NCBI GenBank assembly: GCA_019454045.1
Contig: SKCR01041835.1
Coordinates: 158,206-222,205, forward strand
Direction: 5' to 3'
Origin: Zanthoxylum bungeanum
Taxonomy: Eukaryota; Streptophyta; Magnoliopsida; Sapindales; Rutaceae
Length of the DNA stretch: 64,000 nt
Below, piece after piece: positions 1 through 64,000 of this stretch. Under the pieces are notes generated by a model. The model ran no database searches. It saw only the letters and a list, made by a program, of their open reading frames with translations, and was not told where the DNA came from. The translations under genes and the position numbers were made by a program. Numbering within the stretch: position 1 is the stretch's first letter; each line of letters begins with the position of its first letter.

Positions 1-484
1 TCAGTGTTACCAGGATCCCTCAAAAGGCTATGGATCTGCGATCCGGATCCCGCAATCCGAATCGTAGAACCAAGCCGACCCAAATCGATGGGGAATGGGA
101 ATCAGAACCTCCAACATGGCGATCCACATTGCCAACTATTTTTTAGATGGATTTATGAGTAAATGAAGAAAAAGGGTTCAGATATTATTACCTTGCAACT
201 CTTGTTTGGTGCATGCTTTATTTTGTAATTTGTAGTTTCCTGAATGAAACTAAAAACATCATCTCTGCTTGTAATGATGCAAGATGTAGAGGTCAATTGC
301 AGCATTGACGTTAAACTGATGTGCTTTCAGTTTTCGTGGTTGTGGATGAATTTCAAGACATTCTTATCATTTAGCTTCTTTTTTTTTTTTTTTTTTTTTG
401 AGGTATATAAAACATCTACACTGTTTCTATATGTTAGCATCATGGAGATTGCTTATAAGTTATACTGCTTCTGGATTCGTGCAG
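1..484 (+). other. Intron of the succinate/fumarate carrier gene (partial)
   Basis: This stretch precedes the first recognisable carrier codon. It is T-rich, has an unbroken run of about 18 T at 380-399, and ends in a GCAG acceptor at 481-484, directly before an in-frame carrier segment. The upstream exon or exons, which should encode roughly the first 130 residues, lie outside the window. I see no conserved protein in bases 1-484. Short open frames here do not resemble carriers. Confidence 0.7.
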
Positions 485-1021
485 GTGGTGAAAATTAGAC
501 TGCAACAGCAGAGAGGGTTGAGTCCTGAGCTTCTGAAGTATAAGGGTCCTATACACTGTGCTCGTATGATCATCCGTGAAGAAGGCATCTTTGGACTCTG
601 GGCAGGGGCTGCCCCAACGGTTATGCGCAATGGGACAAACCAGGCTGCCATGTTTACAGCTAAAAATGCTTTTGATGTACTCTTGTGGAAAAAACATGAA
701 GGTGATGGAAAAGTCCTCCAACCTTGGCAGTCCATGATTTCGGGATTCCTTGCAGGAACAGCAGGTCCAGTGTGCACTGGCCCCTTTGATGTTGTCAAGA
801 CAAGGCTAATGGCACAGAGTCGCGGTGAGGGTGAGTTAAAGTACAAAGGCATGATCCACGCAATCAGAACAATATATGCCGAGGAGGGGCTTCTTGCCTT
901 GTGGAAAGGACTGATACCCCGTCTCATGAGGATCCCGCCAGGCCAGGCCGTCATGTGGGCTGTGGCTGACCAAGTGACTGGTTTTTATGAGAAGAGATAT
1001 CTTCGGAATGTACCTTTATAG
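485..1021 (+). CDS. SFC1: Mitochondrial succinate/fumarate carrier, last exon (partial)
   Basis: This is the C-terminal 178 residues of a mitochondrial carrier family (SLC25) protein. It closely resembles the plant succinate-fumarate transporter, which exchanges cytosolic succinate for mitochondrial fumarate across the inner membrane and links lipid and organic acid use to the TCA cycle. The exon opens with VVKIRLQQQ, the tail of a carrier signature whose proline and acidic residue are in the preceding exon. A second complete signature, PFDVVKTRLMAQ, lies near residue 90 of the exon. Two further transmembrane repeats follow, with RNGTNQAAMFTAKNAF and RIPPGQAVMWAVADQV as family-specific stretches. 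It ends at TAG 1019-1021 after RYLRNVPL, the expected C-terminus. The plant protein is about 300 residues, so the N-terminal 40 percent is missing. The start is set by the splice acceptor at 484, not by a start codon. Confidence 0.9.
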   Translation: MVKIRLQQQRGLSPELLKYKGPIHCARMIIREEGIFGLWAGAAPTVMRNGTNQAAMFTAKNAFDVLLWKKHEGDGKVLQPWQSMISGFLAGTAGPVCTGPFDVVKTRLMAQSRGEGELKYKGMIHAIRTIYAEEGLLALWKGLIPRLMRIPPGQAVMWAVADQVTGFYEKRYLRNVPL

Positions 1022-2178
1022 GTAGTGTTTCATTGTTTTGCCCAATTCTAGATATAGTTCCATTGCTAGCATGATGCCATAAATTGTTTCAATATTTCTA
1101 CTTTAGTTCTCGAGGCTTATTTGAATGAACACCAGTTTTGTTGTACGGATCAATAATTTGCAAGAAATGTAGGTAGTTGCGATATTTTCTCAATCCTTGT
1201 TTAACGCTAATTTTGAATGCTTCTAAAGGATGCATTGTTTCTTATTAGTTTCTAATGAGGATTGGATAGAGTGTGCTATTTCAAAAGGGGATTACTTTTA
1301 TACAAATTCATGTTCAGATGGATTTGGGAATAGGATCTGATCTGTCTGCTACTGATAAATAATTGAAATTTGTTTTTCTTATAATCTTTTCTACTGATTT
1401 GCATCCGGTTTGCCCCTTTGCAACCAACCAGCACATTTGTTTGTCTATTGTTTGTTTTCCACCTTACTGCCATGAAAGAAAGTTTATAAAAGTACATAAA
1501 GATGAGAGCACAAAAATCAGGAAAACCTGGACAAAAACTATAAAAGAATACAGTTGATTGTACTGAATTCAGTAAATAATGATTTGAGATATAACACAAA
1601 AGAACTAAAAAAAAAATCCCTTGAAATAATTTTTTTTATTTTTTTAGTTAGGTTTTGAAAGAAAAAAGAACAATGTAAAGTTGAAATGTGATTGATGTAG
1701 CCGATCTCAAATAGTAAAGAGGATGTGGAACGCTCCCTTTATTTTTTTAGTATGTCAAAAGAGAATAATATAAACTAGAACTGCAAGTCTGTAACCCTCC
1801 AGAGCTCTATCAATGCAACAGAATGACAATCTCATATCATAATATAATGTATTAACTGAAAACAATACGGAGCAAAAATACATCTTCTCCATCGTCCGAT
1901 CAAAATCAAGACAACTCCGGAACATCTATATCTTAAGATCTCTCCCTCCCAAAAATATTACTCTATTAGCTACAGCACCAGTACACAGCAAAACGAAAAC
2001 CGCACAGTGAAAACTGCAGGAAAGGAATTGCTGCTTTGTTCACATATAATGTAGCTAAACCGAAATTATGCCTTGAAAAAACACGAGAAATGATATTTAA
2101 TAGAGATACCTGAAAAATCTCCCGGCAAATGTTCATCGCTTTCCCATCTTAGCCGCAGCATAAGTTAAACCCAATAAA
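1022..2178. other. Convergent intergenic region with both 3' UTRs
   Basis: Two genes point at each other across this AT-rich gap. The carrier 3' UTR should occupy the first few hundred bases and the ZRF1 3' UTR the last few hundred, but I cannot place either poly(A) site. Open frames of 64 and 107 codons here are low-complexity and match nothing I recognise. Confidence 0.6.
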
Positions 2179-4119
2179 CTAATTCACACTCTTCTTACTT
2201 CTAAAGTTTTCCTTCAATGATGTAAATTTTTTCTTGCACTGATTTACTGTCTTTCCAGGGACAGCAGTTGCAACACGCTCCCAGCGCTGACTGGTTTCTT
2301 TTGGGAAGGTTTTTAGGGCCTGGACCAGTGCTCTTTCTTGTACAGCAGACCACACATCTTGATCTGAACTTGAAGAAACCCCATTTGTAGCAGCCACATC
2401 ATCAGTTTTGTGATCAGTTGAACTCGAAGACTCTTCTGAGGCATCCGTCTTTGCACCACTGTTTTGAGGTACTTGAGGGGTTGATACCCCTGCTACTTCA
2501 TCCCTAGTTGTAAGGGGAGATGCAATGGACTGTGCAGGTTTCCTCTTCTCAAGAAAAGAATCAAAAGCTTTGGCACCGTCAGGCTTCTGCAGTAGGACTG
2601 TTTTGGTTGCCTTCAGAATTTCTTCCACAGATCTTCCTGTACCAATATACTCTGAAATAACCTCCCACCTTCGTGATGTTCCTTTGGGGTATTTCTGCAT
2701 TCCTTTTCTCAAGAGCTCAATCTCTTCCTTGCTCCAAGGTTTCTCCTTTTTCTCAAAGCTTGTTAATGGTGTACTTCCATTAGCCTCAACAGAACCATTC
2801 TTCTGTACATTCTTCTTCTCATCTTGTTTCTTGGCCTCACATTCATCAGCATGTCCCAGTGCATTCCTGACAAGTCTTGCCTGTTCTAGTCCTTCACTTT
2901 TTTCCAAATTATCACACAGATTTCTCAACTGCTCCATATCAAATGATGTACACAGACTTTCAACATCCTCCGTGGAGACATCAAGCAAATGCTGGGACGT
3001 AACAAATGCTGAAAGTGTTCGAAGACGAGTCCGCTCTTTTCGCAAGAGCTTTTTCTCTTTTTCCTTAACCTTCTTCTGTTGTAATGCAGCTTCAGCAGCT
3101 CGTTTCTCCTCCTCTTCTTTCCGTCGTCTCTCCTCTTCGGCAGCCCTGGCAGCTTCTTCCTCCTGCATCTTCTTTGCCATATATTTAGCCTCCTTTTTCT
3201 TCTGCTTCTCAGCTTTCTCTGCTTCTTTTCTCTTCAGTATTCTTGGGTCTCTTTTATAGGCATTGTCAACAAGTGTGCGTATTCGTGCATATTCTTCCTT
3301 CCTAGCCTTTTCTGAAAGTTTTGCATTCTGCCTCTCCATCCATCTCTTATGATCTCGAGACTCAGCTTGTTCAAGATCAAACTCATCTGCATGTGGGAAC
3401 TCTCGCCAGCTTTTATAGGTGTACCAAAAATCGTAAAAACTATCGACTTCTTTTAAAGGAGTATTCTCATCGCCTAATGATGGAATTGGTTGGGTAACAG
3501 ACCACCTTCCATTCCTCATAAATGCTGGACCAAACACCTTGTAAAAGTCTTGTGGGGCACAGTCAGCAGGTATTTCATCATCAAACTCATCTGTGGAGTC
3601 ATAAATTCTTCTCTTCACAGAGTCCATTAAAACCTCATATGCTTCTTGGACAGCTTTAAAGTGGCTCTCTATTTCATCCTTCTTTGCTTGCTTTGCAGCT
3701 TCAGTTTCCTCAGCAAGAAGAAGTGCAGCCTGCTTGTCAGGATGATACTTCAAGGCAGTCTCACGGTAAGATTTTCTAATCTGATCCTCAGTGGCAAGAT
3801 ATCTTAAATGGCCCAATCCCAACAATGCATAATGATCTTGTTGATTGCTTCCTTCACTGGACTTCTTTTTACCTTTGCTGCTGTACGACTCGTATGATGG
3901 CAAAGACGTTTGTTCCTTATCATTCGACACTTTCTGCTCATCAACCTCATCATCTTCCTCACAACCAAGGAGTTTAAGAGCAGCAGCATGAAAAGAATGA
4001 CCAGCGGCTTCATATTTTGAAGCCTTCAAAGGAAGGCAATTTGAAGAAACATAAATTGGCTGTCCATCTACAAGCTCTTGTGAATAGGAAATTAGACGAT
4101 AACTTGCATGGACTACCAT
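2179..4119 (-). CDS. ZRF1: ZRF1/zuotin-type J-domain protein with two SANT domains
   Basis: This is a complete 646-residue protein in one coding exon. A J domain spans residues 95-178, with the HPD catalytic tripeptide at 126-128, which stimulates Hsp70 ATPase. A zuotin homology region follows (about 185-290), then a strongly charged Lys/Glu/Ala helix (about 270-365) as in ribosome-bound zuotin. Two SANT/Myb-like domains lie at about 459-510 and 588-640, each with the spaced tryptophans of the fold. This order matches the eukaryotic MPP11/ZRF1 family. Zuotin relatives act as cochaperones at the ribosome exit tunnel, and animal and plant ZRF1 also bind H2A-ubiquitin chromatin and affect Polycomb targets. 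The start is the first ATG after the 5' UTR intron. No ATG occurs upstream of it in the inferred 5' UTR. The length is normal for plant ZRF1 and I see no disruption. Confidence 0.95.
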   Translation of the reverse strand: MVVHASYRLISYSQELVDGQPIYVSSNCLPLKASKYEAAGHSFHAAALKLLGCEEDDEVDEQKVSNDKEQTSLPSYESYSSKGKKKSSEGSNQQDHYALLGLGHLRYLATEDQIRKSYRETALKYHPDKQAALLLAEETEAAKQAKKDEIESHFKAVQEAYEVLMDSVKRRIYDSTDEFDDEIPADCAPQDFYKVFGPAFMRNGRWSVTQPIPSLGDENTPLKEVDSFYDFWYTYKSWREFPHADEFDLEQAESRDHKRWMERQNAKLSEKARKEEYARIRTLVDNAYKRDPRILKRKEAEKAEKQKKKEAKYMAKKMQEEEAARAAEEERRRKEEEEKRAAEAALQQKKVKEKEKKLLRKERTRLRTLSAFVTSQHLLDVSTEDVESLCTSFDMEQLRNLCDNLEKSEGLEQARLVRNALGHADECEAKKQDEKKNVQKNGSVEANGSTPLTSFEKKEKPWSKEEIELLRKGMQKYPKGTSRRWEVISEYIGTGRSVEEILKATKTVLLQKPDGAKAFDSFLEKRKPAQSIASPLTTRDEVAGVSTPQVPQNSGAKTDASEESSSSTDHKTDDVAATNGVSSSSDQDVWSAVQERALVQALKTFPKETSQRWERVATAVPGKTVNQCKKKFTSLKENFRSKKSVN

Positions 4120-4184
4120 GATGCTTAGAAATGGAAAAACTAATCAATACCCTCTAATATGTATGAGCCCAACTGCCTTCCGAT

Positions 4185-4747
4185 CTGCAATAATTGCCAA
4201 ACTTTAATCAGCAAACTAATACAAAAATGCCAAAACGGCTTTGAAGGCAAGGAATTTTTTATGACAAAAGAATCAATTTCAACCCAAATGAACTCATCAA
4301 ACACAACAACATATAATCTCAAAAAATGTTTATATTTAGATCCCAAATTCATGATTGAAACTTAATTTTCCAAAAACATAAATACATACATACATAAACT
4401 ACTACAGATCACAAAATGATGAATTAAACCATTAATCGTGCACATCAGACACACGCCGACAAAAATTTGAATTACATAGATACACAATCAGAACCCTAGT
4501 ATTTATTTCAATCAGCTAGTATAAACGATCCTTGATTTAATACATCTACGGTCAATTGATCACTATGACGTGAAAACACAAGTTGATTAATGAATGCGTT
4601 TAAAAACTTATGAACCTAATTAAAAAAAAAAAAAAAAAAACTTTTGAAAAAGCAGATGGAAGGGGAAAAAGAAAAATAGATATCAACGGACTTGAAATTT
4701 AATTTAGATTCGAAAAATTAAAGATTATGAAAGAGTAAGAAATAAAC
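4185..4747 (-). other. Inferred intron in the ZRF1 5' UTR
   Basis: Read on the - strand, a donor AG/GTTTAT occurs at 4748/4747 and an acceptor TTGCAG/A at 4185/4184. Between them lies about 563 bp of AT-rich sequence with an A-run, which is T-rich in the transcribed direction and typical of a plant intron. Removing it leaves a short leader from about 4900 to 4748 and 4184 to 4120 with no upstream ATG. Splice sites were chosen by eye; a transcript would confirm them. Confidence 0.6.
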
Positions 4748-4945
4748 CTTGGCTTGTCGGACGCAGCAAAAAGCTTAAAAGGGGAAGCGAGAGAGTCTGT
4801 GGGCGGAGAGTCTCGAGAGAAAGAGGCCCAGAGACGTGAGCTAAACAACCGATTAGGGTTACAAGGTTGGTTTTTCCTCTATTTCTAACACACAGTTTAT
4901 TAGGGCTACAAAGTGGGTTTTCCGTGTGGGTATATATATGGGTGG
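4748..4945 (-). promoter_or_regulatory. ZRF1 core promoter and 5' leader with telo-box and site II motifs
   Basis: On the - strand a TATA-like run (TATATATA, 4931-4938) is followed by two telo-box-like sequences (AGCCCTAAT at 4899-4907 and AACCCTAA at 4853-4860) and a site II core (TGGGCC, 4825-4830). Telo-box plus site II is the usual pairing in plant ribosomal-protein and translation-factor promoters. It fits a ribosome-associated chaperone. The transcription start is estimated near 4900 from the TATA spacing. Confidence 0.55.
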
Positions 4946-4982
4946 GAGACGTGGCTCTTTCCTTTTTCCACCGAGTCATCAT

Positions 4983-6028
4983 TCACCAACCATCCGCTAA
5001 CTCTTTGATACAAAATTAAGGTATCAAATTTATAGAATTAACAAATTTTAATATATAATATGATTTGTCTATTTTTTTATTTTTTATTTTATCAACGGAT
5101 CTCATTTTAAAAACTCATCTAAAATCTTATAAAATTTAAAGTAACTTAAGATCATGACTAATAGGTGGTGATATTTTGATATAAATTATTGTTTCTTTTT
5201 TAACCCGATATGATATATTACATGTATTATCTTCTATGTCCGGATATTATTATGATTTGTATATGATCAACGGATTAGAGCAGACAAAATTTAACACAAC
5301 CTATTAACCTTGGATTTGGGTAGTTAAATTTGAGATTTTTAAATGGAATTAGTTCGCGTGAACTTGGTTAATAATCATGTCGGATTGAGATTTCAAATTA
5401 TTGACTCGACAACTTTCTTATGATATGATTATTTACGAATTATCGTGTCATGTAAACCTATTAACCCTCCAACTTCCAAACCAGCAACCCCAAAAAATAA
5501 GATGTTTATATTTAATATATTTTGATATGTCATTTATTAATGGATGTAAAAAAAATACATGTACAATGATAAAACAAGTCTTATTTGGGGGCACCATAAT
5601 CATATTATTAAACATGTCATTTTGGTTCGATTTTAAACGGGTCATGTCATTTCTCCTAGTTAACTTTCGTTTCAAGTTCGAGTTATCATATTTAGATATG
5701 ATTATTGAATGGACCATGTCTGAGTTAGTCGAAATTTGACATGACACTGTTGACAAGACAATTATTGTCATAGATAAAGAGCATGTAAGGTTCAAACAAA
5801 TGTTTATATGATGTCATTTCCTACCAGTCATGTCATGGTAAGCTGGGATGTGACAAAGTTTGCATCAGAACAAAGATTTAGATGTTAATGATTGCAGCGG
5901 TTCTATCGACTCCAAGTAAGTCTTCTATCATATGATTTATATGTATATATAATTTCTCTGCATGTATCAGATATTTGACCCAAGTGCGGATTTTAAGACG
6001 AATCTTATTTAAGGGGGGAAGAATGTAA
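4983..6028. other. AT-rich intergenic DNA, probably degenerate repeats
   Basis: No gene is recognisable. Related short phrases around GTCATGTAAAC, CGGGTCATGTCAT and TTGACATGACA recur in both orientations between about 5380 and 5850. This looks like a decayed repeat, but I cannot name it. The last 60 bases before the D LTR (GGGGGGAAGAATGTAA) look like the tail of another retrotransposon. Confidence 0.4.
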
Positions 6029-8181
6029 TGTTGGGATGTATGCCCTAGAGCTACGTGTAATGTAAACAGCTTTATGTATTTTGAAATAAAATGATGCATT
6101 ATAAAGTGTTTGTTTAATATTCGCATATTATAAATTATCTTGAATACCCTAGATTACTTATATACCTTCAGACTGAATGTATGAGTGTCATACACAAGAG
6201 GATTTAAGTCTGAAGTTAGTAATCTTAAATAGTCCATAGAGAGCAAACAAAGTGGGTACTTTGTTTATGGTTTATCTATAGCTGCGATCCATTCTATAAT
6301 TGTATGGCGACCTTGATCCAGGATCGTCCATATAGAGACATGAGAATGGAGGCACCTTGTATGATGTGATCATATAGGACTGTACCCATATGAAAATGAC
6401 ATTATTTTAATATTCGTTAAACAAAGAAAGTCATTTCGATCTATTAGATTGTCATATATGAATTGATCTTAATCCTGAGTGTACTACGAACTCATGGATG
6501 GCAGGCTATGTCCTTTGATTTACAAATGTGAGGTTGGTGTAGCAGTCCCGACCAATAGCTACGTACTTTGGGGGCATGGTCTGTTGTGTAGTTGGGAATG
6601 TTTTACATAGATATGGAGTTCACTCCTTATTGCGAGAAGTATATGAATATCTTTCTTAAGGGTTGATTCGGTACTTGAACGGTTTGAGCGCTCAAGTCTT
6701 TCTATTACGAATAGAAAGATTAAAATTCATAATGGTTATGAATAAATCTTTCATTAGAGAATTAATGGTACTTAAGGTATAAATAATTAGAGGGGTATAA
6801 CGGATATTATGACCCGGATCTTATTACGAGATACTCGTGAAAGATTAATTCGTATGTAGTGACTATATCGATGGACACCGACTTGGTTCGACTCAATATA
6901 TCATATGCGGCAACGAGAGTGCAACTTCGAATTTTTAGTGGAATAACCCGAAGTTAATAATTCGGAATATTTAATTAAGAGCTTAATTAATATTTCGGGA
7001 TTATTGGAGCTCGGAACCGTAGGTCCATTTGGTCCATGTGCTAGCTCGATATACTATAGCGGATTTAGTATAATTGGATAGTCCAATTATATACTCACAA
7101 ATGTATAAATATTATTAATATGATTAATAATATTATTTTGTCACACTTGAAACTTTATATTAAAAGTTAATATATAGTTTTATTAAATATATGATATTTA
7201 AACAAATGTATTAAATTATATAAAATATAATTTAATGTGAGGTCAAATTAGGAATTCCAAATTTATTTAATGTAAGGTTAAATTAGGAATTCCAATTTTT
7301 GGGTTTTGGAAACCCTTGGCTTTATTTTGGAAGTTACACCTTTTTGAAAGGTAATAACTCATTAGTTTTGTAACATATATTTTCTTTATAGAATTTAATA
7401 TCGGATGTTACAAAATTATTGAAAAATAAACCCCTTGGCCGAAAAAACACTCGGAGGAATATGTAGAGTTTTGTTTTATTTTGTAAAATTAAAACCCTAA
7501 GTATAAAAAGGAAAATATGATTTTTCTTTTTACAATTGATTCATTCTAACCCTAGCCTCCATCTTCTTCTTCTCCAAATTCTCTCAATAGTTGAGAAAAC
7601 CAAAAATAAAAGAAAAGGAAGAAAAACAAAACAAAATAAAAGTGTGATTAAATCTCTAAAAAATTTAGGGATTATTTTGTGAGTATTGCCCACACAAGTT
7701 TCCGTTGGTAACGAGATTTAGTTCGGAAGACTTGTGTTATCGAATAATATTAATCTTCATCTCTTTCTCTTTGTACTCGGAGTGAGCATTGTTTTTTGCT
7801 CATTGCCGACCCTTTCTTGGTGAAACGGAACTAGATTTGGTTTCATTTTAATCCGGACTTTTGGGGAATATTTTATGATGTTTTGGGGCTGTGTTGGGGA
7901 TGTTTTCAAGTGAAAAATCAGAACCAAAATACAGCCGCTGTCCACATATTTCAGAGGTTGTTTCTGCAGTGCGTTGGGCGCGAATCGAGTCCAAAACAAT
8001 CCAGTTTTTGTTTGGCTGTTCGGGGGCTGTTTCGAGTCTGGAATTTTTTCTGAAACTGAAGAAAAATTTCAGTGGTGGTTGCAGTAGCATTTGGCATTCA
8101 AAGGAGAAGGGCATAAATTTTTTTCAAGTCTGATCCATGTGTCTATACCGTTTCCGCTGCATAAGGAAAGCGTTTCCTACA
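6029..8181 (+). repeat. 5' LTR of element D
   Basis: This 2153-bp LTR starts TGTTGGGATG and ends CGTTTCCTACA. Its first 270 bp match 25908-26176, and the part from about 6291 to 7425 matches 62904-64000, collinearly but with many substitutions. Open frames of 80-88 codons at 7750-8130 are within the LTR and show no known domain. Confidence 0.9.
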
Positions 8182-8502
8182 ATTGACATCGAGAGTAAGG
8201 TTGAAAAGTGTTATTAACCCTTCTTTTTTCATTTAAAGTTATTGTTTTTAATATATTTATATGAGTTATAAATATTGATATGTATGTTTAGATGAGTATG
8301 CACAATATAATATTCATATGATGAATGATTATTATTTTTCATGTGATGAATGGATTTTGCATTGGTCGTAAATTTTTTCGGCTCTTATTTTTTAGTTGGT
8401 TTTGATTTTGGGATGTAAGGCCATAAGGCCATTGTTTACAATTGTTGTAATTTTTATTTTCCAATGTAAAATTTAGTTCTTGTAATTTTTGAGCACCAAA
8501 AT
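8182..8502 (+). other. Leader of element D with decayed primer-binding site
   Basis: ATTGACATCGAGAG directly after the LTR resembles the plant Copia primer site ATTGGTATCAGAGC (initiator Met tRNA) with a few changes. The rest is AT-rich leader with no gag. A deletion joins it to integrase near 8500. Confidence 0.6.
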
Positions 8503-8740
8503 CGCAAAAGGAGCCAACACCACCTTGGCGATTATTCTAGATATGGGTATGTTTACCTAATGCAGCACTAGTCAGATACTTTTGAAAAGTTCAAAGAGTA
8601 TCGTGCTTAGGTTGAGAACTAGTTAGGTAAAACAATCAAAACTCTACGATCAGATCGTGGAGGAGAATACATTGACAAGATTTCGAGGAATTCTTAGTTG
8701 AGCATGAGATAGTTTCCCAGCTCATAGCACATGGAACACC
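8503..8740 (+). pseudogene. Copia integrase, N-terminal part (element D)
   Basis: Translation gives a stretch like SRYGYVYLM, then KTIKTLRSDRGGEY, the second catalytic-aspartate region of Copia integrase, then stops and frame changes. It ends at the E1 insertion. The same integrase resumes at 16168 with GVAERRN, so the gene was cut by E1. Confidence 0.8.
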
Positions 8741-9025
8741 TATAGGCATGGTACAGAGGTTGGGCGTGTGGCTTGGTGTGGGTTGTGGGGATTTTGGGCC
8801 GAGGCTAACAGTTAAAACAGAGATTAATCGAGCGAACCCGAGGCTAAACAAATGAATTAAATTTGATGATGTATTTATTTTTTTGAAGTTTCCCTTCCGA
8901 CGTCTGTTTCCCTTCCGACGTCTGTTTCCCGCGACTTCCGTTTCCCCCGACTTCTGCAACTTATCGGGTAGTGCCTCCATGCGAGGCTCATCATCGGGCT
9001 TCATGCAAAAAATACAGTGTCTACA
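8741..9025 (-). repeat. 3' LTR of E1
   Basis: It matches 15918-16167 but has an extra short duplication of a CCGACGTCTGTTTCCC phrase at 8895-8930. On the - strand it begins TGTAGACACTG and shares its first 60 bp with the E2 LTRs. Confidence 0.85.
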
Positions 9026-9041
9026 GTCGCCCCCACTTTGA
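9026..9041 (-). other. Polypurine tract of E1
   Basis: On the - strand CAAAGTGGGGGCGAC lies directly before the 3' LTR. E2 has the same purine-rich sequence before its LTR at 21331. Confidence 0.75.
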
Positions 9042-9175
9042 TGGGCTTGTGCAGTGTGTAACAGTGACAATCCTATCAAAGTTATGCATGCATTTTTACT
9101 TACCTGGCTCGCCAGCTGTCGCCGAACTTACCCGTTGTTTTGAGATGCTTCAGACTGAGTTGTTCTGGTGGTGAG

Positions 9176-9375
9176 GTACTTCGACCCTTGGTTCATTCCC
9201 GAACCGTTACTTTGTGAGAGGTGGTCCATTCCCGGACCGTTACTGACGTGAGGTGGTTCATTTCCGAACCGTTACTGATGAGAGATGGTTCATTTCCGAA
9301 CCGTTACTGATGAAAGATGGTTCATTTTTGAACCGTTACTGATGTGAGATGGTTCATTTCCGAACCGTTACATGA
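9176..9375 (-). repeat. Tandem array, unit about 31 bp, in the E1 3' UTR
   Basis: About six units contain the phrase GTTCATTTCCGAACCGTTAC. The array has no counterpart in E2, so it arose in this sub-family. Confidence 0.85.
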
Positions 9376-9600
9376 GAGTGAGCTTTTTCCCTGGGCTTTA
9401 TTCCCGAATTGTGTTGAACGTAGGCTTTATTCCCGAACTGTGTTGAATGTGGGCTTTGTTCTCGAGCTGCTCTGAATGTGGGCTTTGTTCCCGAGCTATA
9501 CTGAATGTGGGTTTTGTTCCCGAACTGTGCTGAAAGTGGACTTTAAACCTGAATTGCGTTGAGAGTGGGCTTTGTTCCCGAACTGTTTTGACTGTGGGTT
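9376..9600 (-). repeat. Tandem array, unit about 29-30 bp, in the E1 3' UTR
   Basis: About seven degenerate units contain GTGGGCTTTGTTCCCGA. It grades into the next array, which suggests that one was derived from the other. Confidence 0.8.
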
Positions 9601-10045
9601 TTATTCCCGAACTGAGTTGTGGGTCTTATTTCCGAATTGAGTTGAGGATCTTGTTCCCGAATGGAGTTGTGGGTCTTGTTCCCAAATTGAGTTGAGGGTC
9701 TTGTTCCGGAATTGAGATGAGGGTCTTGTTCCCGAATGGAGTTGAAGGTCTTGTTCCCGAATTGAGATGAGGGTATTGTTCCTGAATGGAGTTGTGGGTC
9801 TTGTTCCCAAATTGAGTTGATGGTCTTGTTCCATATTTGAGTTGTGGGTCTTGTTCCCAATTTGAGTTGTGGGTCTTGTTCCCGATTTGAGTTGTGGGTC
9901 TTGTTCCTGAACTGAGTTGTGGTCTTGTTCCCGAACTGAGTTGAGGGCCTTGTTCCCAAATTGAGTTGAGGGTCTTGTTCCATATTTGAGTTGTGTGTCT
10001 TGTTCCCGAATTGAGTTGAGGGTCTCTTTCCCGATTTGAGTTGTT
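9601..10045 (-). repeat. Tandem array, unit about 24-25 bp, in the E1 3' UTR
   Basis: About 18 units contain GGGTCTTGTTCCCGAATTGA on the + strand. The reverse complement, GGGAACAAGACCC, forms the E2 array at 20480-21180, so this unit is shared by both elements. Long open frames over the array arise from repetition, not coding. Confidence 0.9.
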
Positions 10046-11671
10046 CCGCTTAGCCATTTTCTTTTTCTTTCTTTTTTTTTTCTTCAAATCCTGTGAACAC
10101 AAAACAAAAATTACGTGTATATGACGTGTATGCATGGATGCATTTCCTAGTCCGATGGGTTAGGCCATTCTTGCGCTCTTTGGTGTCTTTCGCCTATAAA
10201 TATCTTTAGCCGCCCTGGGCCTGCTTACAATTTCCTTTTGCCAGTTCTTTTCTGGTGATTGGTCAGTTCTCTTTGATCCCATAGCTCAGGATCTCGTTGT
10301 GTCCCTTATTCGCGGGTGGTAGACTGGTCACCCCCAGACTTGATTTAGCTTTCTGCTCTAATCTGTTTACACTAGGTCAAGGTGAACCACGTGATGTGGC
10401 ATTCCATATCATCATATTATATTACATGTTAGGAAATAGTCCCAACAGTTATACATATTATTGCCGTCAAAGAATGCCCAGTATTGAAACCAGAGAACCT
10501 TCAAAACACTCAATGCAACTCAAATCCAAGTCTTTGAATAAATGATCTAAGCCAGACTCAAAGTGTGTGTGTGCAAATGTTCCTTTACAACTTGATTCCA
10601 AGGTAAGCCAACTCAAGGATTTCGTTTAAAAATTGGGATCGATGGGTCAAACCAACCTAGATGTCTCAATTATGCTCTACAATCGCTTTTCCGTGCTCAA
10701 TATGGTATGATTTTCTTTTTTCTTTTGTCTTTCTTTCTTTCTTTCTTTTTATTATTTTTTTTTCAACACACCTACCCTTTAAGGTAGCATTTCTCCTCAT
10801 GGTGGTCCTAATACTCGCCCATGGGTAGTTTCACGCTTATCGGTTATAGGTGGTTCAATTTTTTTTCCTTAGAGACTTTTCTTTTATTTTCAACTATACC
10901 ACACATCATAACACAAGCAAATCATGATAGACATCTAAGCAAACGGTCATTCATCAACCTGCAATTTCTTCAACTAGTCACCTTGCCGACTACTCAGGTT
11001 TTCACTGCTAAGAACCCATAATGAAATGCTTACGAGTATAATATAGATCAATTACTCAAAGCATCAGATAAAAGCACATCAAGAGCTTATCGTTTCTAAG
11101 ATTTCACCCTAAAGCAAACAATTTTATCATCAGACTTATGTCTAACTATTAAGGACTAAAAACAAATAATTTTTTTTTCTTCTTTTTTTCTTTTTTTTTG
11201 TTTTTGCTGATGGCCCCCCAATGGTCTTTCTATCCTTGCAGTAAGGTTTTCTGTTTCTCGGTTTCCTTTTCCCCGATATCCATGTTTGCTAAACTCTTCT
11301 TGACAAGTCTTCTTTTTTTCTAACCCGACGGATATCTATGATGACTTTTAAGACACAGGGGTTAACATGATACGTGTATGCATGAGATGCAAGTGGTTAT
11401 CAAAACAACATATATCCTTCCGACCTTATATCTCTCACACTTGTGGTAAGTCCATTTCTGTCCTAGGTATGACTTATTTTATGTACCCATGTGGGGTACA
11501 CAAAATCGTTCTCTCCTATGCTACAAAGGTGAACCTTGGCTACCTCAGTCTCTTTCCATCGGTAAAAGACAAAGACTGCCTATTTACAACATGGACTAAG
11601 CCTATTATGAGGATCACGTCATTGTCTAGAAACGACGAATTGGGCCTTCGGTAATCGCGGTCATGGGAATG
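10046..11671 (-). other. 3' UTR of E1
   Basis: No coding sequence is visible. Stretches such as 10800-10860 (CTCATGGTGGTCCTAATACT) are the reverse complement of E2 at 18690-18740, which fixes orientation and identity. Pyrimidine-rich simple sequence lies at 10700-10765 and 11170-11205. Confidence 0.7.
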
Positions 11672-14496
11672 TGTTGGGGTCAAATCAGAGGTGGCGCAGC
11701 AGAAGGAGCGCGATTCGGGCGAAATCGTAGTTTAAAATTTTATAAACTTACGAATAAATTATTTAATATCCAATATTAATAATTCATTCATATTTTACCT
11801 AAACGTATTTTTTCGATATCATATAACGACATAAATAATATAGAAATATCGCGAAACTTTTACGAAAACGTTTTTCCATAAAATAGCATAAAACGTGTTT
11901 CCGGCTGAACCTACAGACCGATGCTCATGGGGACTGCCCAGGTTAGCCCCTAAAACATTTGGACAGTACGTAGGCTGCCTAAACAGTGACCAGTTCGCTG
12001 TTTGGGCTGCCGTTACCCGGTAACTCCGTTTTTCACCGTTTTCACGTATTTTCACTCAGAAATAATTTTCGATAAATATTTTTCTTGGGCAATTAAAATA
12101 AACTAATTTATTCTAATTACTCAATAAATAAAAACTGAATTTTTATCAGAAAAATCAGATTTATCATTAATTGCAATAAGACCTCAAAGTTTTGCAATTT
12201 AATCATTTTAGTTTTTAAATATGTCAATTACATATTTAATTGATTCCAAATCAATCCCAAAATAATTTTTACAAATTTATATCAAAACCAGAAAATTTTC
12301 CAGATTTGCGCAAACTGCCCAGTAATTTTTCGGAATTACGAAAACAGCCCAGAACTTTAATTAATTGTAATTTAGTCCAATTTGTTCAAAACACATCAAG
12401 ATCAAATCCAATTAATCCCAAATTTGACATACATCAAATATACATCAAATTATAACATATATATGAAAAGCCCCAAAATTTGAGTGGGTTAAGAACCCTA
12501 ATTTCATAAAATACGCAAATTGGGCAATTTATATTAAATTGATAAAATTCAATACTTTTATCTTCAAATTGCCACACCAATTAAATCTCACCATCATGAA
12601 ATTAACCAAGAACGATTCTAGGCTAATTATGAATGGCTAATTAACTCTAGAATGACAACTTTAATTTTCTAATTAATTTATTAAGCTTAATTCCAATAAT
12701 AAGCAAATAAATTAATTATACATGCATGAACACATCCAACAAGCTTCCAACAAGCTTCCAACAATTAATTACAAACTTAAAGAGTAGATAAATAAACTTA
12801 ACAACACAATTTGAAGTTAAGAATTATAGAAACATTTTCTATGTAAAAGAAAGTGTAAGAAATTTACAAAAAAATTCCAAATTTTTGGCTTTGTTATTCC
12901 TTTCTTTCTTCAATTTTTCTCAACTCTCTTTGTAGAATTTTGTGTTAAACTTGTCTAAGTGTTGTTGTTGAAAAGAAAACAATTTTGTTAACCAAAAAAC
13001 ACCATGGCCGAAAATTGGAACAAAAATAATAATAACAATTACTTTATTTTTTGTAACAATTTCATTAGTCCACATCTTGCTTTAATAAAGTAACATTTAT
13101 CTTTAATAAAGTTTTTCAAACAAATGGACCAATGGTTTCTTGCCATAATAAAAAAATAAATCATTATTTAAGATATTTGTAATATAAATTAATTAATTAT
13201 TTAACAATTAAATAATTAAATAATAAATATAAATATCTCAAATATATATGTATTATATTTACATTAAATAACTTAAATACATATATTAATGATATATGTA
13301 AAATATCACAATTTGATATTTAATTAATGTGTATTTAATAATATCAAATATTAAATACAAATACACATTAATTCGGGAATGACCGTTAGGTCCCGATTGC
13401 ATGTATTTTTCGTTTAACCATTAAACGAGTTATAAATAATCAGTATTATTCATAACAGTTGCCCTAGTGCTGTACGAGTATATCTCATTAGTGAGACTCT
13501 CTAGATTTAGGCATATCCATCACAAAATCTAATTTCGTGTCCATAATTCACCCACCTGTAAATTATGACGATCACGGATAAACTCGCTGAATCATACAGG
13601 TCAAGGTCACTACATATGTATAATCCCTCCGTCACAGGTATCCGGATTATCACAGAGATATAGATGAAAACGTCAAATCTCTATAAGAATAATCTCATCG
13701 ACGTATCAATTAGCAATCTCTAAATAACATTCGGAACTCACTTCCGAAGTATACTATGGCCATAGATTTAACAGATTGCTAATCACATTTGAACTACCTA
13801 TGCTCTGTACACAGAACTGACGGATCCTTTCTTGATACTCACAGGATATCATGAGCATGAGTCCACACCCAACGAACAGGCGAAGGTATAATCTTAATAG
13901 ATCGGTGACGTGACTGCCATCTAAGTGTGGAGGATAACTCATATATCCACAGTGGTATCTCAAGTCAAAGAATCACTATGTTACTCAACCCGAGAAGATT
14001 TCTTTTGACGTTGGTGTATCATCTATTAGGAAATCTTCGGTGAGTCGTTCAATGTTTATCAAATAAACACCTACACGTCTATACGAGTCTCCCAAGACTC
14101 ATGGTTCATTGGGATAAACCATCGGACCAAGTCCGATATACAACATGTACTGGTCTCAATGGATTTTACTAACCGACCCGTGTCAGTAAATCTTGACCAA
14201 GAACTTAATTTAAGGATATACAACTTATAGTGACACTTCCCAATGTCAATTACAAACTATGTTGTAACTGCGCACTACGTTGTAAATCCTTAGGTCTTTG
14301 TCTAATATATATACATATCACTAAATCAGATTTAGTTTCAATCTAATTAATCTAATCGAAATTAGATTGAATACGTATATAAAAACAAGAGGTGCTATCA
14401 TTTAAATTAGTAATATTATGGAAAAATGTATTGCTCGTATTCATGAATCGGACATAAATACGATCCGAATTGGCGCTCAGAGCACCAACCATAACA
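11672..14496 (-). repeat. LTR of F1
   Basis: Terminal TG and CA are present. Read on the - strand, the start has a near-palindrome GGTGCTCTGAGCGCC like that of F2. It is AT-rich, with only spurious open frames. Confidence 0.75.
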
Positions 14497-15100
14497 ATTT
14501 ATCCCACATGCTATTATGCCAATCCATGGTATCATATACACATCCAATGTGTATCACATACTCATGGCCCTCAAGAACTCACCTAGCGTTCAAGAGGTAG
14601 GTAACAACAAGTAAGCCCGCTATGACATATTGAGTTTGTCCAACAAACACAATCATTTTCCTTAGCCAGTATCATTCATATTTTTGTAGAAACTAAGTTC
14701 TACATCAATATGAATTAGATGCCATATCAACTTTGTGCTTCAGCTACTAAATTGTCTAATTATTTACGGATCAAATCCAAAATACTATGTAGACAATCGC
14801 AAACACAACATTAATAAGAAACTTCTAATCTACGAGGTCACTATGTAACTTCATAAGTCAATACTTCATAGTTGCAACTAATTCTACTCATATAGTAGAA
14901 TCATTCGTGACACTCTCACTATATCTTTTCTGACTCTTTACGACGTAGATTGTCTAACGTCATAATTAAACTCAAAACTAATATGACCCTAATGGTTGCG
15001 AATTTATTCTCCATTAATTAGAAACTTGTTCTTAATATCTCAAAGATAATAAAGAACATGTTTCAAGACTCATCTTATGGTCTAGAGGATATCAAAATAT
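11672..15100 (-). mobile_element. Element F1: partial Copia element (3' internal end plus LTR) inside E1
   Basis: On the - strand, 15100 to 14497 is AT-rich internal sequence. Near its end it reads like the Copia RNase H C-terminus (HIGCVYDTMDW), then a purine-rich GTGGGATAAAT. An LTR of 2825 bp follows (14496 to 11672), starting TGTTATGGTTGG and ending TTTGACCCCAACA. The LTR is collinear with solo LTR F2, for example 13960-14200 against 59040-59260 reversed. The 5' part of the element is missing and no 5-bp target duplication is visible. Confidence 0.7.
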
Positions 15101-15141
15101 CTCGACAAATTGGGCCATTGGTAATCGCGGTCATAGGGATG

Positions 15142-15896
15142 AACTTGGAAGCACCCAAAAGTATATAAATATGTCATAACAAGGCGTATCCTTTCTGGAT
15201 GAAAGCTAGTGCGGATATCGAACTCATGCTTCTATCATATTTGGAACATGTTTGGACTTTCTAAACCCATCAATGTTTTCATACAAGTTGGCCCATTATC
15301 ATTTCAAAGCATTCAATCATATTACTGCGAGGTGTAAACTTGTCCCAGTTGAAAAAGGCCCAACATGTTTACGCATTTGCAATAACATGGCTAAACAACT
15401 TCAAATGATAGGGGGCCCAAACATAAAGTGGCCCATCGACATTTTAGAAGCTTTTGGCCTAATAGTCATAAGACACAAACTCGTCCCAGTTTAAATGGCC
15501 CAACAAGTTCACATCTCATGACAAGAAGTCCAAATGAATCCAAATGATGATGGTCCCAAACACAAGCATAAATGATGGCTTCTATATATCATATAACTAT
15601 GGTTCTTATCCAGTTTTATGAGAGTATTGATAAAGGCTCCCGCCGGTGAAGGGTTGCCCACAATTAGGTCTCTCCACTCAATGTTTCAAACGACCAAGTG
15701 AGCGTACCTTTTTTATACCCTAAGGTACGCGCCAATGAGTGATGACACCATATAACGATCTGCCGCTTCGACCGAAATGACTTCACAATATATGATGCCA
15801 TTAAGGTAAAAAGGGGTATGCAAAATAAATGAGACAAGGTCAACTAAAGCAAAAATCACAAACATTACAAAATATTATTTTGGGGCCGATTCTCTA
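15142..15896 (-). other. 5' leader of E1
   Basis: This stretch is collinear in reverse with 24367-25010 of E2, including the GTTGGGCC-containing phrases. No gag start is found before the F1 junction. Confidence 0.75.
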
Positions 15897-15914
15897 TCCC
15901 CAGTGGAGTCGCCA
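15897..15914 (-). other. Primer-binding site of E1
   Basis: On the - strand it reads TGGCGACTCCACTGGGGA, three bases after the 5' LTR. It is complementary, with one mismatch, to the 3' end of plant tRNA-Arg(ACG) as I recall that sequence. Use of tRNA-Arg is known for Tat/Ogre-type elements. Confidence 0.75.
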
Positions 15915-15917
15915 GAC

Positions 15918-16167
15918 TGTAGGCATGGTACAGAGGTTGGGCGTGTGGCTTGGTGTGGGTTGTGGGGATTTTGGGCCGATGCTAACAGTTAAAACATAGA
16001 TTAATCGAGCAAACCCGAGGCTAAACAAATGTATTAAATTTGATGATGTGTTATTTTTTTGAATTTTACATTCCGACGTCCGTTTCCCATGACTTCCACA
16101 ACTTATCGGGTAGTGCCTCCATACGAGGCTCATCATCAGGCTTCATGCAAAAAATACAGTGTCTACA
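15918..16167 (-). repeat. 5' LTR of E1
   Basis: This 250-bp LTR pairs with 8741-9025. It begins TGTAGACACTG on the - strand and ends CATGCCTACA. Confidence 0.85.
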
Positions 16168-16510
16168 ATACCACAATAAAATGGTGTTGCAGAGAGGAGA
16201 AATCATACCTTACTAGACATTATGAGATCTATGTTTAGTTATAGCTCACTACCTAGTTTGTTCTGGGGATATGCACTGCAAACTGCAATTCATATCCTTA
16301 ATGTAGTTCCATCTAAGTCTGTTCCTAAGACTCCCTTAGAGTTGTGGAATGGTCGTAAAACTAGTTTACGACATTTTCGCATATGAGGGTGTCCAACACA
16401 TGTGCTGAAGAATAAGACTACAAAGTTGGAGCCACATTCTTAGGTGTGCCTATTTGTAGGCTATCCTAATGAGACTATGGGTGGATTCTTCTATAGTCCT
16501 GATGATAACA
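16168..16510 (+). pseudogene. Copia integrase, C-terminal part (element D)
   Basis: It continues the integrase cut at 8740: [48 protein letters not shown] and CLFVGYPNETMGGFFYSP are all classical Copia integrase phrases. Stops interrupt it, for example the TGA in HFRI*GCPTH. Confidence 0.9.
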
Positions 16511-17878
16511 AGTGTTCGTATTGACAAACGCTACGATTCTAGAAGATGATTATATGAGGGAGTTCAAACCTCGAAGTAAAGTGTTACTCGAGGAGTTACT
16601 TGCTGGTTCGACCAGCACACCATCGTCAACGATAATTGACAAATACATAACACCTTCGACATTTGAGCATCAGATGCAAGCTCATCAAAATGATCTACCA
16701 CCTAGGTATAATGAGAGGGTTGTACGACAACCTAATCGCTATCTTGGAGTTAGAGAGGCATAATTTGTCGCATCCAACGATGGTATAAATGATCCATTGA
16801 CCTATCATAATGCAATGGATGATTCTGATAAAGAGGAATGGCTCATTGCCATGAACCTAGAGATGAAGTCTATGTACTCCAACTAAGTCTGGGAACTTGT
16901 AGACCAATCTGATGGGGTGAAACTCATAGGTTGCAAGTGGATCTACAAGAGAAAGATGAGAGCAGATGGGAAGGTACAGACCTTCAAGGCTAGGCTAGTG
17001 GCCAAGGGTTATACCCAGAAAGAGGGAGTTGACTATGAGGAAACTTTCTCGCCAGTAGCCATGCTCAAATCCATCCGCACTCTTATATCAATTGCCACAT
17101 ATTATGACTATGAAATTTGGCAAATGGATGTCAAGACTGTATTCTTGAATGACAATCTTGATGTGAGTATCTATATGATAAAACCAGAGGGGTTCATAGC
17201 CCAGGGTCAAGAGCAAAATGTTTGCAAGCTGCAAAGGTCCATTTATGGACTTAAGTAGACATCTCGATCTTGGAATATAAGATTTGATAACACGATCAAT
17301 TCTTATGATTTTGAGTAGAATGTTGATGAGCCTTGTGTATATAAGCGCGTCATTGACGAGAATGTGATTTTTCTTGTTTTATACTTCGATGATATTTTAC
17401 TCATTGGGAATGATGTAATGATATTATCGGACGTGAAAACCTAGCTTGCTAACCAATTCCAAATGAAAGATTTGGGAGAGGCCAGTTATGTTCTTGGGAT
17501 TAAGATACTTCGAGATCGCAAGAAATGACTGTTAGCTATGTCTCAGGCATCCTATATCGACAAGATCCTTGTGCGATTTGGGATGCAGAATTCCAAGAAA
17601 GGCAATCTGCCTTATCGGGATGGAATTTATTTGTTAAAGGAACAGTCTCCTAATAAACCTCAAGATGTTGAGGAAATGAGACATATCTCATATGTCTCAG
17701 TAGTTGGTAGTCTCATGTATGCTATGTTATGCACGAGACTAGACATCTGTTTTACAGTGGGAGTAGTCAGTAGGTTTCAGTCGAACCGAGGATTGGATCA
17801 CTGAGTGGCTGTGAAACACATTCTCAAGTATCTTAAGAGAACAAAAGATTATATGCTTGTGTATTCCAGTGAGGATAT
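16511..17878 (+). pseudogene. Copia reverse transcriptase and start of RNase H (element D)
   Basis: The RT block is clear: GCKWIYKRKMRADGKVQTFK, GVDYEETFSPVAMLKSIRTL and QMDVKTVFLNDNLD. The catalytic box reads LYFDDILLIGN where the family has YVDD, so V became F. RT thumb and the connection to RNase H (VVGSLMYAM, HILKYLKRTKDYML) follow. In-frame stops occur at 17256 (after YGLK), near 17316, 17441, 17526 and 17802. The gene is dead and ends at the E2 LTR. Confidence 0.9.
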
Positions 17879-18554
17879 TGTAGGCATTGCATTTTTGCAT
17901 ATCAGCCCAATGATGAGCCTCGTATGGAGGCACTACTTTTTAGTTGCGGAAGTTGCGGAAAGCGGTCGTCGGAAAAGGAAAGTCAAGAATTGACGTTTTG
18001 TGGATCTAATTCGCTTGTTTTGCTTCGGGTTTGTTCGTCAAGTTTCCGTTTCAAAATTCATCCTCCGCCCGAAACCTTATCCTCGCTCTTTCTCACGCCT
18101 ATCCTCTCTCTTAAACTTTCCATGCATGTGCCCCTTCGACTTCCATGCAACGAAATTCCATCCACTTACCCTTCATTAATATAAACACCATACCCCACAT
18201 CATCTTTTCCTTCCATCATTCACGTGCCCTACAAACCAAAAATCCAAATCCCTCACATGCCAAGCCAATCCTTCATAAACAAAACAAGCACTAAACTACA
18301 AATCACAAACAAACGAAGCAAGAAAACCACTACCCATCACCCCACGTAAAGAAACCATTTCACTACAACTCCCTCTGCCACCTTTCACCATTTCAATAAC
18401 AATAATTCCTCCACATTCACGTGAACCACCCACCTCATTCTTTCCAATCAACAAACAAACAATATCCTCCATGACCATTCTGCACAACCCATAACTTATC
18501 ATTTCCCTCCACAATAACTCATCAATAACCCTCAATCAGTCCACTATAAGCCAG
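17879..18554 (+). repeat. Truncated LTR of E2
   Basis: It matches 21331-22008 almost base for base and then breaks off at CTATAAGCCAG, joining 3' UTR sequence. The other 2.3 kb of LTR is missing. Confidence 0.9.
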
Positions 18555-19160
18555 TATTAGTGAATGACCGTTTGCCTGGGTGTCCACACTTTTTTACCGA
18601 TGCTATGATATATGATATGGTTGGAAATAAAAAAAAAAGTCTCTAAGAAAAAATAAAAAATAAAAGAAAAATATAGACCACCTATAGCCGATAAGCGTGA
18701 AGCTACCCATGGGCGAGTATTAGGACCACCATGAGGAGAAATATTACCTTAAAGGGTAGGTGTGTCAAAAAAGAAAAGAACAGAAAAAAAGAAAATCCGA
18801 AATGAAAAGAAAGAGACAAAAGAAAAAAGATGAAAACCATATCATGTTGAGTATGCAGAAGTAATCACAGAATGTGATTAAGACATCCAAGTTGGTTAGA
18901 CCTACTGGTTCGATTCTCTGAAACAAAATCACCAAGTTGGCTTACTAAAGGACTAAGCTGCGAAAGAGCCTTAGCACACACACACTAGGAGTCTAGTTCA
19001 GATCACCCATTCAGATGATTGGACTTGAGTATGTCAAGTACTTTGAAGGTTCTCTGGTTTTGACACGAAGCATTCGTTGAGGGCAAAAATATGTTTAGTT
19101 ATCAAGATTATCTTGTGAGAGGCAGTGCAGTATGTTGGGATGAACCATCACATCATATCA
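18555..19160 (+). other. 3' UTR of E2, non-repetitive part
   Basis: Non-coding sequence, related in reverse to E1 10300-10900. It has an A-rich purine stretch at 18630-18670 and 18765-18835. Confidence 0.7.
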
Positions 19161-19316
19161 GAAGCAATTTTGGGGATGCGTCCCAGGGTTGTAACCCACT
19201 TCATCAGTATCAGCAGTTTTGGGGATGCGTCCTAGGGTTGTAACCCCCTTCATCAGTATTAGCAGTTTTGGGGATACGTCCCAGGGTTGTAACCCACCAT
19301 ATCACTATCAGTCTTT
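19161..19316 (+). repeat. Tandem repeat, unit about 57-60 bp, E2 3' UTR
   Basis: Three units contain TTTTGGGGATGCGTCC and AGGGTTGTAACCC. The later array is probably a shortened derivative. Confidence 0.8.
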
Positions 19317-20480
19317 GCCAAGTACGACACAGTTGGGGCGAGGCCCACGTCATTTTTCAGTCCTGCCAGGTATGGCATTCTGGGGGCGAGGCCCACATTT
19401 GCATCAGTTTGGGGCGAGGCCCATATCAGTATCAGTTTGGGCGAGGCCCATATCAGTATCAGTTTGGGCGAGGCCCATATCAGTATCAGTTTCGGGGATG
19501 AGTTCCAGGGCCGAGGCCTACATCACATCAGCTTCAGCATCAGTTTTCAGAGATGAGTCACAGGGTCAAGGCCCACATCAGCTTCAGTATTAGTTTTGGG
19601 GGATGAGTCTCAGGGCCGAAGCCCACATCTGTTACAGTATCAGTTTTTGGGATGAGTCCCAGGGTCGAGGCCCACATCAACATCATTATCAGTTTCGGGG
19701 ATGAGTCTCAGGGCCGAGGCGTGCAGCCACATTAGCATCAGTTTGGGGCGAGGCCCATATCAGTATCAGTTTGGGCGAGGCCCATATCAATATCAGTTTC
19801 GGGGATGAGTTCCAAGGCCGAGGCCTACATCACATCAACATCATTATCAGTTTCGGGGATGAGTCTCAGGGCCGAGGCCTGCAGCAGCATCAGTATCAGT
19901 TTGGGGCGAGGCCCATATCCACATCAGTTTGGGGCGAGGCCCATATCAGTTTGGGGCGAGGCCCACATCATTTCAGTTTGGGTAGTATCAGTTTGGGGTG
20001 AGGCCCATATCAGTTTGGGGCGAGGCCCATATCAGTCGGGGGCGAGGCCCACATCAGTGTCAGTCTGGGGGCGAGGCCCATACCAGTATCATTTTGGGTG
20101 AGGCCCATATCAGTGTCAGTCTGGGGGCGAGGCCCATATCAGTATCAGTTTGGGCGAGGCCCGTATCAGTATCAGTTTGGGGCTAGGCCCATATCAGTAT
20201 CAGTTTGGGGCGAGGCCCACATCAGTATCAGTCTGGGGCGAGGCCCATATCAGTATCAGTCTAGGGGCGAGGCCCATATCAGTATGAGTTTGGGCGGAGG
20301 CCCATATCAGTATCAGTTAGGGCGAGGCCCATATCGGTATCAGTCTGGGGGCGAGGCCCACATCAGTATTAGTCTGGGGCGAGGCCCATATCAGTATCAG
20401 TTTGGGCGAGGCCCATATCAGTATCAGTTTGGGGCGAGGCCCATATTAGTTTGGGGTGAGGCCCACATCAGTGTCAGTCT
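19317..20480 (+). repeat. Tandem array, unit about 27-28 bp, E2 3' UTR
   Basis: Some 35-40 variants of GGGGCGAGGCCCATATCAG follow each other, interrupted by longer GATGAGTC-CAGGGCCGAGGC variants at 19495-19885. Because many units are 27 bp, repetitive open frames (GRGPYQYQF) appear. They are not genes. Confidence 0.9.
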
Positions 20481-21180
20481 GGGAACAAGACCCACAACTC
20501 AATTCAGGGAACAATACCCACGGGAACAAGACCCATAATTCAGGGAATAAGACCCTCAACACAATTCAGATCGGGAACAAGCCCCACAACTCAGTTCAGG
20601 GAAAAAGACCCTCAACAAAATTCAGATCGGGAACAAGACCCACAATTCAGGGAACAAGACCCACAACTCAGTTCAGGGAACAAGACCCTCAAAAAATTCA
20701 GATCGGGAACAAGACCCACAATTCAGGGAACAAGACCCTCAGCTCAAAATGGGAACAAGACCCACGGGAACAAGACCCACAACAAAACTCAACACAATTC
20801 AGGGAACAAGACCCTCAGCTCAAATCAGGAACAAGACCCACAATCCAGATCGGGAACAAGACCCACAACTCAGTTCAGGGAACAAGACCCTCAACACAAA
20901 TCAGATCGGGAAAAAGACCCACAACTCAGTTCAGGGAACAAGACCCTCAACAAAATTCAGATCGGGAACAATACCCACAACTCAATTCAGGGAACAAGAC
21001 CCTCAGCTCAAAATGGGAACAAGACCCACGGGAACAAGACCCACCACTCAACAATTCAGGGAAAAAGACCCTCAACAAAATTCAGATCGGGAACAAGACC
21101 CACAATTCAGGGAACAAGACCCACAACACAATTCAGGGAACAAGACCCTCAGCTCACTTCGGGAACAAGACCCAGGGGTC
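20481..21180 (+). repeat. Tandem array, unit about 24-35 bp, E2 3' UTR
   Basis: It consists of units of GGGAACAAGACCCACAA and GGGAACAAGACCCTCA with optional CAGATC spacers. It is the reverse complement of the E1 array at 9601-10045, so both inherited it. Repetitive frames across it are not genes. Confidence 0.9.
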
Positions 21181-21315
21181 GCAGTACCCCACCACCAAAT
21201 CATTTCAGTTCGAAGCAACAGGTAAGTCAGGTGGCAGCTGGCGAGCCAGGTAAGTAAAAATACATTGCACGTACTTTGATAGAATTGTCATTGTCACACA
21301 CTGCACAAGTCCCCT

Positions 21316-21330
21316 CAAAGTGGGGGCGAC
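21316..21330 (+). other. Polypurine tract of E2
   Basis: CAAAGTGGGGGCGAC abuts the LTR start at 21331 and is identical to the E1 tract. Confidence 0.8.
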
Positions 21331-24300
21331 TGTAGGCATTGCATTTTTGCATATCAGCCCAATGATGAGCCTCATATGGAGGCGCTACTTTTTAGTTGCG
21401 GAAGTTGCGGAAAGCGGTCGTCGGAAAGGGAAAGTCAAGAATTGACGTTTTGTGGATCTAATTCGCTTGTTTTGCTTCGGGTTTGTTCGTCAAGTTTCCG
21501 TTTCAAAATTCATCCTCCGCCCGAAACCTTATCCTCGCTCTTTCTCACGCCTATCCTCTCTCTTAAACTTTCCATGCATGTGCCCCTTCGACTTCCATGC
21601 AACGAAATTCCATCCACTTACCCTTCATTAATATAAACACCATACCCCACATAATCTTTTCCTTCCATCATTCACGTGCCCTACAAACCAAAAAGCCAAA
21701 TCCCTCATATGCCAAGCCAATCCTTCATAAACAAAACAAACACTAAACTACAAATCATAAACAAACGAAGCAAGAAAACCACTACCCATCACCCTACGTA
21801 AAGAAACCCATTTCACTACAACTCCCTCTGCCACCTTTCACCATTTCAATAACAATAATTCCTCCACATTCACGTGAACCACCCACCTCATTCTTTCCAA
21901 TCAACAAACAAACAATATCCTCCATGACCATTCTGCACAACCCATAACTTATCATTTCCCTCCACAATAACTCATCAATAACCCTCAATCAGTCCACTAT
22001 AAGCCAGGCCAGCTGCTCTTCTCATCGGGAGAGACACCCTCTTTCACGCACCACAATTCACCCTTCATGCAGCCAATTTCATAGCCACGTAACAGCCCTC
22101 TAACTCTCCCCTGCACGTTGCCAAACCTGCTCACTGCCCTTTCACCATGTCACCTTAAACAGCGCCAAAGCCTTACGTCTTCTCCCTCTCCATAAAACCA
22201 AAGTTGCAAGCATCTTCAGGGGAGAGGGACATGCAACTCACCCACGTAACAACTACACAGCCCACTCGCCACTTGAAGCCCTGAAACTGCCTCCACTGCT
22301 GTCCATGCCATTAGCCTCAACTTCACAGCTCCACAAAAGCAACCAACCTTAGCCAACACACGCCAGAGGCAGCCTTCACTCACTTCAGACCATCACGCAC
22401 AGCCCTTATCTTCATCAACAAACACAATTCACGCCCCTAGCTTCATTAAAAGACACTCAGCCTCACTCATTCCTCATACATCACCAACCCTTCATGGTCT
22501 TCATCCAAAACTGCTAGCCTCCACACGCCATCAGTCTTCATAGCTCACAACAACACATAAGCTACTCAGCCACTGCTTCACCAAGAACCTTCAACACACT
22601 CGGCACTCAAACCCTTCACCACACGCCTCTCACTATCCCTTGGAACCACGGCAACACTCAGCTTACTGGATCAACACACGGTCTGATCACTTTGGACCAC
22701 TGCAGAGCCGACCGAGAACCTTACAACCCTTAGCCGAGTATACCCCAACAGCCGAGCAGCCCCTGCACGTCCTACACCTCACGTGCATGAAACTAATCCT
22801 CCACATACTGCCTTCACCAAGCCCTATTCCACACCCCTTCATGTAGCCGAGAACAACCCTCATTGTTATTGTCGAGCCCTTGAATCAACTCCCTTAGCAG
22901 CTTGGTCATGCCCTCTACCGTAGCCCTCCATGAACACAGTCTCATTCACACACACCTCACTTACGCATAAAGGATCCCTTACTGACTCTCTTCCTTCATC
23001 AACCAGCCGAGCCCTTCAACAAACTGCCACTGAAACTGTACACCGCATATAACCCTCACTCACCGACCTGCACCAAGCACGCCCTAGCCGAGACCAACCT
23101 TCACTGCAGCAACTGCAACACATGCACATTGCGAGACCAAACCGACACCACTGCCGAGCACACCACAATTTCCATGCAAGCCACTGCACTGCCCATTACA
23201 GCCCTAAACTCACGTGAACTGCATCTTGCCCTCTCAAATTATTCACGCACGCACTAAGTCACAAACTGCCCCCATGCATGTGCCATGCACACGTGAAACA
23301 ACCTCTCCAAACTGCCGTGAAACCGAGCCCATAATAACCCGAGAGAGAGTGAAAATTAGCATGAAAATAGTGAGAAAAATAGAGAAAATAGTGAGCGGAA
23401 ACCGCGGGTGAAAATAGGGAAAACAGTAAAAACGGCGGATCTATCGAAAACGGACAAAACAGCGAAAATAGTGAACCTGTGAAAACAATGGAAACAGCGA
23501 ACCTGTGAAAACAGTAGAAATAGCAGACCAGTGAAAACAGCAAAATGATAACCCTTCCGGCACCGTGGAACGCACTCCCGGAAAGCGACTTAAAAGGTAA
23601 GACCTGAGGGCACCCTTTTATTTATTATCCTTTATCTTTAGTTATTTTATTATTTTATTTCGCATGATTATTGTGAATTGGTGCATGATGTGATTTCTGG
23701 GTGAACGGAATATGTGTTCTCTCTTGTGGTATATCGGATGGAAACCCGGACGTAAATTCCATAGCCGAATCTGAATGGACGGTATTGCGGTTTGTACTCG
23801 GGATACAATGCCACGTATCACTTGAGAGACACACGTATTTCGTTTCATCCAAACCTTGTATTTGAGCATGATTAGGTTGCTAGTATGTTGTTTATTCCTT
23901 AAGCATGATTAGGTTGTTAGTATGTTATTTCCCTATGTATGTTATAGTTATTTACTTCGCAATAGGAGTTTTATCTATGTTTGTTTAGGTTGTTGTTTAG
24001 TTTTCATGTTTGATAATGTAACATGTTCGTTGCGTGATATTGTATGTTTACCTTTATGAATGTGAATTAGATCTAGGTTAATCTCATACATGTATGTTGT
24101 GTAGACTTGGTTAAATTATTGCACAAATCCGTTCATTACAAGTGGCATAAGTAAGGGACCATTCCGAACCCAACGGTTTGAGGTCTTCCCTTGCGAGGGG
24201 TGAGTGCGGCCTTAAATCATTTTTCCCGGTTCATACCGGGTGGCGACTCCATTTTATTTCTCCGGTTTAGTCCCTTGCGGGCTACTCCGTACTCCAGACC

Positions 24301-24345
24301 GGGCCGCGAGCCCGGAACTGCGTCGTCCAGTTTCTGTGTCCTACA
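21331..24345 (+). repeat. Full LTR of E2 (3015 bp)
   Basis: It starts TGTAGGCATTGC and ends TGTGTCCTACA, followed three bases later by the PBS. The first 150 bp resemble the 250-bp E1 LTR. The rest has no E1 counterpart. Bases 21500-23300 are poor in G on this strand. Short CAGTGAAAACAGC-like repeats lie at 23400-23545. No open frame in it looks like a gene. Confidence 0.8.
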
Positions 24346-25021
24346 GTCTGGCGACTCCACTGGGGATAGAGAATCGGCCCCGAAATAATGTCTTGTAATG
24401 TTTGTGATTTGTGCTTTAAATTAATCATGTCTATTGTGGGTTTAGGGAGTTTAATCAAAGGCATTTTTAAGGCTAGGTGATAGTTTGGTGTCTTCCTTCA
24501 CTCACTACCTTTCTATAAGGAAAAGCTGTGAAGGCACCTAGATAATCGTTCACTTGGTCGCTTGAACCCTTGAGTGGGGAGTCCTAGTTGTGAGAAAACC
24601 TTCGTCAGCAAGAGCCTTTGTTTACATTCTTTTAAACCTGCATGCGAACCCTAATTATATGACCCATATAAATCATTTCTTTTATGCTTGTTTGGGACCA
24701 TCGTTATTTGGATTCAATTGGACTTTTTGTCAAGAGATATGAACTGGTTGGGCCATTTAAACTGGAACGAGTTCGTGTCCTTTGATAATTAGGCCAAAAT
24801 TTCTAAAATGCCGATGGGCCAGTTTGTGTTTAGGCCTCTTATTATTTGAAGTTGTTTAGTTATGTTATCGCAAAAGTATGAGCTTGTTGGGCCTTTTCAA
24901 CTGGGACAATGTTGCACCGCGCAATAATGTGATTGAATGCTTTAAAATGATAATGGGCCAATTAGTGCAAATTATTTTATAAGCTTATTTATTCCATACA
25001 TCGCATACATGACATGCACTC
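24346..25021 (+). other. PBS and leader of E2
   Basis: The tRNA-Arg type primer site TGGCGACTCCACTGGGGA is at 24349-24366. The leader is collinear in reverse with the E1 leader at 15142-15896. Confidence 0.8.
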
Positions 25022-25429
25022 ATGCATACACGCATCATGCTAACCCCCTTTGTGTTAAAAGCCATCATAGATTCCCGTTGGGTTAGGAAAACAGAGAGAC
25101 TCGTCAAGAGACCGTCAGTCAACATGAGCAAATTAGCAAACGAGAGATCTTGCCTGGATCAATTGGAGATTAAAGTAACTGAAATTATTGAGATGTTGCA
25201 AGTCCTGACTAATGTTGTGGCCAGTCTGACCGTACCCGGTATGGCCGATAACAGAAAGTTTTACAATCAGAATAGAAAGACCATCGGGGAATCCTCGGAA
25301 GAAGTAAGCAGAAAAGACAGGATAGCCATTCAGAAATTGGGAAACAAGGTAGTGAGATTGCCAGATTTGGAGGATAATGAGTGCAATGAGCCAATTAATG
25401 TTGACAGATTGAAGCTGTACTTTGCCTGA
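25022..25429 (+). pseudogene. Tat-like gag start fused to integrase end (E2 deletion product)
   Basis: This is an open frame of 135 codons. The first 85 or so (MSKLANERSCLDQLEIKVTE onward, helical) look like the start of a Tat gag. The last 25 (LPDLEDNECNEPINVDRLKL) look like the extreme C-terminus of a Ty3/gypsy integrase, which ends in such an NVDRLKxYF tail. The usual intervening protease, RT and most of integrase are absent. An in-frame internal deletion is the simplest explanation. Whether it is translated is unknown. Confidence 0.55.
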
Positions 25430-25467
25430 GGGAAAGAAGACTGAACAGTCACCAATGAGCCAATTAA

Positions 25468-25893
25468 TGGATCAGTGTTTACCCTAAGTGGTGGGGCTAT
25501 AGTATGCGAAGTATAAAGCAATATTGTATTGATGACTCCACCATGAAGGCTGAATATATAACAACTTGTGAAACAGCTAAGGAAGTAGTCTGGCTCCGTA
25601 AATTATTGGGAGATCTTGAAGTTGTTCCAGATATGGATAGACCACTCACACTTTATTACGATAATAGTGGTGCAGTGGCAAACTCCAAAGAACCAAGAAG
25701 CCACAAGAGAGGAAAGCATATAGAGAAGAAATATCATATCATCAGTGAGATAGTGCAGAGAGGAGACGTTATCGTCACAAAGATTGCATCCGCAGAGAAC
25801 CTGACTGATCCGTTTACAAAGACCTTGTCGGGTAAAATGTTTGAAGGTCACCTAGATGGTTTAGGATTACGTGACATGTCCCATTTGCTCTAG
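25468..25893 (+). pseudogene. Copia RNase H, C-terminal part (element D)
   Basis: GSVFTLSGGAIV, a one-base frameshift, then SIKQYCIDDSTMKAEYITTC, LYYDNSGAVANSKEPRSHKR and ENLTDPFTKTLSGKMFEGHL, ending RDMSHLL-stop. This is the standard end of Copia pol. About 25 codons that should connect it to 17878 were lost at the E2 junction. The open frame from the frameshift to the stop is intact. Confidence 0.9.
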
Positions 25894-25907
25894 TGTAAGT
25901 GGGAGAT
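25894..25907 (+). other. Polypurine tract of element D
   Basis: GTAAGTGGGAGAT directly before the LTR start is the common Copia polypurine tract. Confidence 0.8.
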
Positions 25908-26176
25908 TGTTGGGATGTATGCCATAGAGCTACATCTAATGTAAACGACTTTATCTGTTTTGAAATAAAATGATGCATTATTCATTTATCAAAGTGTTTG
26001 TTTAATATTCACATATTATAAATTATCTTAAATGCCCTAGATTACTTATGTTCCTTCAGACTTAGTGTATGAGTGTCATACACAAGATGATTTAAGTCTG
26101 AAGTTAGTAATCTTAAATAGTCCATAGAGAGCAAATAAAATGGGTACTTTGTTTGTGGTTTATCTATAGTTGCGGT
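25908..26176 (+). repeat. 3' LTR of element D, first part
   Basis: It matches 6029-6290. It stops at GCGGT (26172-26176), the target site of element A. Confidence 0.9.
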
Positions 26177-28096
26177 TAATGAGTGGTAAATCTATCACTA
26201 TTTCCCACTTATTTAACCTAATATTTTATACAATTTTCTTGAATTTTGTGAATATTTTGATGTGTTTTGTGTTATTTTGTAGATAAATAAAGTTTAAGGA
26301 CATTCTGGAGGTGATTTGGGGCCAAAACAGTGAAAAAGAACACAAAAGGGCATTTTGGTCATTTGGCGTGTCGCGACGTGCAGGCTGAGTCACGACGCCT
26401 AACGTGCGCCGTACTATGCTAATGTGCGCCGGGGAAACATGTCAGAATCTGAGAAGTTTGACTTTACTAACGTGCGCCAGACTCTGCTAACGTGCGCCGT
26501 GCCACATGTCATCATCCTATGGTGCCAACAATCACCATCGCCATGTGTCATCCCACGTGTCAGCCATGTCATCATCCACGTTAGCAGAAAACTGAGTCAA
26601 CCTGCCACTGTCAGCCATGTCATCATCAGCCAATCACAGCGTGCCACGTGTTGCAATTCTATGGTGCCGACAATCCCTTTCGCCATGTGTCGACACATCA
26701 GCACCACGTCAGAGCCACTTCAGCACAATTATTGAATTAATTATCCGCAATCTCCATTTTAGCGGATAAGAATCTGAACTGGCCAATCATAGAGCGACAC
26801 GTCATCGCGTAGCGACGCAAGAACAAACTTGGCGTCGCGACGCGGGAAGCTTATTGAGGCCTATAAATAGAGCTTGAAATTTCAGTTTCATATGTACCTT
26901 CCTCTGTGAATTCTCTGATGTAAATAGAGAGTTTTCTATCTAGTTTCTTTTACATTTTAGTTTTGTAATTGATTTTAATTACGTTTTGTAATAATAGTAA
27001 TTTACTTTTTTTACTTTTACAGTTTTTACTATTCAACATGAGGAGGTAACTTCCTCCTGCTAGGGTGAAAGGTAATTCTTTTACTATTGCTATTTAGATT
27101 AATCTCCCTTAAATATAATATATTCACTATTTAAAATTTGACTTAATCAGGTTACCGCCTATATGGCTGTTGATAAAATAATTATAAGTTAATATATTAT
27201 ATTAAGAGAGATATCTAAATTAGTAGAAGTAAAAGTTGATCCTTTTACCTTAGCATTTTATTTTATTGTAATTTACTTTTCAGCTTTTATTTTACCGCAA
27301 TTACTTTTCAGCATTTTTACTTTCTGTCTTTTACTTTTAAGTTTTTACTAGCCCTAGTTATGTGTTGTAACTAAGTTAGTTATCTGGGGTTGTGATGAAT
27401 TCTAATATCACCGGTTTATAAGGGGTTATTTTATAGTTTGGGTAATTTAAAGGTTTATTTATTAAGTCTTAAGCTTAATGCATCTTGTTAATTGGCCATT
27501 AATAAGATTGATCCGGTAAATCTAAAATTAACTTGACAAAGGAATTTTAGGTTTCAGCCTTAGACTTAATAGCCCACGATATTCCTTGAGGATAGATAAC
27601 CCTTTAATAGATTTCCTTACAGGATTGACATATACCTGTTGGGCGGGGGTAGCCATAATTGGAACTTAAACTTAATGATTCCAGATAATTTGGTTGACAT
27701 AGACATATGATTCAATTGGGTTATACTGGGTATTTGCGTCTGACCATCGACATAGGCTTTCTGATAATTTAGTGTTCCAGGTTAGTAAACCGATTTATTA
27801 CACGAACATGAAATAACCACTTCATTTTTAAAAATATATTAGAAAGATTCACAACCCTAGATAGTTTTATAATATTGAATTTTCTTAAACCTACTTTCGT
27901 GCAATTTATTTACTTGTTTTTTTAAATTAGAATCATCACCATTTCAAATCAATCAAACAACCTGTTAGATACTAGTAATCATTTGACCTCATAAAATTAA
28001 TAGATTAGGTATTAAGTCCTCGTGAGATCGTTACTTTTTATACTATTTGAACAATACATGCGCTTGCGTTATACACGTGTGTGTAAGCACCAGTCA
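26177..28096 (+). repeat. 5' LTR of A
   Basis: This 1920-bp LTR starts TAATGAGTGG, where the others start TGATGAGTGG, and ends GCACCAGTCA. The TATA box is TATAAATA at 26862-26869. Several CACGTG and CACGTC motifs retained in the 3' LTR are CATGTG or CATGTC here. It has one CCGCCTATATGGCTG unit at about 27157. Confidence 0.9.
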
Positions 28097-28102
28097 AGTT
28101 TT

Positions 28103-28120
28103 TGGCGCCGTTGCCGGGGA
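28103..28120 (+). other. Primer-binding site of A
   Basis: TGGCGCCGTTGCCGGGGA is complementary to the 3' end of plant tRNA-Asp, the primer of Athila elements. It lies six bases after the LTR. Confidence 0.9.
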
Positions 28121-28227
28121 TTTATTTATCTTTCACTATTAGTTTTGGGGTTAGATATGTTACTTGTATCTAATTTCTTTTTACTTATTGTTTTTGTTTT
28201 CTTGTGTTTCAGGTTCTCAGAAACTAC

Positions 28228-29291
28228 ATGAGACGAACCAGAAGCTTTGAACTCCGACCGCTTGACCTAGAAATTGAAAGAACCATCAGACAGTTGAGAA
28301 GGGAAATGCGAGAAGGCCAAGAAGCAATCATTAACATGGAACCTGAACCTTTGAACGTTGCACCACCGATTCCCATTCGAGACAGAACCATTCCGGTGGT
28401 TGACATACTCATTTCTTGTATTGTACTTCCTCCATTACCAACAAATACGGGTGACATCAAAACATGTATCCAGAGGATTCAACAGTTAGTACAATTTGGG
28501 GAAAATGCAACTGAAGATCCTAATGCCCACATCAGTAACTTCCTGGAAGTTTGCGGAACTTTCAATTACAACCGAGCAGCTGAAGAAGTAATGAGACTGC
28601 GGGTTTTTCCATATCCCTGAAAGACAGAGCTAAAGCTTGGCTACATTCACTACCAGCAGGTTCCATCACAACTTAGAACACTCTAGCCACCAAATTCCTT
28701 GCAAAGTACTTTCCACCAGCCAGAACTGCAAAGTTGAGGAATGACATCACATCCTTCGTGCAACAAGATTCAGAATCCCTTTGCGAAGCTTGGGAAAAAT
28801 TCAAAGATTTACTCCGGAAATATCCTCATCATGAGATAGTAAAGTGGCTACAAGTCCAAACCTTTTACAATGGACTTTTTGGAATAATGAGAACCACAAT
28901 TGATACTGCTGCTGGGGGGAGCTTTGATGGCAAAAGGAGAAGATCAGACCTGTGACTTAATTGAAGATATGGCCACAACAATTCTTTATGGCCACAGAAA
29001 GGAGCATGATCCAAAGAATTGCAGGAATTTGAAGTTGGAGCCAACACAGCACTGAATTCCAAGCTGGATGTGATTTGAAAAAATCTGGAAACTCTAACAT
29101 GAAAGTTAATGGTGGATCCACAAGTTCACCATTGGGAGGAGTACCTGAGTCAGAATTTACAACCAACAAGAAGAGACAGTGAACTATGTCAACAATTTCA
29201 ATAGACAGGGAACAATCCATATTCCAACACCTACAACCCAGGGTGGATGAATCATCCGAATTTTTCATTGAGCAATAATTCAGGGCAAAAG
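28228..29291 (+). pseudogene. Athila-like gag, 5' part (element A)
   Basis: It starts MRRTRSFELRPLDLEIERTI and continues through NATEDPNAHISNFLEVCGTF, the retrotransposon gag domain, into KDLLRKYPHHEIVKWLQVQT and a TVNYVNNFNRQ-like region. Frameshifts occur near 28610 and 28940-29060. The reading is cut by element B at 29291 and resumes at 51549. Confidence 0.85.
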
Positions 29292-29520
29292 TGTTGTTTC
29301 AAAATGACCCCAAGCGTCACTATTTGCACATATCATGTGTTGTTATTGCAAATTAACTATGTGACAGAGGAAATTGCACTCTCTCATTTGTGATTAGATC
29401 ACCATGATATATAAATGAAGAGAGGTCCCTGTGATTAGTTTCCTTTCCTAGACTGAGAATGCTATGAGACAGTATCAGTCCCCGAGGATTAATCATTAAA
29501 TATCCCTAGCCGGAGTATAT
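29292..29520 (+). repeat. 5' LTR of B, first part
   Basis: It matches 49497-49715, from TGTTG through ATCCCTAGCCGGAGTAT, then is interrupted by C. Confidence 0.9.
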
Positions 29521-29826
29521 TGATGAGTGGTATTTATACCACTATTTCCCACTCATTTGACCTAATGTTTTGTATTGTTTCTCGAGTTTTATGAACGTTT
29601 TGATGTGTTTTGTTGTTGTTATTTGCAGATAAATAAGTTTGGACAGCACTGGAGGCATTTGGGACAAAAACGGTTAAAAATGCGTCAACAGGAAAATCCA
29701 TCTTCTTCGCGTCGCGACGCTGGAGCCTTGCGCGCCGCGACGCCAAGCCTGCGCCGAAGTTGCTAAAATGCGCCGGGTCACAAAATCAGAATCTGAGAAA
29801 GTTGACTTTGCTAACGTGCGCCGTGC

Positions 29827-30280
29827 CACGTGTCACCATCACATCGGAGATGCTAAAATGCGCCGTGCCACGTGTCGAAATCTCATTTGCTCGGACGGCC
29901 ACCGCCCACGTGTCATGCCACGTGTCGCCACATCATCGTCCACATCAGCAGCCACGTCAGCAAGTCAACCGAGTCAACATGCCACGTCATCATAAGCCAT
30001 CACAGCATGACCACGTGTCAACATCTCATTCGTCCGACGGCCGCCGCCGCCCACGTGTCGCCACGTCGCCTTCCACATCATCAGCATGACGCAAGCAATG
30101 ACGTCATGAACAGTTGACACGTCAGCATGACGTAAGCGATGACGTCATGAACAGTGCCACGTCATCGGATCTCTTTGCCGCCTCGCAATGTCAGCCAGGA
30201 TTGAGCACGTCTCACTGTAGCGCGCGGCGCGACGCGCAGCCAGCGTCGCGACGCGCGCACCCCATCCGCGCCTATAAATA
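29827..30280 (+). promoter_or_regulatory. LTR promoter of C: G-box/C-box array and TATA box
   Basis: Perfect CACGTG occurs at 29827, 29869, 29907, 29919, 30012 and 30052, mostly as CCACGTGTC. Perfect TGACGTCA occurs at 30099 and 30140, with several CACGTC and one TGACGTAA between. TATAAATA is at 30273-30280. These motifs are known binding sites of plant bZIP and bHLH factors (CCACGTGTC resembles an ABA response element). Activity is inferred only. Confidence 0.7.
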
Positions 30281-30563
30281 GAGCGCGATGGTTCAGTTTT
30301 TGTTGTACCATTTCCTCTCTCCTCAAATCCTATGTAATTAGGGAGTTTCTCTCTCTCTAAGTTTCTTTTTATTAGTTTTTTGTAATTTTTAACCAAGTTC
30401 TGTAATAATAATAATTTACTTTCTTTATTTTACAGTTTTTACTACTCATTATGAGGAGGTAACTTCCTCTGTTAAGGTAAAAGGTAATTCTTTTACTATT
30501 ACTTCTTAGATTATTCTCCCATAATTATAATATATTCAAGTTTTAAATTGACTTAATCAGGAT

Positions 30564-30806
30564 ACCGCCAGATTGGTCGGTGGATAATAAAATTCATATT
30601 CCGCCTTTATGGCTGGTTTATTTAAATTCCGCCTTTATGGCTGGTTTATTTTCTGTTCCGCCTTTATGGCTGGTATATTTAAGTCCGCCTATATGGCTGG
30701 TTATTTTGATGTTCCGCCTTTATGGCTGGTTATTTTAAATGATTCCGCCTTTATGGCTGTTGTTTTTTTAAACTAATTAAATCAAAATACCGCCTATATG
30801 GCTGGA
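30564..30806 (+). repeat. Tandem CCGCCTTTATGGCTGG array in C 5' LTR
   Basis: About eight units of 25-32 bp share CCGCC(T/A)TTATGGCTGG with AT-rich spacers. Element A LTRs have a single unit, so it expanded in the C lineage. It lies downstream of the TATA box, thus probably in transcribed LTR. Confidence 0.9.
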
Positions 30807-31723
30807 TGAAATGTTTTGCAAAGCTTATATTATATTATGGGAGAAATCTAATTAGTATATAGTAGAAGTAATTCCTTTTTACCTTAGCAATTTTATTTTA
30901 ATTTACTTTCAGCAGTTATTTTACTACATTTACTTTATGCAATTTTATTTTAAGTCTTTTAAGTTTTTAGCCCTAGTTATGTGTCGTAGCTAAGTTAGTT
31001 ATCTAGGGTTGTGATGAATTTCAATTAAACTGGTTTATAAGGGTTAGATTATAGTTTGGGTAATTAAAGATTTATTTATTGAGTCTTAATCTTAAAGCTC
31101 TTTAATTAACTGGCCATTAATTAAATTGATTAGGTAAACTTAAAATGAACTAGACATAGGGATTTTAAGTTTAAGACCTTAGACTCAATAGCCCACGATC
31201 TTCCTTGAGGATAGATAACCCTTTAATAGATTTCCTTACAGGATAGGAATATACCTGTAGGGCGGGGGTAGCCATAATTGGAACTTAGACTTAATGAATC
31301 CAGGTAATGTGGTTGACATAGAATATGGTTCAATTGGGTTATACTAGGGTATTTGTAATTGACCATCGGAAGAGGCTTTTACATAAGTTAGTGTTCCAGG
31401 TTAATAAATTGATATATTACCCAACTATAAGATAACTACTACTTCATCTTTTAAATAATATTGAAATAAATCACAACCCTGGATAGTTTTTAATATTGAA
31501 TTTCTTTAAAATCTACTTTTAAGCAATTTCAGTTATTTGTCTTTAAATTTAGAATCATCGCCATTCCAAATCAATCAAACAACTTGTTAGATACTGGTAA
31601 TCATTTGGCCCAATAAATTGATAACAAAAAGGTTTTAAGTCCTCGTGGGATCGATACTTTTTATACTACTTGAACGATACGTACGCTTGCGTTATACGTG
31701 TGTGTTTACGCCGGTCAAGTTTT

Positions 31724-31741
31724 TGGCGCCGTTGCCGGGGA
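31724..31741 (+). other. Primer-binding site of C
   Basis: TGGCGCCGTTGCCGGGGA is identical to the site in A and of tRNA-Asp type. Confidence 0.9.
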
Positions 31742-31852
31742 CTTAGTTATCTTTTATTATTAGTTTAAGGGTTAGATACTTTTACTTGTATCTAATTTTT
31801 CTTTTTACTTATTGTTTTTGTTTTCTTGTATTTCAGATTCTCAAGAAACTTC

Positions 31853-33500
31853 ATGAGACGAACCAGAAGCTTTGAATTCCGACCGCTTGACCCAGAAATT
31901 GAAAGAACTATCAGACAGTTGAGAAGGGAAAGGCGAGAAGGCCAAGAAGCTTTAGTCAACATGGAACCTGAACCTTTGGAGGTTGCACCACCAATTCCCA
32001 TTCGAGACAGAACCATTCCGGTGGTAGATGGCCTCATTTCGTGCATTGTACTTCCTCCTTTACCAGCAAATGCAGGTGATATCAAAACTTGCATTCAGAT
32101 GATTCAGCAAACAGTTCAGTTTGGGGGAATGCAACTGAAGATCCTAATGCCCACATCAGCAACTTCCTGGAAGTCTGCGGCACGTTCAATTACAACCGAG
32201 GAGCTGAAGAAGCTATGAGGTTGAGAGTTTTCCCATATTCCCTGAAAGACAGAGCAAAAGCATGGCTACATTCACTACCACAGGATCAATCACAACCTGG
32301 AACACTCTTGCTACAAAATTCCTTGCAAAATACTTTCCACCAGCCAGAACTGCAAAGTTGAGAATGACATCACATCCTTTGTGCAGCAAGATTCAGAATC
32401 TCTGTACGAAGCTTGGGAGAGATACAAAGATTTGCTCCGGAAATGTCCTCACCATGAAATTCCAAAATGGCTTCAAGTCCAGACTTTCTACAATGGACTT
32501 TCTGGACTGATGAGAACCACAATCGATGCTGCTGCTGGAGGAGCTTTAATGGCAAAAGGAGAAGATCAAGCTTGGGACCTAATTGAAGAAATGGCCAACA
32601 ACCCTCCTGGCCAACAGAAAGAAGTCTGATTCAAAGAATTGCAGGAATATATGAAGTTGGAGCTAATACAGCAGTCAACACCAAGCTGGACCAGATATGT
32701 AAATTTATGGAGACTCTCAACACTCAAAGCACCACTGGATCCACAAGTTCACCATATGGAGGAGCACCAGAACCACACCAATTTGAAGAAACGGTGAACT
32801 ATGTCAACAATTTCAACAGACAGGGGAACAATCCATATTCCAACACCTACAACCCAGGGTGGAGGAATCATCCTAATTTTTCATGGAGCAACAATTCAGG
32901 GCAACAGCAGAACTATCCACCACCTGGATTCCAGCAACAGAACAAAGGCCAGGCACCAACAATTGAACCAGTGATGGCAGAAATGCTAGCTCAATTAAAA
33001 AGATATGAAGCCATGATTCAGAGCCAATCAGCTTCCATCAAAGCATTGGAGAATCAAATCGGACAACTGGCCAACGCTCAGAGTTACAGACCACCAAGCA
33101 ATCTTCCCAGCAACACAGAACCAAATCCAAGGAACCGAGGGAAGGAGCAATGTCAAGCCATTACCTTAAAGAGCGGTACTGAGATCAACAAAGATATTGG
33201 AGTCCAGATATCTCAAGAAGAAGTTCCAAAAGAAACCGAGAAACAGATGGAGGAAAAAGAAGCAAAAGAAAAGAAGCAAAGGAAAAAGGAAAAAGAAATC
33301 ACTCACTCCACTCCACCTTTTCCTCAACGTCTTCAGAAAAACAACTGGACAAACAGTTTGCTCGTTTCTTGGAGATTTTCAAAAAGCTGCACATTAACAT
33401 ACCATTTGCAGAAGCCTTGGAACAAATGCCCAGTTATGTCAAATTCATGAAAGACATTCTTTCACGAAAACGGAGATTGGGAGACTATGAAACAGTAGCT
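31853..33500 (+). pseudogene. Athila-like gag (element C)
   Basis: It begins MRRTRSFEFRPLDPEIERTI. The gag domain (NATEDPNAHISNFLEVCGTF, KDRAKAWLHSLP, LLRKCPHHEIPKWLQVQTFY) is followed by an Asn/Gln-rich stretch (PGWRNHPNFSWSNNSG), a helical NQIGQLANAQ segment and a Lys/Glu-rich linker. Frames change near 32130 (G-run), 32290-32350, 32630 and 33330. No CCHC knuckle is seen. Several shifts sit in homopolymers and could be sequence errors. Confidence 0.85.
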
Positions 33501-34000
33501 TTGACAGAGAATGCAGCGCCATCATTCAGAGGAAACTTCCCCGAAGTTGAAAGATCCTGGCAGTTTCACAGTTCCTTGCACCATTGGAGAACATTACATT
33601 GGTAAGGCTTTATGTGATTTAGGTGCCAGTGTTAATTTAATGCCTTTTTCTATTTACAGGAAATTGCAAATTGGAGAAGCAATGCCTACCTCAGTATCTT
33701 TGCAACTTGCTGATCGAACACTCGCATTTCCGAGAGGAGTCGTGGAAAATGTGCTGGTTAAAGTTGACAAACTCATCCTTCCAGCTGACTTCATCATCCT
33801 TGACATGGAAGAAGACAAAGAAGTACCTATCATTCTTGGGAGACCATTTTTGGCTACAGGTAAAACTGTAATTGATGTGCAAAAAGGAGAACTAACCATG
33901 AAAGTGCAGGACCAAGAAGTGACCTTTAATGTTTTCCAAGCCATGAAATTTCCAAGCGATGAAAAGGAAGAAGAAGAATGCTTCAGAATTGATGTTGTTG
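33501..34000 (+). pseudogene. Athila-like aspartic protease region (element C)
   Basis: GKALCDLGASVNLMPFSIYR holds the retropepsin active site as DLGAS, with Asp at 33616. VPIILGRPFLATGK follows, the second conserved protease block. The frame is open from 33511 to 34614 and runs on toward RT. The domain itself looks undamaged but sits in a broken gag-pol. Confidence 0.85.
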
Positions 34001-35809
34001 ATAAAATTGTTCAGAATACTGAGTCAAATCCCACAGATACACTTGAAGCCTGCATCACCAATATGACTGACAGCGAGCTAGATGCTGAAATCTTGGAATA
34101 TATCAACTTCCTTGACAAACCATTCCAATTCAAAGTAACACCACCAGTTGAAAGCTTGGAACTGCCAAAGAAAGATCGAATTAAACCTTCGATTGAAGAA
34201 CCACCGCAGCTGGAACTAAAGTTACTGCCGAGCCATCTCAGGTATGCGTTTCTTGGAAATTCTTCTGAATTACCTGTTATTATTTCTTCTTCACTAACAT
34301 TGGAGCAGGAAGAAAAACTACTGAGAGTGTTACGAGAGCACAAAAGAGCCATTGGCTGGACTATAGCTGACATTCGAGGCATTAGTCCATCATTCTGCAT
34401 GCACAAAATTCTGATGAATGATGAATACAAACCAACAGTGGAGCATCAACGGAGACTCAATCCAATCATGAAGGAAGTCGTGAAGAAAGAAATCATCAAA
34501 TGGTTGGATGCTGGCATCATTTACCCCATCTCAGACAGCACTTGGGTAAGTCCTATGCAGTGTGTACCAAAGAAAGGAGGAATTACTGTTGTCACCAATG
34601 AAAAAACGAGCTGATTCCAACAAGAACGGTGACTGGATGGAGAGTATGTATGGATTACAGGAAGCTGAACAAAGCCACGAGAAAGGACCATTTTCCGCTG
34701 CCATTCATTGACCAGATTAGACTTAGACAGACTGGCAGGACATGAATTCTATTGTTTTCTTGATGGATTTCAGGTTACAATCAGATTGCCATTGCACCAG
34801 AAGACCAGGAGAAAACTACTTTTACATGTCCCTATGGTACTTTTGCTTTTCGCAGGATGCCATTTGGATTATGTAATGCCCCTGCCACTTTTCAGCGTTG
34901 CATGATGGCCATCTTCTCAGATATGCTGGAGCAGAGTATGGAGGTTTTTATGGATGATTTTTCTGTGTTTGGAGATTCTTTTGACCATTGTTTGAAAAAT
35001 TTGGAACAGGTATTACAAAGGTGCGAAGATACAAACCTGGTACTCAATTGGGAGAAATGCCATTTCATGGTACAGGAAGGTATTGTTCTTGGACACCGGA
35101 TTTCACAAAAGGGAATCGAGGTAGACAAAGCAAAGATAGAGACAATTGAGAAACTACCTCCACCAACATCTGTAAAAGGGATTCGGAGTTTTCTTGGACA
35201 TGCAGGTTTTTACAGGAGATTTATCAAAGACTTTTCCAAGATTGCCAAACCTCTTTGCAATCTTCTGGAAAAGGATGTGCCTTTCAACTTCACCAAAGAA
35301 TGCCAGGAAGCTTTCGAGATCTTAAAACAGAAGCTGATTTCTGCCCCCATCATTGTAGCACCAGATTGGACCCTTCCATTTGAGGTAATGTGTGATGCTA
35401 GTGATTTTGCTGTAGGTGCGGTTTTGGGACAACGCAAAGCAAAGATTTTCCACACCATTTACTACTCCAGCAGAACTCTGAATGAAGCTCAACTCAACTA
35501 TACAACCACTGAAAAGGAGTTGCTAGCAGTTGTGTACGCTTTTGACAAATTCCGCTCCTATCTGCTGGGTCCCAAAGTGGTGGTTTACACAGATCATTCA
35601 GCCATCAAATACCTGATCACAAAGAAAGATGCCAAACCCAGATTGATCCGTTGGATACTTCTTTTGCAAGAATTCGACGTGGAGATTCGAGACAGGAAAG
35701 GAACAGAAAACCAGGTGGCAGATCACTTATCGAGGCTGGAAAATGGAGAAACAGCTGACAAAGAACTGACAATCAAAGAAACTTTTCCAGATGAACAACT
35801 TTTTCCATA
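34001..35809 (+). pseudogene. Athila-like reverse transcriptase and RNase H (element C)
   Basis: RT blocks: [60 protein letters not shown]. The catalytic box is [10 protein letters not shown], with both aspartates present (about 34950). RNase H follows with [38 protein letters not shown] and [10 protein letters not shown]. Three one-base shifts near 34600, 34710 and 34770 break the first part. From 34857 to 35809 the frame is open for 317 codons. It ends PDEQLFP-stop, where copy A reads further. Confidence 0.9.
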
Positions 35810-37131
35810 AAACAACATGAAGTCCCTTGGTATGCTGACTATGTCAATTATATTGTAACAGGAAAATGGCCGTTGGAATGGACAACTCAGCAACGGAAGA
35901 AGTTTTTCAAAGAAGTCAAGCACTATGTCTGGGATGAACCGTACCTGTTTAAACGCTGTGCTGATCAATTACTGAGACGGTGTGTTCCACAGGAGGAAGT
36001 CAACAGTGTTTTGCAACACTGTCATTCATCACCATACGGCGGACACTTCAGTGGAAACAAAACTGCAGCCAAAGTCCTTCAATCAGGTTTGTTCTGGCCC
36101 ACACTTTTTAAAGATGCTTATCTTTTTGCTTTTCAATGTGACAGGTGCCAGAGAACGGGAATATTTCAAGGAGAAACGAAGGACCGTTGCAAAATATTCT
36201 GGAAGTGGAAATATTCGATGTATGGGGTATTGATTTCATGGGACCCTTTGTTCCATCATTTGGAACCTGTACATTCTGGTTGCTGTAGACTACGTCTCCA
36301 AATGGGTTGAGGCAATTGCACTGCCATCCAATGATTCCAAAGTGGTGATCAAATTCCTGAAAAAGAACATTTTCACTCGGTTTGGAACACCTCGAGCAAT
36401 CATCAGCGATGGTGGCTCTCATTTCTGCAACAAATACTTCGATGCACTCCTATCCAAATATGGAGTTACTCACAAAGTTGCCACAGCTTACCATCCACAG
36501 TCAAATGGACAGGTTGAGTTTCAAACAGGGAGATCAAAAGAATCCTAGAAAGGACCGTTGGATCAACAAGGAGGGACTGGTCTACAAAACTAGATGATGC
36601 ATTATGGGCCTACAGAACAGCTTACAAGACACCCATTGGTATGTCTCCATATCAATTGGTGTTTGGGAAAGCATGCCATCTGCCAGTTGAGCTTGAACAC
36701 AAGGCGTATTGGGCACTGAAGAAGTTGAATCTTGACTCACAAGCTGCAGGAGAGAAAAGACTTCACCAACTCAATGAATTGGAGGAATTTCGCCTACAGG
36801 CTTATGACAATGCCAAATTATACAAAGAAAAGACCAAAAAATGGCATGACCGAAAAATAGTGCACAGACAGTTAGAACCAAGGCAGCAGGTGTTGTTGTA
36901 CAACTCGAGATTAAAACTTTTCCCTGGAAAGCTGAAATCTAGGTGGTCAGGACCATTTGTGATCACTCAGGTTTTACCATATGGAGCTGTTGAGTTACTG
37001 GATCCCAAAACCAACAACACATTCAAAGTTAACAGTCAGCGTGTCAATCACTACTGGGAGAATCATTGGAGCGACAAAAAGAAAGTGTCACACTTTCAGA
37101 TCCAGCATAAACGTTCAAGAAGTCACGTCTA
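35810..37131 (+). pseudogene. Athila-like integrase (element C)
   Basis: The zinc-binding region is visible (CHSSPYGGHFSGNKTAAKVL then CDRCQR), then a core with [17 protein letters not shown] and [11 protein letters not shown], and a C-terminal part ([20 protein letters not shown]). Frame changes occur near 36160, 36260 and 36520. The last 163 codons (36641-37131) are open to the natural TAG. Confidence 0.9.
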
Positions 37132-37984
37132 GCTGACGACTTTAAACTTAGCGCTCGCAGGGAGGCAACCCATGCAATTTTTGTATATATTGTGATTTGG
37201 TGTGATTTAATTTTGTGTGTTTAGTTTTTGCAGATTAAGTCATTTCAAGATGGAAGAAGCTCTCTCAAATCTTCACAAGCAATTTCCTTCTCTCCCTCAA
37301 AATCTCTGATGAAAGTCTACAAAGCTCGCTTGGAACGGGTGGTACAATCTATGTTGGTATGTTCCCAATGACATTGTTGTGTAAAGTGCACGCACGAGTG
37401 ATTGCTGACTCTTTTTGACTCTTTTGTTCACGGAAGATTGCCTGGTTTGAAGAGAAGCACCTATGGGTGAGAAAAAGAAAGCAACGTTGGTTTTGCAACA
37501 AGTTGGTCTTTGGAATGCGTTTCTTCTAATGAGCACTGGTTGTTTTCATAACGGAAGGAATTAAGGGATTTAGGCAAGGACGATTCTTAGGATGTCAGTT
37601 CACATCTTACATAGAATTCGCAGATTACATACACAATTTCAATTGAAAGACGAGATCTTCTTGGTTCAAGAAAAAAAGACCATGTTTCAAGTTAATGAAG
37701 AATTTGATAAGATTGGAATGTGACGCATGTACAACAAACTGGAAATTAATATATAATGTGTGTTGTTTCCCTAAAATTATAAATTTTTTGTTGTTTACTT
37801 TTTCTTCCGACAGGATCCAGCTTGAACTATCACGTTATCATACGATCTATTTCCTACTAATCGTCTTTGGAATAGTGCTATTTTTACTTTTTACTTCAGG
37901 TTTTAATAATATTCAAGAAATTCATCTTTTAGACATAGTCAACAGAATAAGAAAATTTGAAAAAGATAATTCATAAAACAGAAG
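37132..37984 (+). other. Spacer between integrase and LOG (element C)
   Basis: It begins with an AGGGAGGCAACCCATGC phrase shared with A at 55748. Later parts align only loosely with the Cys-rich ORF region of A (55840-56305), with many indels. No open frame survives. Confidence 0.6.
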
Positions 37985-38625
37985 TTAAGAGAAAACATCT
38001 CATGTGTGTTTTGTGGATACTTCTGGTTGAAAACAATACAAGAATTTGTGACTTTTGCACTAAGCACAGACAAAGGAGCATGCAGGAAATAAGTGGCGAA
38101 TATCATTTAATAAGGCGGAGGAAGGATACTTAGGGGATCGATCAAGTTTCAAGCGTGGGAAGGAGGCAGTCATTTGTTTTGAATCGTCCCAAACCCTTGG
38201 CAGAGGCAAATCTTATTGGATCATCAAACGGAGAGGAACTGATCGTATCAGGTATGTCTGAACGTTTGGTAGAAATGATTAACCGTGCTGATGCTTTTAT
38301 TGCTTTGCCAGGTGGCTTGGGTACATTGGAGGAAATTTTTATAGTTCTATCTTGGGCGAACCTGAACATACACCAGAAACCAATTGGACTACTCAACGTT
38401 GATGGATTTTATGATTTTCTTTGTGTGTTTCTTGATGATGCTCGGAGAAATGGGTTCGTGTCAAAACCTATGAAAGACCTCCTCTTCACTGCCAGACTTG
38501 CTCCGGATCTGATAGACCAACTCATAGCCTATGAACCACAAGTTGACCCTATCCTATCAAAGATAAATTGGTCTGAGGACGATCGTGGTAAGAGGCGTCG
38601 AATTAATCTGGATCTTAACCTTTAA
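37985..38625 (+). pseudogene. LOG: Captured LOG-like gene, 5' part rearranged (element C)
   Basis: A short remnant (ENISCVFCG) at about 37990 matches the expected N-terminus. Then about 140 bp diverge, and from 38142 the sequence aligns with copy A. From 38155 it is open for 156 codons without an ATG at its start. It contains MSERLVEMINRADAFIALPG, then PGGLGTLEEIF, the signature of the LOG/lysine-decarboxylase-like family (cytokinin riboside 5'-monophosphate phosphoribohydrolase), and GLLNVDGFYDFL. The family Arg and Glu of the active site are both present. The first Rossmann strand and the GGG loop are missing, so the encoded piece is probably not active alone. It ends INLDLNL-stop. Confidence 0.8.
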
Positions 38626-39948
38626 TTTCCTGTAGATTTCAGCTAACCAGGTACAACCTTCTAACTCTCCTTTTACTGTTTAAGACATTGGGGACAATGT
38701 CTCATTTAGGTTTGGGGGAGGGATTTAGTTGATTAGTACCTTGTTTTTAGTTTTTATGTTGTTTTTAGTCCAAAATTTTTCGAAAAATACAAAAAAATTG
38801 AAAAATTTTCAAAAATTACAAAAATATTTTGCATTTTCGTATTTTGTTTTGACTAAAAAGGTGAAATTGGTAAGAGGTAGCTGAGTAAGGAGTTTTCACT
38901 CCTGATACGTATCTCAAACCATTTATTTCAAAACAAGTTAATTTTTGTTTATTTCCTTTTAAATTATTTAATTTGTGAATTCTCCATAAATCTGACTAAA
39001 ATGAATCTTCATATGTTCAGTTGACAGGTATTATGAACTTACATGGAACATACAGTCATGAGCTAAAATTGAAAAGTTTGTAATATTCCGTGCTATAGTT
39101 TAATTGGAGGAAGCATCTCTAAATAGTGATGGAGTAAAAAAAAAAAAAAAAAAAAAAAAAACGTCCGAGATCCGAGTTATTAAGTCTGTAAGGGTGTTTT
39201 AACACCTAGTGCCCTAAAACCAACTGGTTTGGGAGTCACTGGCCCAAAGCTCGTTACATGGATCGAAGATGCTGCAAAAATATATATATATCTGAAGTCT
39301 GAGTAATTAAGTTCGTAGGGGTGTCTTAACACCTGGTGCCCTAAAGCCAACTGGTTTGGGAGCCCCGACCCAAAGCTCGCTACATAGACGGAAGGTATTG
39401 TATATAAATAAAAATAGAGAAAAAATCAAAGAAAAAATCAGAAAAATCAGAAAATTATTCCATTGCTACAAAAAAAGGTGTGAAATCTGATAGAACTTTA
39501 GGACAAAAATATTACTCTCTTATCAACTGCACTTATGACTGTTGTGGGCAAAAATGAGTTGATTAATATTTTGTTAGCTGTGTATATGGAGAATGGTAAA
39601 ATAATCGGAGAATTTACTTATTCGGTAATTTAGAAAGAAACAAAACAACTAGTAACTTGGAGTAGAATTTTCACCTGATTAGTCACTAACTTTCTTTATT
39701 CTCTTTTCGCTTGTCTTTTTGCTTTTGTGTGCATTAGTTTTAACTACATTTTTACTTTTGTAAAATGTTTGTGGGTATCATTGCTGTAAACCCTCACGAG
39801 ACTACACTCGTCCACTAGGGACACCTAGGGTTTAAAGGCTTGTTGCATACGCTAAATGCAACCGTGATCCCTACGAAAGTGGCTTAGTTAATTTTATTTT
39901 CATGTTATTTTATTTTCTGTTTTGCTCGAGGACTAGCAAAATGTTAGG
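38626..39948 (+). other. 3' untranslated region of C
   Basis: No gene. It holds the Athila-typical GACATTGGGGACAATGTC phrase at 38685, AT-rich palindromic sequence at 38770-38830, a run of 26 A at 39136-39161 and a tandem duplication (separate entry). Confidence 0.75.
39163..39410 (+). repeat. Tandem duplication, unit about 125 bp, with short hairpins (element C)
   Basis: Two units (from 39163 and from about 39290) share ATTAAGT, GGTGT-TTAACACC, TGCCCTAAA and CCAACTGGTTTGGGAG. Each contains the palindrome GGTGTTTTAACACC or its variant. Element A has the same pair at about 57794-58040. Confidence 0.85.
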
Positions 39949-39958
39949 TTTGGGGGTG
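39949..39958 (+). other. Polypurine tract of C
   Basis: TTTGGGGGTG lies directly before the 3' LTR. Confidence 0.8.
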
Positions 39959-42146
39959 TGATGAGTGGTATTTATACCACTATTTCCCACTCATTTGACC
40001 TAATGTTTTGTATTGTTTCTCGAGTTTATGAACGTTTTGATGTGTTTTGTTGTTATTTTGCAGATAAATAAAGTTTGGACAGCACTGGAGGCAATTTGGG
40101 ACAAAACCGGACAAAAATGCGTCAACAGGAAAATTTCATCTTCTGCGCGTCGCGACGCTGGGCCTTTGCGCGCCGCGACGCCCAGCCTGCGCCGAAGTTG
40201 CTAAAATGCGCCGGGGTCCACAAAATCAAATCTGAGAAAGTTGACTTTGCTAACGTGCGCCGTGCCACGTGTCACCATCACAACGGAGATGCTAAATGCG
40301 CCGTGCCACGTGTCGAAATCTCATTGCTCGGACGGCCACCGCCCCACGTGTCATGCCACGTGTCGCCACATCATCGTCCACATCAGCAGCCACGTCAGCA
40401 AGTCAACCGAGTCAACATGCCACGTCATCATAAGCCAATCACAGCATGACACGTGTCAAAATCTCATTCGTCCGACGGCCGCCGCCCCACGTGTCGCCAC
40501 GTCGCCTTCCACATCATCAGCATGACGCAAGCAATGACGTCATGAACAGTTGACACGTCAGCATGACGTAAGCGATGACGTCATGAACAGTGCCACGTCA
40601 TCATCGGATCTCTTGCCGCCTCGCACGTGTCAAGCCAGGTTGAGCCACGTCTCACTGTAGCGCGCGACGCGACGCGCAGCCAGCGTCGCGACGCGCGCAC
40701 CCATCCGCGCCTATAAATAGAGCGCGATGGTTCAGTTTTTGTTGTACCATTTCCTCTCCCAAATCCTATGTAATTAGGGAGTTTCTCTCTCTCTAAGTTC
40801 TTTTTATTTAGTTTTTGTAATTTTTAACCAGTTCTGTAATAATAATAATTTACTTTCTTTATTTTACAGTTTTTACTACTCATTATGAGGAGGTAACTTC
40901 CTTCTGTTAAGGTAAAAGGTAATTCTTTTACTATTACTTCTTAGATTATTCTCCCATAATTATAATATATTCAAGTTTTAAATTGACTTAATCAGGATAC
41001 CGCCAGATTGGTCGGTGGATAATAAAATTCATATTCCGCCTTTATGGCTGGTTTAATTTAAATTCCGCCTTTATGGCTGGTTATTTTCTGTTCCGCCTTT
41101 ATGGCTGGTATATTTTCATTCCGCCTATATGGCTGGTTTTTTGATGTTCGCCTTTATGGCTGGTTATTTTAAAATGATTCCGCCTTTATGGCTGGTTGTT
41201 TTTAAACTAATTAAATCAAATACCGCCTATATGGCTGGATGAAAATGTTTTGCAAAGCTTATATTATATTATGGGAGAAATCTAATTAGTATATAGTAGA
41301 AGTAATTCCTTTTTACCTTAGCAATTTTTTTTAATTTACTTTCAGCAGTTATTTTACTACATTTACTTTATGCAATTTTATTTTAAGTCTTTTAAGTTTT
41401 TAGCCCTAGTTATGTGTCGTAGCTAAGTTAGTTATCTAGGGTTGTGATGAATTTCAATTAAACTGGTTTATAAGGGTTAGATTATAGTTTGGGTAAATTA
41501 AAGATTTATTTATTGAGTCTTAATCTTAAAGCTCTTTAATTAACTGGCCATTAATTAAATTGATTAGGTAAACTTAAAATGAACTAGACATAGGGATTTT
41601 AAGTTTAAGACCTTAGACTCAATAGCCCACGATCTTCCTTGAGGAGATAACCCTTTAATAGATTTCCTTACAGGATAGGAATATACCTGTAGGGCGGGGG
41701 TAGCCATAATTGGAACTTAGACTTAATGAATCTAGGTAATGTGGTTGACATAGGAATATGGTTCAATTGGGTTATACTGGGTATTTGTAATTGACCATCG
41801 GAAGAGGCTTTTACATAAGTTAGTGTTCCAGGTTAATAAATTGATATTTTACCCAACTATAAGATAACTACTTCATCTTTTAAATAATATTGAAATAAAT
41901 CACAACCCTGGATAGTTTTTAATATTGAATTTCTTTAAAATCTACTTTTAAGCAATTTTAGTTATTTGTCTTTAAATTTAGAATCATCGCCATTCCAAAT
42001 CAATCAAACAACTTGTTAGATACTGGTAATCATTTGGCCCAATAAATTGATAACAAAAAGGTTTTAAGTCCTCGTGGGATCGATACTTTTTATACTACTT
42101 GAACGATACGTACGCTTGCGTTATACGTGTGTGTTTACGCCGGTCA
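39959..42146 (+). repeat. 3' LTR of C
   Basis: This 2188-bp LTR is collinear with the 5' LTR, including the ACGT-motif array (about 40265-40600), TATAAATA at 40712-40719 and the CCGCC array at 41000-41242. The differences I see are mostly single-base indels. Confidence 0.95.
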
Positions 42147-43720
42147 ATTATCGAGACTGGACATCGTAAGCTGGAATAAGGCTAGTCTTGCACTTTGTGC
42201 GTTGTGAGGGCCCAACGACATATTGTTCTCATATATATAAGTAATTGGATACTTATGCAAGTGTGATAGGAGGTCGGTTTCACCGATGGTACGGTAAACA
42301 GCTTCGCTCTGGATAGACCCCTCGGAATCCCATTGGTATTATGACTATGTTCTATGGTAGGCGAAATCAAGGTAGGTGTGTATAGTCTTAACCTGAGATT
42401 TGCATCGCTAATACTTGCAATATCGTAGACTTTGGTCTTGGTGGTACAGGCTTTAAACCGGTTCTGCGTACACCACTTCTGGGTTTATCAGAGAGTCGTA
42501 GTGTATTGTGTGATGTCAAGACGGAAGTATCACTTCAGTCATATTGGAGATGATGTCATCACAAGATACGGTACTAGTGCTCTTGAGTGTTGCGCAACCA
42601 ATCGAGATATGTGACCAGGTCATGAATATCCGATTATAGAGACTATGTTACCAGGCATCCGATATGTGCTTCGGACGGGGTAGACACTTATCATCCCAGC
42701 CCCAGCCCTAGCAACGTGACTATCTGATATGGGCCGATACGCACAATACAATGGTATACTACGCTGATACGAATACAGATCTTTAATATTCTTAAATGGT
42801 ATTCCGAGAATTGGGAGACTTTGTGCTTTGCTAGGAGTCGACCTTGTCTCGTAAATCGTAAAACGTAGTACTTGGTACGTACGTGATTCGGATACTCCGT
42901 GACCGTATTTACTGGCTAACTTAGAATTAATTCGTAGCGACGTGAATAGTTATTCGCTAGGCGTAATCATTTAATTACGACGCGATGGAAAATTGTTAAT
43001 TTGGAATTACGAACCCGAGCCCGAGTGTGATGCGAGCGCATTCGTATTTCGAATTCGAGTGCGGCAACGTAAGTCCGCATCAAGCGTCAAATCAATCAGT
43101 CGCATCAAGCGTCAAATCACTTGTCACTTTGATTGATGTGACTTGACAACATGTCACTTTAATAAAGTAGAATGTGACTTGATGGACATGATGTGTACTT
43201 GATGGCTTTAATGGTTTGACTTTTAAAAGCAAATGAAATGCAAATTAAAGCAAATGCATTTGAAATTCACATAAGTATATAAGATATACTTGAAATAAAT
43301 TTCAATATACAACAAATACACATTTCATCTCTCAATCTCTCTCACTCTCTCACGCCAATAGCAAGCAAAAGCTCACTGGTTTGACCATTTTGGCGTGACA
43401 CTAAGGGGAAGCAAGAATGATTTTCATGGTGAGAAATCAAGTGCTAGCACACTTACGAGTCTTGCGAATGTGGTAGGGAGGTTCACCCATGAGCCGGGAT
43501 CCGTTAGACGAGGCTTGGAGCTCTGTTTGTCATCTCAAAATTCTGAAAATGGAGGCAGTGAACTGCATCAGTTTGGCGTCCTTGGCAGTGGCTATTTGGG
43601 CTTGATTCGTCTCCAAATCGACTCAACCGATCGATGTGAGTATTCCGCTATCTCCGTTAGTGTGTTCACACAATGTTTTTCATTGCTTGTTTGATCTTGG
43701 GACCTAGATAATAACCAACA
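42147..43720 (+). repeat. 5' LTR of B, second part
   Basis: It continues with ATTATCGAGACTGGACATCG and ends TAATAACCAACA. Relative to the 3' LTR it lacks about 270 bp, from after CTAACTTA (42920) to GAATTAATTCGTAGC, matching 50480-50755. Confidence 0.9.
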
Positions 43721-43721
43721 A

Positions 43722-43739
43722 TGGCATCAAGAGCTTAGG
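43722..43739 (+). other. Primer-binding site of B
   Basis: TGGCATCAAGAGCTTAGG resembles the initiator-Met tRNA site TGGTATCAGAGC with an extra A. It directly follows the LTR. Confidence 0.7.
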
Positions 43740-46700
43740 TTCAAGCATGAAAAATGTAGGGCTTAAAATTGGGTATTTTGTATTTGAGCATGATTTGATT
43801 AAATTGGATGATTGAGCATGCTTAGTATATGTAATATTGAAGATTGATTTGATCAATTTCAAGAAAAAATGTTTAGAACAATTTTCCCCAAAAATTATAT
43901 CTTGGCCGAATGTGATAGTCATTTTGGAAATTTGGAATTTTTTCATTTTGGTTCATTGGATGAGTTGTAATGATGTGGATGATGTTAATTTGAAGTCAAT
44001 TAGATTGAATTTTGAATTGAACAAAAATCCCTAATTTGCTTCACTTGGCCGAATGGTATAATGCCCTAATGTCTTGGATTTTTGATTTTATGAACATTGG
44101 ATGTGTATGGAATCATTTAGGATGTTGATTTAATGTCGATTGTGGGTTCGATTGGATTGAAACCAAATCGGACACAAAATCCTTCCTTGACCGAGAGTAT
44201 TAAAGCATGTAATGGGTTTGATTTTTTCATTTATGTGTTGGACATATGATAATGATAATGAGCATGATTAATTGGACTAATATGGTGTTTTGGAAATGTT
44301 GATTTAGTTGATTAATCATATAATGCACTTTAGGTAATTAAATTGTGGAATTAGATTCATGAAATTAATTATTTAGGCTTAAATTGGATTTGGGCTTCTA
44401 ATGTTGTATTGGGCCTATTGGGCTTGATTTTATCAAGTTGGGTTTAGGCCAAATGGATTGGATCCAATTGGCCCAAAACCTAACCATAAAGCCCAAATGC
44501 GACTAATGAACCTTTAAAGTTCAATTGGGCCTAATGGGCAAAGATTGATTTATGGGCTTATGGGGTAAATCCCGGATTGGATTTTTGTTATCGGTTTGAC
44601 CCGAGTTGACCAAAAGTCCACGCCTTAAGAAATCAATTAAAAGCCCATTGGACTTTAATTGAATTGACGTTGGACGTTAATCGGTCTTTGAGACGCGCGT
44701 TGCGATTAAATTTGGAATTTAAATCGTAAAAGGTTTATTAATAAAGTGTATTGTTGATTTGAATTGAATAGTGAATTAGTATTAAATACATGTTAAATTA
44801 GATTAATGATGTAGTTTAATTTAATTCATGAATTCGTACTTTAAGTACTTATTCGCAAAAACGAGTTTGACTCGAACAAAATCAAATCGTTGTTTGAACA
44901 TTGGATGATCACTTAATTATCAGATTAATTAATTTGATTAGATTGATTGATAGCATGCTTATGTGTGTGAATACGTGGTTGTGTTGAATGAATAATGTAT
45001 ATCGGATGGATATTAGATGGGTGGGCAATTTTAGAAATTGTTGTAATAAATTTGATTTATTAAATTGGACCTGCGTGTCCAGCCTTATCACCTCTATTCT
45101 CTTGTATTCTCTTCTCACCTATTCCCCTCAATGTAAATGAGGTTTTTAGAAGTGTAGTGTAACAGGTAGAAGTAATACTAGTGCTAGCTTGAGTGAGAAA
45201 GAGAGAGATTTGATCTATGATCAATGTGTTAAGTATCCATCCGCATATCATTATTATTTTATTTTCATACTCGCTTTATTATGTGTTAGAATGCATGTTT
45301 AAGGGTGTATGATGATGGATACCTTAACAAAGATAATTAAATTGGTAGCCAATTTGCACGCGAAAAACCCTCGTTAAATATCAATCGTTTATTTTCCTTC
45401 CATTGAGTGATTCTTACTCAAGATCCGAGATTGGCAGGTTGTTTGGCCAAAGTCAAGCCCTTGTCCGTCGAAGATGTGTTTTAATCACGAGGCTTTGTTC
45501 TATATCGGTGTCGTGTCCCAGTTGTGGTTTGTTGGCCAAAGTCAAGACCACTTATTGTCCATTGACATTGATTACGAAGCTCCATGTCAATGGGTCCGCG
45601 CTTGACTGGGATCACTAGGTTTGTTGTGCCAAAGCCAAGGCCTAGTTGATTCAGAGGAAAAAGGTTAGGGTATATATTCGATATATAGGCATATAGTAGA
45701 TATATGTTTGGGACTTGGATGTCCACCTACTGGATCTAGGAGTTGGATGGGATCCAATTGATCTTCGAGATCTACCTAGTTAATTATCATACAATTGTTG
45801 GCCAAAGTCAAGATTGTGTGATATTTAACGGGATCCTAGCCCACTAGGAAACACGATTTCCCGAGTACTCGACAGAGGGTTAGAGGCTCGACGAAAAATA
45901 GTGGGAGGCAAGTATTGAATTTGCAAATTCGTTCGAATACTCGCTAAACGCGCTCATCTATTTTACTCGTCATATTAATCAAAAGTATTAGTTGGACTAA
46001 TATTTATGTTGTTTTAAAAATATATATAGTTGGACTATATACAAACTCATTCAATATATAGTTGATTTTATAATTGGATTATAGTAATCAATATAATTGA
46101 ATTAAAATTATAGTTGATTTAAATTAATTGGATTATTTTTGTAATCATTATAATAAATAGTACCTTATTAAAATTGATTAAATAGTTGGACTATTGAAAT
46201 CAAGGAAAGAATTGAAAGGTTGAATATTTAAAATATATAATCCTTGGGTTAAATGTTTTAAATGATTTAATTTTCAATTGGGAATTAATAATAGGTTTAA
46301 TTTATTTGATAAAATAACTTATTATGACTAGGCCCATATTAAGCAAATAAGTAGAGCATAAAATATTTGGAAGATTTATGTGATGATGACTTTAGTGCTT
46401 AATTAATATACTTATCATAAATCTATCTTTAGATTTAAAATTATTAAATTGCAATTAATAATTCTTAGAGAATTGATTTGACTCTTTCTAGAAGTGAAAA
46501 GTCAAAGTTTGCAATTGGGCGTGTTGCACAAGGTGCACATCGTTCGATATTCCGAAACTCAAGCTTGGCCAAAGGTTTGTGAAATATTGAAAAGATAATT
46601 GACATATCCCAAAGTGACTACCATTTGGATATGGAAGACACGAAGGAATTAAAGAAAGGGCGAGGCTCTCTGACTTTAAAAAATTTGTCAAAGTTATGTT

Positions 46701-47135
46701 CACTACTAGTATTGAAATTGGATTTTAATACTTAGTGTGGTACATAAAATATATATTGATGTTCAGAATCCGCTATGAGCTGGATACTGACTTCAAGCCG
46801 AGATTCTCTGCGAATCGGAAACGGGACGAAAGTCGCTGTGTTTCGACCGTAGATACCTAAGTTTAGGAACTACCCTTTGGGTATGTACTTAAATTAGGAA
46901 CTGTTATGATGTAACTAGTTTGACTAGAGACATTATCTCTATATCAGTGTTTTAATCCGTTACGGATAAAACCTTTATATTATAGAACACTAAATGTTTT
47001 ATTATATAAAGATGATACTGAGATAAATACATTAGATGTAAATAACAGAATTTATATTTTGAATATAAATAAAATCTCAAACATATAAAATGACAAATAA
47101 ATAGCTCAAATTGATTTGATCAATAGAGACTTATT
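43740..47135 (+). other. Leader and gag/protease remnants of B
   Basis: There is no long open frame. The first 1.6 kb is AT-rich leader. A block of repeated hairpins lies at 45430-45825 (separate entry). The part from 46000 to 47135 should hold gag and protease, but I cannot recognise them with confidence. Confidence 0.5.
45436..45822 (+). repeat. Repeated hairpins with a common loop in the B leader
   Basis: Four copies of a GTTGGCCAAAGTCAAG-like sequence lie at 45439-45457, 45529-45546, 45620-45640 and 45796-45812. Three are flanked by arms that pair with each other but differ between copies: GTGGT/ACCAC, GATCACTAGG/CCTAGTTGAT (one bulge) and ATCATACAAT/ATTGTGTGAT (one G-T pair). A second hairpin type, CCATTGACAT/ATGTCAATGG with loop TGATTACGAAGCTCC, lies at 45559-45593. 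Confidence 0.7.
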
Positions 47136-48070
47136 TGTGGCATTGTTGTCTAGGACACAATTAAACAAGACTCGTATATCCACACTTTTGAAGAGTGGGT
47201 ACTATGACTGATTTGACTATTCAAATAAGGTCTGCGAATCTAGTTTATTAGGTAAAGTACCTAAAATACTATTTACTTGGTAATAGTATAAGGGCCACCG
47301 ATCTGTTAGCCCTATTCATGGTGAAGTTAGTGGGCCCATATCTAGCTAGGCTAGATGTGAACATGAATATTTCGTGACCTTGACGGATGTAGCATCACGT
47401 TGTGGTTATGTGTCTTTTGAAGAACACATATCGTAAACTTTTGAAGTTTCGACACGAAGTAAATAAACAGATCAGCTTTAGTATTATGCCGCCACGGTAA
47501 GACCGTATTGGAAAATACTTAAGCAGTAAGTTTTACGTACATGAAAGAGTACGATATTCTTTCAATGAGGACTCCTCCCGAGACACGTCAGTATATCGGT
47601 GTGTCCGAACTAAAACCGAATTTTGTTGGACATGATAAGGTTTATCACGAGTCGCTCTGAGCTACTATTCCTTCTAAAGGATATGTATTAACAGTGCAAA
47701 ACTTATTTAGAATAAGGTTCCATTAAATTGTTTGACAGATATCATATAGGATATGAACAGGAAAGAAACGAGGTTTCTCATTCCTAGTAATTTGGGTATG
47801 CCAGGCATAACGTTTAGATGATACCAAACTAAAAGACCCGAAATGGATAAGTGCCAATATAGGTTATCCTAAGGGAAACCTTAAGTATAGTACTTGTAAA
47901 TCTCACATGAGAACAATGTGATTGTTGCTTACCATGCGGTTTTTTCTGAGAGGAATACCGATATGCAGTGGTCAGTGGGAGGATAGTGATACTCGATGAG
48001 AATCGGAGTAATACTGTTCAAGGCACGAAGTCCTTAATGGAACACAATAGTTCATCTATGACGAATCTAT
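47136..48070 (+). pseudogene. Copia integrase remnant (element B)
   Basis: WHCCLGHN at 47136 is the pre-integrase zinc region of Copia. IQIRSANLVY and RATDLLALFM, where the family has CESCLLGK and RASDLLGLIHSD, follow through many stops. Later integrase parts are only suggested. The gene is long dead. Confidence 0.65.
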
Positions 48071-48940
48071 ACCATTAATCTTCAAATACACAAGACACTC
48101 GTAGATCGGATAGAGTCAGAAAACAACCTAGGGTATGGGTTTCTGATCAACCTCATAAAGATGTCAATCTTATGAAGGTTATCCACCGACTACGTTTTGA
48201 GGAAGTGATACGAGGTATCGACTCCCTATTATGGCAAAGTGCCATGAGCCGAAATGGATTCCATGTATAACAACTATTTTGGATACTAGTTGTTGTACCA
48301 CAAGGCATTATGCCTATTGGTACATTAAACGTCTTCAAGAAGACATACATGGAAGGCAACATACCAACGTACAAAGCTGGGCTTTTAACGAAAGGTATCG
48401 TTATTAACATTGTGTAATAACGGTTCAAACCTTTTACCTGTTGCCATGGTAAATCCATTTTGAAGATGCTTGTTGATAACTGCATATTTCATTTATGAAA
48501 TGTGTCAGTTGCAGATCAAAATCGCTTTCCTGAAAAGGAAACCTTTTGGAAAATGTTTATAACATTCTGACGATTTTGTATAACCGACAAACAAGTTTTG
48601 CGGGTTATTCGATCCATGTTTGGATTGAAGCAAGCATAAGGTTCTTGGAACTATCGTTTTGAATAATCATAATGATTTATGATTTGACTCAAAATGAAAT
48701 AATTCTTGTGTATATAAGGAGGTTAGTGGGAGACGCACTGACAGTTAAATTCCCATATAGCAATTGATGAAAGCTTGGCTTTCAAAGAAATTCTCCGTAG
48801 AATTCTGGGAGTAACAACCTTTATTCGAGGAATAAGATCTACTAGGATAGATTTGGAGTTGGTTAACACTCTCTGGAAATTGTACATTTAAAATGTACTT
48901 GATTTGGTGTCTCATACGCTTCGAGCATATGGAGTCACAA
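48071..48940 (+). pseudogene. Copia reverse transcriptase remnant (element B)
   Basis: LLWQSAMSRNGF, PQGIMPIGTLNVFKKTYMEG, TYKAGLLTKGI and, further on, VIRSMFGLKQA are recognisable Copia RT phrases separated by frameshifts. The YxDD box is not legible. Confidence 0.75.
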
Positions 48941-49480
48941 TCAGTCAATCCAAGTGACAGTCACTGGATTGAAGTTAAGAACATCTGTTAGTATCTCAGA
49001 GAACTAAAGATGTTGTCTTAAACTATGGAGAAGGAGAACTTGAAGTGACTGGGATCACCGCTGCAAGTTTCCAACAATTAAATACTGAGGTACTAAAGTT
49101 TGAATAACGGGACAGTGAGCTGGAAATATTCCTAGCAAGATAACTGTTGCCGAATAAACAACAAATGCGGATTATTGCTGCAGCTGAGGCAGCAATAGAA
49201 GCCATTTGGATCGAAAATAAATCTAATTAGATTAGATATAGTTCTGTTAGCAGCTGAGCTAGGCGTCGGCACATGCTAAGGAATTGAAGGTCTCATCGAC
49301 GATCCAGATATATACTTCTATATTCATCTGATTCGTTCGGATCCTACATCGTGGCGATGTGATGATCGTGTAAAATCGCGTCAGACGATAATCAAGCAAA
49401 TCCGCTGACGAAAACCTTTCCTCAGCAATTTGAACGAACCGTACATAGTTCGGGTGTGGGACACTTGAGTGACTGGCTAT
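48941..49480 (+). pseudogene. Copia RNase H remnant (element B)
   Basis: DSHWIEVKNI and LNYGEGELEVTGITAASFQ begin it. AAAEAAIEAIWI and ANPLTKTFPQQFERTVHSSG lead to DWLCAKWEIVG, overlapping the polypurine tract GTGGGAGAT at 49488-49496. Stops and shifts are frequent. Confidence 0.85.
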
Positions 49481-49496
49481 GTGCCAAGTGGGAGAT

Positions 49497-51548
49497 TGTT
49501 GGACAAAATGACCCATAGCGTCACTATTTGCACAGATCATTGTGTTGTTGTAGCAAATTAACTATGTGACAAGGAAATGCACTCTCATCATTTGTGATTA
49601 GATCACCATAGATATATAAATGAAAGAGGTCCGTGATTTAGTTCCTGGACTGAGAATGATATGAGACAGTATCAGTCCCCGAAGTATTAATCATTAAATA
49701 TCCCTAGCCGGAGTATTATCGAGACTGGACATCGATAATGCGGAATAGGCTAGTATTACACTTGTGTGCATTGTGAGGGCACAACGGCATAGTTCTCATA
49801 TATATAAGTATGGATACTTGTATGCAAGTGCGATAGGAGGTCGTGTTTCCCGATGGTACGGGAAACAGCTTCGCTCTGGATAGACCCCTCGGAATCCCAT
49901 TGGTATTATGGACTATGTGTCTATGGGAGCCGAAATCAAGGTAGGTGTGTATAGTCTTAACCTGAGACTTGCATCGCTAATACTTGCGATAATCGGTAGA
50001 CTTTGGTCTTGGTGGTACAGGGCTTTAACCGGTTCTGCGTACACCACTTCTGGGTTATCAGAGAGTCGTAGTGTATTGGGTGTGATGTCAAGACGGAAGT
50101 ATCACTTCAGTCATATTGGAGATGATGTCACGCAGGATACAATAACTAGTGCTCTTGAGTGTTGCGCAACAATCGAGATATTGTGACCAGGTCATGAATA
50201 TCCGATTATAGAGACTATTTACCAGGCATCCGATATGTGCTTCGGACGGGGTAGACACTTATCCAGCCCCAGCCCTAGCACGTGACTATCCGATATTGGG
50301 CCGATACGCACAATACAATGGTATACTACGCTTGATACATATATTTAATATTCTTAAATGGATATGTCCGGAGAATTAGGAAGACTTGGTGCTTTGCTAG
50401 GAGTCGACCTTGTCTCGTAAATCGGTAAAACGTAGTACTTGGTACGTACGTGATTCGAATACTCTGACGACCGTAGTTTACTGCCAACTTATCCGGGGAT
50501 CTCATGGGTCGCTTCCCGATAATCCACCGATGACGCACAACTCGCACTCTTGAATAATCTTGGATTATATAGAAGATAGAGAAAAATTAATCTAGGATTA
50601 ATTACGGAGATATTTATATCTAGGATAAAATATCGTCTAGAGAGAGACTATTATTTTGGAATTAATCGTAAATTAATATATTCGATATATTAAATGAAAT
50701 TAGATTCGACGCGGAATTAAAATTAGATTTTAATTCGGGCGAACGAATTAATTTAGAATTAATTCGTTAGCGACGTGAATAGTGAATTCGCTAGCGTAAT
50801 CATTTAATTACGATGCGACAGAGAAATCGTTAATTTGGAATTAACGAACCCGAGCCCGAGTGTGATTGCGAGCGCATTCGTATTTCGAATTCGAGTGTGG
50901 CAACGCAAGTCGCATCAAGCGTCAAACATCAGTCGGGCATCAAGCGTCAAATCACTGTCACTTTTGATGATTGACTTGACAACATGTCACTTTAATAAAG
51001 TGATGTGACTGATGGACATGATGTGTACTGGAGGGCTTTAATGGTTTGACTTTTAAAAGCAAATGAATGCAATTAAAGCAAATGCATTTGAAATTCACAT
51101 AAGTAATAAGATATACTTGAAATGAATTTCAATATACAACAAATACACATTTCATCTCTCAATTCTCTCTCACTCTCTCACGCCAATAGCAAGCAAAAGC
51201 TCACTGGTTTGACCATTTTGGCGTGACACTAAGGGGAAGCAAGAGTGATTTTCATGGTGAGAAATCAAGTGCTAGCACACTTATGAGTCTTGCGAAGGTG
51301 GTAGGGAGGTTCACCCATGAGCCGGGATCCGTTAGACGAGGCTTGGAGCTCCGTTTGTCATCTCAAAATTCTGAAAATGGAGGCAGTGAACTGCAGCAGT
51401 TTGACATCCTTGGCAGTGGCTATTTGGGCTTGATTCGTCTCCAAATCGACTCAACTGATCGATGTGAGTATTCCGCTATCTCTGTTGGTGTGTTCACACA
51501 ATGTTTTTCATTGCTTGTTTGATCTTGGGACCTAGATAATAACCAACA
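49497..51548 (+). repeat. 3' LTR of B
   Basis: This 2052-bp LTR starts TGTTGGACAAAATG and ends TAATAACCAACA, with the AAAAG target duplication after it. Confidence 0.92.
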
Positions 51549-52130
51549 AAAAGAACAATCCACCACTTGGATTCCAACAGTAGAAGTGTAGAACTATCCA
51601 CCACATGGATTCCAACAACCAAATAAATGCGGGGAGGGAGCATGAATGAGAACCAAGAATAATAGAAGTGATGCCCCAGTGGAAAATCAAATGGGACAAC
51701 TGGCCAATGCTCAGAGTTACAGACCGCCAGGTAATCTTCCAGCAACACAGAACCAAATCTAAGGAACCGAGGGAAGGAGCAATGTCAAGCTATCACCTTG
51801 AAAAGCGGTACTGAAATCAACAAAGATGTTGGAATCAAGGCAACAATTGAGGAAGTTTCAAAAGATGCAGTGCCACAGATGGAGGAAAAAGAAGCAAAAG
51901 AAAAATAAAAAGATCAGATCACTTCACCTCCACCTTTCCTCAGCGACTTCAGAAAAACAACTGGACAAGCAATTTGCTCGTTTCTTGGAGGTTTTCAAAA
52001 ACCCGCACATCATCATCCCATTTGCAGAAGCCTTGGAAGAAATGCCCAGCTATGTAAAATTCATGAAATACATTCTTTCACGAAAACATAGATTGAGAGA
52101 TTACGAGATAGTAGCATTGACGGAAGAATG
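51549..52130 (+). pseudogene. Athila-like gag, 3' part (element A)
   Basis: It resumes A gag after B (PPLGFQQ-like text, then NQMGQLANAQSYRPPGNLP), the Lys-rich linker and KQLDKQFARFLEVFKNPHII. It aligns with C gag at 32905-33480. Small frame changes are present. Confidence 0.85.
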
Positions 52131-52680
52131 CAGTGCCATCATTCAGAGGAAACTTCCCCCAAAGTTGAAAGATCCTGGCAGTTTCACTGTCCCATGCACC
52201 ATTGGAGAACACTATATCGGTAAGGCTTTATGTGATTTAGGTGCAAGTGTTAATTTGATGTCTTTTTCTATTTACAGGAAACTACAAATTGGAGAAGCAA
52301 TGCCTATATTAGTCTCACTACAACTTGCTGATCGAACGCTCGCATTTCCAAGAGGTGTTGTTGAAGATGTGCTAGTCAAAGTCGACAAACTCATTCTTCC
52401 AGCAGATTTCATTATCCTTGACATGGAAGAAGACAAAGAAGTACCTATCATTCTTGGGAGACCATTCTTGGCTACGGGTAAAACTGTGATTGATGTGCAA
52501 AAATGAGAACTGACCATGAAAGTGCAGGACCAAGAAGTTACCTTCAATGTTTTCAAAGCCATGAAATTCCCTAGTGATGAAAATGAAGAAGAATGCTTCA
52601 GAATTGATGTTGTTGATAGTATCGTTCAGGATACTAATACAACTCCACGGACAAACTTGAAGTTTGTATCACCAACATGA
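52131..52680 (+). pseudogene. Athila-like aspartic protease (element A)
   Basis: GKALCDLGASVNLMSFSIYR (active site DLGAS) and VPIILGRPFLATGK are intact. A TGA at 52504-52506, directly after VIDVQK, ends the frame where C reads on. Confidence 0.85.
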
Positions 52681-54420
52681 CTGACAACGAGCTAGATGCT
52701 GAAATCCTGGAATGTATCAACTACCTTGACAAACCATTACGATTCAAAGCGACACCATAAGTGGAAAGCCTGGAACTGCCAAAGAAAGATCGAATCAAGC
52801 CTTCGATTGAAAAACCACCACAGCTGGAGCTGAAGTTACTTTTGAGCCATATCAGGTATGCATTTCTTGGAAACTATTCTGAATTACCTGTTATTATTTC
52901 TTCTTCACTAACATTGGAGCAGGAAGAAAAGTTGCTGAGAGTATTACGAGAGCAAAAAAGAGCCATTGGTTGGACTATAGCAGACATTCGAGGCATTAGT
53001 CCATCATTTTGCATGCACAAGATTCTGATGAATGAAGAGTATAAACCTACAGTGGAGCATCAACAGAGACTCAATCCAATCATGAATGAGGTCGTAAAGA
53101 AAGAAATCATCAAATGGGTGGATGCTGGCATCATTTACCCTATCTCGATAGTACTTGGGTGAGTCCTATACAGTGTGTGCCGAAGAAAGGAGGAATCACT
53201 GTGGTTACCACTGAAAAGAACGAGATAATCCCCACCAGAACGGTAACTCGATGAAGAGAATGCATGGACTACCGAAAGCTGAACAAAACAACACGGAATG
53301 ACCATTTTCCACTACCATTCATTGATCAAATGCTGGACAGATTAGCGGGACATGAGTTCTATTGCTTTCTGGACGGATATTCAGGATACAATCAGATTGC
53401 CATCGCCCTAGAAGATCAGGAGAAAACTACATTCACATGTCCCTATGGTACTTTTGCTTTTCGCAAAATGCCATTTGGATTATGTAATGCCCCCGCTACA
53501 TTTCAGCGTTGCATGATGACAATCTTCTCAGACATGTTGGAGCAGAGTATGAAGGTTTTTATGGATGAATTTTCTGTGTTTGGAGATTCTTTTGACCAGT
53601 GCTTGCAAAATTTGGAACAAGTATTACAAGGTGCGAATATACAACCTGGTACTCAATTGGGAGAAATGTCATTTCATGGTACAAGAAGACATTGATATTG
53701 GACACCGGATCTCACAAAAAGGAATTGAGGTAGACAAAGCAAAGATTGAAACAATTGAAAAACTACCTCCACCAACATCTGTCAAAGGGATTCGGAGCTT
53801 TCTCGGACATGCAGGATTTTATAGGAGATTTATCAAAGACTTTCCAAAGATTGCTAAACCTCTTTGCAATCTTCTGGAGAAGGATGTGCCTTTTAACTTC
53901 ACCAAAAAATGCCAGGAAGCTTTTGAGATCTTAAAATAAAAGCTGATTTCTGCCCCCATCATTGTAGCACCAGACTGGACCCTTCCATTTGAAGTAATGT
54001 GCGATGCTAGTGATTTTGCTGTATGTGCAGTTTTGGGACAACGCAAAGCAAAGATTTTCCACACCATTTACTACTCCAGCAGAACTCTGAATGAAGCTCA
54101 ACTCAACTACAAAACCACTGAAAATGAGTTGCTCGCAGTTGTGTACGTTTTTGACAAATTCTGCTCCTATCTGCTGAGTCCCAAAGTGGTGGTCTACACA
54201 GATCATTCAGCAATCAAATATCTGATCATGAAGAAAGATGCCAAACCCAGATTGATCCGTTGGATACTTCTTCTGTAAGAATTTGACGTAGAGATCAGAG
54301 ATAGGAAATGGACAGAAAACCAAGTGGCAGATCATCTGTCGAGGCTCGAGAATGGAGAAACAGCTGGCAAAGATCTGTCAATCAAAGAAACTTTTCCAGA
54401 TGAATAGCTGTTTGCCATGA
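52681..54420 (+). pseudogene. Athila-like reverse transcriptase and RNase H (element A)
   Basis: The order is as in C. The RT catalytic box reads VFMDEFSVFG, with the second aspartate changed to glutamate (about 53560-53568), which should abolish polymerisation. Frame changes occur near 53150, 53230 and 53630. Stops include TAA at 53937-53939 (ILK*KL) and TAA at 54277 (ILLL*E). RNase H motifs CDASDFAV and [10 protein letters not shown] are readable. Confidence 0.9.
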
Positions 54421-55730
54421 AACAGCAAGATGCCCATTGGAATGTTGACTATGTCAACTACATTGTGTTAGGAAAATGGCCGTTGGAATGGACAACTCAG
54501 CAACAGAAGAAATCTTCAAATAAGTCAAGCACTATGTCTAGGATGAGTCGTACCTGTTCAAACGGTGTGCTGATCAATTATTGAGACGGTGTGTTCCACA
54601 TAAGGAGGTCAACAGTGTTCTACAACACTGTCATTCGTCACCATATGGCGGACACTTTAGCGGAAATAAAACTGCAGCCAAATTCCTACAATCAGGTTTG
54701 TTCTGGCCCACTCTTTTTAAAGATGTTTATCTTTTTGCTCTTCAATGTGACAGGTGCCAGAGAATGAGGAATATTTCAAAGAGAAATGAAGGACCGTTGC
54801 AAAACATTCTGGAAGTGGAGATATTCGATGTATGAGGTATAGATTTCATGGGGCCCTTTGTTCCATCATTCGGAAACATGTACATCCTGGTTGCTGTAGA
54901 CTACGTCTCCAAATGGGTTGAAGCAATTGCACTACCATCCAATGATTCAAAAGTGGTGATCAAATTCCTAAAAAAGAATATTTTCACTCGGTTCGGAACA
55001 CCTCGGGCAATTATCAGTGATGGTGGCTCAGATTTCTACAACAGATACTTTGATGCACTCATATCCCAATACGAAGGTTGCAACTTCTTATCATCCACAG
55101 TCAAATGGACAGGTTGAAGTTTCAAACAGGGAAATCAAAAGAATCTTGGAGAGAACTGTTGGATCAACAAGGAGAGACTGGTCAACAAAATTGGATGACG
55201 CATTATGGGCCTATCGGACAACTTACAAGACACCCATTGGTATGTCCCCATATCGATTGGTGTTTAGGAAAGCGTGACATCTGCCAGTTGAGCTTGAACA
55301 CAAGGCGTACTGGGCACTGAAGAAGTTGAATCTTGATTCACAAGCTGCATGAGAGAAACGACTTCACCAACTCAACGAATTGGAGAAATTTCACTTACAA
55401 GCTTATGAGAATGCCAAATTGTACAAAGAAAATACCAAGAAATGGCATGATCGAAAAATAGTGCACAGACAGTTGGAACCAAGGCAGCAAGTGTTGTTGT
55501 ACAATTCACGGTTGAAACGTTTCCCTGGAAAGTTGAAATCAATGTGGTCAGGTCCATTTGTGATCACTTAGGTTTTACCATATGGAGCTGTTGAGTTACC
55601 GGATCCCAACACCAATGAAACATTCAAGGTTAACAGTCAGCGTCTGGGGAGAATCATTTGAGCGACAAAAAGAAAGTGTCACACTTTCAGATCCAGCCTA
55701 ACGTTCGAGAAGTCACGTCTAGCTGACGAC
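54421..55730 (+). pseudogene. Athila-like integrase (element A)
   Basis: [67 protein letters not shown] and WSGPFVIT are present, so all three acidic core positions can be read. Stops and shifts occur at about 54525, 54835, 55070, 55275 and 55570. Confidence 0.9.
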
Positions 55731-55915
55731 GTTAAACTTAGCGCAAGCAGGGAGGCAACCCATGCAATTTGTGTATATATTGTGATTTGGTGTGATTTCA
55801 TTTTGTGGTTTAGTTTTCGCAGGTTAATTCATTTCAGGATAGAAGAAGTTCTCGCAAATCTTCACAAGCAATTTCTTTTTCTCCCTAAAAAATCTCTGAT
55901 TAAAGTCTACAAAGC

Positions 55916-56305
55916 TTGCTTGGAACGAATGAGATTATTGATGATCAAGGTATTCCTACTGACATCCGTTGGATTATTGAAGCACGGGTCCGATTGGCAG
56001 GTAAGTCTTCTGACCCTTTTATTTCACATCTGCCTGGTTTAAGAATGAGCACCTATGCTAAAAAGAGAAGAGACAAAAGAATGTGTGTTTGTTATAAATG
56101 TGCTCGTATGTTTTGTGATACTCGTTGTCGTTCTTTAGGAATGATGTCTGATAACCGTGAAGATAAGATTAATTTCATTAGGGATGACTTGAGTAAGAAG
56201 TCTTTGGATATATATCTAAAACTCTTGAGACGCATCCCAGTGGATATGTGTATCACGAAATTCGTGTGTTATATGCACAATTTCAAAGAGAAAGACAACA
56301 GTTAA
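55916..56305 (+). CDS. Unknown Cys-containing ORF between integrase and LOG (element A)
   Basis: The frame is open for 129 codons. Upstream of it stops interrupt the reading, so the true start is uncertain. It is basic and begins around NEIIDDQGIPTDIRWIIEAR. The middle has CVCYKCARMFCDTRC (spacing C-x-C-x2-C-x4-C-x3-C) and the end VDMCITKFVCYMHNF. I do not recognise the family. The matching region of C is broken. It sits where Athila elements can have an env-like gene, but I see no signal peptide or membrane segment. Confidence 0.45.
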   Translation: MLGTNEIIDDQGIPTDIRWIIEARVRLAGKSSDPFISHLPGLRMSTYAKKRRDKRMCVCYKCARMFCDTRCRSLGMMSDNREDKINFIRDDLSKKSLDIYLKLLRRIPVDMCITKFVCYMHNFKEKDNS

Positions 56306-56632
56306 GTCTCGGGAATCTGACTCAAAAAAACCCTGTTTGCCAATTTATAAGAAAATTGGATGATAAGCTTGTCCTAACGCATAGACGTCAATCAAGCTGC
56401 TAAGTTTCTTGTATATATTATATCTCTTTGTCTTTTCATAATAATTGTAATTTGTTTTGTTGTTTTCTTTTATTTTCTCCGACATGATCCATACCTTTTT
56501 TACTATTACGATTTATTTTACTGTTTAACTAATAATTGTCATTTGGTAGGTACTAGTGCTATTATTTTACTCACCCTTTTCAAGTGTTATAAATTCAACT
56601 CATCATTGCACTTTTGAAGACATCCAGAGTAA
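56306..56632 (+). other. AT-rich spacer before LOG (element A)
   Basis: No gene. It ends with a TAA at 56630-56632, in frame with LOG, which limits the LOG reading frame on its left. Confidence 0.6.
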
Positions 56633-57289
56633 AACATAGAATCCGCTACAAGAAGACGAGTTGAAAACATATGTGTGTTTTGCGGTACTAGTGTTGGTGT
56701 TAAGCCATAATACGTAGAAGCATCACATGAATTGGGTCGAGTCTTAGCTGCAAGGAATATGCACTTAGTATATGACGGATGCAATCTTGGACTTATAAGG
56801 ATCGTTTCAAAGGTTGTACAAGAATGAGGCAGTCATGTTTTGGGAATCATCCCAAAACCCTTGGCAGAAGCAAATCTTATTGGACCATCAAACAGAGAAG
56901 AGTTAATCGTGCCAGGTATGTCTGAACGACTGGTAGAAATGATTCATCGTGCTGATGCTTTTATTGCTTTGCCAGGTGGCTTGGGTACATTGGAGGAAAT
57001 TTTTACAGTGTTATCTTGGGCGAACCTGAACATACACCAGAAACCGCTTAGACTGTACAACATTGAAGGATTCTAGGATTTTCTTTATGTGTTTCTTGAT
57101 GATGCTCGGAGAAATGGGTTCGTGTCAAAACCTTTAAAAGAACTCCTCTTCACTGCCAGAACTGCTCTAGATCTAATTGACCAAATCATAGCCTATGAAC
57201 CACAAATTGACCCTATCATTTCAAAGATAAATTAGTCTGAAGACGATCGTGGTAAGAGGAGTCAGATTAATTTGGATCTTAACCTTTAA
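56633..57289 (+). pseudogene. LOG: Captured LOG-like gene, full length but broken (element A)
   Basis: One frame runs through about 218 codons with no frameshift and no intron. It reads like a plant LOG enzyme, which releases active cytokinin base from the riboside monophosphate. Near the start is RRRVENICVFCGTSVG, the nucleotide-binding first strand. HLVYDGCNLGL is a decayed form of the family GGG loop. MSERLVEMIHRADAFIALPG and PGGLGTLEEIF carry the catalytic Arg and Glu, and the end is INLDLNL. Damage: the probable start codon is ATA (56636-56638), and stops lie at 56708 (TAA), 56825 (TGA), 57074 (TAG) and 57233 (TAG). At two of these (56825, 57074) copy C has sense codons for G and Y, and at 57233 it has W. 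Normal LOG length is about 210-220 residues. Confidence 0.85.
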
Positions 57290-58564
57290 CTTTTCATTTA
57301 GATATAGAATTTCAGCTAACCAGTACGGTTTTCTAAACTCTTTTCTACTGTTTAGACATTGGGGACAATGTCTCATTTAGGTTTGAGGGAGGAGATTAGT
57401 TAGATTGTTTCTTACTTTTAGTCTAAAATTTTTCGATAAATACAAAAAAATTGAATTTTTTTCAAAAATTACAAAAATATCTGCGTTTTGTGTTTTTATT
57501 TTGACTAAAAATGTGAAATTGGTAAGAGATAGCTGAGTAAGGAGTTTCCACACCTGAGACGTATCTCAAACCTAATTCGGAACAAGTTAATTTTTGTTTA
57601 TTTCCTTTTGAATTATTTAATTTTTGAATTCTCAATAATACTGACTAAAATGGATTTTCATATGCTCTGTTAGCAGGTATTATCAACATGCATAGTAACA
57701 TACGGACATGAGCTATAATTGAAAAGTTTGTAATATTCAGTGCTATAGTTTAATTTGAGGAAGCATATCAAAAAGTGATGGAGTAAAAAAAACGTCTGAG
57801 ATCCGAGTTATTAAGTCTGTAAGAGTGTTTTAACACCTAGTACCCTAAAGCCAACTGGTTTGGGAGTCACTGGCCCAAAACTCGCTGCATGGATCAAAGA
57901 TGTTGCAAAAATATATATATCTGAAGTCTAAGTATTAAGTCCGTGGGGGTGTCTTAACACCTGGTGCCTAAAGCAAACTGGTTTGGGAGCCACCGACTCA
58001 ACACACGCTACATAGATGAAAGATATTGTATATAAATAAAAAAAATCAAAGAAAAAATCAGAAAAATGAGAAAAATTATCCATTGCTACAAAAAGGTGTG
58101 AATTCTGATAAAACTTTAGGACAAAAATATTACTCTCTTATAAACTGCACTTGTGACTGTTGTGGGCAAAAATGAGTTGTTTAATATTTTATCGGCTATG
58201 TATATGGAGAATAGTAAATATAATAGGAGAATTTACTTATTCGGTAATTTAGAAAGAAAGAAAACAACTAGTGACATGGAGTAGAAGTTTCACCTGATTA
58301 GTTACTAACTTCTTTATTCTATTTTCTCTTGTCTTTTTGCTTTTGTGTGCATTAGTTTTTACTACATTTTTACTGTTGTAAAATGTTTTATGGGTATCAT
58401 TGCTGTAAAACCCTCACGAGAACAACTCGTCCACTAGGGACACCTAGGGGTTTAAAGGCTTATTGAATACGCTAAATGCAATCGTGACCCCTATGAAATG
58501 GCTTAGTTAAATTTAATTATGTTATTTATTTTGTATTTTGCTCGAGGACTAGCAAAATGTTAGG
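57290..58564 (+). other. 3' untranslated region of A
   Basis: Non-coding and collinear with 38626-39948: GACATTGGGGACAATGTC at 57355, the AT-rich palindromic stretch and the 125-bp tandem duplication (about 57794-58040). The long A-run of C is only seven A here. Confidence 0.75.
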
Positions 58565-58574
58565 TTTGGGGGTG
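58565..58574 (+). other. Polypurine tract of A
   Basis: TTTGGGGGTG directly precedes the 3' LTR, as in C. Confidence 0.8.
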
Positions 58575-61500
58575 TGATGAGTGGTAAATCTATCACTATT
58601 TCTCATCATTTAACCTAATATTTTGTACAGTTTCTTGAGTTTTGTGAATATTTTGATGTGTTTTGTGTTATTTTGTAGATAAATAAAGTTTCACGACATT
58701 CTGGAGGTGATTTGGGGCCAAAACAGTGAAAAAGAACACAAAAGGGTATTTTGGTCATTGGGTGCGTCGCGACGCGCAGGCTGAGTCACGACGCCTAACG
58801 TGCGCCGGGGACACTGTTGGGGTTGGTGCTCAGAGCACCAATTCCCGGTTGTATTTCTTTATGAATACTTCTGTAAAACATTATTATTATGAATAATATA
58901 TGCAGTTTCTATAATATAATGTATATTTTAATATGGTAAAGACGTAATGACCTTAGAATGATTAGTCATGGTACTGTTGCAAAAGCGTCGCAACGACATT
59001 GAGTAGTATCATGACGTTGTCATTCTCAGACAGTTCCTAGTCAAGGTTTACACTACTTGGTCAGTATAGTAAACCCGTTGAGACCGGTACATGTCGTATA
59101 CTGGAATATATGATTCCAATGGTTTCTCAATGAACCATGAGTCTTGGAGACTGGTATAGACGTGTGGGTGTTTATAGCGGATAAACACTGAACGAATCAC
59201 CGAAGATTCTTAATGGATGGTACACCAACGTCAATAAGAATCTTCTCGGGTTGAGTAGCACTTGTGATTCTTAGACTTGAGATGCCATTGTGGGCACATG
59301 AGACATCTTCTACACCTAGATGGCAGTCACGTCACCGATCTATTTAGATCAGACCTCCGCCTGTTCGTTGGGTGTAGATAGATCCTCAGGGTGTCCTATG
59401 TGTGTCAAGATATGATCCGTCAATTCTGTGTATCAGAGCATATGTAGTTCACATGATTAGCAATCAGATAAAACCATGGGCCCGTGGTACATTTTAGAAA
59501 CTAGTTCTAAACATTCTTTTTGAGATTGCTAATAGAATAGTCGACTGGATAATCCTCATAGAGATTTGACGTTTACATCTATATCTCTAGGATATATCCG
59601 AATACCTGTGACAGAGGAATTATACATTTGTCATGACCTCGACCTGTATGATTCAGCGAATTTATCTGTGATCGTCATAATTTACGGGTGGATGAATTGT
59701 GGACACGAAATTAGATTTCGTGACGGATATGCCTGAATCTAGAGTCTCAATAATGAAATATACTCGTAGAGCATTAGAGCAACATTTATAAATAATATTG
59801 ATTATTTATAAAGTCGTTTAAAGGTTAAACGTAAAATACATGTGTAGGGACCCGATAGTCATTTCCTTAATTTTTGTGTATTTACAATTAATACTTGATT
59901 AATTCAAATACACATTAATTAATTGTCAAATTGAGATATTTGACTAATATCCTAAATGAATATATGTATTTGATATTAATGTAAATATAATACATATATT
60001 TAATATATTTGTATTCAATTAATTAATTAATTATTAATTGTTAAATGATTAAATTAATTAAAATATAAATATCTTAACATTTGGATATTTGAATTAAATG
60101 GCTAAGTTGCCTTTGTTGACTTAATTAAAATATCTATAAAGTGTTGATTAGATATTTAACAAGTTGATCAAATTATAACCAAATGAAATTAAAATTAATT
60201 TTGTTGTATTTGCCTTTACCATTTTCGGCCAAGGCCATTTCTTGGCAAGTATAAATTGTTTCATTTCATTTTGGTAAATTAACCTAATACTTTTACAAAC
60301 TCCATTAAAAAGAAACAAAAGAAGTTTGTGAGGAAGAAGAAGAAAACAAAGAGAAAATCAAAGAAAGCTTAAGATTAGTAAGTTTCTTCAACCTACTATT
60401 AGAAGGGAAAATGTTCATTAAGATCTAGGCTAATCTTGTGATATTCTCATGTTATTCTTTTCTTTATTCTTTTTGTTTTTGATGAATGGAAGTTTGGTGA
60501 AGTGTTGAGAGCAGTATGATGATGGAAGCTTCTGACTAATGTAGTTATAAGTGTTCTTTTATGGTTTTGGAAACTTTGTTGCTAATCTAGAGTTTTTGAC
60601 CAACTCTTAAATGACCTAGATTTGATCTATAGTTATGTCATTGTGTTGAGACTTTAATTGGATGGAAGATGATGATTAAAGTAATTGGTTTAACCAATTT
60701 GGTCTAATTTGTCCAATTTGAAGAAATTGAAAAATTAGGGTTTAAGACCTTATCCAAATTTAGGGCTTTTCATTTATGTTGTGTATAAGGATGTGTATAT
60801 GATGCATATAAACTTTCATATTGATTGGATTTCATTTGGATGTGTCTTGAAGCAGGAAGTGCAAAATGCACAATAATGAACCCTTGTGAGGCTCTCGGCC
60901 AAATGGAAGAAATTGGGGATTTATGTTGCCTTTGGTGTTTTGACATTTATGACATGTTAAGTTCATCTTAGAAATGATTCAGAATCATCCAAAATTGATT
61001 TGAACAATTTCAGACTAAAATGAACAAGATACCAAGTGTAAGGGAAATTCGGTAAATTCACATGAATATGATTTATTGAATTTTATTTCATAATTTGATT
61101 ATTAGGTAATTAAATAATATGTTTATTTAATGAATCCGAGAAAAATTTTTGAAATCAGAAAATTTGATTTTCCACCGTTTCCGCTGCGCGTTACCGGATT
61201 TAGCCCCTAAAACCCCTACAGACACATGTCAGAATCTGAGAAGTTTGACTTTGCTAACGTGCGCCGTGCCACGTGTCACCATCACAGTTGATCTGCTAAT
61301 GTGCGCCGTGCCACATGTCATCATCCTATGGTGCCAACAATCACCATCGCCACGTGTCATCCCACGTGTCAGCCACGTCATCATCCACGTCAGCAGAAGA
61401 CCGAGTCAACCTGCCACGTGCAGCCACGTCATCATCAGCCAATCACAGCGTGCCACGTGTTGCAATTCTTTGGTGCCGAAAATCCCTTTCTCCACGTGTC

Positions 61501-62898
61501 GACACATCAGCACCACGTCAACATAATTATTGAATTAATTATCCGCAATCGCCACGTCAACGGATAAGAATATGAACCAGCCAATTAGAGAGCGACACGA
61601 CATCGCGTAGCGACACAAGAACAAATTTGGCGTCGCGACGCGGGAAGCTTATTGAGGCCTATAAATAGAGCTCAAAATTTCAGTTTCAGATGTACATTCC
61701 TCTATGAATTCTCTGATGTAAATATGGAGTTTTCTATCTAGTTTCTTTTAAATTTTAGTTTTGTAATTAATTTTAATTACGTTATGTAATAATAGTAATT
61801 TATTTTTTTTACTTTTACAGTTTTTACTATTCAACATGAGGAGGTAACTTCCCCCTATTAGGGTGAAAGGTAATTCTTTTACTATTTCTATTTAGATTAA
61901 TCTCCCTTAAATATAATATATTCACCATTTAAAATTTGACTTAATCAGGTTACCGCCTATATGGCTGGTTGATAAAATAATCACAAGTTAATATATTATA
62001 TTAAGGGAGATATCTAAATTAGTAGAAGTAAAAGTTGATCCTTTTACCTTAGCATTTTATTTTATTGTAATTTACTTTTAAGCTTTTACTTTACCGCAAT
62101 TACTTTTCAGCATTTTTACTTTATGTCTTTTACTTTTAAGTTTTTACTAGCCCTAGTTATGTGTTGTAACTAAGTTAGTTATCCGGGGTTGTGATGAATT
62201 CTAATATCACCGGTTTATAAGGGGTTATTTTATAGTTTGGGTAATTTAAATGTTTACTTATTAAGTCTTAAGTTTAATGCGTCTTGTTAATTGGCCATTA
62301 ATAAGATTGATTTGGTAAATCTAAAATTAACTTGACAAAGGAATTTTAGGTTTCAGCCTTAGACTTAATAGCACACGATCTTCCTTGAGGATAAATAACC
62401 CTTTAATAGATTTCCTTACATGATAGACATATACATGTCGGGCGGGGGTAGCCATAATTGGAACTTAAACTTAATGAATCCAGATAATTTGGTTGACATA
62501 GAAATATGGTTCAATTGGGTTATACTGGATATTTGCGTCTGACCATCGACAGAGGCTTTCGCATAATATAGTGTTCCAGGTTAGTAAACCGATTTATTAC
62601 ACAAACATGAAATAACCACTTCATCTTTTAAAAGATATTAGAAATATTCACAACCATAAATAGTTTTCTAATATTGAATTTTCTTAAACCTACTTTCGTG
62701 CAATTTTATTTACTTGTTTTTTTTAAATTTAGAATCATCACCATTTCAAATCAATCAAACAACTTGTTAGATACTAGTAATCATTTGACCTCATAAAATT
62801 AATAGATTATGTATTAAGTCCTCGTGAGATCGATATTTTTTATACTACTTGAACGATAGGTGTGCTTGCGTTATACACGTGTGTGTAAGCACCGGTCA
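58575..62898 (+). repeat. 3' LTR of A, split by F2
   Basis: LTR sequence at 58575-58814 and 61226-62898 adds to about 1913 bp, against 1920 for the 5' LTR. TATAAATA is at 61660-61667. CACGTG and CACGTC motifs at 61268-61550 are better preserved than in the 5' LTR. Confidence 0.9.
58815..61220 (+). mobile_element. Element F2: solo LTR of a Copia-type element
   Basis: It is 2406 bp, starts TGTTGGGGTT, ends AACCCCTACA and is flanked by a perfect GACAC duplication (58810-58814 and 61221-61225). Removing it restores the A LTR (compare 26415-26445). It is related to the F1 LTR. It has no primer site or coding sequence, so recombination between its two LTRs probably removed the rest. Confidence 0.9.
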
Positions 62899-62903
62899 AC
62901 GGT

Positions 62904-64000
62904 CCATTCTATAATTGTATGGTGACCTTGATCAGGGATCGTCCATGTAGAGACATGAGAATAGAAGCACCTTGTATGATGTGATAATATAGGACTGGAC
63001 CCAGATGTAAATGACATTATTTTAATATCCGTTAAACAAAGAAAGTCATTTTGATTTACTAGATGGATGAACTCCTGCATGACAGGCTATGTCATTTGAT
63101 TTACAAAGGTGAGGTTGATGTAGCAGTCCCGACCAATAGCTACGTACTTTGGGGGCATGGTCTGGTGTGTAGTTGGGAACATTTTACATATATACGAAGT
63201 TCACTCCTTCTTGCGAGAAGTAGAGGAGTATCTTTCTTAAGGGTTGATTCCGTACTTGAACGGTTTGAGCGCTCAAGTTTTTCTATTACAAATAGAAAGA
63301 TTAAAATTCATAATGGTTATGAATAAATAGTTCATTAGAGAATCAATGGTACTTAAAGTATAAATAATTAGAGGGGTATAATAGACATTATGACCCGGCT
63401 CTAATTACGAGATACTCGTGAAGGGTCAATTCGTATGTAGTGACTATATCGATGGACACCGACTTGGTTCAGCTTAATATATCATCTGCGGCAACGAGAG
63501 TGCAACTTCGGATTTTTAGTGGAATAACCCGGAGTTAATAATTCAGAATATTTAATTAAGAGCTTAATTAATATTTCAGGATTATTGGATCTCGGAACCA
63601 TAGGTCCATTTGATCCCCGTGCTAGCTCGATATACTATAACAGATTTAGTATAATTGGATAGTCCAATTATATACTCACAAAGGTATAAATATTATTAAT
63701 ATGATTAATAATATATTTTGTCACACTTGAAATTTTATATTAAAATTAATATATAGTTTTATTAAATATATGATATTTAAATAAATGTATTAAATTATAT
63801 AAGATATAATTTATGTGAGGTCAAATTAGGAATTCCAAATTTATTTAATGTAAGGTTAAATTAGGAATTCTATTTTTGGGTTTTGGAAACCCTTGACTTT
63901 ATTTTGGAAGTTACACCTTTTTGAAAGGTAATAACTCATTAGTTTTGTAACATATATTTTCTTTATGGAATTTAGTATCGGATGTTACAAAATTATTGAA
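62904..64000 (+). repeat. 3' LTR of element D, second part (continues beyond the window)
   Basis: From CCATTCTATAATTG it follows 6291-7425 of the 5' LTR to the end of the window, with scattered substitutions. About 750 bp should remain outside. The 87-codon open frame at 63063-63326 is LTR sequence, not a gene. Confidence 0.9.

What the first reader, a model, noticed from the sequence alone, without database searches (positions are those of the whole stretch)
56633..57289. Athila-like retrotransposon that carries an intronless LOG cytokinin-activating gene
The sequence shows a collinear LOG-family reading frame (about 218 codons, VFCG near the N-terminus, PGGLGTLEE in the middle) inside element A, between integrase and the polypurine tract. 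A second copy occupies the same place in element C. The family function (cytokinin riboside monophosphate phosphoribohydrolase) is established. Plant LOG genes have several introns, so an intronless copy implies capture from mRNA. The inference is that an ancestor of A and C took up a host cytokinin gene at the env position and amplified it. A cytokinin source could favour dividing, meristematic cells in which the element can reach the germ line. I do not know of a described Athila lineage with this cargo.
Basis: partly seen in the sequence, partly recalled or inferred. Interest (0 to 1): 0.9.

Follow-up and report, generated by a model that had tools for sequence, protein, structure and literature searches.

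The report
Plant retrotransposon carrying a LOG-derived gene
A family of plant retrotransposons carries, after its integrase gene, a copy of a plant hormone-activating gene (LOG) that shows signs of selection but is altered in its substrate pocket, so it may no longer make cytokinin; such cargo has been reported before in Citrus and poplar elements.

Summary
The LOG frame is real (56636-57286, 217 codons, gapless against a full-length relative, four in-frame stops). It lies in element A, a nested Ty3/gypsy element of Athila-type anatomy (26177-62898), between integrase and polypurine tract. Element C has LOG at the same place, but only its last 145 codons are open; the rest was probably broken before C inserted. 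A and C copies are sisters in a clade of LOG proteins from unnamed public contigs; one relative (P0111) also shares about 230 bases of spacer upstream of LOG. A-C dN/dS in LOG is 0.28, just above the pol pieces (0.07-0.26): not neutral. Prior art exists: LOG (YgdH) domains in Gypsy elements of Citrus and Populus (PMC9289625). Less expected: (1) most relatives keep the catalytic Arg/Glu, but nearly all lost the Lys and Glu of the base/prenyl pocket, and those that reach the end mostly finish in LxLxL, absent from 25 canonical and bacterial LOGs compared; (2) between integrase and LOG lies a second extra gene whose relatives match the carlavirus nucleic-acid-binding protein family. The cargo reading holds, the novelty claim does not, and 'cytokinin source' is doubtful. 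Capture from mRNA is plausible, not shown.

The parts
26177..28096 (+). 5' LTR of element A
   Evidence: main part differs from the 3' LTR by 5.9%; borders
28103..28120 (+). primer binding site of A, TGGCGCCGTTGCCGGGGA, tRNA-Asp type (tRNA identity recalled), 6 bases after the LTR
   Evidence: tRNA-Asp PBS of the Calypso/Diaspora lineage in PMC1142308
29292..51548 (+). Copia-type element D (type recalled from its LTR ends and primer site) inserted in A's gag region, target duplication AAAAG, itself holding element C
29521..31717 (+). 5' LTR of element C
   Evidence: 1.8% difference to 39959-42146
39959..42146 (+). 3' LTR of element C
51826..55274 (+). pol region of A (RT, RNase H, integrase matched; the protease part has no Pfam match in A), frame broken in places
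   Evidence: Pfam RVT_1, RT_RNaseH, Integrase_H2C2, rve on separate pieces
55839..56376 (+). NABP-like extra gene of A, broken by frame shifts
   Evidence: tblastn with P0126 in three frames; relatives match Viral_NABP/Carla_C4
56405..56635 (+). spacer upstream of LOG, shared with the unnamed contig of P0111
56636..57286 (+). LOG-derived gene of A, 217 codons, four in-frame stops
57290..58574 (+). 3' untranslated region of A with polypurine tract abutting the LTR
58575..58807 (+). first part of the 3' LTR of A
61221..62898 (+). rest of the 3' LTR of A, after an insert
37250..37467 (+). remnant of the NABP-like gene in element C
37969..38187 (+). degenerate first third of LOG in C
38188..38622 (+). 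open last 145 codons of LOG in C

Best explanation
Elements A and C belong to one family of Athila-type Ty3/gypsy retrotransposons that carries two extra genes between integrase and the polypurine tract: a small protein like the carlavirus nucleic-acid-binding protein, then a LOG-derived gene. The LOG gene was in the family before A and C parted and was kept by selection while the family moved; the stops in A most likely arose after insertion, and C was probably mobilised with an already broken copy. The protein is most likely no longer an ordinary cytokinin-activating LOG: it keeps the LOG fold and the catalytic Arg/Glu pair but has lost the base/prenyl-binding His, Lys and Glu, and it carries a disordered basic tail ending in LxLxL, the form of an EAR (TOPLESS-binding) motif. 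I think it acts as an accessory protein of the element, probably in the nucleus, through nucleotide binding or hydrolysis of changed specificity together with co-repressor binding. Shown: anatomy, shared site, constraint, pocket loss, tail. Inferred: intact in A at insertion, C broken before insertion, nuclear action, co-repressor binding, changed substrate.
For: LOG identity. Element anatomy (LTR pairs, PBS, PPT, target duplications, RT/RH/IN). Shared site in A and C. Sister copies (95/86) inside a 12-row clade (100/99) apart from the 7 canonical plant LOGs in the tree. A relative elsewhere with the same upstream spacer: P0111. Constraint: A-C dN/dS 0.275 over 143 codons (bootstrap 0.14-0.52), codon-position differences 18/7/22 of 145 each; seven pol pieces 0.07-0.26. 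Pocket: window copies have Ser, Leu and Thr/Ile where CgLOG has His97, Lys100, Glu125; in the 88-member tail group Lys is kept in 2 and Glu125 in 1, against 25 of 25 canonical plant and bacterial-type LOGs for each. Tail: strict terminal LxLxL in 47 of 57 members that reach the end, relaxed 55 of 57, against 0 of those 25; disordered in the model of P0001. LxLxL as an EAR motif, and EAR binding to TPL in other proteins: PMC11171833, passages.
Against: No enzyme or binding data. 75 of 88 relatives keep the catalytic Arg and 83 of 88 the Glu, so hydrolase activity, even on cytokinin precursors, may persist. The tail group was drawn partly by exclusion from the 120 listed: five relatives with intact pocket and no tail were set aside on those features, two of which the tree puts at the base of the same 67-row clade; counting all five, Lys is lost in 86 of 93. 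Only P0111 is tied to the element by more than LOG, and its spacer might instead be the donor gene's own leader captured with LOG; that the tail group sits in elements is inferred. No contig is shown to hold both extra genes outside this window. LxLxL is short and could serve something else. A search for long fusion proteins found none. The ratio 0.275 is above every pol piece (highest 0.264), a frame shifted by one base still gives 0.41, and the codon-position test is only p 0.02.
Confidence: 0.5

Rival explanations
1. The captured LOG still works as a cytokinin-activating enzyme and helps the element by favouring dividing or meristematic cells.
For: LOG fold of relative P0001; PGGLGTLEE and the catalytic Arg and Glu present in both window copies; constraint on the frame.
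Against: Lys100 of CgLOG is among the binding-site residues tested by change to Ala, which nearly abolished activity (PMC4979012, passages); it is Leu here and lost in 86 of 88 relatives, and Glu125 is kept in 1 of 88 with 2 gaps. 11 of 88 have Gln and 2 have Lys at the catalytic Arg. C probably inserted with a broken LOG.
Confidence: 0.2
2. Passive cargo: a LOG copy picked up by chance, carried along and decaying, with no role for the element.
For: Both window copies are broken; C is young (LTR difference 1.8%) and was probably broken already.
Against: dN/dS 0.275 with bootstrap upper bound 0.52; 48 of 51 tail-group members of 210 aa or more keep PGGxGTxEE, and LxLxL ends occur down to 43-45% identity to the query (P0077, P0079, P0080, P0082).
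Confidence: 0.12
3. The tail group is a host LOG subfamily (labelled LOGL10 in Populus); the elements took their copy from it, and pocket and tail are host features.
For: Five tail-group members are annotated Populus genes; many relatives sit on contigs of about 1 kb that could be host transcripts; the shared spacer of P0111 could be a captured leader.
Against: Only 5 of 88 tail-group members are in annotated genomes, against 5 of 7 canonical plant LOGs (the list is cut at 120, so this is soft). The spacer in A sits straight after the NABP-like gene. Populus elements with the LOG domain are reported (PMC9289625).
Confidence: 0.28

Closest known systems
Gypsy elements with a YgdH (LOG) domain in Citrus sinensis, C. 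clementina and Populus trichocarpa (PMC9289625, passages; citing Steinbauerova et al. 2011, Genetica 139:1543, not held)
   Same: LOG-family domain carried in a plant Ty3/gypsy LTR element. From recall, the 2011 abstract names two Athila-like elements with similarity to LOGL4.
   Different: The passages seen give no pocket or tail analysis, no selection test and no NABP-like neighbour. The species here is unknown.
Athila/Calypso/Diaspora lineage (PMC1142308, passages)
   Same: tRNA-Asp-type primer site 5-6 bases after the LTR, gypsy pol, extra coding region after pol as in Athila and Calypso
   Different: The extra region here holds an NABP-like and a LOG-derived gene; Diaspora has none, Athila and Calypso an envelope-like one.
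Plant LOG enzymes (Arabidopsis 2a33, 1ydh) and CgLOG (5its)
   Same: Fold, PGGxGTxxE motif, catalytic Arg and Glu
   Different: His97, Lys100 and Glu125 of the base/prenyl pocket replaced; basic LxLxL tail present
Carlavirus nucleic-acid-binding protein (Pfam Viral_NABP, Carla_C4)
   Same: Matched by 19 and 18 of 20 family members scanned, the window's own included
   Different: The window's own ORF scores just below both curated cut-offs; no viral sequence was compared directly

Membership tests
Athila-type Ty3/gypsy element | LTR pairs with target-site duplication | tested here: met
   A duplication 4 of 5 bases alike (GCGGT/ACGGT); C duplication ATTAT with one base lost on the left
Athila-type Ty3/gypsy element | pol order RT, RNase H, integrase | tested here: met
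Athila-type Ty3/gypsy element | tRNA-Asp-type primer binding site just after the LTR | tested here: met
   with PMC1142308; that the 18 bases pair with tRNA-Asp is recalled
Athila-type Ty3/gypsy element | RT tree places it with Athila | not tested
   no reference Athila RT was fetched
Athila-type Ty3/gypsy element | Pfam ATHILA model match (model recalled) | tested here: inconclusive
   gag region of C matches Retrotrans_gag only; region decayed
LOG phosphoribohydrolase | fold and PGGxGTxxE motif | tested here: met
   fold on relative P0001
LOG phosphoribohydrolase | catalytic Arg and Glu (CgLOG Arg99, Glu122) | tested here: met
   2 of 2 window copies
LOG phosphoribohydrolase | base/prenyl pocket His97, Lys100, Glu125 | tested here: not met
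   Ser, Leu, Thr/Ile in the window copies
LOG phosphoribohydrolase | cytokinin ribotide hydrolysis | not testable with these tools
   needs an enzyme assay
Carlavirus-type NABP | Pfam Viral_NABP above curated cut-off | tested here: inconclusive
   window ORF 22.1 bits against cut-off 23; best family member E 1.1e-8
EAR-motif protein | LxLxL motif | tested here: met
   motif form in PMC11171833
EAR-motif protein | binds TOPLESS-type co-repressor | not testable with these tools
   needs a binding assay

The most novel reading that the evidence does not exclude
A long-lived retroelement gene, born from LOG, has exchanged its cytokinin pocket for a new role and gained a nuclear co-repressor-recruiting tail. 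Working beside a carlavirus-like nucleic-acid-binding protein, it would let the element interfere with host transcription or silencing. The tree (midpoint-rooted) suggests a path: relatives with intact pocket and no tail (P0036, P0037), then pocket plus tail (P0038), then tail without pocket.
Probability: 0.28. Interest if true: 0.78.

Novelty: new variant of a known kind. Interest (0 to 1): 0.5.

Why it matters
Extra genes of plant LTR elements most often lack known domains (so PMC9289625). Here one is a recognisable enzyme with clear, testable changes (lost pocket, LxLxL tail) and signs of selection, so what an env-position gene does for a plant retroelement becomes a bench question. It also warns that some genes annotated as LOGL10 may be element genes and not cytokinin enzymes.

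Tried and rejected
Chance frame: rejected. LOG as a separate later insertion in A and C: rejected, same position and orientation in both. Neutral decay in every copy: disfavoured. Only two copies: disfavoured. Other copies in public DNA: four scans of viral contigs (P0001, A3 of the NABP family, P0040, P0005) and one of genome contigs (P0001) found none; these collections are viral or prokaryotic, so this says little about plants. Long proteins fusing LOG to other domains: 1573 candidates, none at E 0.001 or better. NABP-like model too weak to use (mean pLDDT 52.4). The window's own genome was not searched: the genome search gave no answer six times. A splice-acceptor-like stretch upstream of LOG was considered and left aside: no RNA data.

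Literature. Athila with lysine decarboxylase: 0 papers. LTR retrotransposon with cytokinin riboside: 3, listing only. Athila/nucleic acid binding/Carlavirus, two of three: 38, 20 listed; PMC5967125 holds all three, unrelated in passages; PMC12596083 passages, nothing on LOG. LONELY GUY/retrotransposon/transduplication, two of three: 68, 20 listed. Athila/env-like/gene capture, two of three: 26, 20 listed; PMC7264820 passages have no LOG term. PMC13317346 passages: no Athila, cytokinin or lonely. YgdH with retrotransposon: only PMC9289625. EAR motif/LxLxL/LONELY GUY: 1, unrelated to LOG tails in passages. Retrotransposon/LOGL/YgdH terms, three of five: 3, two of them without retrotransposon. 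Carla C4/Betaflexiviridae terms, four of five: 0. Open-licence papers only.

Rows set aside before counts: P0093 and P0105 (unsure place) and P0023, P0024, P0036, P0037, P0068 (intact pocket, no tail). The bacterial-type 18 and canonical 7 were assigned by me from tree and listing; only 10 of the 18 are in the tree. Tail counts use only members that reach the end. The LOG search listed 120 of 1132 relatives; the NABP search listed all 42.

Full report
Observation. The named frame is real. Translating 56633-57289 gives a LOG protein with four stops before its own (codons 25, 64, 147, 200). Pfam Lysine_decarbox matches at E 3.9e-31 and LDcluster4 at 7.6e-13; the Arabidopsis chain 2a33 matches at E 4.1e-49 over residues 3-200. 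Against the 217-aa relative P0001 there is no gap, so the copy has no intron.

Element anatomy. Self-comparison, borders and LTR alignments give a nested structure. Element A runs 26177-62898. Its LTRs (26177-28096; 58575-58807 plus 61221-62898) differ by 5.9% in the main part and 5.2% in the first part, and its flanks match a repeat at 6029-7423 that lacks A. A Copia-type element D sits in A's gag region with target duplication AAAAG, and element C sits in D's 5' LTR. The LTRs of C (29521-31717, 39959-42146) differ by 1.8%. Both A and C have the primer site TGGCGCCGTTGCCGGGGA after the 5' LTR and the same polypurine tract before the 3' LTR. Pfam finds RT, RNase H and integrase in pieces of A and C, and gag in C; protease only weakly in C, below cut-off. 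PMC1142308 (passages) gives a tRNA-Asp primer site 5 bases after the LTR for Diaspora, as in Calypso; here it is 6, and that the 18 bases are of tRNA-Asp type is recalled. I call the element Athila-type; no RT tree was made.

LOG in A and C. A and C differ by 10.6% through pol, 10.7% in the last part of LOG and 9.9% in the 3' untranslated region, but 17-18% in the LTR ends compared, and blocks from 55850 to 56899 are only 48-73% alike. C therefore has a strongly diverged, indel-ridden NABP region and LOG first third next to an open LOG last part (145 codons). Because the LTRs of C are nearly identical, this damage most likely preceded its insertion (inference); recombination between element lineages would explain the sharp change.

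Selection. Over the 143 comparable codons (2 stop pairs skipped) A-C dS is 0.262 and dN 0.072, ratio 0.275, bootstrap 0.14-0.52; frames shifted by one and two bases give 0.41 and 1.40. Codon-position differences are 18, 7 and 22 (chi-square p 0.02). Seven pol pieces, two of them overlapping, give 0.07-0.26, all below LOG. From the LTRs about 3.9% of the A-C difference arose after insertion, where the frame was free, so the ratio while the family was moving was probably lower (inference).

Relatives. A search of 5.8 billion proteins gave 1132 LOG relatives, of which the best 120 are listed; several of the closest (P0001-P0004, P0006, P0007, P0009) are 76-83% identical, on ENA contigs of 0.8-1.3 kb. 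In a tree of 84 rows A and C are sisters (95/86) in a 12-row clade (100/99). A larger clade of 67 rows (100/95) is split from the 7 canonical plant and 10 bacterial-type LOGs; the root is the midpoint, for drawing only. P0111 has an 84-residue N-terminal extension, of which residues 8-84 match the untranslated spacer of A at 56405-56635 (64% identity over the stretch including the LOG start). So at least one further contig has spacer plus LOG; whether the spacer is element sequence or a leader captured with LOG is open. P0008 and P0010 show weaker matches to the end of that spacer. That a bacterial-type gene caller made these proteins (P0004 begins with M where P0001 has V) is inferred; full-length frames in clusters whose longest contigs are 9.6 and 11.3 kb (P0005, P0079) fit intronless copies.

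Pocket and tail. [quoted passage not shown] changing the tested residues to Ala, except Ser19, nearly abolished activity. I mapped these by their spacing to the PGG motif, not by an alignment with CgLOG. Both window copies keep Met, Arg, Glu, Glu and Trp but have Ser for His97, Leu for Lys100 and Thr or Ile for Glu125. In the 88-member tail group His is kept in 11, Lys in 2, Glu125 in 1 (2 gaps), catalytic Arg in 75 (Gln in 11, Lys in 2) and Glu122 in 83. In 25 other LOGs (7 canonical plant, 18 bacterial-type) His, Lys and Glu125 are kept in 25 of 25; so they are in the 5 no-tail relatives, but these were set apart for that. Terminal LxLxL: strict 47 of 57, relaxed 55 of 57, none of the 25, none of the 5. 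The model of P0001 is a LOG fold (top match 2a33, 46% identity) with residues 203-217 below pLDDT 50. With the five no-tail relatives added, Lys is lost in 86 of 93. LxLxL is the form of an EAR motif, which in some HD-ZIP II proteins is needed to bind TPL (PMC11171833, passages); no such binding was tested here.

Second extra gene. Between integrase and LOG, A has a broken gene at 55839-56376. Its ORF 55916-56305 scores just under the cut-offs of Viral_NABP (E 1.7e-4) and Carla_C4 (E 0.0019). It has 42 relatives; of 20 members scanned, itself included, 19 match Viral_NABP (best 1.1e-8) and 18 Carla_C4 (best 2e-7). C holds a remnant at 37250-37467. Of the longest-contig lengths in the two lists only 760 and 1022 occur in both, too short for both genes, so joint occurrence outside this window is not shown.

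Prior art. PMC9289625 (passages) reports the YgdH domain, as in LONELY GUY proteins, in LTR consensus sequences of two Citrus species and, without a filter, of Populus trichocarpa, in line with Steinbauerova 2011. The 2011 paper is not held; from recall its abstract mentions two Athila-like elements with similarity to LOGL4. The kind is therefore known. I found nothing in print on pocket, tail or NABP neighbour of such elements in the searches told under Tried and rejected, which cover open-licence papers only and were mostly seen as listings.

Verdict. The cargo is real and was maintained, but of a known kind. The cytokinin story is doubtful, and the altered pocket with an LxLxL tail and a virus-like neighbour is the part worth testing. 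On checking the draft I lowered confidence slightly (0.55 to 0.5, novel case 0.30 to 0.28, host-subfamily rival raised 0.25 to 0.28), because the P0111 spacer may be a captured leader and five of the thirty comparison rows were chosen for the feature compared.

Noticed in passing
window 55839-56376 and 37250-37467: A gene like the carlavirus nucleic-acid-binding protein lies between integrase and LOG in both elements; its 42 relatives include one named protein, of Rhamnella rubrinervis (P0141).
   Followed up: partly
window 58808-61220: Insert in the 3' LTR of A; parts of it have inverted copies within 12385-14205.
   Followed up: no
window 6029-7423: Repeat related to the sequence on both sides of element A, without A: an empty-site copy.
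   Followed up: partly
window 17879-18554 and 21331-22007: Direct repeat 98.5% identical, possibly an LTR pair of another young element.
   Followed up: no
window 9189-10044 and 19154-21174: Arrays of related repeats, in opposite orientations to each other.
   Followed up: no
P0010: Looks like a mosaic of two LOG subgroups: one stretch as in the A/C clade inside a P0008-type protein.
   Followed up: no
P0008, P0010-P0012, P0017, P0021, P0025, P0030, P0060, P0074, P0108: LOG relatives with Gln in place of the catalytic Arg.
   Followed up: partly
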